From Aestuariimicrobium kwangyangense DSM 21549 (lineage in GTDB: Bacteria > Actinomycetota > Actinomycetes > Propionibacteriales > Propionibacteriaceae), in the NCBI RefSeq assembly GCF_000421525.1, contig NZ_ATXE01000001.1, positions 496,001-560,000 on the forward strand: a stretch of 64,000 nucleotides of DNA, read 5' to 3'. The notes under the pieces are model-generated. The model did no database searches and had not been told where the DNA came from. It was given only the letters and a program-made list of their open reading frames with translations. The translations under genes were made by a program, and so were the position numbers. Below, in pieces: positions 1-64,000 of this stretch (the stretch's first letter is position 1; each line of letters starts with the position of its first letter).

Positions 1-2604
1 GATGTTCCCAGGGATGTTCCGCTCACCGGCATCCCCGACGCCGAAGGTCGTCTCGGTGCAGCGAGCGGCGGAGTTCACCACTTCCTGCTCCCGGCAGAGG
101 GCTGGGGGTCAGCGATCAATGCCAAGGAGGCCAAGGAAATCGCTCCTGAGGCACTGGAGAGGCTGAAGCAGTGGCGCAAGCAGGTTCTTGTTCAGCCGAC
201 GAAGGCACAGGTCGAGACACTCGTCGGTCTTGGACGTCGAGTGGAGACTCTCTGGCAACTCGCATGGCGTCGTCTCTCGATCGCTGAGAGCGAGATCCGC
301 CGCTCGATCGACGTGTGGGGTGCTGACGACCTGCCAGTGGGTGGTGCCGTCACCCGCGACCAGATCGAAGAAAATCTCGCGAACCCGAATGGCGCCTACC
401 GCCGCCTACGTCGGGTGATGGATGCCTGGTGCGCCCTGTGGTTCTGGCCATTGACAGAGGAGACCGCGCCGCCGTCCATTGATGAGTGGATAGAGACGCT
501 CCAGAAACTCCTCGGTCGAGTCGGGAACGTGAAGAAGCAGCACGTGGGTCAGTTGTCATTGGCCTCTGCGGCGGCCTGGGACGACCTCGGTGTTGCCGAA
601 GAGAGCGACCTTGGTTTCGCGATGGTCAGCGACGTCGCAAAGGTCCTCGACGAGCACCCATGGCTGGCTGCCGCAGAGCGCGTCGCCGCGCAACAGGGCT
701 TCTTTCACTGGGAGCTTGACTTCGCCCCGGTCTTCTCGCGGGGCGGATTTGACCTCCAGATCGGAAACCCTCCGTGGGTCAGACCTGACTGGGATGAGGC
801 GGCCATTCTTGCTGAGTTTGATCCAAGGTGGAGCCTTGAGGGCAAGGTCGAAGCGAAGCTCGCCCCGGTGCGTCGGGACGAGACCCTTGGTTCCACGACG
901 GCTCAGAACTACTACCTCGATGCTTTGGTGGGTCAGGTGGCTGTGCGCGAAGCCGTGTCGCATGAAACGAGGTTCCCGCACCTGGTCGGCCTACGGCCAG
1001 ACCTCTATCGATGCTTCATGGAGCAAAGCTGGCGGCACGCCAAACCAACAGGTTCGGTGGGTCTCATCCATCCTGAGACGCACTTCACCGACGAACGTGC
1101 CGGGCTTCTTCGTGCGGCGACCTACCGGCGCCTTCGAAGGCACTGGCAGTTCATCAACGAACTGTCACTCTTCGAGGTGCATCACCTCGTGAGTTACGGC
1201 GTCCACGTCTACGGCGCGGCACGCGACGAGGTTTCCTTCCTCCAAGCGACGTCGCTCTATCACCCGGACACGGTCGAGCGGTCGCTCAAACATGATGGTT
1301 CAGGAACTGAGCCTGGCCTAAAGGACGACGACGGCCACTGGGACTTACGACCACACGCAGGCCGGATCACGAAGGTCGGCCTGGATGGACTCCGATCCTG
1401 GAACTCAATTCTTGGAGAGAGTGGGAGCCCAGCCCTGCACACCGCGATGGTCTACGAGGTGAACAGGACTGCCGCTTCTGTCCTTGCGAAGCTTGGGGCA
1501 TCGCCACGAGTTGCCAGCAGCGACCTACGATTCAGCCCCGGGCTGATCGAGACCGATGCTCGCAAGAAGCACTTGATCGAGTCCCGATGGGGTGAGCCGT
1601 CGACGGCCACCAACGTGGTCTTGCTGGGGCCGAATCTGCACGTCAACAACCCGTTCTACAAGAGCCCCAACCCGACGATGCGGAACAACCTTGACTGGTC
1701 GTTGGTGGACACCGAGCGCCTCCCAGTTCACGCCTTGCCGGTCACCTCGTACAAGCCACTTGCGACGGAAGGTCTCTTTGAGAATTCTCACCAGCAATGG
1801 GATGGCGTGCCGAGCGTACGCCTTCCTCGCGTCGCGTGGCGCGGCATGGCTGCGAATACTGGTGAGCGAACGCTGATCCCGACTCTTCTGCCGAGTGGCT
1901 TCACTCATGTGAACGCGGTCTTCTCGGCCGGCAGCCCAAGAGCGAGCGTCCGTGACCTAGCCTTGGTCCTCGCTTCGATGAGCAGCCTTCTGGGCGACTT
2001 CGTGATTCGCAGCGCACCGAAGAGCGGCATCTACATGACCGCCATGACGAGGATTCCACTCCCCAGCGACCGGCGTCTTCTAGACTTCGCCTTGCTCCGG
2101 GTCCTGAGGTTGAACTGTCTCACAGAGGCATACAGGGAGTTCTGGGACGGGACACACCTCGAGCGGGTTGCCGAGGACTACTGGACTGGCGGGATCGAGT
2201 ACGAAGGCCGTCCAGCTCTCGGTGATGTGCCACCGCGGTGGTCGGGATCCGTGCCGCTGCGAAGGTCATCCGATAGGCGTCAGGCTCAGTTGGAAGTCGA
2301 CGCGCTCATGGCGCTTGAAACGGGGGTGACGATCGAGGAGCTGATCACGATCTATCGCACGCAGTTCCCTGTTCTCCGAGGTTACGACCAGCGAACTTAC
2401 GTCTTCGACGCGAACGGCAGGCAAGTGCCGTCGTCGCTGCTGCCCGAGATCCGTAAGCATGGGGACGGTCTCCCCGTAGAGCTCAGATCGGTTGTTCACC
2501 CGCAGAGCGGTCACACGTATACGTATGAACCCCCTTATCGGACGCTAGACCGCGAGGCAGACCTTAGGCGGGCGTACACGGAGTTCCAGAGCCGACTGAT
2601 CTGA
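1..2604 (+). CDS. DNA adenine methyltransferase, C-terminal part (5' end outside window)
   Basis: The frame is open from the first base, so the gene starts upstream and only the last 867 codons are visible. The motif NPPW (about residue 256 of this part) is the catalytic motif IV of N6-adenine DNA methyltransferases. It is followed by a stretch (VGLIHPETHFTDE) that fits the next conserved motif of Eco57I-like enzymes. The remainder would be the target-recognition and C-terminal region. The product probably methylates adenine in host DNA, either as self-marking for the helicase/nuclease system that follows or as part of a restriction-methylase fusion. It is followed after 76 bp by the giant helicase gene on the same strand. 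The S-adenosylmethionine-binding motif I should lie upstream and cannot be checked here. Confidence 0.75.
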   Translation, partial: DVPRDVPLTGIPDAEGRLGAASGGVHHFLLPAEGWGSAINAKEAKEIAPEALERLKQWRKQVLVQPTKAQVETLVGLGRRVETLWQLAWRRLSIAESEIRRSIDVWGADDLPVGGAVTRDQIEENLANPNGAYRRLRRVMDAWCALWFWPLTEETAPPSIDEWIETLQKLLGRVGNVKKQHVGQLSLASAAAWDDLGVAEESDLGFAMVSDVAKVLDEHPWLAAAERVAAQQGFFHWELDFAPVFSRGGFDLQIGNPPWVRPDWDEAAILAEFDPRWSLEGKVEAKLAPVRRDETLGSTTAQNYYLDALVGQVAVREAVSHETRFPHLVGLRPDLYRCFMEQSWRHAKPTGSVGLIHPETHFTDERAGLLRAATYRRLRRHWQFINELSLFEVHHLVSYGVHVYGAARDEVSFLQATSLYHPDTVERSLKHDGSGTEPGLKDDDGHWDLRPHAGRITKVGLDGLRSWNSILGESGSPALHTAMVYEVNRTAASVLAKLGASPRVASSDLRFSPGLIETDARKKHLIESRWGEPSTATNVVLLGPNLHVNNPFYKSPNPTMRNNLDWSLVDTERLPVHALPVTSYKPLATEGLFENSHQQWDGVPSVRLPRVAWRGMAANTGERTLIPTLLPSGFTHVNAVFSAGSPRASVRDLALVLASMSSLLGDFVIRSAPKSGIYMTAMTRIPLPSDRRLLDFALLRVLRLNCLTEAYREFWDGTHLERVAEDYWTGGIEYEGRPALGDVPPRWSGSVPLRRSSDRRQAQLEVDALMALETGVTIEELITIYRTQFPVLRGYDQRTYVFDANGRQVPSSLLPEIRKHGDGLPVELRSVVHPQSGHTYTYEPPYRTLDREADLRRAYTEFQSRLI

Positions 2605-2667
2605 GAGCTCACGGGGACTTAAGCGGCCCAATGTGACGCGGGCGTCCAATGTGGCGGCCATCACCAA

Positions 2668-2673
2668 TAGAGT
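2668..2673 (+). promoter_or_regulatory. -10 box of a leaderless start (giant helicase)
   Basis: TAGAGT ends 7 bases before the GTG at 2681. No Shine-Dalgarno sequence precedes that GTG. The same TANNNT-N6/7-start layout recurs before at least ten other genes here, which supports GTG 2681 over the upstream in-frame GTG at 2633. No convincing -35 is seen. Confidence 0.5.
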
Positions 2674-2680
2674 CTGTGGA

Positions 2681-5600
2681 GTGAGTGAACTCCTTCCCGG
2701 TGTCCAAGCGCCAGCGATCCAAGACGGCATCTTGGATTACCTGTCGACGACGTTCGCGCTCGCTGACCAAGAAGCTCGCGTGGCCCTCGTGGAGTTCCTT
2801 GCTGACCGTACCAACGGCATCTTCAAGGGGCCATACCTGCGTGCGCGGCTGCCGTTCAAGGCCGCAGATGAGGGATGGCGTGACAGTCTGGAATGGTATG
2901 AGGGGTTCCCGCCGTACGGTCATCAGGCCAAGGCGTTCGAGCGTCTGAGCAGCCTCGGCGTCGGCGAGTCGAAGCCGAGGCCCCTGCCGACCTTGGTGAC
3001 GACCGGCACCGGTTCGGGAAAGACGGAGGCATTCCTTTTCCCCATCATCGACCATGTGCTGCGAGCGAAGCGGCGGGGTCAGACCGGGATGAAAGCGCTC
3101 ATCCTCTATCCGATGAACGCTCTCGCCAACGACCAGGCTCAGCGGCTCGCGTCCATCCTCACGTCCTCTGAGGCCCTCGCGGGGGTGACGGCAGCGATCT
3201 ACACCGGAGAGCGTGGGGCTGAGCGCTCGAAGGTGTCCAAGGACGGCCTGATCACGCGTCGCGACGTCATCCGCAGTGACCCGCCGGACATCCTGCTCAC
3301 CAACTACAAGATGCTCGACCAGATGCTGCTTCGCGAGCTCGATGCCCAGATCTGGGCCAAGAGCGCCACAAGTCTGCAGTACCTCGTCCTCGACGAGTTC
3401 CACACCTACGACGGAGCCCAAGGCACGGACGTGTCGATGCTTCTTCGACGGCTCGGCCTCGCCTTGAAGTCATACTGGCCGGCTGACGCCTTCACTGAGG
3501 CCGAGCGTGCGCGCCCGCTTGGTGTCATTACGCCCGTTGCGACCTCTGCGACGTTGGGAGACAAGGGCGATCCGTCCGCGATGTTGGAGTTCGCGAGGAC
3601 GGTGTTCGGCGAAGAGTTCGACGAGTCCGCCGTCGTGATGGAGTCACGTCTGAGTGTGGAGGAGTGGGCCGAGGGTGCGGTGTCGCTCGATGCCCGGACC
3701 GACCGCGAAGCCATCGAGAATGCCGTCGCTCGCTCTCAGGGCCTCACGGACGGTCGAGCAATCGCTGAAGCGGTGCTGAGCCGGCTGTTCGTCACTGTCA
3801 CCGGCGGGTCGCCAGTGTTGACCCGGGCCACACCCGAAGTTCTGCTTTCACTCGTCAAGGCCCATCCGTTCACCTTGAAACTTGCCGCGCTCGCCGAGCG
3901 GGCACAGCCTCTCGACGTCCTGATCGACGAGATGTTGCCCGGTTTCTCGGCAGATGAACGGAGTCGGGAGACAGCCGAGTCGTTCCTGCTCCTTTTCTCC
4001 GCTGCCCTCAGCCATGTGCGCAAGGTCGCCGGACGCGACGCTCTTTCTATTGACCTGCATCTCTGGGTGCGTGAACTCACCCGCATCGACCGCGTGGCCC
4101 TCGGTTCGCCGCAGTACCTCTGGTCGGATGACACCCACCTCGGTGGCGCGGGAATCGATGGCGAGGGTTCAAGTGCCCCAGCGTTCCCTGCGGTGTTCTG
4201 CCGACACTGCGGTAGATCTGGCTGGGCTGTGATGCGTGCCCCGATCGGCGGCTTCGACCTCACCGCTGATGAGGCCAGCGAGATTCGCCTGGGTCGCCTC
4301 ACCAACAACGAAGAGTTCAGAGTCCTCATTCATGCCCCGGGAGAGGCCGAGAGTCGGAATCCGTCCGATGCGCCAGCGAAGCTGGACCCCGACGAGCCTC
4401 GACTCATGTGGTTCCACACCACAGAACGGCGCGTGGTTGCCCAGCGCCCCGAGGAGGACGCAGAGTCGGCGGCGAGCCGAGTGCTGCCTGTCCTCGTGCA
4501 TGCCGGGCCCAAGGCGGGGGAGTTCTCCACTAGTGACACCTGCCCGTCATGCATGCAGAGGGATGGGATCCGCTTTCTGGGCTCGGCGATCGCCACCCTG
4601 CTGTCGGTCGGCCTCTCGACCATCTTCGGGAGCGACGACCTCGACAAGATCGAGAAGAAGGCTCTCGTCTTCACCGACAGTGTCCAGGATGCTGCCCACC
4701 GCGCCGGATTCGTCCAGAGCCGATCCCACAGCCTCACGTTGCGTGCGGTGCTGCGGGGGGCCGTGCAGGATGCCCCGGTCAGCTTGGACCTCCTGGTTGA
4801 TCGCGCGATGCAGCAAGCCGGTGATGATGCGCACCTGCGTTACCGCCTCATCCCTCCGGACTTCGCCGACCGCAAGGAGTTCGAGGACTACTGGCGGCGG
4901 CCCAAGCAAAGTCAGGTGCCCGCGAAAGTCCGCACCCGCGTCAAGCGCCGGCTTTTGCTGGACACGGTTCTCGAATTCGGTTTGCAAGCGCGACTGGGTC
5001 GCACACTCGAGCTCACCGGAAGCCTCGCCGCGGAGGTCGACATCACCCCTGAGGTGATGCTCAAGGCCGCTCGCGAGGTCGAGGAGGCAGTTGGTCCGCA
5101 AGCCTTCGAAGGCATGGGCGTCACCGACCAGCAACGCATTGGCTGGGTACGGGGCGTGCTCGAGCGAATGCGCACCGACGGTGCCATCGAGCACGAGTGG
5201 TTCCGCACCTACCAACGCGAGGACGGGAATCGATTTTCGATCTGGGGCGGGCGTCCCCGCTCTGACGGCATGCCAGCCTTCCCCCGCGGGCGGGGAGCCC
5301 CCGCGTATCCGAGAGTTGGAGGTGCTGGAGGCGCCCGAGACAGTGACCTTGTCTCCGCCGGATCCCCCAAGAGTTGGTACGCCGTCTGGACCTCACGGGT
5401 GCTCGCATGTACCCCGAGCGAGGGCGCATCCCTCGCCCTGGCGCTTCTTGACCGACTGGCGTCGTTGGACGTCATCAATGTCGTCAACACCAACTCTGGC
5501 GCGAAACTGTACGAGCTCCCCCAGCGCGGAATCTTGGTTGTACCCGTGGAGGATGACGGATACAGGGACGGAAGCTACCTCCTTGCCTGTGACGTGTGCC

Positions 5601-8600
5601 GATCGCCGGTACCCGGAACCAGGCGGGTCGTTCACGAACTCGAGAACCAACCCTGCTTCGTCGTCCGTTGCACAGGGTCGCTGGTGCGAACCAGCGGTCG
5701 GCCGGAGAACTTCTACCGGCGTCTCTACCAGGCCGCCGATGTCACTCGCGTGGTGGCTCGTGAACACACCAGCCTGTTGGATGACGCGATCCGGTTGGAG
5801 TACGAGAACCAGTTCAAATCCAGTTCGGAGAACCCCCAGGCCCCGAATGTGCTGGTGGCGACGCCGACCCTGGAAATGGGTATCGACATCGGGGACTTGT
5901 CCACCGTCATGCTTGCCTCGCTTCCCAAGAGCGTCGCTTCCTACCTGCAGCGCGTCGGCCGCGCAGGCCGATTGACGGGCAGCGCGCTCAATCTCGCATT
6001 CGTCTCCGGCAGGGGGGAGCAGCTGCCGCGCCTCGGGGACCCACTCTCCGTCATCAACGGTCAGGTGCGTCCACCGGCCACCTACATCGATGCCGAGGAA
6101 ATTCTCCGCCGCCAATACCTCGCGTCGGTCGCGGATCGACTGGCGCGACGCGTTGACGCACCGCATCCTGCGACGGCATCCCAAGCCATCGGCGCGGTCG
6201 AACCCGGCAGCTACCTGCACGCCATCATCGAATCGGCCGAGACGACCGAAAGCTTGGACACCTTCCTCTCATCATTCGACTCCCTGACCGATCGGTCACA
6301 GGAACGCCTCAAGCAATGGGCGACCCCTTCGTCAGGGTCACTCACGAGTCAGCTCTCGGTTCACCTGCATGAGTGTCGACATCAGTGGGCAAGCCAGGTC
6401 GAGACCCTCAGGCACCGGATCCAAGAGGTGCAGAAGAGTCTTCCTGAGCTCCAAGAACGAGCTGACCTACCAGCAGCCACGGAGGACGACCATGTTGCAC
6501 TGCGCACGGCGAAGGCGGCTCTCGGCCTCGCGAGGAAGCAGTTGGGCGATCTCCAGGGCGACTACTGGATCGGTGTGCTCGAAGAACACGGCGTCCTGCC
6601 CAATTACACGCTCCTTGACGATTCCGTCACGCTCGACGTGACCATGAGCTGGATCGACCCGGACACGCAGGAGTACATGAGCGAACCGGCCACCTTCAAC
6701 CGGGGGGCGTCCGCCGCGCTCAGGGAGTTCGCCCCGGGGGCCACGTTCTACGCCCGCGGTTTCAAGGTCCAGATCGATGCAGTCGATCTTGGGTCCGACG
6801 GGGACGCTGTCAGGCCCTGGGCCTTCTGTCCCTCATGCGGCTATGGCCAGCTACTTGAAGGCGCCAAGGCCCCTGCGGCATGTCCTCGTTGCGGTGACAC
6901 GGCGATCTCGGATCTCAATCAGGTACTTCACGTGGTTGAGCTGGAACGGGTGTCTTCAGCCATGAGGCGCGAGGAGGCCACGATCGACGATGGCCGGGAT
7001 GAGCGTGAGCGAGTCACCTTCCAAGTCGTCACCGCGGCTGATGTGGGCGCGCCTCGCCATCAGTGGTTCGTTCAGGACTACGAGTCGGGTTCGTTCGGTC
7101 TCAAGCACCTGACTGACATGACGATTCGATGGCTCAACATCGGGAGGGTCTCCGACGTGGGGTCGGGCCACCGCTCGCTTTCGGGTGAGGAGTACGTTGC
7201 CCCGCTGTTCCGCGTGTGCTCGGGCTGCGGCAAGCTCGATGGTCGCACGGGCAAGAACAATCCGAGCGAGCATCGTCCGTGGTGCATGTACCGCAATGCA
7301 GCGCAGGAGAGCGTGCGCCAGATTGCTCTGTCACGCACCCTGAAGACGGAGGCGGTCGTCATTCAGGTGCCCGCGGCGATCTCGGTGGGAGATCGTTTCG
7401 CCCTGCCGAGCCTCATCGCGGCACTGCAACTTGGTCTCCGGGAGCATCTGGGTGGAGCTCCAGACCATCTGGCATTCGAGCGGATCATCGACCCCTACCT
7501 CAGCGACGGCTCTGAAAACCGCGAAGCGGTCCTGATCCACGACACCGTGCCAGGTGGTACGGGGTACCTCGCTGAGTTGGCCAGCCCCGCGAAGATGTAC
7601 GCCCTGCTTCGCCGAGCATGGGTTCTGGTTCGAGACTGCCCGTGCAGAGATGAAGGTCGCGCTTCGTGCCACCGTTGCCTGTCGCCGTTCATCAACAGCT
7701 TCACCCAGAAGTACGTCTCGAGAGCCGCCGCAGAGAGGCATCTCAAGACCCTTCTGATCTCAGGGAGATCCGAAGGGGAGCCGAGCTTGGATCTGGGATG
7801 GCAGGTCACTGTGGAGGAAACTGTTCCCTCCGACCAGGAGACCCACATCGAGCAGAAGTTCCGGAAGATCCTCTTCGACCGGCTCACCAAGGGCTTGGGC
7901 GCCAGCGTGCACGAGCAGCCCGGGCCGAGCGGGAATCGCTGGAGGATCAACCCAGGGGGTAGTCGAACCTGGGTGATGGAGCCTCAACTCGCGCTCGGGG
8001 GGATGCAACCGGATTTCGTGTTCTACAGCAGTGACCCCAACATTCCTCGCCTTGCCGTGTTCTGCGACGGTTGGCGATTCCACGCCAGCCCGGGCATCAA
8101 TCGGCTCAAGGATGACGCGAGGAAGCGTGCGGCGCTGAGAGACCAGGGCTATCTCGTCCTCGGCCTGACATGGCAAGACCTCATTGACGCAGAAGAGAGC
8201 AGCACGACACCACCGTCGTGGTTCGCCGACGCCCGATGGACGGCGGCCATGATGGCGGCAGGCGGAAAGCTCAAGCCGGGACACTTCGACCTCGTCAAGG
8301 GTGGGCCCATCGACTTCCTGGTGCGCTGGATCGCTCATCCCGACTCGGCTGGGATCGAAGCACTCTCCGAAGCGCTGCCCTTGCTCCTCGTCGGGGCAGG
8401 TGCCCACGGCAAGGCGGGAGACTCGGTGAGCCTGTTGGACCTGAGCAGGGCGTTCCATGACGGGAATCCGCTCCCGACCGACGGTGACCGTCAGGTGTGG
8501 GGTTGGCAATGCGACACCCTGACGGTGCTGGCAAGGCGGGTCGGCGCCCGGGGCCACCAGACGGAGGTGGCGGTTCTACTTGATGACCGCAGTGATCGGC

Positions 8601-9019
8601 TGGGGCCGGCACACAAGGATGCGTGGCGCGAGTGGCTACGGATGGCCAATCTGCTCAACCTTCGACTCCAGTCGGCACACATCACGACTCACTCGCTCGC
8701 TGAGAAGTCGCAGGTGAAGGCGACCCCCCAGGGGGTCGAGTTGCCTGAGCCATGGGCATCTCTGTACCACGGCGCGGTGAGCGAAGTGGAGAAGATGCTG
8801 ATCGCACTGCTTGCAGAGTCGGGTGTGCCCGTCCCGTCCCTCGGCCACGAGACAGCCGGGGGACTGCCCATCCCCGTCTCCTGGCCGGACCGCCACATCG
8901 CCGTGGACATCGACCTTGCCGACCCGGACCGCGACGAACTGATGGACGATGGGTGGAAGCTCATTCCCCCGGACCTGGCCGCCATTCTGTCCACCTTCAA
9001 CACCACCGGAGCTCCCTGA
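2681..9019 (+). CDS. DruE-like DEAD/DEAH helicase with DUF1998 and C-terminal nuclease-fold domain
   Basis: The protein has 2,112 residues. Walker A TGTGSGKT is at about residues 108-115, motif II DEFH at 238-241, and motif VI QRVGRAGR at about 1090-1097. Several CxxC zinc ribbons are scattered through the middle (for example CRHCGRSGW, CPSCMQRDG, CPSCGYGQL, CSGCGKLDG). A DUF1998 region (VLIHDTVPGGTGYLAEL, then CPCRDEGRASCHRCL) spans about 1617-1667. A C-terminal segment with PDFVF, DGWRFH and a DD..K pattern resembles the Vsr-like restriction-endonuclease fold. Size and order match the large helicase of Druantia (DruE); DISARM DrmA/DrmB split comparable domains over two proteins. The likely role is translocation on foreign DNA in antiphage defence. 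It overlaps the next gene by one base (TGATG), indicating translational coupling. Confidence 0.8.
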   Translation: MSELLPGVQAPAIQDGILDYLSTTFALADQEARVALVEFLADRTNGIFKGPYLRARLPFKAADEGWRDSLEWYEGFPPYGHQAKAFERLSSLGVGESKPRPLPTLVTTGTGSGKTEAFLFPIIDHVLRAKRRGQTGMKALILYPMNALANDQAQRLASILTSSEALAGVTAAIYTGERGAERSKVSKDGLITRRDVIRSDPPDILLTNYKMLDQMLLRELDAQIWAKSATSLQYLVLDEFHTYDGAQGTDVSMLLRRLGLALKSYWPADAFTEAERARPLGVITPVATSATLGDKGDPSAMLEFARTVFGEEFDESAVVMESRLSVEEWAEGAVSLDARTDREAIENAVARSQGLTDGRAIAEAVLSRLFVTVTGGSPVLTRATPEVLLSLVKAHPFTLKLAALAERAQPLDVLIDEMLPGFSADERSRETAESFLLLFSAALSHVRKVAGRDALSIDLHLWVRELTRIDRVALGSPQYLWSDDTHLGGAGIDGEGSSAPAFPAVFCRHCGRSGWAVMRAPIGGFDLTADEASEIRLGRLTNNEEFRVLIHAPGEAESRNPSDAPAKLDPDEPRLMWFHTTERRVVAQRPEEDAESAASRVLPVLVHAGPKAGEFSTSDTCPSCMQRDGIRFLGSAIATLLSVGLSTIFGSDDLDKIEKKALVFTDSVQDAAHRAGFVQSRSHSLTLRAVLRGAVQDAPVSLDLLVDRAMQQAGDDAHLRYRLIPPDFADRKEFEDYWRRPKQSQVPAKVRTRVKRRLLLDTVLEFGLQARLGRTLELTGSLAAEVDITPEVMLKAAREVEEAVGPQAFEGMGVTDQQRIGWVRGVLERMRTDGAIEHEWFRTYQREDGNRFSIWGGRPRSDGMPAFPRGRGAPAYPRVGGAGGARDSDLVSAGSPKSWYAVWTSRVLACTPSEGASLALALLDRLASLDVINVVNTNSGAKLYELPQRGILVVPVEDDGYRDGSYLLACDVCRSPVPGTRRVVHELENQPCFVVRCTGSLVRTSGRPENFYRRLYQAADVTRVVAREHTSLLDDAIRLEYENQFKSSSENPQAPNVLVATPTLEMGIDIGDLSTVMLASLPKSVASYLQRVGRAGRLTGSALNLAFVSGRGEQLPRLGDPLSVINGQVRPPATYIDAEEILRRQYLASVADRLARRVDAPHPATASQAIGAVEPGSYLHAIIESAETTESLDTFLSSFDSLTDRSQERLKQWATPSSGSLTSQLSVHLHECRHQWASQVETLRHRIQEVQKSLPELQERADLPAATEDDHVALRTAKAALGLARKQLGDLQGDYWIGVLEEHGVLPNYTLLDDSVTLDVTMSWIDPDTQEYMSEPATFNRGASAALREFAPGATFYARGFKVQIDAVDLGSDGDAVRPWAFCPSCGYGQLLEGAKAPAACPRCGDTAISDLNQVLHVVELERVSSAMRREEATIDDGRDERERVTFQVVTAADVGAPRHQWFVQDYESGSFGLKHLTDMTIRWLNIGRVSDVGSGHRSLSGEEYVAPLFRVCSGCGKLDGRTGKNNPSEHRPWCMYRNAAQESVRQIALSRTLKTEAVVIQVPAAISVGDRFALPSLIAALQLGLREHLGGAPDHLAFERIIDPYLSDGSENREAVLIHDTVPGGTGYLAELASPAKMYALLRRAWVLVRDCPCRDEGRASCHRCLSPFINSFTQKYVSRAAAERHLKTLLISGRSEGEPSLDLGWQVTVEETVPSDQETHIEQKFRKILFDRLTKGLGASVHEQPGPSGNRWRINPGGSRTWVMEPQLALGGMQPDFVFYSSDPNIPRLAVFCDGWRFHASPGINRLKDDARKRAALRDQGYLVLGLTWQDLIDAEESSTTPPSWFADARWTAAMMAAGGKLKPGHFDLVKGGPIDFLVRWIAHPDSAGIEALSEALPLLLVGAGAHGKAGDSVSLLDLSRAFHDGNPLPTDGDRQVWGWQCDTLTVLARRVGARGHQTEVAVLLDDRSDRLGPAHKDAWREWLRMANLLNLRLQSAHITTHSLAEKSQVKATPQGVELPEPWASLYHGAVSEVEKMLIALLAESGVPVPSLGHETAGGLPIPVSWPDRHIAVDIDLADPDRDELMDDGWKLIPPDLAAILSTFNTTGAP

Positions 9020-11232
9020 TGCCCCAAATCATCCTCGGACCCCAGCAGTACGCGCCCAAGAAGCAGGTGGACGGATCAGTCCGTGGCAAGGCGTACAGCT
9101 TCCTGGCCAAGCTCGCTGAAGACGACAGTCTTCCGGGGCTGCACATCGAGCCGATCGTGAACTCCATCGATCCACGAGTGCGAACCGGACGAGTCGACGA
9201 CTTCTGGCGCGCGGTGCTCTTCAAGGTCCAAGGACACGAGCAGGAGGCAATCTACGTCTACCTGGGCGTGTGGCCGCACGACGCTGCGTCAGCATTCGCC
9301 ATGCGGGCCCAACTCAAGGTCAATCCCGTCAACGGCATCGCCGAGCTACTGCTTGCCGACGAGCCTGTGGTTTTGTCGCCACCGATCCGTCCCGTCACCC
9401 CGGAGCAAACACAGCCTGTCGAACCGCTGCTCGTCCGTCTTGGTCTCACCCTCGCGGCGCTGACCGACGATCTTGGTCTTGACCACGAAGTGGCTGAGTT
9501 GGCGCTGGAGTGTCTTGAGGCCGAGGACATCGTGGAACTCGCGGCGCTCGTCACCGGCTGGCAAGGCGTCGCGCTCATCGACCTCAGCGCGGGGCGTTCC
9601 ATTGAGGCGGTGAAGGAGGCGCTGGCGATCGATGTGGCAGAGGCTCCCGCCTCGGTCGAAGACGCGGATGTCGCTCTGGCCGCAGCGCTCAGCCACCCAG
9701 CTGCTCGTCTTCAGTTCGCGTTCATCGAGGACAACGAGGAACTCCGGCGGGCCATCGAAGACGCCGACTTCGCGGCGTGGAGGGTCTTCCTTCACCCCGA
9801 GCAGCGCAAGTACGCGGAACGCTCGTGGAAGGGCTCGTTCAGACTGTCCGGCGGCGCTGGCACTGGGAAAACGGTGGTTTTGCTGCATCGGGCGAGGAAC
9901 CTGGCTCGGAAGAATCCGCAGGCTCGCATCGTGCTCACGACATACAACAAGACCCTCGCGGACTCGTTGCTCCGAGACCTGAGGGTGCTCGACCCGACGC
10001 TGACCATCGCCGACAAGCTGGGGGAGCCAGGTGTCTTGGTTCGAGGCGTCGACGCGGCTGCCCGCTCCGTCATTCAGTCAGGTTCACCGGCGCTCGACTC
10101 AGCAGTCAGCCGCGTCCTCGGTTCGCGAACCAGCCAAATCGGCAAGGTGACTGACCGAAACGCTTGGCGAGACGCCATTGACTCGGATGGTTCTGGGCTG
10201 TCGGCCAATCTCAGGAGCCCAGCTTTCTTCCAAGCCGAATACGAACTCGTCTTGCTGCCCAACCGCGTGAAGACGTTGGAGGAGTACGCCAAGGTCCGCC
10301 GGCCGGGGCGTGGCGTGCCTCTCGACCGCAATGCGCGCGCTGCTGTCTGGGCTGTCATCAACTCCTACCGACTCAGCGCAGGTATCCACGGGAGTGCCGA
10401 CTTCCCGGAAGTGGCGGCCATCGCCGCTGAGGTGCTCAACGCATCAGGCGCTCGGCCCGCAGATCACGTGCTCGTTGATGAGGGGCAGGATCTCAGTCCA
10501 ACCCAGTGGCAGTTCCTGCGTGCCTTGGCCGAAGAGGGCCCTGACGATCTCTTCAGCGCGGAGGACTCGCACCAACGCATCTACGGCAATCACGTCGTCC
10601 TCGGTCGCTGTGGCATCAAGATCGTCGGTAGGTCCCAGCGATTGCGCCTCAACTACCGCACGACGGCGCAGAATCTCCGCTACGCCGTCAGCGTGCTCAC
10701 CGGCACAGAATTCGTCGACCTCGAAGAAGGGAAGGAGGACGCGAGCGAGTACCGCTCCGCCCGTAGTGGACCCCTTCCCCGACTCATCCCGGCAGCGAAT
10801 CTCACGGACGAGCTTGACCGAGCGGCGACGGTGGTTCGCACCTGGTTGGATGAACTCAAGGAGGGCGAAGGGCCTGAGACCATTGGGCTCCTGGTGCGAA
10901 CCGAGAAGGTCGGGGAGCAGCTCGTGCGCGCTCTGGAAGAGCGCCACGTGCCGTCTCGATTCGTCTCAGAAAAGTCCGTCCCCGTCGGGAAGCCTGTCGT
11001 CATGACGATGCATCGCGCCAAAGGCATGGAGTTCGCACGTGTGCTGATCTTCGGGGTGGATTCCTCCGCGCTCCCTGCGCCTTTCACTCTCAAGGACGTG
11101 CCCGAGGCAGACAAGGCGGACATTCTCCAGCGCGAGACCTCTCTCCTCTACGTGGCAGCGACCCGGGCGCGGGACGAGTTGGTCATCACGTGGGCAGGGG
11201 ATCCCAGCACGATCCTGCCAACCATGGTCTAG
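9019..11232 (+). CDS. UvrD/Rep-type SF1 helicase with RelE-like N-terminal domain
   Basis: The protein has 737 residues, and its ATG shares a base with the upstream stop. SF1A motifs are complete: GGAGTGKT (about 278-285), VLVDEGQDLSPTQW (about 485), EDSHQRIY, LNYRTT, MTMHRAKGMEF and LYVAATRARDEL. Residues about 22-97, including LHIEPI, RTGRVDDFWRAVLF and GVWPHDAA, resemble the RelE/ParE fold found at the N-terminus of some defence-island UvrD helicases. No PD-(D/E)xK nuclease motif is visible. With the DruE-like gene it forms an apparent two-gene operon. It probably unwinds or strips DNA as a partner of the large helicase. The helicase call is firm; the RelE-like fold is inferred from pattern only. 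Confidence 0.85.
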   Translation: MPQIILGPQQYAPKKQVDGSVRGKAYSFLAKLAEDDSLPGLHIEPIVNSIDPRVRTGRVDDFWRAVLFKVQGHEQEAIYVYLGVWPHDAASAFAMRAQLKVNPVNGIAELLLADEPVVLSPPIRPVTPEQTQPVEPLLVRLGLTLAALTDDLGLDHEVAELALECLEAEDIVELAALVTGWQGVALIDLSAGRSIEAVKEALAIDVAEAPASVEDADVALAAALSHPAARLQFAFIEDNEELRRAIEDADFAAWRVFLHPEQRKYAERSWKGSFRLSGGAGTGKTVVLLHRARNLARKNPQARIVLTTYNKTLADSLLRDLRVLDPTLTIADKLGEPGVLVRGVDAAARSVIQSGSPALDSAVSRVLGSRTSQIGKVTDRNAWRDAIDSDGSGLSANLRSPAFFQAEYELVLLPNRVKTLEEYAKVRRPGRGVPLDRNARAAVWAVINSYRLSAGIHGSADFPEVAAIAAEVLNASGARPADHVLVDEGQDLSPTQWQFLRALAEEGPDDLFSAEDSHQRIYGNHVVLGRCGIKIVGRSQRLRLNYRTTAQNLRYAVSVLTGTEFVDLEEGKEDASEYRSARSGPLPRLIPAANLTDELDRAATVVRTWLDELKEGEGPETIGLLVRTEKVGEQLVRALEERHVPSRFVSEKSVPVGKPVVMTMHRAKGMEFARVLIFGVDSSALPAPFTLKDVPEADKADILQRETSLLYVAATRARDELVITWAGDPSTILPTMV

Positions 11233-11249
11233 AGCTCGTTGGGCCGCTG

Positions 11250-12146
11250 CTACTGAACCCCTCGACTCTCCCAGGCGCCGAACATCGTTCCGTCGGCCCC
11301 GATCCATTCCCTTCGTCCATTGCACGACCGCCCGAGGCAGATCGCTCCCGCCGTCGAGGGCGACCCGAACACGACGTCACGGGTGAAGACGCCGACTCCG
11401 TCGACCGCTGAGATCGAGCCCTCGGCCACCAGCCGTTCATGCTCGGCGCGATACGACGCGTAGGCCTTGATCGTGCTCGGAGCTTTTCCCGTTCCGTGCC
11501 ACGTCGCCACGCACTTGGATCCTGCCAGAACGGTGAACTCGCCATCGACTTGCTGGGCCTGGGCCTCCACGCCCAGTTTGGGTTGTCGCAGGTGGAACAC
11601 CGGCGAGACCAGCTCTTCCCTACGGGTGGGCAGGATGGTGTCCAGCTCACGAGCGCGGATCGCGTCGACACCCAGCACCGGAAGCACAATCTGCAGTTGT
11701 CCGACGAAGTAATCCATGTCGGAGCTGTGAGCTTCGGGCAGAGGCTGTGGGGGCGGGGTCGTCCCGTTCTCCAACACCACGCGACCAGCCTGTTGAGCGA
11801 GAGTGATGAGCCGCGACTCGAGGTATCTTCCGTGGGCTTTGGTGAGATTCGCGTCCTTCGAGGTCACCACGACCACGCGGCGCCAGAACTCCTTGTTGGC
11901 GTCGTGGTATCGCAGCCGAGACTTGAAGTCATCCGTTTCACCGATGTAGCAGCGCGTCCCACCGCCCTCGTCGGGGCCGAGCAGAAGGTACACGCATGTA
12001 CCGGCGAGCTCGGTGCGTGCGACCAAGGTGCTCATCTCGGAACGCGGCGCGCTCAGAACTTGCCCCGTCCAGTTCAGGATTTCCGCAGTGGTCAGACCAC
12101 CAGGAGTTCCATCCACGAGGAACAGTTCAATGTGCTTGCCCGCCAT
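11250..12146 (-). CDS. GIY-YIG nuclease family protein with C-terminal DUF4357
   Basis: The protein has 298 residues from ATG 12146. The GIY-YIG core appears as CVYLLLG (51-57) and CYIGETDD (66-73), followed by Arg in SRLRYHD (76-82) and the probable metal-binding Glu in GRYLESRLI (E110). The C-terminal quarter (IKAYASYRAEHERL, FTRDVVFGSPSTAG) matches DUF4357, often paired with this nuclease type. It is convergent with the UvrD gene (17 bp apart) and divergent from the helicase-sigma gene (186 bp apart). It may be an effector nuclease of the island or an independent passenger. The start with Met-Ala-Gly-Lys was chosen because the upstream extension is low-complexity and overlaps the intergenic promoter space. 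Confidence 0.8.
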   Translation of the reverse strand: MAGKHIELFLVDGTPGGLTTAEILNWTGQVLSAPRSEMSTLVARTELAGTCVYLLLGPDEGGGTRCYIGETDDFKSRLRYHDANKEFWRRVVVVTSKDANLTKAHGRYLESRLITLAQQAGRVVLENGTTPPPQPLPEAHSSDMDYFVGQLQIVLPVLGVDAIRARELDTILPTRREELVSPVFHLRQPKLGVEAQAQQVDGEFTVLAGSKCVATWHGTGKAPSTIKAYASYRAEHERLVAEGSISAVDGVGVFTRDVVFGSPSTAGAICLGRSCNGRREWIGADGTMFGAWESRGVQ

Positions 12147-12332
12147 GGCTGCATTGTGTCGTGAACCTCCGACACTACGGGCGGTCAGGGGTGACTCTGG
12201 GGCGGGCCACCGTCGTGGCTGTCGGTCCGACACTGTCGACGGACAACGTTTCCCGCGACGTCGCAGAAATGTCAGAGGCTTACTCCATTATCGATCCAAG
12301 GGCACTGGAGCCCAGCGGACTGAGGGGGACAC

Positions 12333-15062
12333 ATGAGAATCGTCGACGAGCGTGACCAGTCGTTCGAGTCCGTCACTCGGTCGCTGCCCGCGCTCTCGCT
12401 CTATCGCTGGCAGGAAGAGGCGCTGAGCGAGTGGCGGCAGGCCTGGCACCGAGGAGTCGTGCAGGCCGTCACGGGGGCTGGCAAGACGCGAGTCGGTCTG
12501 GCCGCCATCGAGCTCGCCCATCAGCGTGGCCGTCAAGCGGTGGTGCTGGTGCCGTCGTTGGCCCTCGCGAAACAGTGGGTCGTCAATCTCCGGACGCACC
12601 TCCCTCAGATGAAGGTGAGGACTGATCTGAACTCGTCGGTCCCTTGGGATGTCACCGTCACCACGGTGCAGTCGGCCATGAATCGTGCGTCGCTCACCGC
12701 TGTGGGTGGCCTGCTCGTCGCGGACGAGTGTCACCGCTACGGCGCAGAGAGCTTCGCGTTGGCTCTCAGCCCCGCATACACCTGGCGCCTTGGGCTCAGC
12801 GCCACCTTCCAACGCAATGATCTGGGCGATGAAGTACTTCGGGACTACTTCGCAGGCGTGTGCTTCGACTTGGGGTACCAACGAGCAACAGCCGACAGGC
12901 TCATTTCTCCGTTCAAGGTGGCCTTCGCTTCTGTTCCGCTCAGTTCGAAGGAACGGACAAGGTACGTCGAAGTCGATGCCGAACTGAAGCACCTTCGTCA
13001 GGTGTTGGTGCAGCGTTTCGAGGTGGTGAGTGATCCGGTGGGCGAGTTCCTCAAAGGGGTCTCCGCCCTCGCAGAAGACCGGGACCCGTCGTCAGGTGGC
13101 GGGGTGGCCCGGCGCTACATGGCTCGCTTCTCCGAGCGGAAGTCGTTGCTCGCCGAGACCCAGATGAAGTACATGGCGCTCGCCGGTGTCTCACCCGCCG
13201 TGCACGGTGCTGCGGGGACGATTGTCTTCACCCACACCCAGAAGTCGGCCGAGGAGGCCGCAGAGGTTCTTGGGTCCACGGGATGCTCTGCGGCCGCGGT
13301 GCATGCCGAGCATCCCATCGACGAGCGAGAGTCCCGGGTCGAGATGCTCAGGACGGGTGAAATCACTGCCCTCACAGCTCCGCGGGTGCTCGATGAAGGC
13401 ATCGATGTACCCGACGCCGACCTCGGCATCATCCTTGCCTCCAACCGCAGCCGTCGCCAGATGATCCAGCGCCTCGGACGAGTGCTGCGACGCCGCGATC
13501 AGAAGCTCGCCCGGTTCCTCATCCTCTATGCGGAGGGAACGGTCGAAGATCCCTTCGCGTCCGGAGCCATCCCAGACTTCTACGACGAATGTCTGCCCTT
13601 CGCCGTGGCCGAGCGCCGCTTCGATCTTGGAGCGAACCAGTTGCCGCAGCTGCTGGAGTTCTTGGGTGTCAGTGCGGACGCCACGAGCGCGCGGGTCGGC
13701 AACGAGATTGTCGAGGCGAGTGGGGAACGTGCCTCCGGGCCCGCTGCGGACGAGGACGCGCGGCTGGCAGAGACAGAACCGGTCGCGGTGATTCAACCAA
13801 CTCCCGAGGTTGTCACCCCGTTCTCCCGGTTCCTGCTTGCTCCTCCAGCGATGTTCGCTCGCTGCACCGCCGACGTGATCCACGACTACCTGCACACCTT
13901 GAGGCAGTACCCGCTTCTGTCAGCCGAGGAAGAGGTGCATCTGTCCAAGGCCATCGAGGTGGGGCTCTATGCGCGGCATCTGCTCGAGACAGGGGGCTCA
14001 TCCCATATCGAGGTCACGCTCGAACAACTTTGGCGCGAGGGTGAGTTGGCCTTCCAGTGGATGGTGGTGTCGAACCTCCGGCTGGTGGTGAACATAACCA
14101 AGGGGTACGTGGGGCAGGGCCTCGACTTCGAAGACCTCATCCAGGCTGGCACTGAGGGACTCGTCCGGGCTGTCCACAAGTTCGACTTCACCCGAGGACT
14201 CAAGTTCTCCACCTATGCGACCTGGTGGATCAAGCAGTCGGTGACCCGGACTCTCGCGGACGAGGGAAGGCTCGTCCGGCTGCCCGTCCACTTCGTCGAG
14301 AAGCTCCGACCTGTGGACGGGCTGCGACGGCGGAACGACCAGACCTGGGCGCAGTTCCTTCTTGCCCATCCCGAGGGGCTTACTGACCTTGAGGTCAGCG
14401 GTCAGGATTTGAGGCGCATGGCGACTCTGTCTCGATCCTGGTTGAGTACGGAGTGGTTGACGGAAGAGGTTGCCGACTCGTGGGTTGCTTCCCCAGTGGG
14501 AGGGGCGGATGGGGATTCCGCGATTGAGGCCTGCGTCGACATCGTTGCGAATCATGCTCAGGTGCACCAGATCTTGGCCGAGCTCACCGAGACCTTCCCC
14601 GTGGGTGTGTTCGTGCTGAAGGCCCGTCATGGCCTGCTGACAGGGGAACCCGAGACCTTGGACACGATCGGCCGGATGCGCGGCGTCACCCGTGAGCGAA
14701 TTCGGCAGATCGAGAAGCAGGCGCTGGAGCTCTTGACCCATCACCGGGTCGTACCTGCGACCCCACCCGAGCAGAAGTCGTCGGCGAAGCAGAAGGCGAA
14801 GGGGAAGATCAAGGCGACCGTCAACAAGGGGGCGGCCACAAGGGGGAAGTCCATCCCAGTCGTCCGGCCAGCGGCACTTTCGAAGAGCGTCCCCACGCCC
14901 CAAAGAGAACGTCGGCCCGGCTTGCTCTCGGCCAAGTTCCAGAAGCAGCTCGCCCTGAACAGCCAGGGCCCGGCGGCCCCGCGCCGTGCGCTGCACACAT
15001 CGGCTTCAGAGGCGTGGCCGACAGTCGGAGCGGCGCCCCGACGTGCACTCCTGGAGCCTTGA
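12333..15062 (+). CDS. SF2 (SSL2/XPB-like) helicase fused to a sigma-70 factor
   Basis: The protein has 909 residues. The N-terminal half is an SF2 helicase: LYRWQEEALSEW (23-34), Walker A TGAGKT (47-52), DECH (131-134), SATFQRND (about 155), VLDEGIDVPDADL (about 351) and QRLGRVLRR (about 378-386). After a linker (about 455-490), residues about 489-800 form a sigma-70 factor. Region 1.2 is DVIHDYLHTLRQYPLLSAEE, and region 2 includes NLRLVVNITKGYVGQGLDF and FSTYATWWIKQSVTRTLAD. Region 4.2 is GVTRERIRQIEKQALELL. The Gln and Thr of region 2.4 and the RERIRQIE helix of region 4.2 are kept, so canonical -10 and -35 recognition is expected. The tail (about 810-909) is Lys/Arg/Pro-rich. The start is preceded by GAGGGGG. 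One continuous frame crosses the junction. It probably couples DNA translocation or opening to RNA polymerase recruitment; no function is known to me. Confidence 0.9.
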   Translation: MRIVDERDQSFESVTRSLPALSLYRWQEEALSEWRQAWHRGVVQAVTGAGKTRVGLAAIELAHQRGRQAVVLVPSLALAKQWVVNLRTHLPQMKVRTDLNSSVPWDVTVTTVQSAMNRASLTAVGGLLVADECHRYGAESFALALSPAYTWRLGLSATFQRNDLGDEVLRDYFAGVCFDLGYQRATADRLISPFKVAFASVPLSSKERTRYVEVDAELKHLRQVLVQRFEVVSDPVGEFLKGVSALAEDRDPSSGGGVARRYMARFSERKSLLAETQMKYMALAGVSPAVHGAAGTIVFTHTQKSAEEAAEVLGSTGCSAAAVHAEHPIDERESRVEMLRTGEITALTAPRVLDEGIDVPDADLGIILASNRSRRQMIQRLGRVLRRRDQKLARFLILYAEGTVEDPFASGAIPDFYDECLPFAVAERRFDLGANQLPQLLEFLGVSADATSARVGNEIVEASGERASGPAADEDARLAETEPVAVIQPTPEVVTPFSRFLLAPPAMFARCTADVIHDYLHTLRQYPLLSAEEEVHLSKAIEVGLYARHLLETGGSSHIEVTLEQLWREGELAFQWMVVSNLRLVVNITKGYVGQGLDFEDLIQAGTEGLVRAVHKFDFTRGLKFSTYATWWIKQSVTRTLADEGRLVRLPVHFVEKLRPVDGLRRRNDQTWAQFLLAHPEGLTDLEVSGQDLRRMATLSRSWLSTEWLTEEVADSWVASPVGGADGDSAIEACVDIVANHAQVHQILAELTETFPVGVFVLKARHGLLTGEPETLDTIGRMRGVTRERIRQIEKQALELLTHHRVVPATPPEQKSSAKQKAKGKIKATVNKGAATRGKSIPVVRPAALSKSVPTPQRERRPGLLSAKFQKQLALNSQGPAAPRRALHTSASEAWPTVGAAPRRALLEP

Positions 15063-15103
15063 TGTCACGGAATGCCGACCAGCTCGTCGGCAACGTCGAA
15101 CCG

Positions 15104-15114
15104 TCGTGACACGA
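15104..15114. promoter_or_regulatory. Small inverted repeat before the DUF262 gene
   Basis: TCGTG-A-CACGA is a perfect 5-bp inverted repeat in the 86-bp gap between the helicase-sigma gene and the DUF262 gene. It could be an operator. The gap shows no recognisable -35/-10 pair, but a good Shine-Dalgarno (GGAGAGAAGG) precedes the ATG at 15149. Short repeats like this also arise by chance. Confidence 0.2.
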
Positions 15115-15148
15115 TCAAGCCCACGCATCACCGGAGAGAAGGCAGCAC

Positions 15149-17005
15149 ATGCCCGGAGGCTACGAGAAGGCCATCACGATCGAGTCGGCGATGAGGAGCA
15201 TCGCCGAGCGGCGCTACCTGCTGCCGTCCATCCAGCGCAAGTTCACCTGGGACATGGATCAGGTGTGTCGCCTCTTCGACTCGATCATGCGGCACTACCC
15301 GATCAACAGTTTGATGCTCTGGAAGGTCGATGCCGCTGAAATTCGCACGGGGTTTCGGTTCTACGAGTTCCTGACCAAGTACGCCGAACGCTATGCCGAG
15401 AACAATCCGGACTTCGACACCAAGGGACACGGTGAGTTCTTTGCAGTCATCGACGGTCAGCAGAGGCTGACGTCGCTGTATATCGGCCTGAAGGGCACCT
15501 ATGCAGTGAAAAGGCCGCGCGCCTGGTGGCCCAAGGCGTATGACCCCGCCATCCTGCCGCCGCGGACGCTGCATCTGAACCTCGCCAAGCCTCTCGATCC
15601 GGAGCAGAACGACGACCAGCTCACCTTTGAGTTCCAGTTCCTCACCGTCGATGCGCTGGCGAAGAAGCCGAAGGACTCTGAGAATCTCTGGTTCGAAGTG
15701 GGTGAGATCCTCCAGTTCCCGGCGGTGGAGACGGACGATGAGATCCTCGACCACGTCATGGAGTACCTCGATCGAGCAGGCCACGGCACCAACAGCTTCG
15801 CCAGGAAGACGCTCCTGCGCCTCTATTTCGCCATTCGTCGGGAAGCAACGCTGAACTACTTCGTCGAGGAGAGTCAGGACATCGGAAGAGTCCTCGACAT
15901 CTTCATCAGGACCAACGAGGGTGGCACCCCCCTACGCTTCTCCGATCTGCTCATGTCGATCATGTCGGCCAACTGGGAAGACGCACGTGACCGGGTGGAC
16001 GAAGTGGTCAATCTCGTCCGCGTGGAGTTCGGTTTCTCCATCGACCGTGACCTCATCATGAAGGCAGCAGTCATGATCACCGACGCTGACGTCCACTTCC
16101 AGGCGCGGAACTTCGACGCTGGCAATGTTGACAGGATCAAGGGCTCCTGGGATGACATCCGCGACGCTGTCGTGGCGACGTTCAGGCTGATCGCGTCGTT
16201 CGGCCTCAACGACGCATCCCTCCGATCGAAGAACGCCGTCTTGCCCATCGCCTACTACCTCTTCCACAAGGGACGAGACAGCACGACCGGGGCCCGTGGC
16301 CGTTTCGGGACGATCAACACCCCAACCGCGCACCGCGGGGATCGCATGACGATCCGTACGTGGCTGATGATGTCGCTGCTCCGAGGCGTATTTGGACGAT
16401 CTGCGGACTCACTGCTCATCGGACTGCGGAGGATCATTCGCGACAACATCAACGATCCAGAGGGGTTCCCGCTCGACCAAATCGTTGCCGAGTATCTGGG
16501 TCGCCCGCGCGACCTGACTTTCGACGATGGCTTCGTCGATCGGCTGCTAACCACGCAGAAGGACGACCCGACCTGCTACTCGATCCTCGCCCTGCTCCAG
16601 CCGGATGTCGACATACAGCAGCAGCTCCATGCCGATCACCTTCACCCGGCAGCTGACTTTCGGGCCGAGCGCCTGGACAAGCGCAGCTTCCTTGAGGGCG
16701 ACTTGGAACTGCGGGCCTTCTACGAGAACCGATCCAACTGGAACGGAATCTGCAACCTGTGGCTGCTCACGGAGAACGAAAACACCTCGAAGCAGGACAA
16801 GCCGCTCCAGGACTGGCTTGAGCCACGTCTGGGCAGGACCACTCTCGATCCATTGATCCCGCCCGGCGCAAGCCTCGATTTCGCCGACTTCAAGGACTTC
16901 GTCGAGAGACGTCGGGCGCTCCTGAAGCGCAAGCTCCAAGCTCTCGTCGGCGACGAGGTCGTCGGAGTGGCAGCGGCTCGACCTGATCTCGGGGACGAAG
17001 ACTGA
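15149..17005 (+). CDS. DUF262/DUF1524 protein (GmrSD/SspE-like nuclease)
   Basis: The protein has 618 residues. The DUF262 signatures are LPSIQRKFTWD (25-35) and VIDGQQRLTSLY (100-111); the DGQQR pocket is the nucleotide-hydrolysing ParB/Srx-like site in characterised relatives. Near the C-terminus, ADHLHP (about 494-499) and NLWLLTENENTSKQDKP (about 535-551) match the HNH-type DUF1524 nuclease domain. This domain pair occurs in modification-dependent restriction enzymes (GmrSD, BrxU) and in SspE of phosphorothioate systems. It lies 86 bp behind the helicase-sigma gene on the same strand and is the obvious candidate for co-transcription with it or control by it. It is followed by a hairpin at 17043. 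Confidence 0.85.
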   Translation: MPGGYEKAITIESAMRSIAERRYLLPSIQRKFTWDMDQVCRLFDSIMRHYPINSLMLWKVDAAEIRTGFRFYEFLTKYAERYAENNPDFDTKGHGEFFAVIDGQQRLTSLYIGLKGTYAVKRPRAWWPKAYDPAILPPRTLHLNLAKPLDPEQNDDQLTFEFQFLTVDALAKKPKDSENLWFEVGEILQFPAVETDDEILDHVMEYLDRAGHGTNSFARKTLLRLYFAIRREATLNYFVEESQDIGRVLDIFIRTNEGGTPLRFSDLLMSIMSANWEDARDRVDEVVNLVRVEFGFSIDRDLIMKAAVMITDADVHFQARNFDAGNVDRIKGSWDDIRDAVVATFRLIASFGLNDASLRSKNAVLPIAYYLFHKGRDSTTGARGRFGTINTPTAHRGDRMTIRTWLMMSLLRGVFGRSADSLLIGLRRIIRDNINDPEGFPLDQIVAEYLGRPRDLTFDDGFVDRLLTTQKDDPTCYSILALLQPDVDIQQQLHADHLHPAADFRAERLDKRSFLEGDLELRAFYENRSNWNGICNLWLLTENENTSKQDKPLQDWLEPRLGRTTLDPLIPPGASLDFADFKDFVERRRALLKRKLQALVGDEVVGVAAARPDLGDED

Positions 17006-17042
17006 GAGACAACTGTCAGAGTCCCTGCTGCTGAAGATCACG

Positions 17043-17063
17043 TCCGAGGGCGACTCCCTCGGA
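17043..17063 (+). terminator. Hairpin after the DUF262 gene
   Basis: TCCGAGGG and CCCTCGGA form a perfect 8-bp stem with loop CGACT, followed by TTG, 37 bases after the DUF262 stop. There is no long T-run, as is usual in high-GC genomes. Confidence 0.45.
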
Positions 17064-17138
17064 TTGTCCCGATCAGGTGAGGGCCAGATCAGATCGCATC
17101 ATCGAACGGTCACAGGGTTCGAAGCATTTCTCGCGCTA

Positions 17139-17435
17139 TCACACCGCCACCAGCACTGCCACCTTGGCCAGCTCGTCCGCGCGGAGTTCTCGTGCCACCT
17201 CGAGGTCGTAGTCGGTCTGGATGTTGATCCAGAAGCGTTCGTCGACGCCGAGGGCTGTGGACAGACGCAACGCGGTGTCGATGGTGATGGCCCGCTTGCC
17301 TCGCACGATCTCGCTGATGCGGGTCTGCGGGAGACCCGTGGCCTGTGCCAGACGGTACTGCGAGATGCCGAGCGGCTCCAGGAACTCGGTCAGCAGGATC
17401 TCGCCGGGAGTGATGGGGTCGTGTGCCTTGGTCAT
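17139..17435 (-). CDS. higA: HigA-family antitoxin (XRE-type HTH)
   Basis: The protein has 98 residues from ATG 17435, preceded by GAGAGGAGACCCACC, a strong Shine-Dalgarno. The N-terminal ITPGEILLTEFLEPLGISQ and the HTH (YRLAQATGLPQTRISEIVRG), followed by RFWINIQTDYDLEVAR, are typical of HigA antitoxins of HigBA modules. It should bind the operator of its own promoter and normally neutralise the HigB ribonuclease. Here HigB is gone except for a 5' fragment just upstream, so the antitoxin is an orphan. Its frame is open back through that fragment to GTG 17576, so an N-terminally extended product of 145 residues is possible. Confidence 0.85.
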   Translation of the reverse strand: MTKAHDPITPGEILLTEFLEPLGISQYRLAQATGLPQTRISEIVRGKRAITIDTALRLSTALGVDERFWINIQTDYDLEVARELRADELAKVAVLVAV

Positions 17436-17495
17436 GGTGGGTCTCCTCTCAGTGGTGATCGGTGATCTCGTCATCGTCTGCTCCGTTGTCGGTCC

Positions 17496-17576
17496 ATGCA
17501 GTTCGGGTCCAAGGGATCGAACACGCTCGCGGTGCCAGACCTTCTCGGTGTCGATGTTCTTGAAGGACCGGATCAC
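17496..17576 (-). pseudogene. higB: HigB toxin 5' remnant
   Basis: The first 27 codons from GTG 17576 read MIRSFKNIDTEKVWHRERV and on to GPELH, the usual opening of HigB toxins. About 65 further residues expected in the family (the RNase core) are absent. The sequence runs instead straight into the leader of higA, consistent with an internal deletion. The remnant stays in frame with higA. Confidence 0.75.
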
Positions 17577-17582
17577 CCTGCC

Positions 17583-17611
17583 ATGCTAACGCGCAACGAT
17601 ACTAACGGCAA
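17583..17611 (-). promoter_or_regulatory. Promoter of the higB remnant/higA
   Basis: On the minus strand TTGCCG-N17-TAGCAT ends 6 bases before GTG 17576, giving a near-consensus sigma-70 promoter and a leaderless transcript. The promoter is intact although the toxin is deleted. Confidence 0.65.
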
Positions 17612-17657
17612 GCGTGACTACTGGGGTGGTCGCAGGCGTCGTCCAACTCCGGGTCGC

Positions 17658-18093
17658 TCACTGTCGGACGGGCTCGACAGCAAGTCGGGCGTGAGCTGCG
17701 CCTGGGCCCGATGCTCCTCTGGCAAGGCCTGTCGGGGAGCATGATTCGCTCTCGCTGGTGACGACGTCGACCTTGGAGTTGGCGCGCACGAATCGGTGTG
17801 CGCTGCGGTTGCGCTCATCGATGCTGGGCTGGAAGTGGTACCCGAGGGCCTCCAGAGCAGTAGCAACTGCGTTCGGGGTGCCGCGGTGAGTCTCGATGTG
17901 GAGCACGATGTCGACGTCTGCGGTCGGGCGCACCACGCCAAGGCCATGGTGCACAGCATGCAGTTGCGTCATCAGCCCGCCCACCAGAGTCCAACTACCA
18001 GCGGGGAGGGCGTCGGCGAGTTCGGCCAGGTTGGGCCACGGACCAACCCCCTGCGGCGGCGGTCACCTCGATGGTCGGTCGCTCGCCGCTCAT
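17658..18093 (-). pseudogene. Nucleotidyltransferase-fold protein (AbiEii-like), frameshifted
   Basis: Reading from ATG 18093 gives MSGERPTIEV, then after a frame change near 18050 WPNLAELADALPAGSW, VGGLMTQLHAVHHG, PTADVDIVLHIE and ALGYHFQP. GG-x(n)-D-x-D is the nucleotidyltransferase signature also seen in AbiEii-type toxins. The frame is lost again near 17750, just past VDVVTSE. At least two frameshifts are needed, so the gene is very probably dead. ATGA at 18090-18093 joined it to the upstream gene, showing that the two were once an operon. Confidence 0.65.
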
Positions 18094-18694
18094 CGGTAGG
18101 CCTCCAACAGATGGCCAAACGCGCGCCGCCCAGTCCCGCACTCGGGGATCGGTGCTGCTGGCGGCGTCCAAAGCCGCCACGGTCTTGGTCTTCACAAGGT
18201 GGCGAACGTGCTCGAAGTCAAAGGCCGTGGTGCGCACCACGGCGCTGCCACGCACTGACCGGCGTAGGCCAAGGGTGCGGACAGCGTGATCCAGAGAGGC
18301 GGAAGCCAAGTAACCGTCAACCCCGGCGTCGACGGTGTCGGTGAGGCCCAACAATGCAGGTTGGCGGCGACCACCTGTTCGCGCAGACGGGGGAGTGCGG
18401 CGCGGTGGGCCTCGAAGGTGTGCACGCGGGAGCGGTTCCTCGTCCGGGTCAACAGGTCATCGACCTGGGTGATCTCACGCCGCGTCTTGCGAAGTCGCCA
18501 GAGCTGCGTGCTCCCGAGCCAGTCTTCATCCTGTCCCGACAGCAGCGCGACCGTACCCCATGCTGTGTGCTCAGCCCAGGAGCGTGTGCGGCTCTGAGTC
18601 TGCAGGTACAGATATCGGTCAACCGAATGCCGGTCGACCAGTCCCCGGGCGATCTGGGCGAGAACGTCAGGCGGAACCCCTGTAGACCCTCGAA
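18090..18694 (-). pseudogene. Partner of the nucleotidyltransferase, 5'-truncated and frameshifted
   Basis: The reading starts without a start codon directly behind the stop of the holin-like gene (PPDVLAQIARGLVDRHSVD). A one-base deletion near 18356 is needed to join VVAANLH to LLGLTDTVDAGVDG. A second shift in the GC-rich run near 18133 restores the ending RAFGHLLEAYR. The family is not recognised; its place before an AbiEii-like gene suggests the antitoxin/regulator partner of a type IV-like module. The abrupt loss of the 5' end marks the junction between island and core genome. Confidence 0.55.
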
Positions 18695-19072
18695 TCAGCG
18701 CCGCGAGTGCCCGTCCCCCTTGAACACCAACCCAGCCAGCCAACTGGCCACGCCCACGATCACCGCACCCCACGCGGCCGACCCCCACGACCCGACGTGG
18801 AACCCGAGCCCCACCTGGCCGGCGACCCAGCCGGTGAGCTTGAGCATGGCCGCGTTGATGACGATGGCGAACAGGCCCAGGGTGAGAATCAGGAAGGGCA
18901 GCGAGATCACGGTCAGCACCGGCTTGATCAGCGCGTTCACGATACCGAACACGACCGCCACCACGGCGACTGCTATCACCTGGTGCTGGGTGTCGCCGGT
19001 GAGCCAGATGCCCCCGACCAGCCAGACAGCGGCCAGCAGGGCGACGACGTTGATGAGGAAGCGCGCGAACAT
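18695..19072 (-). CDS. Phage-holin-4-type small membrane protein
   Basis: The protein has 125 residues and four hydrophobic segments: FLINVVALLAAVWLVGGIWL, VIAVAVVAVVFGIVNALI, a segment around residues 55-80, and WGAVIVGVASWLAGLVF. The pattern, with NALIKPVL in the middle, matches the DUF360/Phage_holin_4_2 family of core-genome membrane proteins of unknown function. No lysis genes are nearby, so it is probably not a phage holin. It has a leaderless start. It is the first intact core gene beyond the degraded island edge. Confidence 0.75.
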   Translation of the reverse strand: MFARFLINVVALLAAVWLVGGIWLTGDTQHQVIAVAVVAVVFGIVNALIKPVLTVISLPFLILTLGLFAIVINAAMLKLTGWVAGQVGLGFHVGSWGSAAWGAVIVGVASWLAGLVFKGDGHSRR

Positions 19073-19078
19073 GGCTCC

Positions 19079-19084
19079 ACGGTA
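19079..19084 (-). promoter_or_regulatory. -10 box of the holin-like gene
   Basis: TACCGT lies 6 bases before ATG 19072 on the minus strand, in the leaderless layout. Confidence 0.45.
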
Positions 19085-19223
19085 GGCGCGTCACCGTGCC
19101 GACCGGCAGTCGGAGCGTCCCGGAACCTTCCCTGAGCCCTCGTCCCTGAACGCCCCGAGCCCAGTTCTGCCCAGATTCCCGAGCCACGGACCACGGCCCA
19201 TCGGGCTACGGAAGAATCGAGCC

Positions 19224-19538
19224 ATGACGATCAACGTTCTCTGCATCTTCCACGCCATCCCCGAGCACCGCGACGAACTCAAGCGCCGACTCGAGGTGAT
19301 GGCCGCCGCCACCCAGCAGGAGGAGGGCTGCCTGCTGTACGCGCTGCAGGAGGGGGTCGATGACGAGAACTTGCTCGGCTTCGTCGAGAAGTGGGAGTCG
19401 GACGAGGCGCTGGCCCGTCACCTGCAGCAGCCCCACGTCGTTGACGGTGGCGACGAGCGCCGGGCGATGATGTCGCAGCCCGGCATCGTCGTGAAGACCC
19501 GTAACTCTGACCACGCTGCTTGGCCCGTCGGGCTCTGA
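19224..19538 (+). CDS. ABM-domain protein (putative quinol monooxygenase)
   Basis: The protein has 104 residues. The pattern of an N-terminal strand ([20 protein letters not shown]), [10 protein letters not shown] and [20 protein letters not shown] is the ferredoxin-like antibiotic-biosynthesis-monooxygenase fold of YgiN/LsrG-type proteins, which act as dimers in the cytoplasm. The substrate cannot be told. It sits just before fumC on the same strand, but fumC has its own promoter. Confidence 0.75.
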
Positions 19539-19547
19539 GCCTAGGCT
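19520..19547 (+). promoter_or_regulatory. fumC promoter, leaderless
   Basis: TTGGCC-N16-TAGGCT ends 7 bases before ATG 19555. The -35 box lies inside the 3' end of the preceding gene. Confidence 0.55.
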
Positions 19548-19554
19548 GGGGGAC

Positions 19555-20961
<1,407 letters not shown>

Positions 20962-20978
20962 GACTCCCCACAGTGCGC

Positions 20979-21018
20979 ACGAGACCCGGCGCCGGCGACC
21001 AGCCGGGCCGGGTCTCGT
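20979..21018. terminator. Bidirectional hairpin between fumC and the nucleotidase
   Basis: ACGAGACCCGGC and GCCGGGTCTCGT form a perfect 12-bp stem around a 16-base loop. It stands between two convergent genes, as expected for a shared terminator. Confidence 0.65.
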
Positions 21019-21024
21019 CCGTTG

Positions 21025-22881
21025 TCAGGCGGTGACGGTGATCGGGGTGGTGCCCCAGACCAGCTTCCAGTCGACCCGGTGGAACTGGGCCGGGTCGATC
21101 ACCTGGTGGGCGGTGACCCAGTCGATGATCAGCTGCCGGATCTCGTTCTGGCGGTTGTAGACGACCTCGGCGGTGGTGACACCGGGGAAGTTGCCGCCAC
21201 CGGACTGGCGGTAGTTGTTGATGGCGATGACGAAACGCTTCTCGTCGGCCACCGGGGTGCCGTCGTAGGCGAGGTTGCGGATCCGGTCTCCGGCGTGCGC
21301 CGACAGGTCGATGTCATAGGTGAGGGCCGCGTCGAGCCCACCCATGACGTCGTAGTTGTAGTCGGGAGTCCCGTTGGGGGCCGACGAGGTGACCGCATTG
21401 GTGACCTGCGACGCGGGCAGCGGCCCGGCCGAGGACACCTGCTTGAAGTAGCTGGCCGACTTCTCGAGGTACGCCTTGACCTGCGCCCCCGTCATGGCGA
21501 TCCCGAACAGGGTGTTGTCGTAGATGTACAGCCCGGCGACGTCGCGGACGGTGACCTCCCCCGCGGGGATCACCGCGGTCCGCGAGAACGGGGCCGCGAT
21601 CGACAGCACCGGGGTCGTCTCGTCGGCGGTGCCCACCAGTCCCGCCTTGACGGCCTGGGCCTGCACGTAGTTGATGAAGTCGACGGCCGCCGAGTCCTCC
21701 CAGCAGGCGGTGGCGCCCGTCATGTCGGCGAGGCTTCGTCCGATCACCGAGTTGACGTAGGCGAGCACCGTGCGGTGGGCGGGCTCGATGACGGCAGCCA
21801 CCTCGGGGTCCTCATCGACGGTGTTCGCGTTCAGCAGGGTCGCCGACGACGAGGTCACCTGCCACTTGCCCTTGACCATGGTCAGGTTGAGGTCCATCAC
21901 GCTGACCCGCATGCCCCAGTAGAGGGGTTCGGAGAGCAGCACCTGGCGTCCGGTGGCCTGGTTGGTGACGAATCGCTGCGGCACCTCGAGGTGGGCGTGG
22001 CCCACCAGGATGGCGTCGATGCCGGGCACCTGCTCGGCGAGCACGGTCGAGGCGTTCTCGGGCCAGGGGAGCGCGTCACCCCAGGACGACGAGGTGGTGG
22101 CGCCCGAATGGCACGACACGATGACGACGTCGGCGCCGGCGCGCTTCACCTGCGGGATGAGCACCTTGGCCTGCTCGACGATGCCGTTGAACCACAGCCT
22201 GCCCTCGACATTGCTCTTGTCCCAGATCGAGACGCCGGGGGTGACCAGACCGACGAGGCCGACCGTGATCGGCTGCTGCCCCTTCAGCTTGATCGTCTTG
22301 AGCGTGTGGGTCGGGTAGGCCGGACGATCGGTGTTCCGCCCGTCGACCACCTGCAGGGCGTTGCCGCACAGGAGCGGGTGGTCGAGCTGGTCGGCGAAGG
22401 CCGCGAGCGTGTCGAGCCCGTAGTTGAACTCGTGGTTTCCCATGGCCGCGGCGTCGTAGCCGATGGCGTTCATGGCCAGGGCCATGGGGTGCTTGGACCC
22501 CTGGGTGATGGGGTCGATCTTGGCGTAGTAGTACGCCAGTGGGGTGCCCTGGATGGTGTCGCCGGCGTCGAGGGTGATGCAGGTGTCGGCTCCACGTTCA
22601 GCGCGCAGGTGCTTGATCAGGGTGGCGCACTTCGCGACTCCGATCTGGTTGCCCTTGCCGTCGGAGTAGGCGGCGTTCGAGAAGTAGTTCCAGTTGTGCA
22701 CGTTGCCGTGCAGATCGGTGGTGCCGAGCACCGTGAGCCGCACGGTCTTGCCGGCCGCTGCTTCGGCTGTGGGATCGGTCGGACGCGCCTGGGCCTCGGG
22801 TGACAGGGGGCCGGCGAACAGTCCGGCACCGCCGACGACGGCTCCGGTCAGCAACTGGCGACGCTTCAGGGTGGGGTTCAT
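21025..22881 (-). CDS. Tat-exported CpdB/YfkN-like metallophosphatase/nucleotidase
   Basis: The protein has 618 residues from ATG 22881, preceded by GGAG. The N-terminus KRRQLLTGAVVGGAGLFAG is a twin-arginine signal. Metallophosphatase motifs are TTDLHGNVHN, DAGDTIQGTPLAYYY, GNHEFNYG, SCHSG and GHAHLEVP. The C-terminal half matches the 5'-nucleotidase substrate domain. The spacing GTPLAYYY...AMNAIGYD...GNHEFNYGLDTL is closer to CpdB (2',3'-cyclic phosphodiesterase/3'-nucleotidase) than to UshA. It probably salvages phosphate and nucleosides outside the membrane. A second, Sec-exported relative lies at 29.4-32.2 kb. Confidence 0.88.
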   Translation of the reverse strand: MNPTLKRRQLLTGAVVGGAGLFAGPLSPEAQARPTDPTAEAAAGKTVRLTVLGTTDLHGNVHNWNYFSNAAYSDGKGNQIGVAKCATLIKHLRAERGADTCITLDAGDTIQGTPLAYYYAKIDPITQGSKHPMALAMNAIGYDAAAMGNHEFNYGLDTLAAFADQLDHPLLCGNALQVVDGRNTDRPAYPTHTLKTIKLKGQQPITVGLVGLVTPGVSIWDKSNVEGRLWFNGIVEQAKVLIPQVKRAGADVVIVSCHSGATTSSSWGDALPWPENASTVLAEQVPGIDAILVGHAHLEVPQRFVTNQATGRQVLLSEPLYWGMRVSVMDLNLTMVKGKWQVTSSSATLLNANTVDEDPEVAAVIEPAHRTVLAYVNSVIGRSLADMTGATACWEDSAAVDFINYVQAQAVKAGLVGTADETTPVLSIAAPFSRTAVIPAGEVTVRDVAGLYIYDNTLFGIAMTGAQVKAYLEKSASYFKQVSSAGPLPASQVTNAVTSSAPNGTPDYNYDVMGGLDAALTYDIDLSAHAGDRIRNLAYDGTPVADEKRFVIAINNYRQSGGGNFPGVTTAEVVYNRQNEIRQLIIDWVTAHQVIDPAQFHRVDWKLVWGTTPITVTA

Positions 22882-23111
22882 GGGTTCTCCAGGATTCCTC
22901 GGGTACGGGTCAACCGCGCTGACGCTAACGCCACCGGGGTGGTGCGCGGGGCCATCGGGGGAACAGTTCATCCACATGTCACGGGGTCGTCGTCCGGGGG
23001 AGCGGTGCGGCCAGGTCGGTTCGGGGGCATGGGAGGTCTCGTGCGGCTCAGGCTGCGGACGATGGGGTGTTCGAGATGCGGAGCCGCCGGGGCGTGCAGG
23101 ACCCGACCCCG

Positions 23112-23117
23112 TAGCGT
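23112..23117 (+). promoter_or_regulatory. -10 box of argF
   Basis: TAGCGT ends 6 bases before ATG 23124, in the leaderless layout. No ARG-box-like operator was recognised around it. Confidence 0.45.
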
Positions 23118-23123
23118 GAGCCC

Positions 23124-24119
23124 ATGACGAACCTGACCGGACGGCACTTCCTCAAGGAGCTGGATTTCACCCCCACCGAGTGGCGCTCGCTGGTGGAGCT
23201 CAGCCGGGAACTGAAGCTGGCCAAGCGCGAGCGCCGCGAGCAGCGGCGTCTCGAGGGTCTGAACTTCGCCATGATCTTCGAGAAGACCTCCACCCGTACC
23301 CGCTGCGCGTTCGAGGTGGCTGCCCATGACCAGGGCGCCCACGTCACCTACCTCGACCCCGCCGGATCCCAGATCGGGCACAAGGAGTCGGTCGCCGACA
23401 CCGCCCGCGTCCTCGGGCGGATGTTCGACGGCATCGAGTACCGCGGCAATGGCCAGCACACGGTCGAGGAGCTGGCCCGTCACGCCGGCGTCCCCGTCTG
23501 GAACGGGCTCACGGACGAGTGGCACCCCACCCAGATGCTGGCCGACCAGTTGACCATGCTCGAACACTCCGACAAGCCACTCGAGCAGATCAGCTATGCC
23601 TACGTCGGCGACGCCCGCAACAACGTCGGCAACTCACTGCTCGTCTCCGGGGCCATGATGGGCATGGACGTGCGGATGGTCGCCCCGGCCGCACTCCAGA
23701 ACTCGTCCGAGGTGATCGCTCGGGCCCAGCGACTGGCTGCCGACAACGGTGGACGAGTGACCGTCACCGATTCGGTCGAGGAGGGCGTGAAGGGCGTCGA
23801 CTTCGTCTACACCGACGTGTGGGTGTCGATGGGCGAGCCGAAGGAGAAGTGGGCCGAGCGCATCGAGTTGCTGCTGCCCTACCAGGTGAACGCCTCGCTG
23901 ATGGCTGCCACCGGCAATCCCTCGGCCAAGTTCATGCACTGCCTGCCCGCCTACCACGACCGCCTGACCACGATCGGCGAGCAGATCCACGCCCAGTACG
24001 GGCTGGACGGGGTCGAGGTCTCGAACGAGGTCTTCGAGTCCGAGGCCACGGTCGCCTTCGACCAGGCCGAGAACCGGATGCACACGGCCAAGGCCGTCAT
24101 GGTGGCCACCCTGACCTGA
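23124..24119 (+). CDS. argF: Ornithine carbamoyltransferase
   Basis: The protein has 331 residues. It makes citrulline from ornithine and carbamoyl phosphate. The carbamoyl-phosphate loop STRTR (56-60), HPTQ (in [11 protein letters not shown]) and HCLPAYHD (about 272) are diagnostic. It stands alone rather than in an arg biosynthesis operon or next to arcA/arcC, so a catabolic (arcB) role cannot be excluded. The sequence is complete and codon use is like its neighbours. Confidence 0.95.
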
Positions 24120-24234
24120 GGGCGCACCCGCCTCACCCCAGCCGCCGCGAGCCCCAGGCACCACGCCGCGCAAGCCCCCGAATTACGCGGTGAGCGATCG
24201 TCCGACCACAAAGATGGTTAGTCGGGCTAATCAA

Positions 24235-24264
24235 TGGACAAGCCCCCACGGGCGTGCCTAGGCT
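24235..24264 (+). promoter_or_regulatory. Possible promoter of the ABC exporter operon
   Basis: TGGACA-N18-TAGGCT lies 98 bases before GTG 24363. It would make the in-frame ATG at 24234 untranscribed and so argues for a downstream start. Confidence 0.3.
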
Positions 24265-24362
24265 GGATGAAGCGCCTGCGTCCTGCCTTGGGTTTACCAC
24301 GTTGCAAGGATGTCGCCCGCGTCTCCTTCCTGCCCCACGCACACACGAACGTTGCCACCGCT

Positions 24363-26327
24363 GTGAGTTCATACGCACCGTCCACACCCCGCTCCGACAC
24401 CCCCACCAGCGCGCCCGGCGCATCAGTCGACCACCAGGCCGACGAGGCCCTGGCCAGCGTTGCCCCGCACATTCGCCGTCACTACGCGGACGCCCTCACG
24501 CGTCCCGCCTTCCTCGCACCGCCGACCGCCAAGCCGTGGCCCAAGCAGGTCTCGGGCCTCGCCGCCCTGTGGCGCATGCGCAGCTACATCGGCCCCTACT
24601 CCTTCCGCTTCTGGGCGATGATCGCCCTCGCCGTCGCGACCGTGCTGCTGTCGGTCGTCACCCCGCTGATCACTCGCCGCATGATCGACGGTCCGATCGC
24701 CACCGGTGACCGCACCGGTCTGTGGGTGCTCGGGTCGATCGCGCTGTTCGTCGGTGTGATCGAGGCGCTCATGCAGTTGGGACGACGCTGGGTCACCGGC
24801 GCCACCACCCTGTCGATGGAGACCGGCGTACGCCTCGACTTCTACGCCAAGCTGCAGCGTCTTCCTATGAGCTTCCACTCGCGCTGGCAGTCGGGGCAGT
24901 TGCTCAGCCGCATGATGAGCGACCTGTCGACGGTTCGCCGGTTCATGAGCTTCGGGTTCACGTTCCTGATCGTCAACATCGTGCAGATCGCCGTGGTCAC
25001 CGCACTGCTGCTGCGCATGTACTGGCCGATGGGCACCGTGGTGCTGATCTCGGTGATCCCGATCGTCTGGCTGTGCCTGGTCAACGAGCGGGTCTACACG
25101 AAGCTGTCCCGCCGCATCCAGGACCAGACCGGTGACGTCGCCAGTTCGGTCGAGGAATCGATCCAGGGACTGCGCGTCATCAAGGCCTTCGGCCGTACAG
25201 CGCACGTCTACCGCCGCTTCGACGAGCGCGCCCGCGCCCTGCTCGAGACCAACCTGCGGCGGGTCGAGAACACCTCGCGCTTCTGGACCTTCCTCGAGGT
25301 GGTCCCCACCATCACCCTGATCATCGTGCTCGGCATCGGCGCGATGGCCGCCGCCGGTGGCCACCTCACCCTGGGCACCCTGGTCGCGTTCATCACGCTG
25401 ATGCTGTCGCTGATCTGGCCGATCGCAGCCCTCGGCTTCCTGCTGTCGATGACCCAGGACGCCATGACCGCTGCCGACCGCATCTGTGAGGTCTTCGACG
25501 CCCCCGAGACCATCTCGGACGGCCCGGACGAGGTGACCGAGCCCCGCGGTGCACTCGTCTTCGAACATGTCGACTACCGCTTCCCCGACTCCGACGAGGA
25601 CGTGTTGCACGATCTCAACCTGACCATCCACCCCGGCGAGACCATCGCCGTGGTCGGCGGCACCGGATCGGGCAAGTCGACCCTGACGGCGCTCGTCCCA
25701 CGACTGGCCGACGTCACCGGCGGTCGGATCACCCTCGACGGCCACGACCTTCGTGACCTCAAGGTGGCGAACCTGCGCCGCCTGGTCGCGACCGCCTTCG
25801 AGGACCCCACCCTGTTCTCGATGTCGGTGAGGGAGAACCTCACCCTCGGACGCCCCGAGGCCACCGACGACGAGATCGCCGAGGCCATCGAGGTGGCCCA
25901 GGCCGGCTTCGTCCACGACCTGCCCTGGGGGCTCGACACCCGCATCGGCGAGCAGGGCATGAGCCTGTCCGGCGGCCAACGACAGCGGCTGGCCCTGGCC
26001 CGGGCGGTGCTCGTGCGACCCACGGTGCTGGTGCTCGACGACACCCTCTCGGCTCTCGACATCCACACCGAGGCGCTGGTCGAGGAGGCGCTGAAGCGGG
26101 TGCTGGTCGGTGTCACCGGAATCGTGGTGGCCCATCGGGCCTCGACGGTGCTGCTGGCCGATCGGGTGGCGCTCCTGCAGGACGGGACCATCACCCACGT
26201 CGGCACCCACTCCGAACTGCTGGCCACCACCCCTGAGTACCGGGAACTGCTGTCGGCGGAGTTCGACACCGAGACCCGCCTCGACGAATACGAACGTGCC
26301 CACCCCCAGCCCGAGGTCGTCCGATGA
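24363..26327 (+). CDS. ABC exporter half-transporter, degenerate-site subunit
   Basis: The protein has about 654 residues from GTG 24363; ATGs at 24234 and 24267 are in frame and cannot be excluded, and no Shine-Dalgarno decides. A six-helix exporter domain is followed by an NBD with Walker A GGTGSGKST (about 431), Q-loop FEDPTLFS, signature LSGGQRQRLALARA (about 535) and Walker B VLVLDDTLSALD (about 555). The residue after the Walker B Asp is Asp instead of the catalytic Glu. It overlaps the next gene by ATGA, and the two should form a heterodimer of the TM287/288 or BmrCD type in the cytoplasmic membrane. The substrate is unknown; drugs or lipids are usual. Confidence 0.9.
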   Translation: MSSYAPSTPRSDTPTSAPGASVDHQADEALASVAPHIRRHYADALTRPAFLAPPTAKPWPKQVSGLAALWRMRSYIGPYSFRFWAMIALAVATVLLSVVTPLITRRMIDGPIATGDRTGLWVLGSIALFVGVIEALMQLGRRWVTGATTLSMETGVRLDFYAKLQRLPMSFHSRWQSGQLLSRMMSDLSTVRRFMSFGFTFLIVNIVQIAVVTALLLRMYWPMGTVVLISVIPIVWLCLVNERVYTKLSRRIQDQTGDVASSVEESIQGLRVIKAFGRTAHVYRRFDERARALLETNLRRVENTSRFWTFLEVVPTITLIIVLGIGAMAAAGGHLTLGTLVAFITLMLSLIWPIAALGFLLSMTQDAMTAADRICEVFDAPETISDGPDEVTEPRGALVFEHVDYRFPDSDEDVLHDLNLTIHPGETIAVVGGTGSGKSTLTALVPRLADVTGGRITLDGHDLRDLKVANLRRLVATAFEDPTLFSMSVRENLTLGRPEATDDEIAEAIEVAQAGFVHDLPWGLDTRIGEQGMSLSGGQRQRLALARAVLVRPTVLVLDDTLSALDIHTEALVEEALKRVLVGVTGIVVAHRASTVLLADRVALLQDGTITHVGTHSELLATTPEYRELLSAEFDTETRLDEYERAHPQPEVVR

Positions 26328-28267
26328 CTGACACCCAACAACAACGCAAGCAGCGAGACCGTCGTGGCCGGACCGACGGGCGCGACCGCACCGACGGGCG
26401 CGACCGGGCCCTCGACCTCAACCAGGAACTCGACCACGACACCGACTTCGACTGGCGCGGGGTGATGGACGAGGCGTCCGACGACCCCCGCGACACCCCT
26501 GGGCGTCGGTCCCTCAAGATCCAGGAGTCGGCCAGGGCCCTGCTGTGGGACCTGATGCGTCCCTATGTGAAGTTCCTGCCGCTGCTGGTGGTGGCGGTGC
26601 TGGTCGAGAACGTGGCCCGTCTGTCGTCGCCGTGGCTGGTCAGCCGCGGTATCGACCGCGGAGTGCCGCCGCTGATGCACGAGGGATCGGCCACCGTGCT
26701 GATCGAGGTGCTGGTCGCCATGGGCGTGGCCGTACTGTTGCAGGCCGCCAGCCGCATCATCTTCCTGCGGCTGTCGGGCCGCTTCGGCCAGAACATGCTG
26801 CTCGAGCTGCGCCGCCGCGTCTTCCGGCACTTCCAGAAGCTCGACGTCGGCTTCCACGACAAGTACACCTCGGGTCGAGCGGTGAGCCGCATGACCTCAG
26901 ACATGGATGCCATCGCCGAACTGCTGGCCGGCGGCTTCGACGGTCTGGTCACGGCGGTGCTGACCATGATCGGCGTCTCGATCATGCTGCTGGTGCTCGA
27001 CTGGAAGCTGGGCCTGATCTGCCTGACCAGCCTGGTGTTCGTCTCGGTGCTGGTGCGCTGGTTCTCGGTCGCCAGCCGGCGCACCTACCGGTTCGTCCGC
27101 GAGGCGTCGGCGATGACCATCGTGCAGTTCGTCGAGTCGATGACCGGCATCAAGGCCGTGCAGGCCTACCGCCGCGAGCCCCGCAACCAGCAACTGTTCA
27201 CCCAGCTCAGCGACCGCTACCGCAAGGTCAACACCGACGCCTTCCGCAATGTCGCCATCTTCATGCCGGGCATCCGGCTGATCGGCAACGTGGCCGTCGG
27301 GGTGGTGCTGCTGGTGGGTGGCTACTTCGTCATGCACGGCGAGATGACCGTCGGTGTGCTGGCGGCCTTCCTGCTGTACCTGCGCCAGTTCTTCGAACCC
27401 ATGCAGGAGATCAGCCAGTTCTACAACACCTTCCAGTCGGCGAACTCGGCGCTGGAGAAGTTGTCGGGGGTGCTCGACGAGCAGCCCCGGGTGCGCGAAC
27501 CCCAGCGTCCCACCGCCCTGGCGGCGGCACGGGGTGAGCTCGACCTCGACCACGTGGCCTTCCACTACGTCGAGGGAGTGCCGGTCATCCCCGACCTCGA
27601 CCTGCACGTTCCCGCAGGCCAGACGATCGCCCTGGTCGGCACCACCGGCGCCGGCAAGACGACCATCGCGAAGCTGGTCAGCCGGTTCTACGACCCGACC
27701 GGCGGTCGGGTGCGCCTCGACGGTGTCGACCTGCGTGAGCTGGGAGACCGTGACCTGCGCAGGGCGGTGACGATGGTCACCCAGGAGAACTTCATGTTCG
27801 ACGGCACCATCGCCGACAACATCGGGTTCGGACGGCCCGAGGCCACCCGCGAGCAGGTGGTCGAGGCCGCCAAGGCGGTGGGTGCGCACGGATTCATCAC
27901 GGCCATGCCGAAGGGCTATGACACCGATGTCGAGAAGCGAGGCGGACGACTGTCGGCCGGCCAGCGCCAACTGGTGGCGTTCGCACGGGCCTTCCTGGCC
28001 GATCCCGCGGTGCTGATCCTCGACGAGGCGACCAGTTCGCTCGACATCCCCTCGGAGCGGCTGGTGCAGCAGGCACTGCAGACGATCCTCGCCGACCGCA
28101 CCGCGATCATCATCGCCCACCGCCTGTCGACGGTGGAGATCGCCGACCGGGTGCTCGTCCTCGAACACGGACGGGTGCTGGAGGACGGCTCACCCGAGCA
28201 ACTGACCGACACCTCGGGCGGTCGCTACGCGGCCCTGCATCATGCCTGGGTGGAGTCGCTGGCCTGA
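26324..28267 (+). CDS. ABC exporter half-transporter, catalytic-site subunit
   Basis: The protein has 647 residues. A charged N-terminal stretch of about 60 residues precedes a six-helix exporter domain and an NBD with Walker A GTTGAGKTTI (about 439), Q-loop VTQENFMF, signature LSAGQRQLVAFARA (about 544, not LSGGQ) and a canonical Walker B VLILDEATSSLD (about 563). It complements its partner exactly: its Glu pairs with the partner's LSGGQ in the competent site, while its LSAGQ pairs with the partner's Asp in the degenerate site. It ends in a convergent overlap with the MauE-like gene. Confidence 0.92.
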   Translation: MTDTQQQRKQRDRRGRTDGRDRTDGRDRALDLNQELDHDTDFDWRGVMDEASDDPRDTPGRRSLKIQESARALLWDLMRPYVKFLPLLVVAVLVENVARLSSPWLVSRGIDRGVPPLMHEGSATVLIEVLVAMGVAVLLQAASRIIFLRLSGRFGQNMLLELRRRVFRHFQKLDVGFHDKYTSGRAVSRMTSDMDAIAELLAGGFDGLVTAVLTMIGVSIMLLVLDWKLGLICLTSLVFVSVLVRWFSVASRRTYRFVREASAMTIVQFVESMTGIKAVQAYRREPRNQQLFTQLSDRYRKVNTDAFRNVAIFMPGIRLIGNVAVGVVLLVGGYFVMHGEMTVGVLAAFLLYLRQFFEPMQEISQFYNTFQSANSALEKLSGVLDEQPRVREPQRPTALAAARGELDLDHVAFHYVEGVPVIPDLDLHVPAGQTIALVGTTGAGKTTIAKLVSRFYDPTGGRVRLDGVDLRELGDRDLRRAVTMVTQENFMFDGTIADNIGFGRPEATREQVVEAAKAVGAHGFITAMPKGYDTDVEKRGGRLSAGQRQLVAFARAFLADPAVLILDEATSSLDIPSERLVQQALQTILADRTAIIIAHRLSTVEIADRVLVLEHGRVLEDGSPEQLTDTSGGRYAALHHAWVESLA

Positions 28268-29313
28268 GTTCGGTCGAGCTGGTCGACGATCCCGTCGACC
28301 AGCTCGACCACCTCTCGGGATCCGCTCACCGGGCCGGCAGCCAGCCTGCCGTCGGTGCCGAGCAGCACCGCCCCGGGCAGTCCACGCACCAGGTTCAACT
28401 GCGACCACAACTGGCGCTGGTGGTCGAGCAACAGGTCATCGGGCGGCAGGTCGAAGGCACGCCTCAGCAGCACCGGTTCGGTCGGCGTGAACACCATGAT
28501 CCGCAGCGGAGCGAGCCGCTGCCGCCACTCGGGCAACAGCACAGCCACCTCGGCCACCGACGCGCAGGTGCAGTCCATGCCCAGCAGGAGCACCGCAGAT
28601 TCGCGGGTCAGGTCGGCCAGGGAACGCGGACGACCGTCGTGGGTCAGCAGGGTCGCCGGCGGGAACGTGGTGCCCAGGTGGGGGAGCGGTTCCTCGTCCA
28701 CCCCACCGGTCGGGGGGAGGTCCCACGGGTCAGCCCCTGCCCGCCCTCGCACGCGCCCGCGCTCCCGAGCCCGGTCCTCGTCCCGCTCCTCACCTCCAGG
28801 AGCAGGCAGGGCGACCAGCACGAGCACTGCCGCGCCGAGGAGGGCAGCGAGCAGCCACCACCCCTCGTCCCGATTCAACGAACCCAGTGCACCCGGCACC
28901 CAGAAGCCGCGCGCCGTGGCGACCACCAGCCAGCCGGCCAGCACCACCAGCAACAGGTTCCGCACGAGGGTCTTGGCCGAGACCCGCTGGTCACCGATGC
29001 GTCCGAAGCACCCGCAGGTCGGCCGCACGGGGAAGGTCAGGGCGCGGCCGATCACGGCCAGATAGCAGACGAACAGCACCGCCGCGGCAACGGCGGGCAC
29101 CACGGCCAGCGGGCGGGGAGTGACCAGCACCAGCGCCGCCAGCACCAGTTCGCCGATCGGCAGAGCCGTCGTGAACCAGCCGGCCGCCAGGAATCGGGGC
29201 AGGCGAAGCATCCGGATCGACGACAGCGTCGCCCCTCGGTCACGCAGCTTGGCGACGCCGCTGAGCGCCAGCACCCCGCTGAGCACCATGGCCACGAGCA
29301 TGGACGCGTTCAT
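28240..29313 (-). CDS. MauE/DoxX-type membrane protein with thioredoxin-like C-terminus
   Basis: The protein has 357 residues. The N-terminal half has four to five membrane segments and the MauE-like pattern SGVAKLRDR...RPTCGCFGRIG. After a charged linker, the C-terminal half (LGTTFPPATLLTHDGRPRSL, LLLGMDCTCASVAEV, GLPGAVLLGTDGRL) resembles the TlpA/peroxiredoxin fold, with Cys in CTC rather than CxxC. MauE relatives pass electrons to extracytoplasmic thiol proteins, so a redox or thiol-maintenance role is likely. Its last 28 bases overlap the end of the ABC exporter gene on the other strand. Confidence 0.7.
   Translation of the reverse strand: MNASMLVAMVLSGVLALSGVAKLRDRGATLSSIRMLRLPRFLAAGWFTTALPIGELVLAALVLVTPRPLAVVPAVAAAVLFVCYLAVIGRALTFPVRPTCGCFGRIGDQRVSAKTLVRNLLLVVLAGWLVVATARGFWVPGALGSLNRDEGWWLLAALLGAAVLVLVALPAPGGEERDEDRARERGRVRGRAGADPWDLPPTGGVDEEPLPHLGTTFPPATLLTHDGRPRSLADLTRESAVLLLGMDCTCASVAEVAVLLPEWRQRLAPLRIMVFTPTEPVLLRRAFDLPPDDLLLDHQRQLWSQLNLVRGLPGAVLLGTDGRLAAGPVSGSREVVELVDGIVDQLDRTQASDSTQA
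28272..28309 (+). terminator. Hairpin behind the ABC exporter, inside the convergent gene
   Basis: GGTCGAGCTGGTCGAC, loop GATCCC and its exact complement form a perfect 16-bp stem starting 5 bases after the exporter stop. It is also coding sequence of the opposite gene (ELVDGIVDQLD). Confidence 0.55.
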
Positions 29314-29352
29314 GGCCGCAATCTATCGTCGGCGGGCTCCGGGGCGACACGG

Positions 29353-29389
29353 CACGACCCCCGGACGAGGGTCTCGTCCGGGGGTCGTG
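29353..29389 (-). terminator. Strong hairpin after the FG-GAP nucleotidase gene
   Basis: CACGACCCCCGGACGAG, loop GGT and the exact complement form a perfect 17-bp stem, 24 bases downstream of the nucleotidase stop on the minus strand and 40 bases before the start of the MauE-like gene. Confidence 0.7.
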
Positions 29390-29413
29390 GACCCGGTGGT
29401 GCTGATGCTCGGA

Positions 29414-32188
29414 TCAGGCCAGTTCGTCGGTGGCGTTGAAGCCAGTCGCGACCTTGACGGCCGGACCCCAGGAGGTGTGGCCGGTGTTGGTGTAGCTGTA
29501 CAGCTCACCGGAGCCGTTGACGCCGAGCAGGTCGAGGCGACCGTCGCCGTTCACGTCGCCAGCCGACAGGGCATGGGTGAACCCGTTCCAGTGCTGCCCG
29601 ACCTGACGGTTCAGGCTCAGCTGCCCGGTCTTGCCGGAGGTGTACAGGAACAGCGCGTAGTCGCCCTTGCGCACGGCCAGCACGTCAGGCAGTCCGTCGC
29701 CGCTGAAGTCGCCGACGGTGAAGACGTGCTCCATGCCGTTCCAGTTCTGACCCATCTTGGTGGTGCCGGTCAGCGCCTTCGCGGTGAGCAGGAAGCGGTA
29801 GAGCGTGCCGTCGACATGACGACCCACCAGGTACTGGCTGGACGAACCGCCCAGGCCCTGGATCGCGAACATCTGCGAGATGGCACCGAAGCCGCGTCCG
29901 ACCTGCACCTGCTGGTCGAGCCCACCCTTGGCGTTGCCGGTGTGCAGCCACATGGTGTTGTCGGCGTGACGCACGATGGCGTCGGGACGACGGTCACCGT
30001 TCACGTCTGCGATCTTCACCACGGCCGTGGCACCGGCGATCGACCCGACACTGTCACCGACACGGCTGAACGAGAAGCTCGACCCCTCCCACAGGGCGAG
30101 GCTGCCGTCGGCCTGCAGCTGCCACAGATCGGCCTGACCGTCACCGGTCACGTCGCCGTAGACACCGGAGGCGGGGAACCCGGCCGGGCTCGGCACGGTC
30201 AGGGCGACGCTGAGACGAGCCTTCGTCCCCGTGGCGGACGAGACGAGCCGCAACTCGCCGGTTCCCGAGGTGTACCCGGCGTTCTTGGGCACCGTGATCG
30301 ACACGGTGGCCTTGCCGTCGGTCACGGTGGCGGTGCCGACCTTCACCTGCCGGTCGTCCTTGGCGAACCAGACGTCCAGGGTGGTGTTGGCGACGGCGCC
30401 CGGGGTCATGAAGTCGAGCGTGTCGGGGTCGACACCATCGGTCTTCGGCACACCCACGGTCAGGGTCGCGGCGGTACCAGCGGTCAGGCTGGTGGGGGCG
30501 TCGGTCACCGAGACGGCCTGCTTGGCGAAGCTGGGCGAGATGGTGCCCTTCGACTTGAGCCAGTTCACCCAGGCCTCGAGGTCGATCCGGCCCGAGTCGG
30601 TGCGGGTGTCGGGGTGGGCGGCCATGGTGCGGAAGTTGTCGCCGCCCGCGACCAGGAACGATCCGGAGCCGACCGTGTAGGTGGCTGCCGGGTTGATCGG
30701 GGATCCGTTCACGAAGATGCCGGTGATGCGGTCACCCTCGGGGCGGGTCTCGTCGTAGGTGTAGGTGACGTTCTTCGACAGGCCGAGCTGCAGGTACGGA
30801 CGACTGGGCACGTTGCCATTGGCGTCTCGTTGCCACTGCTCCTCGAGCACCTTCTTGACCTCGGCACCGGAGAGTTTGGTGGTCATCAGGGTGTTGGCGA
30901 AGGGGAGGACGAGGGCGGCCTCCTCGTAGGTGATCGGGCCGGCATTGAGGTCGGCGCGGGTTCCCCCGGGGTTCTGGATGCCGATGAAGGTCGGATCGCC
31001 CTTGCCCAGGGTTTCCGCGAACATCTGGGCGACCAGGTTGTTCAGGGCGCCCTCGTTGTTGCGGGCGCCCGCGCTGCCGTCGGAACCGTAGCCACGGGTG
31101 ACCGCTGCCGAGGCGTTGCCGATCTGCACCGAGCCGATCTGGGAGGCCTTGGTGGCCGCGTCGTCGTTGATCTGCTTGATCGTGGCGATCGCCGGAAGGC
31201 TGGTGTCGGCGGTCACCTTGGTGACGTCGATCATCGTCGGGAGGCTGCTGCACAGGGTGTTGGTGGTGGTGTCGACCTTGAGGTCGAGCTGCAGCAACTT
31301 CTCGCCGTACGAACCGGCCTGTGCAAGCGGACGACCGTCGGCGGTCGTCCACAGGTAGGTCTGGTGGGTGTGCGCGTTCAGCACGATGTCGGCCTTGGGT
31401 GTCACCCCCTGGTAGATCGGCCCGAAGTTGTTGGGGGAGGCGGCGGCATTCGCGGCCGCCGTGCTGGTCCCGTCGGCGGCCCCCTCGTGGAGGGCCATGA
31501 TGACGATGTCGGCCTCGCCGTTGTTCGGGTCGCCGTCCTTGAGCTGGTCGGCAACCTTGTTGGCGGCGGCCACCGGCTCCTCGATGGTCAGCCCGGTCAG
31601 TCCGTCGGGTGAGACCAGCGATGGCAGGTCGCCGGTGACCGCGCCCACGATGCCGATGGTGAGACCACCCTTGGTGACCGTCGTGTATGCCTTCAGCGGT
31701 GCGGGCACGGCGCCGGTGCCGTCGACCACATTCGCGGCCAGGTAGGGGAAGACGGACGCGACGTCGGGGACGACGCGGTCCCGGAGGTCGGACCAACCCT
31801 TGTCGAACTCGTGGTTGCCTGCGGCGGCGGCCTCGACCTTGGCCGCCTTCAGGACGTCGAGGGTGGGCTGGTCGTCCTGCGAGGCCGAGACGAAGGTGGA
31901 GCCACCGATGTTGTCGCCGGCGCTGAGCAGCAGCACGTGGTCGCTGCCCTGGGCGACGCGCGCCTTCTCGACGGGCGTGAACAGCGCTGCGGCCGCGTTG
32001 ACGCGTCCGTGGAAGTCGTTGAAGTCGAACACCGAGATGGTGTCGTTGGGCGTGCAGGTGGCGGCCGGGGCGAGGGGCCCCTGCGGCTGCTGCGGCGCTG
32101 CGGTGGCCGTCAGGCTGGCCGTCGAGAGCAGAATGGCCGAGGCCAGACCTCCCACGGCGAGCCGACGTGCGCGGGCACTGTCAACCAT
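29414..32188 (-). CDS. Secreted 5'-nucleotidase-type metallophosphatase with FG-GAP repeats
   Basis: The protein has 924 residues from ATG 32188 (GGAG at a good distance). A Sec signal (ARRLAVGGLASAILLSTASL) precedes the metallophosphatase domain: VFDFNDFHGRV, SAGDNIGGSTF, GNHEFDKG and NAHTHQTY. A 5'-nucleotidase C-terminal domain follows. Residues from about 670 carry FG-GAP/VCBS-type repeats with Ca-binding loops: GDVTGDGQADLW, DVNGDRRPDAIV, GDFSGDGLPDVL and GDVNGDGRLDLL. No LPxTG or membrane anchor is seen, so it is probably released or held by the repeats. It probably dephosphorylates extracellular nucleotides. Confidence 0.9.
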   Translation of the reverse strand: MVDSARARRLAVGGLASAILLSTASLTATAAPQQPQGPLAPAATCTPNDTISVFDFNDFHGRVNAAAALFTPVEKARVAQGSDHVLLLSAGDNIGGSTFVSASQDDQPTLDVLKAAKVEAAAAGNHEFDKGWSDLRDRVVPDVASVFPYLAANVVDGTGAVPAPLKAYTTVTKGGLTIGIVGAVTGDLPSLVSPDGLTGLTIEEPVAAANKVADQLKDGDPNNGEADIVIMALHEGAADGTSTAAANAAASPNNFGPIYQGVTPKADIVLNAHTHQTYLWTTADGRPLAQAGSYGEKLLQLDLKVDTTTNTLCSSLPTMIDVTKVTADTSLPAIATIKQINDDAATKASQIGSVQIGNASAAVTRGYGSDGSAGARNNEGALNNLVAQMFAETLGKGDPTFIGIQNPGGTRADLNAGPITYEEAALVLPFANTLMTTKLSGAEVKKVLEEQWQRDANGNVPSRPYLQLGLSKNVTYTYDETRPEGDRITGIFVNGSPINPAATYTVGSGSFLVAGGDNFRTMAAHPDTRTDSGRIDLEAWVNWLKSKGTISPSFAKQAVSVTDAPTSLTAGTAATLTVGVPKTDGVDPDTLDFMTPGAVANTTLDVWFAKDDRQVKVGTATVTDGKATVSITVPKNAGYTSGTGELRLVSSATGTKARLSVALTVPSPAGFPASGVYGDVTGDGQADLWQLQADGSLALWEGSSFSFSRVGDSVGSIAGATAVVKIADVNGDRRPDAIVRHADNTMWLHTGNAKGGLDQQVQVGRGFGAISQMFAIQGLGGSSSQYLVGRHVDGTLYRFLLTAKALTGTTKMGQNWNGMEHVFTVGDFSGDGLPDVLAVRKGDYALFLYTSGKTGQLSLNRQVGQHWNGFTHALSAGDVNGDGRLDLLGVNGSGELYSYTNTGHTSWGPAVKVATGFNATDELA

Positions 32189-32389
32189 GTTGTCTCCAGG
32201 AAGTGAGCTGAACGGGCGACCGTGCGCCCCGAGCGGCCAGACATCGGCCGCTCCCACCCAATCAGGCCACGGTGTCGCACGGGCAGCCCTCGTGACGAGG
32301 TTTCACGAACTGTTCACGTGCTGTCATCCGGGTGTCCGGCCCTTGCCCGTCCCTCCACCGAGAGCACCAGCCCAAGCGCCAGCCCCAGC

Positions 32390-32461
32390 GCAAACCCTCA
32401 CCCTCTGGTCAAACTGCTGCGTCAGAACGCGCGCGAGTTCGTCCCAACGGTGAGAGTTCGC
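32390..32461. repeat. REP-like inverted repeat, copy A
   Basis: The left arm GCAAACCCTCACCCTCTGG and the right arm CCAACGGTGAGAGTTCGC are imperfect complements about 35 bases apart. The same arms recur at 58458-58525. The whole gap 32189-32519 otherwise shows no gene. Confidence 0.5.
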
Positions 32462-32519
32462 GGGCTTCACCGGGCCCGAGGGCCGGACGGCGGGTGCGCG
32501 GGCGAAAGGACGACCGCAC

Positions 32520-33116
32520 TCAGCCTCGGGGCAGCGCGCCGATCGCCTCGAGCCAGGCACGGGTGTCATCGTCCGAGGTCCAGTGGTGGGCGTGCCAACC
32601 CGAGGCGATGGCACCGTGCACGTTGAGCAGCTTGTCGTCGATGAACCACAGGTCACCCGGGTCGAGGTCGAGGGTGCGGGCCACGTGGGCGAAGATCTCG
32701 AGCTCGGGCTTGGCGACCCCGAGCACTCCGGAGACGAACAGCGGGCCCACCAGGTCGCGCCACTCGGCGCGGTCGATCGCCTCGTACATGTCGACGGGGG
32801 CGTTCGACAGGATCGCCGTGGGCACGCCGGCGGCGTGCAGGTCGGCCAGGATCTGGCGGGCACTGGGGCGGATCCGGGCCCACGCGTCGGAGTCAGCGGT
32901 GCCGAGCCGGTCCGCCAGCTCGGGCGAGACCTCCACCCCGAGGGCGGCGCCCACCCTGGTCCAGTACTCCAGGTTTCCGGAGCCCTCGTCGTAGGCCTGC
33001 CGGTGGGCCCAGTACGGGCCGATCAGCGCCTCCACGTCGACGCCGAGCAGCTGGGCGGTGTCGAGTTCCTTGTGGTCGGGTTCGGCCAACACCCCGCCGA
33101 GGTCAAAGACGATCAT
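32520..33116 (-). CDS. HAD-superfamily hydrolase
   Basis: The protein has 198 residues from ATG 33116. Motif I is VFDLGGVLAE (Asp, then G instead of the usual second Asp, as in HAD-IA YihX-like enzymes), motif II is ILSNAPVDM, the motif III lysine is in VAKPELEIF, and motif IV is LWFIDDKLLNV. It is a probable cytoplasmic sugar- or haloacid-type phosphatase; the substrate is unknown. Its ATG overlaps the stop of the upstream hemY-like gene (ATGA), so the two are translationally coupled. Confidence 0.85.
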   Translation of the reverse strand: MIVFDLGGVLAEPDHKELDTAQLLGVDVEALIGPYWAHRQAYDEGSGNLEYWTRVGAALGVEVSPELADRLGTADSDAWARIRPSARQILADLHAAGVPTAILSNAPVDMYEAIDRAEWRDLVGPLFVSGVLGVAKPELEIFAHVARTLDLDPGDLWFIDDKLLNVHGAIASGWHAHHWTSDDDTRAWLEAIGALPRG

Positions 33117-34600
33117 GCCGTCATCCTTGCAAACTCGAGGACCTCGTCGGCGACCGCTCGACCGGCCTTCACCGTCGAGCCGATCCCGAGACCGTCGACC
33201 GCCGATCCGGCCAGGTGCACGCCCGGGGCGGCGTCGGCCAGCGAGGCACGCGCCCGGGCGATGCGTCCCAGGTGTCCGGGGCCGAGCTGAGGCATGCCCT
33301 GCGGGTAGCGCGCCACCGCCGAGAACGAGGGATGTGCCGTCAGACCTGTGAGGGCGGCCAGTTCGCTGGTGCACCGGGCGACCAGTTCCTCGTCCGAGAG
33401 TGAGGTGGCGAGCTGGTGGGTCGATCGTCCGACCGAGACCCTCACCAGGTGGTGCTCGGCCTCGTCGAGGGTCGGCCACTTGCGGCCGAGGTTGGTCATG
33501 GCCTTCGCCGTGATCGTCTGGGCGGGGCTCAGCATGAGGCCGTTGTACCGCGTCAACACGTCATTGGTCGCCGCGTCGGCGCGGTCATAGCCCAGCACGA
33601 CGGTGGCAACGGAGGCCCGTCGCACCCAGGCCATCGCCAGCCCGACCTCGCGGCACAGGGTCCTGGTCAGGTCATGGGTGACGCCAGCAGGGGTGGCCAG
33701 CACGACTTGGTCGGCGGGGAACACCTCGTCCCCCGAGCGGACGAGCCAACCGTCCCCGTCCCGCTCGAGGGCGGTGGCGGGGGTGTTGGTCCGTACCGTG
33801 AACCCAGCCCCCGACACGAGCGCGTCCACCAGCGTGGTCAGCCCGCCCGGCAGGGACGCGAACAGGGGCAGCGCCGAAGCTGCGGGCCGATCGCCGGCCG
33901 CACCCGCATGCGGTCCCCGCAGCCGGGAACGCTTCCGCCAGGACGTCCGCAGCGCCTGCAGCAGCAGCGATCGTCCCTGGGTCACCACCGGCACCAACTG
34001 GGGCGCCGTCTCAGCGACACCCAGCCCGTGCACGTTGCCCGAGTGCAGATTGCCGAGCAGCGGTTCGACGAAGCGCTCGACGACCTCGACCCCGAAGCGG
34101 TGGCCGATGAAGGCGCCGACCGAGATGTTGCCGGTGATGCGACGCCGCGCCTTGATCGGTTCCAGACCGGCTCGAAGCAGACCGCGGGTCGACATCACGC
34201 CTGACTTCACCACGGGCCAGACCTGGGTGGGTCCTGCTGGTCCGACACCGGCGGGCAGCGGGACGAGTCGTCCGCGGCTCAACAGGGCCGAGGTGCCCGG
34301 ACGAGCACCGACGACCTCGTCGGCCAGGCCGAGTTCACGCACGAGTGCAGCCACGTGTGGTGCTCCCAGGTGCATCGATTCGGCGCCGACGTCGACCCTG
34401 ACGGTGCCGCCACCACGGCGGGGTGCCTCGATCGCCTCGAGCTGCCCGCCCACCCGGTCGGCGGCCTCGAGCACGGTCACCTGACAGGTGGCGGCGAGTT
34501 GGCGGGCGGCCACCAGCCCGGTCAGACCTCCGCCGACGATCACCACCCGAGGGCGCGAGTTCAGGGTGGACAGGTCGCCGGCTTCGGGGGAGGGGTGCAC
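33113..34600 (-). CDS. hemY: Coproporphyrinogen/protoporphyrinogen oxidase (HemY type)
   Basis: The protein has 495 residues from GTG 34600. The FAD-binding N-terminus is VVIVGGGLTGLVAARQLA followed by VLEAADRVGGQL; the C-terminus GVHLAGSAVDGLGIGSTVKAG is the second FAD motif of this family. In actinobacteria the enzyme (also named CgoX) oxidises coproporphyrinogen III in the coproporphyrin-dependent haem route. No hemH, hemE or hemQ lies nearby; the gene is paired instead with a HAD hydrolase. It has a leaderless start. Confidence 0.88.
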   Translation of the reverse strand: MHPSPEAGDLSTLNSRPRVVIVGGGLTGLVAARQLAATCQVTVLEAADRVGGQLEAIEAPRRGGGTVRVDVGAESMHLGAPHVAALVRELGLADEVVGARPGTSALLSRGRLVPLPAGVGPAGPTQVWPVVKSGVMSTRGLLRAGLEPIKARRRITGNISVGAFIGHRFGVEVVERFVEPLLGNLHSGNVHGLGVAETAPQLVPVVTQGRSLLLQALRTSWRKRSRLRGPHAGAAGDRPAASALPLFASLPGGLTTLVDALVSGAGFTVRTNTPATALERDGDGWLVRSGDEVFPADQVVLATPAGVTHDLTRTLCREVGLAMAWVRRASVATVVLGYDRADAATNDVLTRYNGLMLSPAQTITAKAMTNLGRKWPTLDEAEHHLVRVSVGRSTHQLATSLSDEELVARCTSELAALTGLTAHPSFSAVARYPQGMPQLGPGHLGRIARARASLADAAPGVHLAGSAVDGLGIGSTVKAGRAVADEVLEFARMTA

Positions 34601-34607
34601 CCTCGGA

Positions 34608-34613
34608 ACTCTA
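34608..34613 (-). promoter_or_regulatory. -10 box of hemY
   Basis: TAGAGT lies 7 bases before GTG 34600 on the minus strand, in the leaderless layout. Confidence 0.5.
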
Positions 34614-34666
34614 GTCGGCCGTGTCGGTGCGGTGGCAGGCCGGGGTGGCCCCAGCCGGCGCCCGGA

Positions 34667-35368
34667 TCAGTCGCCGGCCGGGCCGGCGGGCCGGTAGTGG
34701 CGCTGGGTGCGGTTCGGCACCATGCCGTGCTCCATCCCCCACGCCACCGCCTGTGAGCGGCGGACGACGCCGATCTTGCGGTAGGCGGAGCGGATGTAGG
34801 ACTTCACCGAGTTGGGGCTGAGGAACACCGATCGCGCGATGTCGGCGTTCGTGTGCCCCTGGGTGATCAGCGCGATCATCTCGGCCTCGCGCTGGGTCAG
34901 GCCCGCATCGGCGCCCGGCCACCGAGCCGGATCGGCCGGCAACTCGTCATCGGGGCCCTGGGCGAAGACCTCCGGGTCACTGACGACGGTCTCGCCGGCG
35001 TGCACGGCCTCGATCGCCTCGACCAGCGCCTCGCCACTGATGGTCTTCGAGATCACTCCGCGCACACCCGAGTCGAGTGCCTTGCTGACCAGGCCGGGGT
35101 CGGCCTTCCAGGTGTAGAGGACGGCACGGACCCCGCGGTTGTCGTGGGCCACCTCGGCCGCCGTCCGCAGTCCGGACAGGTCTCGTCCGAAGCTGTCGTA
35201 GAGGGCCACGTCGACATCGGGGGACACCTCCGTGTCCTGGATCACCATTTCGACGACGTTCACCCTCGACTGGAAGGGGGCGAGCATGGCGCGGAGCCCT
35301 TCGACGACCAGCGGGTAGTCGTTGACCAGGGCGACTCTGATGGGGGAGACAGCTTCGGACACGCGCAT
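34667..35368 (-). CDS. LuxR/NarL-type response regulator
   Basis: The protein has 233 residues. The receiver keeps the acidic pocket (VALVNDYP), the phospho-acceptor Asp in VALYDSFG and the Lys in GVISKTIS. The C-terminal HTH is LTQREAEMIALITQGHTNAD...SVFLSPNSVKSYIRSAYRKIGV. No sensor kinase is adjacent, so it is an orphan regulator. It is divergent from the 2-oxoacid dehydrogenase operon with 176 bp between, but the palindrome there looks like a TetR-type site and not a direct target of this protein. Confidence 0.88.
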   Translation of the reverse strand: MRVSEAVSPIRVALVNDYPLVVEGLRAMLAPFQSRVNVVEMVIQDTEVSPDVDVALYDSFGRDLSGLRTAAEVAHDNRGVRAVLYTWKADPGLVSKALDSGVRGVISKTISGEALVEAIEAVHAGETVVSDPEVFAQGPDDELPADPARWPGADAGLTQREAEMIALITQGHTNADIARSVFLSPNSVKSYIRSAYRKIGVVRRSQAVAWGMEHGMVPNRTQRHYRPAGPAGD

Positions 35369-35480
35369 ATCATCCCACGTCGGAGCCGAATCGCACGCTC
35401 AGGGACGCACTGTCAGGCATTGTTGGATCACCACAATCAGGATCGGCTGGATTGGTGACTTCCCGACACTCCCCGGGCAA

Positions 35481-35502
35481 TTACCTACGCTAGCGTAGGT
35501 AA
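35481..35502. promoter_or_regulatory. Perfect 22-bp palindromic operator before the dehydrogenase operon
   Basis: TTACCTACGCT is followed directly by its exact reverse complement. The centre contains TACGCT/TAGCGT, which may be the -10 box, so a bound dimer would block transcription. The site lies 42 bases before ATG 35545. Its form suits a TetR-family repressor; no such gene is in the window. Confidence 0.7.
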
Positions 35503-35544
35503 CCAGCTGATCACGGCGTGACTGACTTGTCGGAAGGATGGGAC

Positions 35545-36681
35545 ATGTCCCAACTGGGTGCGGATCACCACTCCCGAGGACTCGAACGAGACCCCAGTGA
35601 CATGGTGCAGCTGCTCACTCCCGAGGGTGAACGGGTGGAACACCCCGACTTCTCGTGGCACGGCACCGAGGACGACCTGCGGCGCATGTATCGGGACATG
35701 GTCATCGCTCGCCGCTACGACCTTGAGGGCACGGCGCTGCAGCGTCACGGCGAGCTGGGCCTGTGGCCGCCGCTGCAGGGGCAGGAGGCCGCGCAGGTGG
35801 GTGCCTCGCACGCGTTGAACGACCGTGACTACATCTTCCCCACCTACCGTGAGCACGCCGTCGCCCTGCACCGCGGGGTCGACCCGGCTGACATGTTGGC
35901 GTTGTGGCGCGGCACCACGATGGGTGTCTGGGACACCAAGGGCACCGGCTTCTTCCAGTACGGCATCGTGATCGGGTCGCAGACCCTGCACGCCACCGGC
36001 TACGCGATGGGCATGCAACTCGACGGCATGGTCGGAAACCCCGACCCCGACCACAACGGGGCCGTGCTCGCGTTCCACGGCGACGGTGCCTCGAGCCAGG
36101 GTGACGTCAACGAGGCCTACGTGTTCGCCGCGAGCTACAACTCACCCGTGGTCTTCTTCTGCCAGAACAACCAGTGGGCGATCTCGGAGCCGATCTCCCG
36201 CCAGACCCGCATCCCCCTCTACCAGCGTGCTCAGGGTTTCGGCTTCCCCGGCATCCGGGTCGACGGCAACGACGTGCTCGCCGTGAACGCCGTGACCGCC
36301 TGGGCCATGGAGCGGGCCAGGCAGGGGCAGGGGCCGGCCTTCATCGAGGCCTTCACCTATCGCATGGGCGCCCACACCACCTCGGACGACCCGTCGAAGT
36401 ACCGCCTCGCCGAGGAGACCGAGCACTGGCGGCTCAAGGACCCGATCGAGCGCCTCAGGGTCCACTTGACCCGCAACGGGCTGATCGACGACGACTGGCT
36501 GCACGCGCTGGAGCAGGAGGCGGACGAGTTCGGTGCCAGCGTGCGGGCCGCCTGTCACGGGCTCACCAATCCCGACCTGGAGCAGATCTTCGCCCAGACC
36601 TACGCCGACATCACCCCACCGCTGGTGGCCCAACGGGCCGAGCACGTGGCGTGGGTGTCGAGCTTCGAAGGAGGCAAGTGA
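35545..36681 (+). CDS. pdhA: 2-oxoacid dehydrogenase E1 component, alpha subunit
   Basis: The protein has 378 residues from ATG 35545, preceded by GGAAGG at 7 bases; an in-frame GTG at 35518 has no such site. The thiamine-diphosphate motif runs from GDGASSQGDVNEA to CQNNQWAIS. YRMGAHTTSDDPSKYR is the conserved loop of E1-alpha. It decarboxylates pyruvate or branched-chain 2-oxoacids with the beta subunit encoded next. Sequence alone does not decide between PDH (pdhA) and BCKDH (bkdA); the heterodimeric layout with a single-lipoyl E2 fits either. Confidence 0.9.
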   Translation: MSQLGADHHSRGLERDPSDMVQLLTPEGERVEHPDFSWHGTEDDLRRMYRDMVIARRYDLEGTALQRHGELGLWPPLQGQEAAQVGASHALNDRDYIFPTYREHAVALHRGVDPADMLALWRGTTMGVWDTKGTGFFQYGIVIGSQTLHATGYAMGMQLDGMVGNPDPDHNGAVLAFHGDGASSQGDVNEAYVFAASYNSPVVFFCQNNQWAISEPISRQTRIPLYQRAQGFGFPGIRVDGNDVLAVNAVTAWAMERARQGQGPAFIEAFTYRMGAHTTSDDPSKYRLAEETEHWRLKDPIERLRVHLTRNGLIDDDWLHALEQEADEFGASVRAACHGLTNPDLEQIFAQTYADITPPLVAQRAEHVAWVSSFEGGK

Positions 36682-37658
36682 TGGCCGCCACCATGACGCT
36701 CGCGAAGGCGCTCAACGCAGGGCTGCGCCGCGCCCTGGACGCCGACCCGAAGGTGCTGCTCGCCGGGGAGGACATCGGCAAGCTCGGCGGGGTGTTCCGC
36801 ATCACCGAGGGGCTGCAGAAGGACTTCGGCGAGGACCGGGTGATCGACTCGCCGCTGGCCGAGTCGGGCATCGTCGGTACTGCCGTGGGGTTGGCTCTGC
36901 GCGGTTACCGTCCGGTGGTCGAGATCCAGTTCGACGGGTTCGTCTTCCCGGCGTTCGACCAGATCGTCACCCAGGTCGCCAAGATGCACTTCCGCACCCA
37001 CGGCCAGCACCCGATGCCGATGGTGATCCGGATCCCCTACGGCGGCGGCATCGGCGGTATCGAGCACCACTCCGAGTCGCCTGAGGCCTACTTCGCCCAC
37101 ACCCCGGGCCTGAAGGTGGTCACCCCCGCCAACGCCAACGACGGGTACTGGATGATCCAGCAGGCCGTGGCCAGCAATGACCCGGTCATCTTCCTCGAAC
37201 CCAAGCGTCGCTACCACCAGAAGGGCGAGGTCGACGAGACCTCGACCCCGATGCCGTTGCACCAGGCGCGGGTCGTTCGTCCCGGACGTGCCGTGACGCT
37301 GTTCACCTACGGTCCGATGGTCAAGACCTGCCTCGACGCGGCTGCCATCGCGGCCGACGAGGGCCAGGAACTCGAGGTCGTCGACCTGCGGTCGGTGTCG
37401 CCCATCGACTGGGTGACCGTCTTCGACTCCGTGCGCCGCACCAAGCGGGCCATCGTCGTGCACGAGGCCCAGCGCAGCGGTGGGATCGGCGCCGAGGTGG
37501 TCGCCCGGCTGCACGAGGAACTCTTCTACGTGATGGAATCGCCGGTGTTGCGTGTGACCGGGTTCGACACCCCCTACCCGATGAGTCGGGTCGAGGAGGA
37601 CTACCTGCCCAACCTCGACCGCTTGCTCGACGCGGTCGATGAGTCCCTCAGCCACTGA
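36681..37658 (+). CDS. pdhB: 2-oxoacid dehydrogenase E1 component, beta subunit
   Basis: The protein has 325 residues; the ATG shares one base with the E1-alpha stop (TGATG). Typical segments are LLAGEDIGKLGGVFRITEGL, DSPLAESGIVGTAVGLAL, GGIGGIEHHSESPEAYFAHT and VTGFDTPYPMSR. It forms the alpha2-beta2 E1 that reductively acylates the lipoyl group of the E2 encoded downstream. A good Shine-Dalgarno (GGAGG) lies in the end of E1-alpha. Confidence 0.93.
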   Translation: MAATMTLAKALNAGLRRALDADPKVLLAGEDIGKLGGVFRITEGLQKDFGEDRVIDSPLAESGIVGTAVGLALRGYRPVVEIQFDGFVFPAFDQIVTQVAKMHFRTHGQHPMPMVIRIPYGGGIGGIEHHSESPEAYFAHTPGLKVVTPANANDGYWMIQQAVASNDPVIFLEPKRRYHQKGEVDETSTPMPLHQARVVRPGRAVTLFTYGPMVKTCLDAAAIAADEGQELEVVDLRSVSPIDWVTVFDSVRRTKRAIVVHEAQRSGGIGAEVVARLHEELFYVMESPVLRVTGFDTPYPMSRVEEDYLPNLDRLLDAVDESLSH

Positions 37659-37699
37659 GACGCGCCACCCGACAAGTCAGCAGTACCAAGGAGTCAGCG

Positions 37700-39265
37700 A
37701 TGAAGCAGTTCAAGCTCCCCGATCCCGGTGAGGGCCTGGTCGAGGCCGAGATCATCACCTGGCACGTCAAGGTGGGCGACCAGGTCAAGATCAACGACAT
37801 CCTGCTCGAGATCGAGACCTCGAAGTCGCTGGTCGAACTCCCCAGCCCCTACGCCGGCACCGTCACGGCCCTGCTGGTCGAGGAGGGACAGACCGTCGAG
37901 GTCGGCACCCCCATCATCACCATCGACGACGGGGTGGACGACGCCCCGGCCCCGGCGCCCGCCGCACCGGGTCGTCCGACCACTCAGGACGCGGTGACCC
38001 AGGACTCGGGGGACCAGGATTCCGTCGCCGGTGACGTGCAGGACGATGCCGCTCCCGGTCCGATGCTGGTCGGGTACGGCCCCAAGGGTGACTCCGGGCA
38101 GCGTCGCCGTCGACGTGCGTCCTCGGCCGAGGAACCCTCCGCCGGGCAACAGTTGGCGGACTCCTACCGACAGGCGGTGCCCTCGCGTCGGGCCGACGAT
38201 GTCACCCCGCCCCACACCATCACCGCCGAGGCCCACGGAGACCCCCTGCCCGAACCCGGTGAGGCACCCCACGGCACCGACATGGTGCTGGTGGGCGTCG
38301 ACGGGCCGATCCTGGCCAAGCCCCCGGTGCGCAAGTACGCCAAGACCCTCGGGGTCGACCTGTCGACGGTGACCGGAACGGGACCCGGCGGGGTGATCAC
38401 CCGCGGCGACGTCGAGGCGGCGGCTGCCCTGCAGCAGTTGTGGCAGCAGGAGGCGCAGCGTCCCCGCAATTCCTGGGTCGGCGAGCCCGGCGAACCCCAC
38501 GTGCAGGACCCCCAGACCTCGTCCACCCATGGCGGCAGCGGCCCGCGGCTGCGTGGCGGCGAGAAGCGGGTGCCGTTCAAGGGCGTCCGCAAGGTGACGG
38601 CCGAGGCGGTGGCCGAGTCGATCGTCAACCACGTGCACGTGACCGAGTGGATCACCGTCGACGTGACGGCGACCATGCAGATGGTCGAGCGGCTGCGTTC
38701 GCGGCGTGACTTCGCCCACCTGCGCGTCTCGCCGCTGCTGGTCTATGCCAAGGCGGTGTGCCTGGCGATGGCCAACACACCGATCATCAACTCGTCGTAC
38801 GACGCCGAGACGAACGAGATCGTCCTCCACGACGACGTCAACCTCGGCATCGCGGCCGCCACCCCCCGCGGACTGATGGTGCCCAACATCAAGGGCGCCT
38901 CGCGCATGAGCCTGCTCGAACTGTGTGAGTCGATCAACTCGCTCGTGCAGGTCGCCAAGGAAGGACGACTGCAACCGGCCGACTATTCAGGCGGCACCTT
39001 CACGATCACCAATGTGGGCGTCTTCGGCATCGACTCGGGCACTCCGATCATCAATCGGGACGAGTCGGCCATCCTGTGCATGGGATCGATCGAACGCCGC
39101 CCCTGGGTCGTCGGCAGCGGAGCCGACGAGCGGATCGAGCCGCGGTGGGTGACCACCGTCTCGATCACCTTCGACCACAAGCTGATCGACGGCGAGCAGG
39201 GGTCACGGTTCCTGGCCGAGGTGGCCGGCATCCTCAACGATCCGCAGTTGGCCCTGCTCTACTGA
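37700..39265 (+). CDS. Dihydrolipoamide acyltransferase (E2)
   Basis: The protein has 521 residues. One N-terminal lipoyl domain has the acceptor Lys in EIETSKSLVELPSPY. A long acidic, low-complexity linker (about 85-195) is followed by the peripheral-subunit-binding domain (VRKYAKTLGVDLSTVTGTGP) and the catalytic domain ending in ITFDHKLIDGEQGSRFLAEV, with His in place. It is the core of the complex served by the two E1 subunits. No E3 (lpd) gene follows, so lipoamide dehydrogenase must come from elsewhere. Confidence 0.93.
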   Translation: MKQFKLPDPGEGLVEAEIITWHVKVGDQVKINDILLEIETSKSLVELPSPYAGTVTALLVEEGQTVEVGTPIITIDDGVDDAPAPAPAAPGRPTTQDAVTQDSGDQDSVAGDVQDDAAPGPMLVGYGPKGDSGQRRRRRASSAEEPSAGQQLADSYRQAVPSRRADDVTPPHTITAEAHGDPLPEPGEAPHGTDMVLVGVDGPILAKPPVRKYAKTLGVDLSTVTGTGPGGVITRGDVEAAAALQQLWQQEAQRPRNSWVGEPGEPHVQDPQTSSTHGGSGPRLRGGEKRVPFKGVRKVTAEAVAESIVNHVHVTEWITVDVTATMQMVERLRSRRDFAHLRVSPLLVYAKAVCLAMANTPIINSSYDAETNEIVLHDDVNLGIAAATPRGLMVPNIKGASRMSLLELCESINSLVQVAKEGRLQPADYSGGTFTITNVGVFGIDSGTPIINRDESAILCMGSIERRPWVVGSGADERIEPRWVTTVSITFDHKLIDGEQGSRFLAEVAGILNDPQLALLY

Positions 39266-39277
39266 GGGCAGCCCGGG

Positions 39278-40042
39278 CTAGCGGGCCTGGCCACTCTCGT
39301 TGAGGGTCTCGTCCGCGGTTACGTCGTCCTCGCCGGCGGAGGCCTTGCGCAGCACCCGCACGTCCTCGGACGACCGCACCAGTGCCAGCATGGCCTCGAG
39401 CCCGACCCGGACCATCCCGACGAAGAACAGCGCCGGGATCCAGCCGAGCACCAGCATCAGGAACCCCAGCGTCATGGCACCGGAGGCGGCGCCACCGTAG
39501 GAGTTGGCGCCGGTGACGAAGAAGAACAGGAACGAACCGACCCAGGCCAGCCCGGCCAGGGCCAGCGAGAGCGCCTGGAGCACCGGGACGATGGTCGGGG
39601 CGCTCGTCCGCTCGATCCCCAGGTCGAACAGGCTGCGCAGGAAGCCACCCAGGTCGAGCTTCTTCTTCGCGATGGTGTGCTGCTGCACCGTCTGGCCGGG
39701 CTGGTTCTGGGACCACCCGCCGGTCTGCATCCAGGGGGCACCCGGGCCGGTCTGCGGGGACTGACCCGCGGACTGGGGGCCGGCCATCGGCTGACCCTGT
39801 CCGGGCTGGGGGTACGGCATCGGCTGCCCCTGGGGAGTGGGCTGGGAGTAGGGGCCCGGCTGCGCGTAGGGGGTCGCTTGACCCTGGGGCGAGGCCCATG
39901 GGTCGCTCGGGCCCTGCTGGGCGTTCGCGTCGGAGGGTCCCGCCTGCCAGCCCTGGCTCACGGGCGGCTGCCAGCCCGTGTCCTCCCACGGCTGGTGCGG
40001 GGGGTTGGCGGAGCTCCACTGCTTGCTCGGGTCATTCGACAT
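39278..40042 (-). CDS. DUF4282 membrane protein with Pro/Gln-rich N-terminus
   Basis: The protein has 254 residues from ATG 40042, four bases after the alr stop; GTG 40060 is an alternative. About 120 residues rich in Pro, Gln, Gly and Trp precede KKLDLGGFLRSLFDLGIERT and two membrane helices (VLQALSLALAGLAWVGSFLF and GFLMLVLGWIPALFFVGMV). The C-terminal part matches DUF4282. Function is unknown; disordered Pro/Gln tails are common on actinobacterial envelope proteins. It is co-transcribed with alr. Confidence 0.75.
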   Translation of the reverse strand: MSNDPSKQWSSANPPHQPWEDTGWQPPVSQGWQAGPSDANAQQGPSDPWASPQGQATPYAQPGPYSQPTPQGQPMPYPQPGQGQPMAGPQSAGQSPQTGPGAPWMQTGGWSQNQPGQTVQQHTIAKKKLDLGGFLRSLFDLGIERTSAPTIVPVLQALSLALAGLAWVGSFLFFFVTGANSYGGAASGAMTLGFLMLVLGWIPALFFVGMVRVGLEAMLALVRSSEDVRVLRKASAGEDDVTADETLNESGQAR

Positions 40043-40046
40043 GGCT

Positions 40047-41183
40047 TCATTCTTGCCCACTCGCGGTCACCACCCGGGGAACCCGCTCACCCACCAGACA
40101 GAGCACCTCGTAGCTGATGGTTCCCATCAGGTCTGCGACCTCGTCGGCGGTGCGTACGAGGTCACCGCTTCGTCCGATGATCACGACCGGCTCGCCCACC
40201 CCCACGTCGGGACGGTCGGGGCCGAAGTTGATCATGGTCTGGTCCATGCAGACCCGACCGACTACCGGCACCATGCGCCCTGCGACCAAGACGACGCCCC
40301 GGTTGCTGTTGAGCCTGGAGAACCCGTCCCCGTAGCCCACGGCGATCGTCCCGATCCAGCTGTCCTCCGGCGCCGTCCACGTGCGCCCGTAGCCGATGGT
40401 GGTGCCGGCCCTGACGTGCTTGAGGAAGGTCAGGCGGGTCGTCCATCCCAGGACCGGATGAAGGTCGGGCTCGGGCATCGCGATCGGGTCGGGGGAGTAG
40501 CCGTAGACCATGATTCCCGGCCGCACCATGGTCATCCAGTCGCGGTGCCGACGCAGGGTGGCCGCCGAGTTGGAGGCGTGCACGTGGCGCACCGGGCCGC
40601 GGGCCGAGGCGATCGCCTCGACCGCCGCACCGAAGGCGTCCAACTCGTCTTCGGTGAAGCCCCCGTCGTCGGGCTGGTCGGCGATGGGCAGGTGGGTGAA
40701 GACCCCCTCGAGCCGCAGGTGCGGGCTGGCGTCGATGGCCAGCGCCAGGCGGGTGGCGTCGGTCAGGGGGCTACCGATGCGGCCCATGCCGCTGTCGAGT
40801 TTCAGGTGGACGACCTGCTCCACCCCGGCGCGTTCGGCGGCAGCCTCCGCCTCCGTGATGGTCTGGTCGTCGACCACCGTGAGCCACATGCCGACCGCAA
40901 CGGCCTCGTCCAGTTCCCCCGGAAGGCAGTGGCTGAACTTGAGGATCGGGAGGGTGATCCCGTGCGAGCGGAGTTCGTGGGCCTCGGCGACCAGCGCGAC
41001 CCCGAGGGCGTCCACCAGACCACTGCTCTCAAGGGTGCGGGCGATCACCGGGGCACCGTGCCCGTAGGCATTGGCCTTCACCGCCACCAGTACGTCGGCC
41101 CCGGCCGCCCGCTCGCGGGCGATCGCGACATTGTGCCTCAGGGCGTCGAGGTCGAGGGTCGCGACGGTGATGGGCTCGGGCAT
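40047..41183 (-). CDS. alr: Alanine racemase
   Basis: The protein has 378 residues. The PLP-binding Lys36 sits in VAVKANAYGHG, and the second catalytic Tyr in IAVGYGDGFSR. The substrate loop VGRVCMDQTMINF is complete. It makes D-alanine for peptidoglycan in the cytoplasm. The ATG at 41183 was preferred because the upstream reading is low-complexity and unlike the family. Confidence 0.95.
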   Translation of the reverse strand: MPEPITVATLDLDALRHNVAIARERAAGADVLVAVKANAYGHGAPVIARTLESSGLVDALGVALVAEAHELRSHGITLPILKFSHCLPGELDEAVAVGMWLTVVDDQTITEAEAAAERAGVEQVVHLKLDSGMGRIGSPLTDATRLALAIDASPHLRLEGVFTHLPIADQPDDGGFTEDELDAFGAAVEAIASARGPVRHVHASNSAATLRRHRDWMTMVRPGIMVYGYSPDPIAMPEPDLHPVLGWTTRLTFLKHVRAGTTIGYGRTWTAPEDSWIGTIAVGYGDGFSRLNSNRGVVLVAGRMVPVVGRVCMDQTMINFGPDRPDVGVGEPVVIIGRSGDLVRTADEVADLMGTISYEVLCLVGERVPRVVTASGQE

Positions 41184-41241
41184 GGCGTCATCATTCCACT
41201 CGGCCACCGGCGACGGCCGGGTGGCGGGTGGGGCAGACCGC

Positions 41242-41916
41242 TCAGCCGCGTCGGCGGTCGATGAACTGTTCCGAGGCGTAGCGGCCGATCTGGTAGGTCG
41301 ACCAGCCGTCGGTTCCGGCACCCACGAACCCGCCGAGCAGCGGCACCCGCTTCGAGAACAGGACTCCCACCTTCTTGCCACCCAGGCCGGTGAGCAACAC
41401 GCCCAGCACCGCCTCCGAGATCTGCTGCTCCAACGCCTTGTCAAAGACCGGAGCTGTGGCGATGGTCAGGGGGTTGCCCGGCAGGGTGCCGTTGCCCATC
41501 AGCTTGGTGACGGCCTCATGGCCCAGCAGGCACATCATGATCGCCGATCGCACGCGGGCGTCGTCCACGTCGTAGCCGCGCAGGTGGGCGATGCTCGCCA
41601 CCATGCGGCTCTGCACCACCATCACCCCGGCGAGGTTGGCCGGGATCGACACCGCCAGCAGTGCGATGCCCCCCAGGTTGGTGACGAACCCCTGGGCTCC
41701 TGCGAGGCCGACGTGCTGCATCGCGATCGCGTCGATGGCCGCGTCGCGGTCCTGTCTCCTGGCCAGATGTCCGGCCGCGACCTCGCGGGCGCCGGGCAGC
41801 CCGGTGTAGCCGTCGATGGCCAGATCGAGCACCCGCCTCAGCGCGGCCCCGGCGACTCCGGGAGCCTTCCTGGGGCCCTGCACGATCGACTTGCCGATGT
41901 CACTGGGGTTGACCAT
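41242..41916 (-). CDS. EcsC-family protein
   Basis: The protein has 224 residues from ATG 41916, preceded by an excellent Shine-Dalgarno (AGAAGGAGG). The pattern AALRRVLDLAIDGYTGLPGA, GFVTNLGGIALLAVSIPANL and GYDVDDARVRSAIMMCLLG matches the EcsC family. Two hydrophobic stretches suggest membrane association. Function is unknown; EcsC of Bacillus sits with the EcsAB transporter, which is absent here. Confidence 0.8.
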   Translation of the reverse strand: MVNPSDIGKSIVQGPRKAPGVAGAALRRVLDLAIDGYTGLPGAREVAAGHLARRQDRDAAIDAIAMQHVGLAGAQGFVTNLGGIALLAVSIPANLAGVMVVQSRMVASIAHLRGYDVDDARVRSAIMMCLLGHEAVTKLMGNGTLPGNPLTIATAPVFDKALEQQISEAVLGVLLTGLGGKKVGVLFSKRVPLLGGFVGAGTDGWSTYQIGRYASEQFIDRRRG

Positions 41917-42024
41917 GGTTCCTCCTTCTGGCCTCTCCACCCTACGGGGCGTCGGCGGCCCAGCCCACGGACGAGACCCTGAATCCTCCCCCGGTCAGCT
42001 GGACGAGCGCCCGCCCGTCCCCTG

Positions 42025-42069
42025 CTCGACTGTCAGGGCCTCGACTGTCAGGGCCTCGACTGTCAGGGC
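42025..42069. repeat. Three tandem copies of a 15-bp unit before aat
   Basis: CTCGACTGTCAGGGC is repeated three times without change and ends 19 bases before the aat GTG. The unit length is a multiple of three, but the most likely coding start lies downstream of it. Confidence 0.8.
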
Positions 42070-42088
42070 TGGGTGCCAGACTGGCCAC

Positions 42089-42826
42089 GTGCTGCTGCAG
42101 GCCTTCGGGCCGGAGTCGGAGTGGCCCGACCAGGACCTGGTGGGTTTCTCCGACGAATTCGACCCCATGCTCACCCTCGCTGCCTACCAGTCGGGGGTCT
42201 TCCCCATGCCCTTGGGCGAGGTCGGGGGCGGAGTCGCCGGGCCGGACGCGATGGGGTGGTGGTCGCCCGTCCACCGCGGCATCCTTCCGCTCGACCGGCT
42301 GCGGGTGAGCCGGAGCCTGCGCAAGTCGGCCCGTCGCTACACCACCAGCGTCGACCGCGCCTTCGACGAGGTGATGGAGCGGTGCGCCGCGCCGACCCGC
42401 ACCGGGGGATGGATCGATGCCCGGGTGCAGCAGGTGTTCAGCGATCTGCACCGCGCGGGTTGGGTGCACTCGATCGAGGTCTGGGACGACCGGGACCGGC
42501 TCGTCGGTGGTCTCTACGGGGTGTCGATGGGTGGCCTGTTCGCCGGCGAGAGCATGTTCCATGACGAGGAGTTCGGCCGTGACGCATCGAAGGTGGCGCT
42601 GGTGCGGTTGGTCGAGGAACTGCACCGCGGCATCACCACCGAGGGCCGTCTGCTCGACGTGCAGTGGGTGACGCCCCATCTGGCCTCACTGGGGGCGGTC
42701 GAGGTGCCTCGACGTCGCTACCTGGCGATGGTCGCGCACGCCGTCGAGCAACCGATGCCGGCCTGGCCTGCGCCCGAGGGGTCGACGCGGCCGGTGCTGC
42801 TGGTTCAGGATGGAAGCCATGCCTGA
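42089..42826 (+). CDS. aat: Leucyl/phenylalanyl-tRNA--protein transferase
   Basis: The protein has 245 residues from GTG 42089. It adds Leu or Phe to the N-terminus of proteins, making them N-degron substrates for ClpS/ClpAP. Diagnostic segments are LTLAAYQSGVFPMP, GWWSPVHRGILPLD and LYGVSMGGLFAGESMF. The frame is open far upstream, but the aat-like sequence begins about here and the usual family length fits. It overlaps the following glycosylase gene by 8 bases, so the two are coupled. Confidence 0.92.
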   Translation: MLLQAFGPESEWPDQDLVGFSDEFDPMLTLAAYQSGVFPMPLGEVGGGVAGPDAMGWWSPVHRGILPLDRLRVSRSLRKSARRYTTSVDRAFDEVMERCAAPTRTGGWIDARVQQVFSDLHRAGWVHSIEVWDDRDRLVGGLYGVSMGGLFAGESMFHDEEFGRDASKVALVRLVEELHRGITTEGRLLDVQWVTPHLASLGAVEVPRRRYLAMVAHAVEQPMPAWPAPEGSTRPVLLVQDGSHA

Positions 42827-43682
42827 GATGCCCGAGGTCGAGGCCCTGCGAGGGTTCCTCGAGGAACGTGTGGTCGGACGAGCCATCGCCCGCGTCTGGC
42901 TGGTCGCCTTCTCGGCCCTGAAGACCCACACCCCGCCGCTGGACGCGCTGAGTGGACTCGAGGTGACCTCGGTGAGCAGGCACGGCAAGTGGATCGACCT
43001 CGACGCCCAAGGCGTGCACCTGATCTTCCACCTCGCCCGCGCCGGCTGGCTGCAGTGGCGTGACGAGATGCCGGCGGCACCCCCTCGTCCCAGCAAGAAC
43101 CCCCTGGCCCTGCGAGTGGTGCTCGACGACAATTCCGGCTTCGACCTGACCGAGGCAGGCACGCAGAAGCACCTGGCGGTGCACGTGGCCACCGATCCCG
43201 CCGACGTGGCCATGATCTCGTCTCTCGGGCCCGACCCTATGGGGCCGGAGTTCGGTCAGGCGGAGTTCGACGCGATCCTCGCCAAGGCCGGACGGGCCCA
43301 GCTCAAGGGGGTTCTTCGCGACCAGCGCGTGTTGGCGGGCATCGGCAACGCCTACTCCGACGAGATCCTGCACGCCGCCCGGCTCAGCCCGTTCACTCCT
43401 GCCTCCTCGCTGGACGAAGCAGCACGGGCCCACCTGCTCGCCACCCTGCGGCAGGTGCTGACCGACGCGCTCGCCCACACCGCGGGCCTGGGTGCCAACC
43501 AGTTGAAGGACTCCAAGCGATCCTCGATGGCCGTCCACGGACGAACCGGTCTGCCCTGCCCGGTCTGCGGTGACACGGTGCGTGAGGTGTCGTTCGCCGA
43601 CTCCTCCTTGCAGTACTGCCCGACCTGCCAGACCGGTGGCAAGCTGCTGGCTGACCGTCGGCTGTCCAAGCTGCTGAAGTGA
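42819..43682 (+). CDS. Fpg/Nei-family DNA glycosylase/AP lyase
   Basis: The protein has 287 residues from ATG 42819, which puts the catalytic Pro at position 2 (MPEMPEVEAL). The H2TH region (LKGVLRDQRVLAGIGNAYSD) and the C-terminal zinc finger (CPVCGDTV...YCPTCQTGG) are present. It removes oxidised bases in base-excision repair. The finger has ordinary cysteines but the family Arg is followed by LSKLLK instead of the common Fpg ending, so Fpg and Nei cannot be separated here. Confidence 0.92.
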   Translation: MPEMPEVEALRGFLEERVVGRAIARVWLVAFSALKTHTPPLDALSGLEVTSVSRHGKWIDLDAQGVHLIFHLARAGWLQWRDEMPAAPPRPSKNPLALRVVLDDNSGFDLTEAGTQKHLAVHVATDPADVAMISSLGPDPMGPEFGQAEFDAILAKAGRAQLKGVLRDQRVLAGIGNAYSDEILHAARLSPFTPASSLDEAARAHLLATLRQVLTDALAHTAGLGANQLKDSKRSSMAVHGRTGLPCPVCGDTVREVSFADSSLQYCPTCQTGGKLLADRRLSKLLK

Positions 43683-43692
43683 GCCCACACGC

Positions 43693-43728
43693 CAGCAGGG
43701 GCCCGACCTGATGGTCGGACCCCTGCTG
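43693..43728. terminator. Hairpin between the glycosylase and the ESX substrates
   Basis: CAGCAGGGG-C-CCGACC pairs with GGTCGG-A-CCCCTGCTG around loop TGAT: 15 pairs and one mismatch. It lies between convergent genes and probably serves both. Confidence 0.7.
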
Positions 43729-43808
43729 TCATCTGCACATGAGTGCGCGGGTGTTGCCTCAGTGCGTGCGGCCCGCGAGGGCTTCGATCAGCCCCTCACG
43801 GCCGTGGC

Positions 43809-44099
43809 TCAGGACCAGTTGCCCTGGATCGTGCGCTCGTTGTCGTCGTAACCCTGCGAGATCTGGCCGAGAACCAGGGTCATCTTGTTGGTGATGTCGG
43901 CCATCTTCTGCGCCGAGGCATCCCACTGTCGCTGAACGTCGGCGTAGGCCTGCCGGGCGGCGCCGTCCCACTGGGCCAGTGACTGGTTGAGTTCGCCCTT
44001 GAGTCGTTCCAGGTTGTCGGTGAGGCCCTTGTGGGCCTGTCCGAGATCCTGGATGCCGGTCTGCATGGCGGCCGCGTTGACCTGGGTCAGATCGCTCAT
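43809..44099 (-). CDS. WXG100-family ESX substrate (EsxA-like)
   Basis: The protein has 96 residues and is almost wholly helical. The WxG turn is W44-D-G46 and the C-terminal secretion signal YxxxE is Y84-E88 (YDDNE). Such proteins leave through the type VII system, usually as a helical-hairpin dimer with a second WXG100 partner. That partner is the gene just upstream, 39 bp away on the same strand. It has no signal peptide. Confidence 0.92.
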   Translation of the reverse strand: MSDLTQVNAAAMQTGIQDLGQAHKGLTDNLERLKGELNQSLAQWDGAARQAYADVQRQWDASAQKMADITNKMTLVLGQISQGYDDNERTIQGNWS

Positions 44100-44138
44100 C
44101 GTGTGCTCCTTCGAAATCGTGTGCGGTGGGTGGGTGGG

Positions 44139-44447
44139 TCAGAGCATCTGGGCGATGGGGTTCGCCGCAGCCTTCTGCTCTTCCTCGTTGCGGGTGTAAC
44201 GCATCTGCGAGTCGACGAGCTTGGAGTGGATCTCCTCCAGGCCGGCCTTGACCTTCTGGAACTCATCGTCGAACTGGGAGTAGGCGCGGTAGAACGCGTC
44301 GGAGGCCTGACCGGTCCAGCCCGCGCGGAGTTCGTTGATCTGGTTCGACAGCGTCGTCTGGAGCTGGTGAATGCCCTGGTGTGAAGCGTCGATCTGGTCC
44401 GCAGCCTTCTTCATTTCTGCGCGGTCGACCTGCTGGTTGCCAGCCAT
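44139..44447 (-). CDS. WXG100-family ESX substrate (EsxB-like)
   Basis: The protein has 102 residues from ATG 44447, after an AAAGGGAAG ribosome site. W44-T-G46 and YTRNE (Y84-E88) fall at exactly the same residue numbers as in its partner. A charged tail of about 14 residues follows the YxxxE signal, as in CFP-10-like proteins that present the signal to EccC. It is the first gene of the substrate pair; the 219-bp gap upstream to eccB holds no further gene. Confidence 0.92.
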   Translation of the reverse strand: MAGNQQVDRAEMKKAADQIDASHQGIHQLQTTLSNQINELRAGWTGQASDAFYRAYSQFDDEFQKVKAGLEEIHSKLVDSQMRYTRNEEEQKAAANPIAQML

Positions 44448-44666
44448 GACTTCCCTTTCATGAGAAGGCGACGGGTCGGTCCCGACGCCTGGAGGGTTCC
44501 CCGCACGAGGCACCCGGGGGGCTCATGGGGTCGTTGTCCTGCTGTCGAAAACACTAGGAGAGGGCGGGGTCACCTGTGCCTCCGTTCCACCGGCCTGGGA
44601 GGCATCAGCCCAAGTCAGAGGGATTCGACGGGGCAAAGTTGAGCACGATTACTCAGGACGACCAGG

Positions 44667-46061
44667 TCAGGAGGTGACGCGGATCTGGGTGGCGCTCAAC
44701 GACACACCGGCTGGCAGCCCGTCCTCGAACAGGGCCATCACCCCACCGGGCACCCGCATCAGCGTGGTGTTGCCGGAGGTGTAGCCCAGAGCCCGACGCG
44801 AGGCAGGGTCGGGGATGCCGTAGATCTTCTGGTTGACCACCAGGAACGAAGCCGTCTCGGTGCCCTTCAAAGCCCGGTTCATCAGCAGTGCGCCGCCCTG
44901 GTTGGGCATCTCGACCACATCGGCCTTGTTGCCACGCGGTGTGGTCGCGTTGACCGGCAACGCCGGGGTGGGCAGGTCGACGTCGAGTCGGGGGTGGTCG
45001 GGGTCACTGCGGGTGTACGTCGCGCACACCGAGACCTGCTGCATCGACACCTGCAGTGAGGGCCCCACGGGGCGTTCGTAGGGCAACCCCGGGGTGCCGA
45101 CGTCGGTGAGGGTCGCCACGGAGGCGTAGTCGGCCTCCGAGATCGACACGGGCTCTCCGACGTTGAGGGTCGAGACGGCCAGCTTCATGTCGAGGTAGGT
45201 GATCCGGGCGAGGCCCTCGTCCAGTTGCACGTAGTAGCGCACCCGGGGCGAGTTCTCGTCCCCGACGCGTGCGAGGTCGCCCACCCTCAGGTTCTTCAAC
45301 CCCTTGGACGGCATGGAGCCGCGCCCCTCGATGGCCAGCGGCTCGATGGGCGAGCCGACGGGCAGTGCGGCCAACCATGCGTCGCTGACGCGGGCCACGG
45401 GCAGGCCCTCGATCAGGGGAGAACTGCCGCCCCCGGGGGTCGAGAGTTGGTGCGAGGTGCCTCGCATGATCACGTACTGGGTTCCGTCGGGCGTCTGCAC
45501 CGCCAACGACGAGTCCTTGCCGGCGGGTTGCTGGCCGCCGATCTGCACGGTCAGGAATCTCTCGGAGCGCACATTCTCGGCGGTCATGCACGCGCGCAAG
45601 GGGTACGGGTCGATGTCGCTGGGGTCGGGGAGTTCGTAGGGCGCGGAGGGGATGCCCAGGCGGCTCAGTCGGCGCACGTCCTTGATCAGGCTGCTGCGCA
45701 CCTGCACCGTCGCCGGCGTGGTCGAGGTGTCACCGGCGCCGGCTCGCAGCCGCGCCGAGGTGATGTCCGCCATCGGGTAGAGCGCCTGCTGCTTCTCGTC
45801 GTAGACGAACAGGGAGCCCGAGTCCATGTCCTGCACCACCACATTGGGGTTGCGCCAATCCGTGGCCAGTCCGGGCCTCAGTTTGCCGAGCAGCAGGAAC
45901 CCTCCGAGGGCAACCACGCCGATCAGCACCGAGACGAAGGTGGCAGTGGTGATGCGTCCCAGGGGTGACTTCGGGGCGTCGGGATCGCGGTCGACCAGCG
46001 CCGACACGAGCCGTTGGGTGACGAACGAATGGGCCTTCAGCAGGTCCTTGCGCTCCGCCAT
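44667..46061 (-). CDS. eccB: Type VII secretion protein EccB
   Basis: The protein has 464 residues from ATG 46061. The cytosolic N-terminus (KDLLKAHSFVTQRLVSALV) and the single membrane helix (TTATFVSVLIGVVALGGFLL, about 35-55) are characteristic. The large remainder is the extracytoplasmic domain built of repeats around a core (VVQDMDSGSLFVYDEKQ near its start). EccB belongs to the EccBCDE membrane complex. It is divergent from eccE with 237 bp between. Confidence 0.92.
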   Translation of the reverse strand: MAERKDLLKAHSFVTQRLVSALVDRDPDAPKSPLGRITTATFVSVLIGVVALGGFLLLGKLRPGLATDWRNPNVVVQDMDSGSLFVYDEKQQALYPMADITSARLRAGAGDTSTTPATVQVRSSLIKDVRRLSRLGIPSAPYELPDPSDIDPYPLRACMTAENVRSERFLTVQIGGQQPAGKDSSLAVQTPDGTQYVIMRGTSHQLSTPGGGSSPLIEGLPVARVSDAWLAALPVGSPIEPLAIEGRGSMPSKGLKNLRVGDLARVGDENSPRVRYYVQLDEGLARITYLDMKLAVSTLNVGEPVSISEADYASVATLTDVGTPGLPYERPVGPSLQVSMQQVSVCATYTRSDPDHPRLDVDLPTPALPVNATTPRGNKADVVEMPNQGGALLMNRALKGTETASFLVVNQKIYGIPDPASRRALGYTSGNTTLMRVPGGVMALFEDGLPAGVSLSATQIRVTS

Positions 46062-46298
46062 CGCTGCCGTTCCCCATCCTTGTCCTGCACACCGGTCGCG
46101 GCCCATTCTTGCCCGAGCGGGGGCCAGCACGGCAATCGCGTGAACGATGCACAGGTCTCGGGGCCGGCCGCCACACTGGGTGCTGGCCCTCGGGCTGCCT
46201 AGAGTGTTGGCGATCGCGGGCTCTCATGGCCGCCCGCCCACACCACGAACCCAGCATGACGCCCACGAGCGAGGCAAGCACAGAAGGGAAGCCGAGCG

Positions 46299-47462
46299 AT
46301 GACCGGTGGACCCCCCTCGCGGCAGGCGCAACGTGCCTGGACCCTTCCACTGCCGACGGCGCTGCGCTGGGAGGTTGCCCTGCTGGTGCCAGTGACAGTG
46401 GCCCTGGTGGGTCGAACGACCGGCTGGCTGGTCGTCGCTGGTGTGCTGGCCCTCGCCGTGGTCGTGCTGGGCATCCCCTGGAGCGGGCGGAGCCTGCTGG
46501 GGACGGTGCTCAGCCGTCTGCGTTTCGGACGGCGCCGAGCCCGCCGGGTCGAGCATCCCGACCTGCCCGTCGACCTGGTACCGCTGGCGCAATGGCTTCC
46601 GGGGCTGCAGGTGACGCAGACCCGCTCGGCCTCGGGCACCGACGTCGGGGTGGTCACCGATGGCGAGTCATGGACGGCCATCCTCGCCCTGAACTCCGAC
46701 GACCTGATGATGGCCGACGCGGGGGAGCGAATCGATCTCGATTCCCTCTCTGGCCTGACCCGGCAGGACGACATCATCTTCGCCGGCCTGCAACTGGTCA
46801 CCTACACCGTCCCGGCGCCCGTCACGGCACTCCTGCATCCCGGCAGCCCGGCGGCCAGGGCGTACCTCGAGATCTCGGACGAACTCCCGCCGGCCATTCG
46901 GCGAACGTGGTTGTGCGTGCGGCTCGACCCGCGCCTGTGCCTGGAGGCCGTCGCCCGTCGCGGTGCATCCACCGAGGGCATCCACGGCACGCTTCGCTTC
47001 GGTCTGCACCGGGTGCAGGCGGCGCTCAAGAGACAGGGCCTGAGCACTCGGGTGCTGAGCCCCGTCGAGATCCACGAGGTGCTGGGACTCACCGCCGGCT
47101 CGACCCCGGACCATCCCGAGCAGCGTTCGGTGGAGTCGTGGACCTCATGGGACTGCGATGGCCTGGTGCACCTGGGGGCCCGGGTGAGGGCTGGCGGGGA
47201 CGCGTCGCTCGCCCATCAGTCGCTGCTCAGTGCCCTCGACCGGGCGCCTGTGCTGTTCGCCGTCACCAGCTACACCATCGACGACCGCAACCGCCCCAGC
47301 GGTGCGGTGAGAGTCGCCGCGCCGAACCGACAACTGGCTGAGCAGGCGTTCGAGCAGTTGCGTCGGCAGTTGCCTCGGCACGTCACGTTGTCGGCCCGGG
47401 GAGGCGTGCAGGTTCCCGCTGTGCTGGGCACGGTTCCCCTCGGACGGGCGGTGCTCGGATGA
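46299..47462 (+). CDS. eccE: Type VII secretion protein EccE
   Basis: The protein has 387 residues. Two adjacent membrane helices near the N-terminus (EVALLVPVTVALVG and WLVVAGVLALAVVVLGIPW) precede a soluble domain with the EccE pattern LQLVTYTVPAP and RTWLCVRLDP. EccE is the peripheral subunit of the membrane complex and is missing from some ESX types. It overlaps the next gene by ATGA. Confidence 0.85.
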   Translation: MTGGPPSRQAQRAWTLPLPTALRWEVALLVPVTVALVGRTTGWLVVAGVLALAVVVLGIPWSGRSLLGTVLSRLRFGRRRARRVEHPDLPVDLVPLAQWLPGLQVTQTRSASGTDVGVVTDGESWTAILALNSDDLMMADAGERIDLDSLSGLTRQDDIIFAGLQLVTYTVPAPVTALLHPGSPAARAYLEISDELPPAIRRTWLCVRLDPRLCLEAVARRGASTEGIHGTLRFGLHRVQAALKRQGLSTRVLSPVEIHEVLGLTAGSTPDHPEQRSVESWTSWDCDGLVHLGARVRAGGDASLAHQSLLSALDRAPVLFAVTSYTIDDRNRPSGAVRVAAPNRQLAEQAFEQLRRQLPRHVTLSARGGVQVPAVLGTVPLGRAVLG

Positions 47463-48124
47463 GCCAGACGGCGCCGGCTGGTTGGCAGCTGCCCCCGGCC
47501 GAGGAGTCCGGCAAGGCGGCGGTGGTGCGCACCGGGCCGTCCGGTCTGGTTCTGGGACGAAGCGCGCGAGGGGCTCAGGTGGCGATTCGCCTGTTCCGCC
47601 CCCAGGGAACCCGGATCCTGCTCGACCTGCCTGCCTACGCCACCTGGCTGGTGGCCTTCCGGGCGATGTGCCTGGGCGCGCACCTGTCGGTGATCAGCGA
47701 GGACCATCGTGGCTGGCGAGGGCTCGCCAAGGTGGTCGGTGAGGCCGGGGGCACCATCGACCTGTTGCGCCGTGCCGAGAACCTGCCGGCTCAGGGGCGG
47801 CCGTATCGTCCCAGCCTGGTGATCGACGATGCCGAGAGCTTCGACGGCATCCAGGCCCCGATGGGGGCATGGCAGGCGATGGCGACGATCACCTCGACCT
47901 CGTCGAGTTCGGCGGTTCACGCTCTGCGGAACTGTGACCTGGCGCTGATCGGGCAGACGAGCGGCAAGTCCGTCGACCACCTGCGGAGGGCCTATCTGCT
48001 CAGCCCCCAGCACACGGCCCTGTTCGATGACCTGGGTTCGGCGGTGGTTCTGGCGATGCCGCGCAGGGCGGTCCGAGTGGAGTTCCCACCCACCCAGACC
48101 GAGTACGAATTGCTGTTCGCATGA
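47459..48124 (+). CDS. Unassigned ESX-locus protein, coupled to eccE
   Basis: The protein has 221 residues. The family is not recognised. It is soluble with no signal peptide or membrane helix. LDLPAYATWLVAFRAMCLGAHLSVISEDHRGW and the later ATITSTSSSSAVHALRN look like an alpha/beta fold, possibly a reduced P-loop or FHA-like module, but no Walker motif is present. Its ATG lies inside the end of eccE (ATGA), so it is produced with eccE and very probably acts in the secretion machine. Confidence 0.7.
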   Translation: MSQTAPAGWQLPPAEESGKAAVVRTGPSGLVLGRSARGAQVAIRLFRPQGTRILLDLPAYATWLVAFRAMCLGAHLSVISEDHRGWRGLAKVVGEAGGTIDLLRRAENLPAQGRPYRPSLVIDDAESFDGIQAPMGAWQAMATITSTSSSSAVHALRNCDLALIGQTSGKSVDHLRRAYLLSPQHTALFDDLGSAVVLAMPRRAVRVEFPPTQTEYELLFA

Positions 48125-48149
48125 CGTGCTGGACCGTGGGCGGTGAGGC

Positions 48150-48878
48150 GTGACCTCCGAAACGCCGATCCAGGAGCAGCCCCCGGATCACTACGACGCC
48201 TTCGCGGATGCCTACGCGACGGCGAACGAGAACGGCCTGTTCAACCGGTGGTACGCGCGGCCAGCAGTCCTTGACCTGCTGGGTGACGTCACCGGACGCC
48301 GGATCCTCGACGCCGGCTGTGGGTCGGGGCCGCTGCTGGGAGATCTGAGGGAACGGGGAGCGAGCGTCGCTGGCTTCGACGCGAGCCCCGAGATGATCCG
48401 GCTGGCACAGCAGCGGCTCGGCGACGACGCGGCACTTCAGGTGGCCGACCTCAGCCAGTCGCTGCCGTACGGGGACGAGTCCTTCGACGATGCACTGGCG
48501 GTGCTGGTGCTGCACTACCTCGAGGACTGGTCGGGGCCGCTGCAGGAACTGCGCCGGGTGCTGAAGCCCGGTGGGCGCCTGGTTGTCGTGGTCAATCACC
48601 CGGCCATACCGCTGGTCATGTACCCGGAGGTCAACTACTTCGCGACGGTCGCCCATGAGGAGGAGTACGACTTCGGCGGGGTCTCGGCGACGCTGACCAT
48701 CTGGTACCGATCGCTGGGCGCCATGTCGGAGTCGTTCACTGCGGCGGGATTCAGGATCGCGGCGATCCGCGAGCCAGCCGTGTCGCCTGGGACGCCGCCC
48801 GAGCTGCTGCCGTCGAGCGCAGCGGACCGGCGTCGTTTCATCGGGTTCCTCTTCTTCACCCTCGAGGCGATCGCGTAG
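48150..48878 (+). CDS. Class I SAM-dependent methyltransferase
   Basis: The protein has 242 residues from GTG 48150. Motif I is ILDAGCGSGPLLGDL, the acidic end of strand 2 is AGFDASPEM, and motif IV is DDALAVLVLHYLEDW. The fold matches UbiE/small-molecule methyltransferases. The substrate is unknown. It sits inside the ESX locus, 25 bp behind the coupled 221-aa gene, and may be a passenger. Its end overlaps the end of the convergent DUF3995 gene by 23 bases. Confidence 0.85.
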   Translation: MTSETPIQEQPPDHYDAFADAYATANENGLFNRWYARPAVLDLLGDVTGRRILDAGCGSGPLLGDLRERGASVAGFDASPEMIRLAQQRLGDDAALQVADLSQSLPYGDESFDDALAVLVLHYLEDWSGPLQELRRVLKPGGRLVVVVNHPAIPLVMYPEVNYFATVAHEEEYDFGGVSATLTIWYRSLGAMSESFTAAGFRIAAIREPAVSPGTPPELLPSSAADRRRFIGFLFFTLEAIA

Positions 48879-49413
48879 GCAGCTCCTCTGTTGGGGCGGT
48901 CGCTGTCGTGTTCTCGTCAGCGTCGGGGCTCACGCGCCTGCGAGTGGCGAAGAGCCCTGTCGCCACGGCCGCACCCCAGAGCAGGAAGAGCGGATCCCAC
49001 AACCACGCGTGACCGATCATGCCGGGCCGGTCGAAGCCCGACTGAGGCTCGATGGCACCTGCGAGAACCAAGTTGGCCACGACGGTGTTCAGACCGCCCC
49101 AGACGATGAGGACCGAAGCGCCGAGCCAGCACGCCGACCGCGTGAGTCGCCGAGCCGGCCAGCCCCAGAGGGCGAGCGCCATCGGAGCCACGGCCGCGAT
49201 CACCTTGATCGCCCCAATGGGCGCGAGGAGCCACTCTCGCCCGTGGAAGCTTTTCACCAGGTCGCTGCCCAGCGACCACGCCAGAGCCGTCCCACCTGCC
49301 GCCCAGTAGAAGCTGAACCCGGCGTGGATGCCGCCCAGTACTGTCGCCGCAACCAGCCAACGGCTTGGCCCGGGGAGACCCGCGCCCTTGGACGCGCGAG
49401 TGTTCCGACTCAC
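48856..49413 (-). CDS. DUF3995-type membrane protein
   Basis: The protein has 185 residues and four hydrophobic helices: VAATVLGGIHAGFSFYWAAG, IKVIAAVAPMALALWGW, CWLGASVLIVWGGLNTVV and WDPLFLLWGAAVATGLF. The pattern HAGFSFYWAAGG and a central WGG suit DUF3995. Function is unknown. It lies between a methyltransferase and eccD, and nothing in it suggests a secretion role. Confidence 0.65.
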   Translation of the reverse strand: MSRNTRASKGAGLPGPSRWLVAATVLGGIHAGFSFYWAAGGTALAWSLGSDLVKSFHGREWLLAPIGAIKVIAAVAPMALALWGWPARRLTRSACWLGASVLIVWGGLNTVVANLVLAGAIEPQSGFDRPGMIGHAWLWDPLFLLWGAAVATGLFATRRRVSPDADENTTATAPTEELPTRSPRG

Positions 49414-49459
49414 TCGCCGGCGACGCGGGGAGAGTTCACCCCGGCCCCACTCAGTCGCC

Positions 49460-50857
49460 TCATCCGCCCAGACCCCGCACGCGCACGTAGAGGTCGAGGA
49501 CGCCCAACAACAGCGGCACCATCGTCAACAGCGAGACCCACTCGAGAATGTCCCCGGCCCGTCCCCAGGTGGGGGCGACGATGGTGTTGTACATGCTGGT
49601 CGCGAAGATCGCCAGCAGCAGCACGGCACCCACCAGCACCAGCCCGCTCACCAACGCCTGCCACACCGGTGGCAGCCGTACCAGCGACAGGCCGAGGGCC
49701 CCCATCAGCACGAAAGCTCCCGACAGCAGCAGGGCCAGGCGTTGCTGCAGGCCGACGAACGCTCGTCCGCGCAGGGCGAGGGCCAGACCGACGGCGGCGG
49801 TGAACCCCAGGGCCCACCACGATCCCGACAGCACCAGGGGGACGGCGAGCACGCTGACCACCAGGCAGGTGGCGACCAGCAGGGCGGCCACCAGACGGTC
49901 TGCCAACAGGGCACGCGACACGATGTCGGACTGCACGGGCGTCTCGTCGGCCATCATCGCCTGGGCGTCGGGAGGAACGGCGGGCAGGGCGATCCGGGCG
50001 ATCCGGTAACTCCACGTCGGGAGGACAGAGGTGGTGGCGACCATGACGGCGATGGTGACGGCGGCCACCGAGGTGACCCAGGTGGGCTGCACCACCATCA
50101 CTGTCGAGGCCACGAGCAGCACCGCCGCCGTGACGGCCGCGGTGAACAGTCCCATCACCTGCACCCCGGCCGCCAACGCACAGGCCGCAGCCACGACGAG
50201 CACCGCCGCCGCAGCCACCGTCACCCGCAGGGGCAGGGCCGAACCCGTCGGCAACACACCGAAACCCGCGAGCGCGGCGAGCGCCACGGCCGTCCACGAG
50301 AAGGCTGAGGCGACGCGGTACTCCCCGGCCGCACGTGACACCGAGACGGCAGCGATCGCGCAGCCGAGGGCGAGCACGCCGGCGGCCGCCGCCGCCCACG
50401 CCGCGATGTCTCGGAGCCCGGGTTCTCGCAGGGGTTGCACGACCATCAGCAGGGGCAGCCCGACCAGCAGGGCGACCATCACGCCGAGCGCCAGGCGCTG
50501 GGAGTGGCGGGGTGCCCAGGAAGGACGGCGCTCGGTCGAGGTCGCGACAGCGTCCACCACGTCATCGAAAGCGGCATCGGGCAGGGCGTTCTCGCGCTGC
50601 CTCAGGTGCAGCGTCTCGCCGTCGTTGAGCCCCAACTGCGAGACCAGCTGATGGGGGTCGAGCGGATCCTCCCCGAGTCGCTGCAGCACCCACGAGTGCA
50701 CCGCATCGGAGGTCGTGTTCGACTCAAGACCTGCGAACCTGACCACACTGGGCAGCACCTCACCCAGGGTCACCTGACCCGGCAGGGCCAGGTCGACCCG
50801 CCGGTTCGGCGAGATGACGGTGACCCGGGCGATGTCTTCGTCGGTGGGGGTGCTCAC
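49460..50857 (-). CDS. eccD: Type VII secretion protein EccD
   Basis: The protein has 465 residues from GTG 50857. The N-terminal ubiquitin-like (YukD) domain is ARVTVISPNRRVDLALPGQV and on to about residue 85. About eleven hydrophobic helices follow, as in EccD, the main membrane-pore subunit. A TAGTCT box lies 8 bases before the GTG, so the start is probably leaderless. It is divergent from eccC with only 82 bp between. Confidence 0.92.
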   Translation of the reverse strand: MSTPTDEDIARVTVISPNRRVDLALPGQVTLGEVLPSVVRFAGLESNTTSDAVHSWVLQRLGEDPLDPHQLVSQLGLNDGETLHLRQRENALPDAAFDDVVDAVATSTERRPSWAPRHSQRLALGVMVALLVGLPLLMVVQPLREPGLRDIAAWAAAAAGVLALGCAIAAVSVSRAAGEYRVASAFSWTAVALAALAGFGVLPTGSALPLRVTVAAAAVLVVAAACALAAGVQVMGLFTAAVTAAVLLVASTVMVVQPTWVTSVAAVTIAVMVATTSVLPTWSYRIARIALPAVPPDAQAMMADETPVQSDIVSRALLADRLVAALLVATCLVVSVLAVPLVLSGSWWALGFTAAVGLALALRGRAFVGLQQRLALLLSGAFVLMGALGLSLVRLPPVWQALVSGLVLVGAVLLLAIFATSMYNTIVAPTWGRAGDILEWVSLLTMVPLLLGVLDLYVRVRGLGG

Positions 50858-50939
50858 GAAGACGCAGACTAGTGCCCGCAGGGGGCGTGAGCCGTTCGCC
50901 GACGCGACGGCTGAGCCTGACCACCGGCATGATGAGCGG

Positions 50940-53900
50940 GTGGCGACGATCACTTTCAACCGTCCGCGGCGTGCGACCCCACCGGTCATGCCGCGGGGTG
51001 ACCTGTTGCTCGAACCGCCGCCCGAGATCCCGCCTCCGCAGAGCGCCAAGATGTTCACGCGCCTGCTGCAACTGCTTCCGATGGGTGCCGGCGCGGTCGC
51101 GATGGGTCTGATGATGATGGGCGGCAGCGGGGCGCGCGGTCCGATGGCGGGGGTCATCGGCGGCATGTACGCGGTGTCGATGCTGGGCATGATGCTGAGC
51201 CAGGGCGGGCGTGGCCAGGACGAGCAGGCCCAGCAACTCGACGCCGGACGACGCGAGTACTTCCGCTACCTCGGGCAGACGCGCAAGCAGGTCAGGGCCG
51301 CCGCCGACCAGCAGCGTGCGGCCGTCGCCTACCGCCACCCGGACCCCGAGACCTTGTGGACCGTCGTCGGCAACAAGCGCATGTGGGAACGGCGCCGCGA
51401 CCACGACGACTTCGCCTCTATCAGGGTCTCGGTGGGCCCGCAGCAGTTCGCCAAGAAGCTCACCCCACCCGAGGCCCAGCCACTGGAAGACCTCGAGCCG
51501 CTGACCACCGGGGCACTGCGCCGGTTCATCCGCACCCACCGACTGGTGCAGGGTGTGCCGCTGGCCATGAACCTCGACGGATTCCGTGAGATCAGGCTGG
51601 TCGGTGACGTGCAGGCCTGCCGCCAGCTGGCCTGGTCGATGGTCGCGCAGATGGCCACGTGGCACGCCCCCCAGGACGTGCGGTTGATGGTCTGCGCCGA
51701 CCCCTCGGTGCAGCACCAGTGGCAGTGGGTGAAGTGGTTGCCGCACCTGCAGCACCCCGCCAAGGTCGACGGCGTGGGCAGGGCACGCCTGTTCGCCACC
51801 AACGCCGACGACCTGGTCGAGCTGTCGCTGGGCGGTCCGGGCCTCGAACAGCCACCCGCGCAGATCGTGGTGGTCGTCGACGGGGTCGATGAGGTGGCCG
51901 CCGGACAGTTCCAGACCGGCACGTCGCACGCCATCGGGCTTCACGTGACGGGTGAGACCACGGTGCCGGCACGCCTGCTCGACCAGGTGGCCGTGCTCGA
52001 AGTGCGTGACCAGACGGTCACGCTGCACCGGCGCACCTCGCGTGGGGTGATGGCAAGGACGCCGCTGGGTCGTCCCGATGCCGTTCCCATGGCCTACATG
52101 GAGATGCTGGCGCGGGCCATGGCCCCCTATCGGCTGCCCGTGTCGAGCGCCACCGGAAGTGAGGACGACGAGTCGTCCGAGGTCGTCTTCGAGCCTCCCC
52201 AGGACTACCCGGCCATGCTCGGGGTGGGTGATCCGCTCACCCTCGACGTGCGGCAGGCGTGGAAGCTCCGGCCCCTGCGGCAGCACCTGCGCATCCCCTT
52301 CGGCACCGCCGAGGACGGTCGTCCGGTCGAGCTCGACATCAAGGAGGCGGCCCAGGGCGGTATGGGGCCGCACGGCATCTGCATCGGCGCCACCGGGTCG
52401 GGCAAGTCGGAGTTCCTGCGCACCCTGGTGCTCGGGCTCGCCATGACCCATTCGACCGAACAACTGAACTTCGTGCTGGTCGACTTCAAGGGCGGCGCCA
52501 CGTTCCTCGGGCTGGACGACCTGCCCCACGTCAGTGCCGTGATCACCAACCTCGAGGGCGAGGCCAGCCTGGTCGAACGCATGCAGGACGCCATCGGCGG
52601 CGAACTCGACCGCCGCATGGAGGTGTTGCGCGCAGCCGGCAACTTCAAGAACCGCGAGGACTACGAGCACGCCCGTCAGGCTGGCGCCGACCTGCCCCCG
52701 ATGCCCCACCTGTTCATCGTGGTCGACGAGTTCTCGGAACTGCTCACGGCTCGTCCTGAGTTCATCGACCTGTTCCTGCAGATCGGACGGGTCGGCCGCT
52801 CCATCGCCGTGCACCAACTGCTCGCCTCCCAGCGTCTGGAAGAGGGCAAGCTCAAGGGCCTCGACACCTTCCTCTCCTACCGGATCGCGTTGCGCACCTT
52901 CTCACCGTCGGAGTCGCGCACGGTGATCGGGGTACCGGACGCCTACGAACTGCCACCGGGCCCCGGGAACGGTTACCTCAAGTTCGACACGGTGGGCATG
53001 ACCCGGTTCAAGGCCGCCTACGTCTCGGGACCGTGGCACGGCAACGCCGCCACGCCCGCGGCCAGCGGGGTGGCCGGTGAACTCGGGGCCTCGGTGATCG
53101 AGCGGCGGTGGGTACCGCCGGTGCTGGAGTTCCTGGCCGAACCCGTCCCCGTCGTGCAGGCACCGCCAGCGGAGGACCCACGCCCCCAGGCCGTCCGGGC
53201 CGGGGTGGAGGGTGCCTCCGTGACCGACCCCATGGCTCAACCCGCCGACTCGGCTGCCCCGAAAGCCGATGCCGACCCCGAGGACGACGAGGAGACGATG
53301 CTCTCCATCGCGGTCAACCGGATGAAGGGTCACGGTTGGCCGGCGCACCGGGTGTGGCTGCCGCCGCTGGACGACCCGCCGACGATGGACCTGTTGCTGG
53401 GTGCCCCGGTTGCGGTCGCCGGACGAGGCCTCACCGCTCCCGACCCGTCGACGCACGGTCAGTTGCGCGCCCCCATCGCCCTGGTCGATCGTCCTCGTCA
53501 CCAGCGACGCGACCCCTGGTGGCTCGACTTCTCGGGCTCCGGCGGCAACATGGCCGTGGTCGGGGGCCCCCAGTCGGGCAAGTCCATGGCCCTGCGCGCC
53601 ACCATCGCCGGTCTGGCCCTGACCCACACCCCGCGGGAGGTGGGCTTCTACGTGCTCGACTTCGGCGGCGGGGCGCTCACCTCGATGCGCGAACTCGTCC
53701 ACGTCGGCTCGGTCTGTGGACGACTCGACGTCGACCGGGTGCGCCGGACCATCGCCGAACTGACGAGCCTGCGCACCAGCCGTGAGGTGTTCTTCGCCGA
53801 GCACGGCATCGACTCGATGGCCACCTATCGGCGCGGTCGCCGGGACGGGACCATCCCGGCGGACCGGTTCCCCACCGATGTCTTCCTGGTGGTCGACGGG

Positions 53901-54761
53901 TGGGGCACGGTCCGGCAGGAGTTCGAGGCGCAGGAGCAGGTGATCACGAACCTGGCGAACGGCGGCCTCGGATTCGGCATCCACGTGGTGCTCGCCGCGT
54001 CCAAATGGTCGGAGATGCGCTCCACCATCCGCGACAACCTGCAGACCCGGGTCGAACTCAAGCTCGGTGACCCATTCGAGTCCGAGGTCAACCGCAAGGT
54101 GCAGGCGCTGGTGCCGGCAGGTCGTCCGGGTCGGGGGGTGCAGGCCGAGGGGCTGCACACGCTCATCGCCCTTCCTCGCATCGACTCCGTCGAGAACGCC
54201 GACGACGTGCAGCGCGGGCAACGCGACCTCATCGCCCGCATCAACCAGGCCTGGGACGGGCCCCGGGCCGCCGAGGTGCGCCTGCTGCCGCTCAGCCTGC
54301 CGCCGCAGACGCTGCCGGCCATCGGGTACGACGGCACGGACCGCCGTATTCCCTACGCCATCGACGAACTCGAGTTGGCGCCGGTCTGGTTCGACCCGAC
54401 CGCTGATCCGCACCTGGTCGCGTTCGGCGCTCCCGAGACGGGCAAGTCCAACCTGGTGAAGCTGATCCTGCGTGGCATCACCGAGCGGTACACGCCGAAG
54501 GAGGCCAAGATCGTCCTGATCGACTACCGCCGCTCGCAACTGGGCTTCGTCGAGACCGAACACCTGATCGGCTACGCCCCGTCGGCCGGGGCCGCCGGCG
54601 AGATGCTCAGGAACTCCGCGGACGCGGTGCGAGCCCGGCTGCCCGGGCACGACGTCACCCAGCAGCAACTGCGGGGGATCGGTCGTGGTGGACCGGCGCC
54701 GACCTGTTCGTGGTCGTCGACGACTACGACCTCGTCGCCACGTCGATGGGAAACCCGCTGA
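50940..54761 (+). CDS. eccC: Type VII secretion ATPase EccC, truncated by a frameshift
   Basis: As written, 1,273 residues from GTG 50940. Two N-terminal membrane helices (about 38-80) are followed by three FtsK/SpoIIIE-type ATPase domains. ATPase 1 has GATGSGKSEF (about 483) and HLFIVVDEFSEL. ATPase 2 has GGPQSGKSM (about 874) and DVFLVVDGWG. ATPase 3 has FGAPETGKSN (about 1161). Walker B of ATPase 3 is lost: after QQLRG the frame slips at five G (54673-54677) and reaches a stop 28 codons later. EccC is the motor that recognises the WXG100 pair. If real, the change removes the domain that reads the substrate signal. Confidence 0.9.
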   Translation: MATITFNRPRRATPPVMPRGDLLLEPPPEIPPPQSAKMFTRLLQLLPMGAGAVAMGLMMMGGSGARGPMAGVIGGMYAVSMLGMMLSQGGRGQDEQAQQLDAGRREYFRYLGQTRKQVRAAADQQRAAVAYRHPDPETLWTVVGNKRMWERRRDHDDFASIRVSVGPQQFAKKLTPPEAQPLEDLEPLTTGALRRFIRTHRLVQGVPLAMNLDGFREIRLVGDVQACRQLAWSMVAQMATWHAPQDVRLMVCADPSVQHQWQWVKWLPHLQHPAKVDGVGRARLFATNADDLVELSLGGPGLEQPPAQIVVVVDGVDEVAAGQFQTGTSHAIGLHVTGETTVPARLLDQVAVLEVRDQTVTLHRRTSRGVMARTPLGRPDAVPMAYMEMLARAMAPYRLPVSSATGSEDDESSEVVFEPPQDYPAMLGVGDPLTLDVRQAWKLRPLRQHLRIPFGTAEDGRPVELDIKEAAQGGMGPHGICIGATGSGKSEFLRTLVLGLAMTHSTEQLNFVLVDFKGGATFLGLDDLPHVSAVITNLEGEASLVERMQDAIGGELDRRMEVLRAAGNFKNREDYEHARQAGADLPPMPHLFIVVDEFSELLTARPEFIDLFLQIGRVGRSIAVHQLLASQRLEEGKLKGLDTFLSYRIALRTFSPSESRTVIGVPDAYELPPGPGNGYLKFDTVGMTRFKAAYVSGPWHGNAATPAASGVAGELGASVIERRWVPPVLEFLAEPVPVVQAPPAEDPRPQAVRAGVEGASVTDPMAQPADSAAPKADADPEDDEETMLSIAVNRMKGHGWPAHRVWLPPLDDPPTMDLLLGAPVAVAGRGLTAPDPSTHGQLRAPIALVDRPRHQRRDPWWLDFSGSGGNMAVVGGPQSGKSMALRATIAGLALTHTPREVGFYVLDFGGGALTSMRELVHVGSVCGRLDVDRVRRTIAELTSLRTSREVFFAEHGIDSMATYRRGRRDGTIPADRFPTDVFLVVDGWGTVRQEFEAQEQVITNLANGGLGFGIHVVLAASKWSEMRSTIRDNLQTRVELKLGDPFESEVNRKVQALVPAGRPGRGVQAEGLHTLIALPRIDSVENADDVQRGQRDLIARINQAWDGPRAAEVRLLPLSLPPQTLPAIGYDGTDRRIPYAIDELELAPVWFDPTADPHLVAFGAPETGKSNLVKLILRGITERYTPKEAKIVLIDYRRSQLGFVETEHLIGYAPSAGAAGEMLRNSADAVRARLPGHDVTQQQLRGIGRGGPAPTCSWSSTTTTSSPRRWETR

Positions 54762-55060
54762 CACCCTTCGCCGACCTGGTCAACCAGTCCCAGGACATCG
54801 GGCTGCACCTGGTGATCGTCCGCTCAATGGGTGGTGCGGGACGCACCGTCTTCTCCGACCCGATCGTCGCCCGCATGAAGGACGCCCAGATGCCGGCACT
54901 GATCATGAGCGGCACCAAGGACGAGGGGGCACTGTTCTCGGACGTGAAGCCCTCACCGCTGCCGCCTGGACGGGCGACCCTGGTGAACCGCTCGGGCAAG
55001 GTGATGGTGCAGATGGCCCACCTCGACCACGGACGGGACCCGGGCCAGCAGCCCGACTGA
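54678..55060 (+). pseudogene. eccC: EccC 3' part in the -1 frame
   Basis: The -1 frame continues EccC without a gap: RSWWTGADLFVVVDDYDLVA holds Walker B of ATPase 3, then PLTPFADLVNQSQDIGLHLV, ALIMSGTKDEGALF and LPPGRATLVNRSGKVMVQM to the stop at 55060. Joined to the upstream part it gives about 1,373 residues, the ordinary EccC length. This is not a separate gene. Confidence 0.85.
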
Positions 55061-55067
55061 GACGAGG

Positions 55068-56450
55068 TCAGCCGCGCCGCGGCCGAGCCGCCCGGAACCC
55101 TCGCCGGGCCGCGGCCGGAACGACCAGCCGCAGCACCAGACCGGCACCCGCGAGGGTGAGGGCAACCGCGGCCACCGCCAGGGCCAGCCACATCGGACCG
55201 CGGTCGATCGTGACCGACTCGCGTGGTGGCACCGGCGGGGGAGTGGGGCTGGACGAGGGGTGGCCCGAGGTCGGCGCGGCCGGTCCGGTGAGCGCCCGCA
55301 GTGGGTTCACCACACCGCTGCCCAGGTAGGGGTCGGGCACCGATGCCACGGGCGGGTCCGCCGTCTCGACCAGCCGCTGCTTCACCTGGGCCGGCGTCAA
55401 CCCGGGATGGCGTTGCAGCATGAGCGCCACCACCCCGCTGACGATCGGGGTCGCGAAGCTCGTGCCGCTCACCTGCGCGTACGCCTGGTTGGCCAGCTTC
55501 GCCTCGACACCCGACCCCTTGCCTGACGGAAGGGGCTGGCTGGGGGAGAGCGCGAGGATGCCCGCGCCGGGGGCGGCCACCGTCACCCGCATGGCGGAGT
55601 TCTGGTAGGCCTCCGCGGGTACCGCCTGGTCTTGTGGGTTGGTCATGCCCACCGCGATCACACCCGGGTAGGAGGCGGGGAAGGCCGGCCCCTGCAGTCC
55701 TTGGGCGGCGTTCCCGGCGGAGGCGACCACCACGACCCCGTGGTCGATGGCGTTGCGGACGGCCGCCGCGTACTCATCGGTGCCGAAACTCATGGCCTGC
55801 GAGATGTTGATGACGTCGACCCCCATGGCCACCGCGTCGTTGATGGCGGCGATCGTGGCGCTGGGGTCCTCCTTCTGGGCCGAACCCTGGTCGTCCGCCT
55901 GGTTCGTGAGGGCACGCATGGCGATCACCTTCGCCCCCGGGGCGACACCGGAGTAGCTGGTGCGCGGGTCTACACCGGGCTCGCCGACGATGATCGAGGT
56001 CACATTGGTGCCGTGGGTGCAATTGATGCCCTGCTCGGTGTCGCCCGGACCGCGCGGCCGCAACCTTTCCTTGTCGTCAAGGGGGAGGTAGTTGCGGGTG
56101 GAGATGCGTCGAGGGTCGAGCAGGGCAGAGTTGAGGTTCGAGACCCCGGTGTCGATCACTGCGATCGTCACCCCCGAGCCGTCGGCCAACTGCCACGCGC
56201 GGGTCAGGTCGAGTCGCTCCAGGTGCCACAACTTGGGAATGGCCGCCCCCGGTGTGGGCGAGACCGTCTGACACAGCGAAGCGTCCAGCCCAACGCCTTC
56301 GGCGCGGGCCGGGACGGGTGCCTGCGTGACCAGCAGCGACACCAGCGCACCGACGACGGCCGCCTGTCCCAGGCGGGAGCGAGGGGCCAGGCGGGGGCGG
56401 GGAGCCACGGTGGAGTGGGGGGCCAGTCGTGGTTCTCGGGGGCTGGTCAC
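55068..56450 (-). CDS. mycP: Mycosin, type VII secretion-associated subtilisin-like protease
   Basis: The protein has 460 residues from GTG 56450. A signal peptide (about 25-50, ending PVPARA) precedes an S8 protease domain with catalytic Asp100 (VIDTG), His146 (THGTNV), Asn247 and Ser331 (SGTSFATP). A C-terminal helix (LALAVAAVALTLAGAGLVLR) anchors it outside the membrane, as in MycP of ESX systems. It is convergent with eccC (7 bp apart). Confidence 0.94.
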   Translation of the reverse strand: MTSPREPRLAPHSTVAPRPRLAPRSRLGQAAVVGALVSLLVTQAPVPARAEGVGLDASLCQTVSPTPGAAIPKLWHLERLDLTRAWQLADGSGVTIAVIDTGVSNLNSALLDPRRISTRNYLPLDDKERLRPRGPGDTEQGINCTHGTNVTSIIVGEPGVDPRTSYSGVAPGAKVIAMRALTNQADDQGSAQKEDPSATIAAINDAVAMGVDVINISQAMSFGTDEYAAAVRNAIDHGVVVVASAGNAAQGLQGPAFPASYPGVIAVGMTNPQDQAVPAEAYQNSAMRVTVAAPGAGILALSPSQPLPSGKGSGVEAKLANQAYAQVSGTSFATPIVSGVVALMLQRHPGLTPAQVKQRLVETADPPVASVPDPYLGSGVVNPLRALTGPAAPTSGHPSSSPTPPPVPPRESVTIDRGPMWLALAVAAVALTLAGAGLVLRLVVPAAARRGFRAARPRRG

Positions 56451-56457
56451 GCTGATC

Positions 56458-56463
56458 AGGCTA
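56458..56463 (-). promoter_or_regulatory. -10 box of mycP
   Basis: TAGCCT lies 7 bases before GTG 56450 on the minus strand, in the leaderless layout. Confidence 0.5.
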
Positions 56464-56529
56464 ATGGGCCCCGGTGGCAGCGTCTGCGCCGTCGCCAGCA
56501 CGCAGCGGCCGGGTGACATCACCCGCGGC

Positions 56530-56535
56530 TAGGGT
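56530..56535 (+). promoter_or_regulatory. -10 box of the DUF2510 gene
   Basis: TAGGGT lies 7 bases before ATG 56543, in the leaderless layout. Confidence 0.5.
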
Positions 56536-56542
56536 GTCGGCC

Positions 56543-57478
56543 ATGGTCGGCAAGCGTGGACTGCCCCTCGGCAAGGGTCCTCGGGCGGGGTGGTACCCCG
56601 ACCCGGACGTGTCCGCGCGGTTCCGCTGGTGGGACGGCGGCCGGTGGACGACCTGGTTGTCGTCGACCAGGGAGCAGACCTTCCCGCCGCCCGGCGGAGC
56701 CACCGTGGTGCCCGTGCCCACCCGTCGCGACCGGGTGACCCGCGCCCTCTGGCTGGTGCTCGCGGTGCTCGTGCTGGCGATGGCCGTGATGGCTGCCGTC
56801 GGCATGGTCGTCAACCAGAGACGTGCAGAGGCTCGTCCACAGGTGTCGTGGGCACGGTCGGTCGCGCCGGCCCCCACACTCACCCCGGCAGGCCAGTACG
56901 GCACCATGCGCATCGACGGGTCGGGACTGGTGACCTTGGACGGCTACCTCACCGTGCGAGCCCCGCACGGCAGCGGGTGGACCGTGGGGAACGATGGGGG
57001 GACCACATCGTTGTCACCCTTCCTCGACCCGGCGCTGACCGTCGCTCATGCGTCGTCGGTCGACCCCAAGGGGTCCAATGGCACGTTCCTGGTGGGTCTC
57101 CCCGAACAGGCGCTGATCCCCGAGACGATCGACCAGACCGGGCCGGCGACGACACGCGCGCTGATCGAGGCGGCCTGGGGGGCCGACGAGAAGGAGCCCA
57201 CCCGGGTCTCGATCCGCTCCTCCCGCAAGGCACCGGCGATCGGCCAACCGCAGGGCACGACCGGTGCCGGGACCTCGCTGAGCGCGTGGCGGGTGACCGC
57301 CGACTTCGTCACGGGGCCCCGCTCGTCCGAGAAGGCCATGGTGCTCGACCTGACCTTCCTGCAGGTCACCCCCGGACAGTGGGTGATCATCGGCATGGCC
57401 ATGGGACGCGCCGTCGAATCCGAGTTGATGCCGCAGCTCGACGCGGCGCTCGCCTCGGCTGCGACGGCCCAGCGCTGA
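56543..57478 (+). CDS. DUF2510 membrane-anchored protein at the end of the ESX locus
   Basis: The protein has 311 residues. An N-terminal DUF2510 motif (GWYPDPDVSARFRWWDGGRW, 16-35) is followed by one helix (LWLVLAVLVLAMAVMAAVGM, about 70-90) and an extracytoplasmic domain of about 200 residues with no recognised family. DUF2510 proteins are common near type VII loci. It may be a secretion-linked accessory factor. It is divergent from mycP, 92 bp apart. Confidence 0.75.
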   Translation: MVGKRGLPLGKGPRAGWYPDPDVSARFRWWDGGRWTTWLSSTREQTFPPPGGATVVPVPTRRDRVTRALWLVLAVLVLAMAVMAAVGMVVNQRRAEARPQVSWARSVAPAPTLTPAGQYGTMRIDGSGLVTLDGYLTVRAPHGSGWTVGNDGGTTSLSPFLDPALTVAHASSVDPKGSNGTFLVGLPEQALIPETIDQTGPATTRALIEAAWGADEKEPTRVSIRSSRKAPAIGQPQGTTGAGTSLSAWRVTADFVTGPRSSEKAMVLDLTFLQVTPGQWVIIGMAMGRAVESELMPQLDAALASAATAQR

Positions 57479-57530
57479 CCGACGCAGCCATCCGGACGAG
57501 ACCCCGGGCGAAGGGGGCGGGTGGTCGTCC

Positions 57531-57536
57531 TAGAGT
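57531..57536 (+). promoter_or_regulatory. -10 box of pheA
   Basis: TAGAGT lies 7 bases before ATG 57544, in the leaderless layout. No leader peptide with Phe codons is visible. Confidence 0.5.
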
Positions 57537-57543
57537 GACAGCC

Positions 57544-58446
57544 ATGCTCGGATACTTCGGCCCCGCCGGAACCTTCACCCATCAGGCGCTGCTGAGCCTC
57601 GACCAGGGTGATGGCATTCCCTTCGCGACCGTGGGGGCAGCCCTCGACGCCGCCGCGGTCGGTGAGGTGTCAGCGGCGCTGGTGCCCATCGAGAACTCGG
57701 TCGAGGGAGGGGTGTCGGCCACCCTCGACACGCTTGCCTCCATCGGCTCGCTGTGGATCGTCCGTGAGGTGCTGCTGCCCGTTCAGTTCGGGCTGTTCGT
57801 CCGTCCGGGCACCCCGCTGACGGAGGTGCGGCGGGTGCTCACCCACCCCCACGCCGCGGCCCAGTGCCGCGACTGGTTGCGGACGAACCTGCCCGGGGCC
57901 ATCGTCACCGAGGGCGGCTCGACTGCCGGTGCGGCCCAGGAGGTGTCGGATCCCTCGTCCAAGTACGACGCCGCCGTGTGCGCGCACGTCGCGGGCGAGA
58001 TGTACGGGCTCGAGCTGGCCGCCGACGCCATCGCCGACAACACCTCGGCGGTGACCCGGTTCGTGCTGGTGGCCCGCCGCGGGCAGGTGCAGGAACGCAC
58101 GGGCGCCGACAAGACGACCCTGGTGGCCTACATGCACGAGGACCACCCGGGCGCCCTGCTCGAGATCCTCGAACAGTTCGCCACCCGCGGCATCAACCTC
58201 TCGCGCATCGAGTCGAGGCCCACCAAGACCACGCTCGGCTCGTACTGCTTCTCGATCGACGCCGACGGCCACCTGAGGGACGCACGCATGTCCGAGGCCC
58301 TGCTCGGGTTGAAGCGGGTGTGCAAGGACGTCATCTTCCTCGGTTCGTACCCGCGTGCCGACCGTGCCCAGCCTTCGCTGGCGCGGGGCACCTCGGACGC
58401 CGAGCACGAGGCCGCCAAGGCCTGGCTGGAGGGTCTGGGCGCCTGA
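57544..58446 (+). CDS. pheA: Prephenate dehydratase
   Basis: The protein has 300 residues, the monofunctional length. It converts prephenate to phenylpyruvate in phenylalanine synthesis. The catalytic domain has GYFGPAGTFTHQAL, IENSVEGGVSATLD and NTSAVTRFVLV (the TRF motif). The ACT domain has HPGALLEILEQF (GALV-type) and LSRIESRPTK (ESRP motif), which bind phenylalanine for feedback inhibition. No chorismate mutase domain is present. Confidence 0.95.
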   Translation: MLGYFGPAGTFTHQALLSLDQGDGIPFATVGAALDAAAVGEVSAALVPIENSVEGGVSATLDTLASIGSLWIVREVLLPVQFGLFVRPGTPLTEVRRVLTHPHAAAQCRDWLRTNLPGAIVTEGGSTAGAAQEVSDPSSKYDAAVCAHVAGEMYGLELAADAIADNTSAVTRFVLVARRGQVQERTGADKTTLVAYMHEDHPGALLEILEQFATRGINLSRIESRPTKTTLGSYCFSIDADGHLRDARMSEALLGLKRVCKDVIFLGSYPRADRAQPSLARGTSDAEHEAAKAWLEGLGA

Positions 58447-58457
58447 CCCCACCGCCG

Positions 58458-58525
58458 GCAAACTCACCTCTTGGTCACACTGCATGGCCATGAGCGTGAA
58501 GTTTGCGCGAGAGGGTGAAGTTTGC
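58458..58525. repeat. REP-like inverted repeat, copy B
   Basis: The left arm GCAAACTCACCTCTTGG pairs imperfectly with GAGAGGGTGAAGTTTGC. GTGAAGTTTGC also occurs twice directly (58496-58506 and 58515-58525). Copy A at 32390 has the same arms and similar spacing, including the shared TCTxGGTCAxACTGC after the left arm. Confidence 0.5.
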
Positions 58526-58566
58526 GGCCGCGGACACACCCGCGGGCCACGGGGCCGCCGAGACGA

Positions 58567-60126
58567 TCAGGGGCGAACGATCAGCAGACAGCCAGGCTCG
58601 ATCCGGGCCTCGAAGCTGCGTGCCTGGTCGATGGTGTCGCCGTCGAGTTCGTAGGGCAGGGGTTCGGCCACGTCGAAACGCAGGTGGCGCCCTTGGCGCA
58701 TCAGCACCTTGTGCCGTCTCCTGAGCAGCACACCCACCCCGTAGGCGAACCACTCACCGACGTTGCGGGGCGCCGTCACGACCACGTCGAGCAGGCCGTC
58801 GGACGGGTCCGCCTCGGGGAACAGCGACAGCCCCGACTGCACCTCGCCGACGTTGCCGACCAGCATCAGGGTGGCCGGCCCCTCGTGGATGACGTGCCCA
58901 TCGAGGGTGACCGTGGCCTGGACCGGCGGGGTCAGCAGGTTCTGGGCGATGGCGACGGCATAGGCGACCGATTTCACGGTGCGCTTGAGGCGCGGATCGG
59001 TGGAGGCCATCACCAGTCCGTCGATGCCGAGCCCGGCCATGACAGCGACGTGCTCGGACTGCCCGGCTCGTCCGTCAACGGTGACCTTCAGCAGGTCGAT
59101 GGCGCTGGGACGACCGTCCAGGGCCAGGGCGAGGGCGGCGTCCAGGTCGGTGGGGACCCCGAGGTTGTGGGCCAGCAGGTTCGCCGTGCCACTGGGGATG
59201 AGGGCGAGCGGCACCCCACTGCCCGCGAGTTCCCCGGCGACGATCCGGACGGTGCCGTCGCCGCCGGCCGCCAGCACCAGGTCAGCCTTCGCCGCGATGG
59301 CGTCGCGCGCCATCTGGTGACCCGGGTCGGCCACCGACGTCTCGAACCACAGCGGTTCGGCCCAGCCTCGGGCAGCGAGTTCTCGGGTGAGCACCCTGCG
59401 GAAGGTGGCCAGGTCGAGCACCTTGGCGGGATTGACGATCACCGCGCACCGCGGCATCGGCCCCTCGACCGCCGGTGGTGCCAGCGCCCAGCGAGGGTCG
59501 ACGTGAACCCCGCAGACCCACAGCGACAGCGAGGTCAGACAGGCGCCCAACAACACCGCGCCCACCAGGTCGGTGGTGTGGTGCGCAGCGAGCAGCCAAC
59601 GGTTGACTCCGATCGCCACCACGGTGAGCACCGCCAGCACCCGCACCAGCACCTGGGTGCGTCGCTTGCGGCGGGCGATGGTGACCGCCACCGAGACCAG
59701 GATGGCCGCGACGGTGAAGGCGAGCACGTGCCCGGACGGATAGGCCCAGCCCCGGTCGGTCGACAACTCGGAGAAGTCGTTGGGCGGACGAGGTCGGTGC
59801 AGCACCCGTTTGAAGAGTTGGTCCACCAGCCAGCCCACGGAGGCCGCCACCACCACGGCGGTGCCGAACCGACGCAGATTGGCCCGCAGGGCCCACCAGC
59901 CGAGGGCGATCGTGAGCAGCGGCATCACCACGACCGGCTGGGTGACGAACGCGATCGCGGTTGCGGCCTCGGCCCACCAGGTTCCTGGTTGCACGGTGAA
60001 GTGGTCGGCGTCCAAGGGGGCCAGCACGGTGGTGCGCAGGGTCAACCACGTGAAGACGGCGAAGGCGACGCCGAACCCCAGACTCGTCCACGCAGCGAGT
60101 CGCACGGGGTGGGGACGCGGTGCCAT
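58567..60126 (-). CDS. PAP2 phosphatase/diacylglycerol kinase fusion
   Basis: The protein has 519 residues. The N-terminal half has several membrane helices and the PAP2 motifs KRVLHRPRP, YPSGHVLAF and HHTTDLVGAVLLG. The C-terminal half is a soluble DAGK catalytic domain: CAVIVNPAKV, AAGGDGTVRIVAGELAG and IPSGTANLLAHNL. The two activities act on opposite sides of lipid phosphate turnover (phosphatidate and diacylglycerol). Such fusions are known in actinobacteria. Which activity dominates cannot be read from sequence. Confidence 0.9.
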   Translation of the reverse strand: MAPRPHPVRLAAWTSLGFGVAFAVFTWLTLRTTVLAPLDADHFTVQPGTWWAEAATAIAFVTQPVVVMPLLTIALGWWALRANLRRFGTAVVVAASVGWLVDQLFKRVLHRPRPPNDFSELSTDRGWAYPSGHVLAFTVAAILVSVAVTIARRKRRTQVLVRVLAVLTVVAIGVNRWLLAAHHTTDLVGAVLLGACLTSLSLWVCGVHVDPRWALAPPAVEGPMPRCAVIVNPAKVLDLATFRRVLTRELAARGWAEPLWFETSVADPGHQMARDAIAAKADLVLAAGGDGTVRIVAGELAGSGVPLALIPSGTANLLAHNLGVPTDLDAALALALDGRPSAIDLLKVTVDGRAGQSEHVAVMAGLGIDGLVMASTDPRLKRTVKSVAYAVAIAQNLLTPPVQATVTLDGHVIHEGPATLMLVGNVGEVQSGLSLFPEADPSDGLLDVVVTAPRNVGEWFAYGVGVLLRRRHKVLMRQGRHLRFDVAEPLPYELDGDTIDQARSFEARIEPGCLLIVRP

Positions 60127-60132
60127 GGCGCG

Positions 60133-60138
60133 AGCCTA
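60133..60138 (-). promoter_or_regulatory. -10 box of the PAP2/DAGK gene
   Basis: TAGGCT lies 6 bases before ATG 60126 on the minus strand, in the leaderless layout. Confidence 0.5.
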
Positions 60139-60234
60139 GCGAGAGCGCACCCGCCAACGGTGTCGAATGGGTGCCACCCCATCCGTGGACCAGGTGAGGC
60201 GGCACCCGGCCGTCGCACACGAGAGGAACCTGTC

Positions 60235-60588
60235 ATGCCCCAGTACCTGATCGCGTTCAATGACGAGTGGGTGCCCCCGCACACGCACGACCAGCTCATC
60301 GACAAGCGCGACCGGTCCCTGGCCGTGCTCGACGAGATGGAGCAGGCGGGGGTGTTCGTGTTCGGCAACGGAGGCATCGACGCCTCCACTGCCCTGTTCT
60401 CGGTCGAGGCCCGCGAGGGCCAACCGGTCTTCACCGACGGCCCCTTCGTCGAGACCAAGGAGCACCTGGGCGGGTTCACGGTCATCGACGTCCCCGATGA
60501 CGAGGCCGCCCGAGACTGGGCCGGACGACTGGCCGTCGCCCTCGACTGGCCGCAGGAGGTGCACCGTTTTCCGGGCATGCCCGAGTGA
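60235..60588 (+). CDS. YciI-family protein
   Basis: The protein has 117 residues from ATG 60235, preceded by GAGAGGAA. The YCII pattern is clear: YLIAFNDEW at the N-terminus, then FTDGPFVETKEHLGGFTVIDV, whose first part is the DGPF-x-E motif of DGPF-domain proteins. Members are small ferredoxin-like dimers of uncertain, possibly enzymatic, role, sometimes linked to ECF sigma factors; none is adjacent here. Confidence 0.85.
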   Translation: MPQYLIAFNDEWVPPHTHDQLIDKRDRSLAVLDEMEQAGVFVFGNGGIDASTALFSVEAREGQPVFTDGPFVETKEHLGGFTVIDVPDDEAARDWAGRLAVALDWPQEVHRFPGMPE

Positions 60589-60599
60589 GCGGTGGCCGA

Positions 60600-60605
60600 T
60601 AGGCT
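60600..60605 (+). promoter_or_regulatory. -10 box of serS
   Basis: TAGGCT lies 6 bases before ATG 60612, in the leaderless layout. No T-box-like leader is seen. Confidence 0.5.
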
Positions 60606-60611
60606 GAGGCC

Positions 60612-61886
60612 ATGATCGACCCGAAGCTGCTGCGCACCGACCCCGACCGCATCCGTCGCTCCCAGATCGCCCGCGGCGAGTCGGTCGAGATCGTTGACGA
60701 GCTGATCGACGCGGACGAGGGACGCCGTGCTGGTATCGGTGCGTTCGAGGCACTGCGTGCCGAACAGAAGGACCTCGGCAAGCAGGTCGCTCGCGCCTCC
60801 GGCGACGAGAAGGCCGCCCTCCTGGCGCGAACCAGGCAACTGGCCGGCGAGGTCAAGCAGGCGCAGGTCGACGCCGACCTTGCCGGAGCCCGATATGACG
60901 AACTCATCCGCCAGGTCGGCAACCTGGTGATCGACGGCGTTCCGATCGGGGGGGAGGACGACGGCGTACTGCTCGAGACCGTCGGCACTCCCCGTGACTT
61001 CGCCGCCGAGGGCTTCGAGCCCGAGGACCACCTCGCCATCGGCGAGCGGCTCAAGGCCATCGACATGGAGCGGGGTGCCAAGGTCTCCGGCAGCCGCTTC
61101 TACTTCCTGACCGGGGTGGGCGCCCAGTTGGAGTTGGCCCTGCTCAACCTGGCCATGCAGAAGGCCGCGGAATGGGGCTTCACGCCGATGATCCCGCCGG
61201 CCCTGGTGAAGCCCGAGGCGATGGAGGGCACCGGGTTCCTGGGGCAGGCCGCCCAGGACGTGTACCGGCTCGAGGCGGACGACCTGTACCTGGTCGGTAC
61301 GTCCGAGGTGGCCCTGGCCGCCTACCACTCCGACGAGATCCTCGACCGGGGCTCGCTGCCGCTGCAGTACGTGGCCTTCAGCCCCTGTTACCGGCGCGAA
61401 GCCGGTTCCTACGGCAAGGACACCCGTGGCATCTTCCGGGTGCACTGGTTCGACAAGGTGGAGATGTTCGTCCACTGCCGGCCCGAGGACGCCGAGGAGT
61501 GGCACCAGAAGTTGCTGGGGTTCGAGAAGGAGTTCATCCAGCTGCTCGAGATCCCCTTCCAGGTGCTGGACGTAGCCGCCGGGGACCTGGGGTTGTCGGC
61601 TGCCCGCAAGTACGACTGCTATGGCTGGGTGCCGAGCCAGAACCGCTACCGCGAGATCACCTCGGCCTCCAACTGCACCGACTTCCAGGCCCGCCGGCTC
61701 AACATCCGCTCCCGGGACGAGCACGGGGTGGGGCCGGTGGCCACGCTCAACGGCACGCTGTGCTCGATGGCTCGTCCGATCATCATGATCCTCGAGAACC
61801 ACCAACAGGCCGACGGTTCGGTGCGGGTGCCGCAGGCTCTTCGTCCGTACTTCGGTGGCAAGGAATTCCTGACGCCCCCGAACTGA
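60612..61886 (+). CDS. serS: Serine--tRNA ligase
   Basis: The protein has 424 residues. The N-terminal coiled-coil tRNA arm spans about 30-100. Class II motif 2 is [20 protein letters not shown] and motif 3 is [20 protein letters not shown]. The serine-pocket segment [15 protein letters not shown] is present. It charges tRNA-Ser and, where present, tRNA-Sec. It has a leaderless start and is convergent with the HAD gene, 3 bp apart. Confidence 0.97.
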
Positions 61887-61889
61887 GCG

Positions 61890-62675
61890 TCAGCCGAACC
61901 AGCGATCGAGTTCTGCGGCGGTGCCGTGGTCGTCGAAGTCGCCGGTGACGTCGTCGGCGACCTCGTGCACGCCGGTGGGGGCGTTGCCCATGGCGACCCC
62001 GCGCCCGGCCCACTGCAGCATCTCGAGGTCGTTGAACCCGTCACCGATGGCGAGCACGTCTGCGCGGTCGACACCCAGGTCGTCGGCCACCTGCGCCAGG
62101 CCCGAGGCCTTGTTGACGCCCAGCGGCGCGATGTCGAGCCAGGTCGACCAGCCGATGGCGTAGCTGACCCCGTGCAGGCCCACGTGTTGGGCCAACTCCT
62201 CGAACTCCTCGATGGGGGCATCGGGGTCGCGGATCACCACGCGGCTGGCGGGCTCGGCGCACAGCTGCTCCACCGACTCGATGATCATCTCGCCCTGCAG
62301 GTCCCCGTCGGGAAAGGGCTTGGTGATGCGGTAACCGGTGCCGATCACCTCGACGGCGATGGCCGCGTTGGGCGCCAGTTCGTTGACCCGCCGGATCACG
62401 GGCCCCGGGTCGAAGGTCTGCACGACGCGCAGGTCGAAGGGTGGGTAGTGCACGACCACCGCCCCGTTGGAACTGACGTGGACGCCGCGGGGGAGCCCGA
62501 GTTGGTGGACGACCGGCTCGGTCGAGAACCAGCCTCGTCCGGTGGCGAGCACGACGGGAACGCCGGCGTCGACCACGCGCCCGACCGCCTCCCTGACCGG
62601 GTCGGGCAGCACACCGTCATGGGACAGCAGGGTGCCGTCGATGTCGAGGGCGACAAGGCGGGGGCGGAAGCTCAT
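61890..62675 (-). CDS. Cof-type HAD phosphatase
   Basis: The protein has 261 residues. Motif I is VALDIDGTLLSHDGVLP, motif II is VVLATGRG, and motif IV is VLAIGDGFNDLEML, with the IIB cap between. Members dephosphorylate sugar phosphates or cofactors such as FMN and PLP. The exact substrate is open. Its 3' end faces serS. Confidence 0.9.
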   Translation of the reverse strand: MSFRPRLVALDIDGTLLSHDGVLPDPVREAVGRVVDAGVPVVLATGRGWFSTEPVVHQLGLPRGVHVSSNGAVVVHYPPFDLRVVQTFDPGPVIRRVNELAPNAAIAVEVIGTGYRITKPFPDGDLQGEMIIESVEQLCAEPASRVVIRDPDAPIEEFEELAQHVGLHGVSYAIGWSTWLDIAPLGVNKASGLAQVADDLGVDRADVLAIGDGFNDLEMLQWAGRGVAMGNAPTGVHEVADDVTGDFDDHGTAAELDRWFG

Positions 62676-62772
62676 GGACCCAGCCTGCCAGTCGTTGCGG
62701 CATGCACCACATCGGCCCGTGTGGCCCGGACCCGAACTTTCGGTGACACGCCCATGTCAACGCTCCGCGCGA

Positions 62773-64000
62773 CTACCGGCCAGCCGCCTTCTTGGCGGCC
62801 GCCCGCAGGATCTCGATGATCCGGGGACGAAGCCTCGCCACCGACACGATCTCGTCGACCGAGCCGACCTGCACGGCTCGCTCGATGGAGTGCACCGCGT
62901 CGAACTCCTGACCGACGATCGAGATCATGTCGGCCCGCACCGTCTGGCGCAGTTCGCTGAGCTCGGCCTGCAGCAGGGAGCGCTCCTCGTCGCGGGCGCA
63001 CTCGAGCCGGGTGCGCAGGTCGACGATGCGGGGATCGTCCTCGACCCGCTTGGCGACGTCACGGGAGAAGACGACGGCTGCGGCCGGGGCGCCACCGAGC
63101 ACCGACGCGTAGGAACCCTCGAGCGCCAACACCGTCATGTTGGGGTTGAGCGCCTTCGAGAAGACCACGAAGGCCCCACCGTGGTATCGGGAGATGACCA
63201 CGAAGATGATCGGTCCACGGAAGTTGACCATCGCCCGGCCGATCTCGGCGCCGTACTCCAACTGCAGGTGGCGCAGGCTCTCGGGCGACCCGTCGAAGCC
63301 CGACAGGTTCGCCAACACGACCAACGGACGATTGCCCGAGGCCGAGTTGATGGCCCGTGCGGTCTTCTTCGAGGACTGCGGGAACAGGGTGCCGGCCGTG
63401 AACTGGTCGGGACCGTCGGCAGGGAGGAAGCCAGCGCGGGGGATCGCCTTGGACTCGATGCCGACCAACTGCACCGGCATGCCGCCGATGGTGGTGTCGT
63501 GCACCACTGCGGTGTCGGCGTCGGCCATGCCGGCCCACCGCTCCAGGGGTTCGTGGTCGCTGTCGGCCAAGGCCCTCATCACCGTGCGGATGTCGAACGG
63601 CTTCTTGCGCTGCGCGTTCTTCTCCACCGAGAAGATCTCGCCGACGGTGGCGAAGTCGCTGCCCTCCAGTTCGTGGGGGGTCGACGAGATGTCGCGGTCG
63701 TCCGGGTCGCTGGTCTCGATCACCCGGGGCCCCGGTTCGCCGGGTGCGACCCAAGCGTGTTCGTGGTGGCGCATCAGCACGCTCTGCGCTGCCGCCAGGT
63801 CGGGCGCCCAGTACTGCGCCTCACCGTTGGGGCCCATGATCCGGTCATAGCCGCCCAGCCCGAAGTTGTCCTCGGCGCTGACGCCACCGGAGAAGTCGAG
63901 CGACTGCTTGCCCGTCAGCACCATGGCCGAGTCGGGGGTCATCACCAGGATGCCCTTGGTGTGCATCAGCATGGTGGCCTCGGCGTTCCAGTACGGCTGG
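62773..64000 (-). CDS. Carboxyltransferase domain of a large acyl-CoA carboxylase, C-terminal part
   Basis: The frame is open to the window edge (PYWNAEATMLMHTKGILVMT follows the last visible bases), so the N-terminal part lies beyond it; 408 codons are visible. SLDFSGGVSAEDNFGLGGYD, GFLPADGPDQFTAGTLFPQS, INSASGNRPLVVLANLSGF and GGAFVVFSKALNPNM follow the plan of the eukaryotic-type ACC carboxyltransferase. In actinobacteria this domain belongs to a fused biotin carboxylase/carboxyltransferase of about 1,800 residues. It carboxylates acetyl- or another acyl-CoA. The C-terminal end is a helical region with no biotin-attachment motif in view. Confidence 0.8.
   Translation of the reverse strand, partial: QPYWNAEATMLMHTKGILVMTPDSAMVLTGKQSLDFSGGVSAEDNFGLGGYDRIMGPNGEAQYWAPDLAAAQSVLMRHHEHAWVAPGEPGPRVIETSDPDDRDISSTPHELEGSDFATVGEIFSVEKNAQRKKPFDIRTVMRALADSDHEPLERWAGMADADTAVVHDTTIGGMPVQLVGIESKAIPRAGFLPADGPDQFTAGTLFPQSSKKTARAINSASGNRPLVVLANLSGFDGSPESLRHLQLEYGAEIGRAMVNFRGPIIFVVISRYHGGAFVVFSKALNPNMTVLALEGSYASVLGGAPAAAVVFSRDVAKRVEDDPRIVDLRTRLECARDEERSLLQAELSELRQTVRADMISIVGQEFDAVHSIERAVQVGSVDEIVSVARLRPRIIEILRAAAKKAAGR

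Follow-up and report, generated by a model that had tools for sequence, protein, structure and literature searches.

Our computational analysis identifies a gene that encodes, in a single chain, an XPB-fold SF2 helicase followed by a SigA-like sigma module. It lies in what we call the window, the 64,000-nucleotide stretch of Aestuariimicrobium kwangyangense DSM 21549 that was analyzed. The fusion recurs in relatives and is conserved in both halves, and we put at roughly 45% the probability that it is a defense translocase steered by its SigA-like module to promoters or RNA polymerase. Among the open-access literature matches listed, a scope that most subscription papers and bioRxiv preprints fall outside, we found no description of a helicase-sigma fusion.

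A helicase and a sigma-70 module in one open frame

As proposed in the original prediction, the gene is one open frame, with GAGGGGG a short way 5' of its ATG and Pfam domains in both halves (Table 1). ERCC3_RAD25_C falls at its Pfam cut-off (27.1 vs 27.0 bits). Foldseek matches to the structure model of the fusion include sigma-A chains; the VIA-align list consists in effect of helicases only (model residues 10-464) and is therefore no test of the sigma half. Because the model has a pTM of 0.53, the placement of the helicase relative to the sigma half is not predicted.

Table 1. Features of the fusion gene and of the surrounding island, in window coordinates.
Feature	Position	Strand	Fusion residues	Remark
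Whole fusion gene	12333..15062	+		909 aa; one open 909-codon frame, ATG to stop
XPB-fold SF2 helicase	12384..13721	+	18-463	Pfam, structure model and fold comparison
Linker	13722..13871	+	464-513	pLDDT <50 at 468-495
Sigma region 1.2	13872..13970	+	514-546	Pfam
Sigma region 2	14064..14270	+	578-646	Pfam and residue alignment
Eroded region 3 and finger	14286..14612	+	about 652-760	Structure model and residue comparison
Sigma region 4	14613..14735	+	761-801	Pfam and residue alignment
Disordered tail	14751..15059	+	807-909	Structure model
ResIII			22-161	Pfam, 6.5e-19, above curated cut-off
DEAD			26-161	Pfam, above curated cut-off
Helicase_C			296-387	Pfam, 2.8e-15, above curated cut-off
Sigma70_r1_2			514-546	Pfam, 4.1e-9, above curated cut-off
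Sigma70_r2			578-646	Pfam, 5.5e-18, above curated cut-off
Sigma70_r4			761-801	Pfam, 6.2e-8, above curated cut-off
DUF262 (GmrSD_N) gene	15149..17005	+		Directly 3' of the fusion; PADLOC HEC-05, 5e-193
DUF4357 gene	11250..12233	-		Divergent from the fusion; PADLOC candidate PDC-S14, 7e-115
UvrD-like SF1 helicase	9019..11232	+		Frame open from 8752; ATG at 9019 is the likelier start
MrfA/DruE-like giant helicase (DEAD, Helicase_C, MZB)	2633..9019	+		2128 aa
Type IIG restriction-methyltransferase-like gene, 3' part	1..2604	+		5' part upstream of the window
DrmD-like SNF2 gene	Outside the window			Upstream of the IIG-like gene; locus L030

The predicted retention of the helicase motifs was confirmed across relatives: the D, E and H of DECH and the Q, R and R of motif VI are present in all 32 fused rows, and the Walker A lysine in 31, the remaining row having a gap. 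RED and thumb motifs are features of XPB/SSL2. The assignment of this half to the SSL2/XPB type holds for its fold, which resembles those of TFIIH XPB (7egb_6, Z 27.7) and archaeal XPB-Bax1 (6p4f_C, Z 27.0) and carries the SF2 motifs. By sequence profile, despite that fold, it is closer to PbeA (PADLOC, 5.5e-60) and TIGR04095 (NCBIfam, 134.9 bits), its best matches, than to the bacterial XPB model. The window protein scores 82.8 bits against the cut-off of 610 for the XPB equivalog NF045503, which rejects orthology to bacterial XPB, and unlike XPB it has a sigma module built in. PbeA and TIGR04095 are restriction helicases of DNA phosphorothioation systems; their models, unlike the fusion, have no sigma module, the TIGR04095 score falls below its cut-off of 600, and no phosphorothioation genes were recognized among the neighbor genes scanned.

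The sigma half was compared across 29 main fused sigmas, a set that counts the second frame of L088 as fused, reports L103 and L105 separately and leaves aside partial sigmas (for example L093, L094 and L099) and second copies. W124, Q127, R131, H145, R274, E275, R276, R278 and Q279 are present in all 29, W123 in 28, T130 in 25, D93 and Q96 in 27 each, and E97 in 24. The claim that promoter-reading residues are kept is mostly borne out: the -10 and -35 readers, whose roles are those described in E. coli, are near-invariant and are those of housekeeping SigA (HrdB). The fusion also shares most core-docking positions with SigA, as seen in the majority of relatives; the window protein has lost two of them, E97 and N99. 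It differs from SigA in being joined to a helicase, in its eroded finger and in its faster evolution.

Fused sigmas keep 0.80 of SigA-invariant positions in regions 2.1-2.2, 0.85 in regions 2.3-2.4 and 0.71 in region 4.2, compared with 0.80, 0.88 and 0.57 in seven SigB-like sigmas, and 0.78 in region 1.2, compared with 0.88 in SigB-like sigmas. In regions 3.1-3.2 they keep 0.32 (0.35 in the window protein), against 0.56 in the seven SigB-like sigmas, and the finger is changed even in L103 and L105, whose remaining regions look SigA-like. Judged as a group 1/2 sigma-70, the window protein has regions 1.2, 2 and 4 above curated cut-offs and its -10/-35 readers in place, and it lacks a region 3 with sigma finger. 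The description 'near-complete' is fair: the structure model shows helices of a region 3, whereas Pfam r3 has no match in the window protein and the finger is eroded.

These features bear on two other explanations. The original prediction was that of an ATP-assisted alternative sigma factor, which would form holoenzyme and switch on defense genes, with the helicase acting as a sensor of damage or of foreign DNA or, like XPB in TFIIH, as the motor that opens promoters. Regions 2.1-2.4 and 1.2, retained to about the same or a somewhat lower degree than in SigB-like sigmas, the almost invariant readers and the XPB fold suit this idea, which we nevertheless consider rather unlikely: with SigA-type readers a private regulon is not obvious, and the finger is changed even where the rest is SigA-like. 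Alternatively, the sigma half could dock on RNA polymerase and the translocase could clear polymerase that has stalled or been hijacked off the DNA, much as RapA, HelD or Mfd do, either as upkeep or during infection. The mostly kept core-docking positions and the XPB-type translocase fold are compatible with this, as is a complex of HelD with polymerase, SigA and RbpA reported in PMC11464796. Near-fixed -10/-35 readers would be superfluous for such a job, and it leaves the link to restriction-type genes unexplained. We regard this reading as improbable.

Recurrence, constraint and descent

Both halves were found together in 26 of 80 relatives from genome contigs (23 as a single open frame, 3 with broken frames), spanning six actinobacterial families. 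Within the order, 15 of 391 genomes have the fusion, a set that overlaps the 80 loci; two plasmids carry it as well. Since relatives covering most of the window protein exist at 39-60% identity, a chance fusion is excluded. The fusion is no assembly accident: its confinement to this assembly, which would have counted as refuting the original prediction, is contradicted by these relatives.

Both halves are under purifying selection. In seven of eight pairs, dN/dS was 0.04-0.15 for the helicase and 0.08-0.21 for the sigma half, compared with 0.18-0.77 for the linker and 0.19-1.32 for the tail; the eighth pair (L112/L047) was set aside as its helicase frames are broken. Of the order's 15 copies, 4 have broken or partial frames, as a decayed or artefactual fusion with a functionless sigma half might, yet the constraint on the sigma half and the recurrence of the fusion make this explanation very improbable.

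In the helicase tree, which excludes matches below 300 bits or too short and most duplicates where a genome appears under two locus identifiers (L035 and L099 were both kept), all 32 fused rows and 7 unfused rows form one clade (SH-aLRT 92). A sister clade from Nocardiaceae and Gordonia carries a degenerate region 4 only, without regions 1.2 and 2; in the two proteins tested this region scores 29.3 and 28.2, above the Pfam cut-off of 24.1. Such a region 4 on its own is not what an alternative sigma factor would lead one to expect.

In the sigma tree, branches of the fused sigmas are longer than those of SigA, and the sigma halves of L103 and L105 fall among SigA, L105 with the SigA of its own genome. 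Placing all fused sigmas in one clade gave a p-AU of 0.043, or 0.18 without L103 and 0.64 without L105. When sigmas of DISARM-like operons were added (rows L189_s417, L179_s278 and L193_s335 excluded), L090 shifted beside them (85/82), the main fused group no longer lay on one side of any branch, and fused plus DISARM sigmas as one clade gave a p-AU of 0.047. Firm proof of repeated SigA capture was not reached, the AU tests for separate captures being borderline or non-significant. A phage origin was rejected, as none of 14 IMG/VR pattern matches encodes a relative and none of 101 matching phage records covers 80% of the protein.

The grouping of L103 and L105 with SigA, and the long branches, would also fit an integrated decoy, in which the sigma half mimics host SigA to bait phage anti-sigma proteins and their capture frees the helicase; PMC7824862 describes binding of the host primary sigma by the phage anti-sigma AsiA. 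Near-invariant DNA-reading residues are needless in a bait, and the borderline or non-significant AU tests for separate captures also count against it. We regard a decoy as a long shot.

Neighborhoods and known defense systems

Judged by nearness alone, fusion neighbors are often defense genes. In Pseudoclavibacter caeni the fusion is flanked by the same four genes as in the window island. Within the flanks fetched, some of which end at contig ends, it is absent from all 16 other sampled loci of the DrmD/IIG/MrfA/UvrD block (16 IIG matches beyond the window's own; 40 of 394 genomes matched), and an E. coli plasmid carries the block but no fusion. A role as a core part of this block is thereby rejected; the fusion is an accessory of the island and no fixed part of one system. 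Its partners vary by lineage, including UvrD/PD-DExK or MTES_1575 proteins outside the window, a variability that also counts against an alternative sigma factor. MTES_1575 matches occur in 10 of 10 genomes searched, so its nearness to the fusion is less telling. In genus g17 the scanned neighbors are GST and DUF222 genes, and on the two plasmids no neighbor is annotated as a defense gene. The window UvrD and the NERD-UvrD neighbors elsewhere share the same best PADLOC profile; the window protein was not matched by the NERD-UvrD query, and their identity was rejected.

DISARM combines DrmA, DrmB and DrmC with a methyltransferase. Among the island genes scanned, DrmD-like and IIG/DrmMI-like genes were seen, an MrfA/DruE-like gene stands at the place of DrmA/DrmB, and no DrmC was recognized. 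A stand-alone sigma occurs in two DISARM-like operons, and MzaA, the sigma-70 protein of the MZA (mzaABCDE) anti-phage system, is a further defense-associated sigma-70 module; both precedents speak for an alternative sigma factor. MzaA is the best PADLOC match of the fusion's sigma half (7e-43) and among its best NCBIfam matches (7e-62). However, the alignment is confined to the sigma part (MzaA 471-704 of 726), and the window protein scores 210.2 bits against the NF041931 cut-off of 800, rejecting MZA membership. None of MzaB-E was found among the five window neighbors, the upstream DrmD-like gene and a homologue of the IIG gene, and none of 296 genomes of the phylum has MzaA above cut-off.

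No anti-sigma gene was recognized among the adjacent genes scanned, in line with the original prediction. Its suggestion that the fusion switches on the neighboring nuclease gene is so far unsupported: a scan of 11000-17700 turned up no site resembling a sigma-70 promoter, where shuffled sequence would give 0.7. The scan has little power at such a high GC content but still counts against an alternative sigma. Overall, the original interpretation is partly supported.

A steered translocase as the preferred reading

We favor steering over transcription, the less likely option, on the strength of the SigA-type readers, the eroded finger and the sister clade with region 4 only. Since the finger is eroded, productive initiation is probably not the main job, although initiation can survive loss of the sigma finger. 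In this reading the fusion would serve anti-invader islands as an accessory: a DNA translocase of XPB fold, driven by ATP, to which a flexible linker ties a SigA-like module. That module, either by itself or together with core polymerase, would locate promoter DNA, such as strong promoters on an incoming element; the tethered translocase would be loaded there and then pump or open DNA, which would be handed to partner enzymes. In the window these might be the DUF262 protein and the DrmD-like/IIG/MrfA-like/UvrD-like block, and elsewhere the UvrD/PD-DExK or MTES_1575 proteins. Recurrence, the clade that unites all fused rows, dN/dS, the kept readers, the sister clade, the P. caeni neighbors and the XPB fold speak for this reading, in which polymerase docking, promoter loading, hand-over and the defense role itself are inferred. 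Against steering stand the 16 block loci without the fusion, the GST and DUF222 neighbors in g17, the plasmid neighbors without a defense annotation, the commonness of MTES_1575, the low pTM that leaves the two halves unplaced, and the loss of E97 and N99 in the window protein; invariant promoter readers are equally expected of a working sigma. More tentatively, the fusion may be a new kind of immune enzyme, a DNA translocase guided by promoters. Its SigA-like module, with the finger eroded, would bring the XPB-type motor to sites on invading DNA where transcription starts, whether or not RNA polymerase takes part, and partner nucleases would then receive that DNA.

In eukaryotes, it is a separate factor, TFIIH, that brings a translocase to the promoter. 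A sigma module and a translocase conserved as one chain would link transcription initiation in bacteria to immunity, provide a compact counterpart of promoter-bound XPB that lends itself to testing, and raise the idea that invading DNA can be marked by its promoters. The name in the plasmid records, 'sigma-70 family RNA polymerase sigma factor', can hide other kinds of protein. On the more tentative reading of a promoter-guided immune enzyme, sigma modules would be reusable aiming parts of bacterial defense: fused to a helicase here, represented by no more than region 4 in Nocardiaceae and Gordonia, and as stand-alone proteins in DISARM-like operons and MZA.

Architecture and recurrence of the fusion

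The helicase-sigma protein of the window is a genuine, conserved domain fusion with an unusual constraint pattern; any function assigned to it is putative. As originally predicted, helicase and sigma factor share one 909-codon frame: we read a single open frame of 909 residues, in which ResIII and Helicase_C match towards the N terminus and regions 1.2, 2 and 4 of sigma-70 towards the C terminus, all above curated Pfam cut-offs. The AlphaFold2 model, built from 22 aligned sequences (average pLDDT 77), contains two folded units (residues ~18-463 and ~496-806) with disorder at residues 468-495 and in the tail 807-909, and at a pTM of 0.53 the relative position of the halves is not predicted. Archaeal XPB was the top Foldseek match of the helicase half, and bacterial sigma-A chains were among the matches of the other half. 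The VIA-align list is headed by 7egb_6, the XPB of a TFIIH complex (Z 27.7, rmsd 3.7, 378 aligned), followed by 6p4f_C, an XPB-Bax1 structure (Z 27.0, rmsd 3.1, 373 aligned). By sequence profile, the helicase half is closer to PbeA (5.5e-60) and scores higher against TIGR04095 (134.9 bits) than against the bacterial XPB model (82.8 bits).

Nor is the fusion confined to this assembly, a possibility that would have counted against the original prediction. Among 80 loci kept out of 275 relatives in a named-genome scan, 26 carry both halves, and these span Propionibacteriaceae, Nocardioidaceae, Micrococcaceae, Microbacteriaceae, Dermatophilaceae and Geodermatophilaceae. The halves lie within one open frame in 23, counting one with its start clipped by the contig (L085), one whose sigma stops after region 2 (L099) and one whose frame lacks the start of the helicase (L112); in three the frames are broken (L088, L093, L094). 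One further locus (L133) encodes sigma in its own frame, immediately after the helicase, and the helicase was found alone in 53 loci. A search of 391 genomes of the window's order, which overlap those of the scan, matched 18 at 1e-60. On reading the frames, 15 of these proved to encode both halves, in a single gene or in neighbouring frames (11 intact, two of them clipped by a contig end, and four broken or partial), and three have the helicase only. Across a phylum sample of 396 genomes, a both-half match occurred in the window's genome and L052 only, among the best matches listed.

Two actinobacterial plasmids of 427-440 kb, from Paenarthrobacter and Pseudarthrobacter (L048 and L049), encode a fusion with an extra, C-terminal HA domain, and carry dnaE and ssb genes some kilobases from it. 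No relative was found in IMG/VR, and no phage record spanned 80% of the fusion protein. We found no description of a helicase-sigma fusion among the open-access literature matches listed; passages of PMC12839542, PMC7641849, PMC10924106 and PMC8195603 describe none, nor do those of PMC7824862, which deal with phage sigma factors, the anti-sigma protein AsiA and the recruitment of polymerase by minimal sigma-like proteins.

Coordinates of the fusion and of related features (window, or locus of a relative)
Feature	Coordinates	Remarks
Helicase-sigma fusion	window 12333-15062 (+)	
DUF4357 protein	window 11250-12233	PADLOC candidate PDC-S14, divergent from fusion; copy with 47% identity near unfused helicase in Nocardia aurantia (L115)
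Tandem pair of SF2 helicase units, ~1300 aa, Geodermatophilaceae	L105:4442-8479; L122:9548-13537; L145:2224-6123	C-terminal end of L105, the one tested, is DUF3427
Region-4-only, XPB-like helicase (degenerate C-terminal sigma region 4)	L126:9926-11656	Relatives in Rhodococcus and Gordonia
Separate sigma frame, Rhodococcoides kyotonense	L133:11660-12664	Directly behind region-4-bearing helicase
Stand-alone sigma-70 gene inside actinobacterial DISARM-like operon	L260:9873-11630; L261:9055-10935	Divergent DrmMII-like gene on one side; DrmA-, DrmB-, DrmD-like, IIG, MrfA-like and UvrD-like genes on the other; drm labels of L261 taken over from L260 (71-85% identity)
SNF2, methyltransferase, DEAD helicase, ATP-dependent helicase block, E. 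coli conjugative plasmid	L259:8582-24805	Proteins 30-40% identical to those of the window island; two genes ahead resemble Druantia III
DUF262 gene divergent from unfused helicase relative, Tsukamurella and Rhodococcus plasmids	L258:37809-42528; L050:12382-17316	Compare the DUF262 gene next to the fusion in the window

Constraint and history of the two halves

Both halves appear to be constrained. In seven of eight pairs, dN/dS was 0.04-0.15 for the helicase, 0.08-0.21 for the sigma half, 0.18-0.77 for the linker and 0.19-1.32 for the tail, as estimated by simple counting with several dS >1 and partly non-independent pairs. The Walker A lysine is present in 31 of 32 fused rows, the remaining row having a gap, and the residues of motifs II (D, E, H) and VI (Q, R, R) are present in all 32.

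Sigma conservation was measured against 141 positions invariant across 19 SigA sequences, with promoter-reading and core-docking roles that we take from E. coli work. All 29 main fused sigmas (excluding those of L103 and L105, partial sigmas and second copies) have W124, Q127, R131, H145, R274, E275, R276, R278 and Q279; W123 and T130, further promoter readers, are kept in 28 and 25. Core-docking D93 and Q96 are each kept in 27 and E97 in 24; the window protein lacks E97 and N99. The predicted 'near-complete' sigma factor is a fair description: the promoter readers are nearly fixed, and regions 3.1-3.2, where the sigma finger lies, keep only 0.32 in the fused set. The finger motif is changed even in L103 and L105, elsewhere mostly SigA-like, and the stand-alone DISARM sigmas, judged by eye, retain more of it than the fused ones.

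Share of SigA-invariant positions kept, by sigma region
Region	Fused set	SigB-like (n=7)	Window protein
1.2	0.78	0.88	0.69
2.1-2.2	0.80	0.80	0.66
2.3-2.4	0.85	0.88	0.77
3.1-3.2	0.32	0.56	0.35
4.2	0.71	0.57	0.73

In a helicase tree built by a quick method, one clade (SH-aLRT 92) holds all 32 fused rows and seven unfused rows, among them L088 with its broken frame. Outside it, 14 rows from Rhodococcus and Gordonia carry a C-terminal region-4-like domain. A profile built for this analysis gave it weak scores in 13 of them (5-25 bits, several non-significant); the two proteins run against Pfam scored 29.3 and 28.2, above the cut-off of 24.1. The -35 readers are absent from this domain in the rows displayed.

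In the first sigma tree, the 29 fused sigmas formed one side of a branch (99/98), and those of L103 and L105 were placed among SigA, with the L105 sigma adjoining that genome's SigA (73% identity). In L133, likewise, the free sigma is nearest to the resident SigA. There are hints here that the helicase may have captured host SigA repeatedly; AU tests on separate captures were borderline or non-significant (p 0.043, 0.18, 0.64), and once two DISARM sigmas were added to the tree, no single branch set the main fused group apart from the rest.

Gene neighbourhoods

By raw neighbour counts, the fusion often, though not always, adjoins defence genes. The window's genome has the order DrmD-like SNF2, IIG methyltransferase-like, MrfA/DruE-like, UvrD-like, DUF4357 (opposite strand), fusion, DUF262. 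Pseudoclavibacter caeni, which belongs to a different family, has the fusion followed by DrmD-like, IIG, MrfA-like and UvrD-like genes, and Tessaracoccus rhinocerotis has it followed by DrmD-like and IIG genes; in T. massiliensis the neighbours include DUF262 and type I restriction genes. Five Arthrobacter/Pseudarthrobacter loci that are close kin (L089, L091, L092, L093, L095) have a NERD-UvrD gene immediately before the fusion, and all but L093 have genes for a PD-DExK and a UvrD-PD-DExK protein after it. The PADLOC NERD+UvrD profile, run on 11 genomes, gave one match each in six, all within ~20 kb of the helicase by coordinates (one helicase being unfused), and none in one; the match in the window and in P. 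caeni is the UvrD-like gene rather than a NERD gene. Of the 14 rows with a region-4-only helicase, 11 have the gene of an MTES_1575 AAA protein immediately before it, and the remaining three come from loci with little upstream DNA. The link is weaker than it appears, because MTES_1575 is common (matches in 10/10 genomes searched).

Other surroundings speak against a fixed role in defence. The scanned neighbours in genus g17 are a GST and a DUF222 gene, and no gene neighbouring the fusion on the two plasmids is annotated as defence. Within the flanks fetched, the helicase occurs in none of 16 other IIG-block loci, and a stand-alone sigma in two. The fusion is thus an accessory whose partners change. 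The stand-alone sigma genes of L260 and L261 have as best, partial PADLOC match MzaA, a sigma factor of the MZA system by its NCBIfam name and a passage of PMC9523054.

A possible mechanism

The sigma half might serve as a gene-specific initiator or might aim the motor at promoters or polymerase. Near-fixed promoter readers, mostly kept docking positions, an eroded finger and a region-4-only sister clade fit an aiming module better, and an initiator somewhat less well. Sigma region 1.1 has its place near the downstream DNA of the open complex, and in the fusion the motor would occupy that position. By an analogy that is suggestive only, a motor so placed may resemble XPB, which in TFIIH works on downstream DNA.
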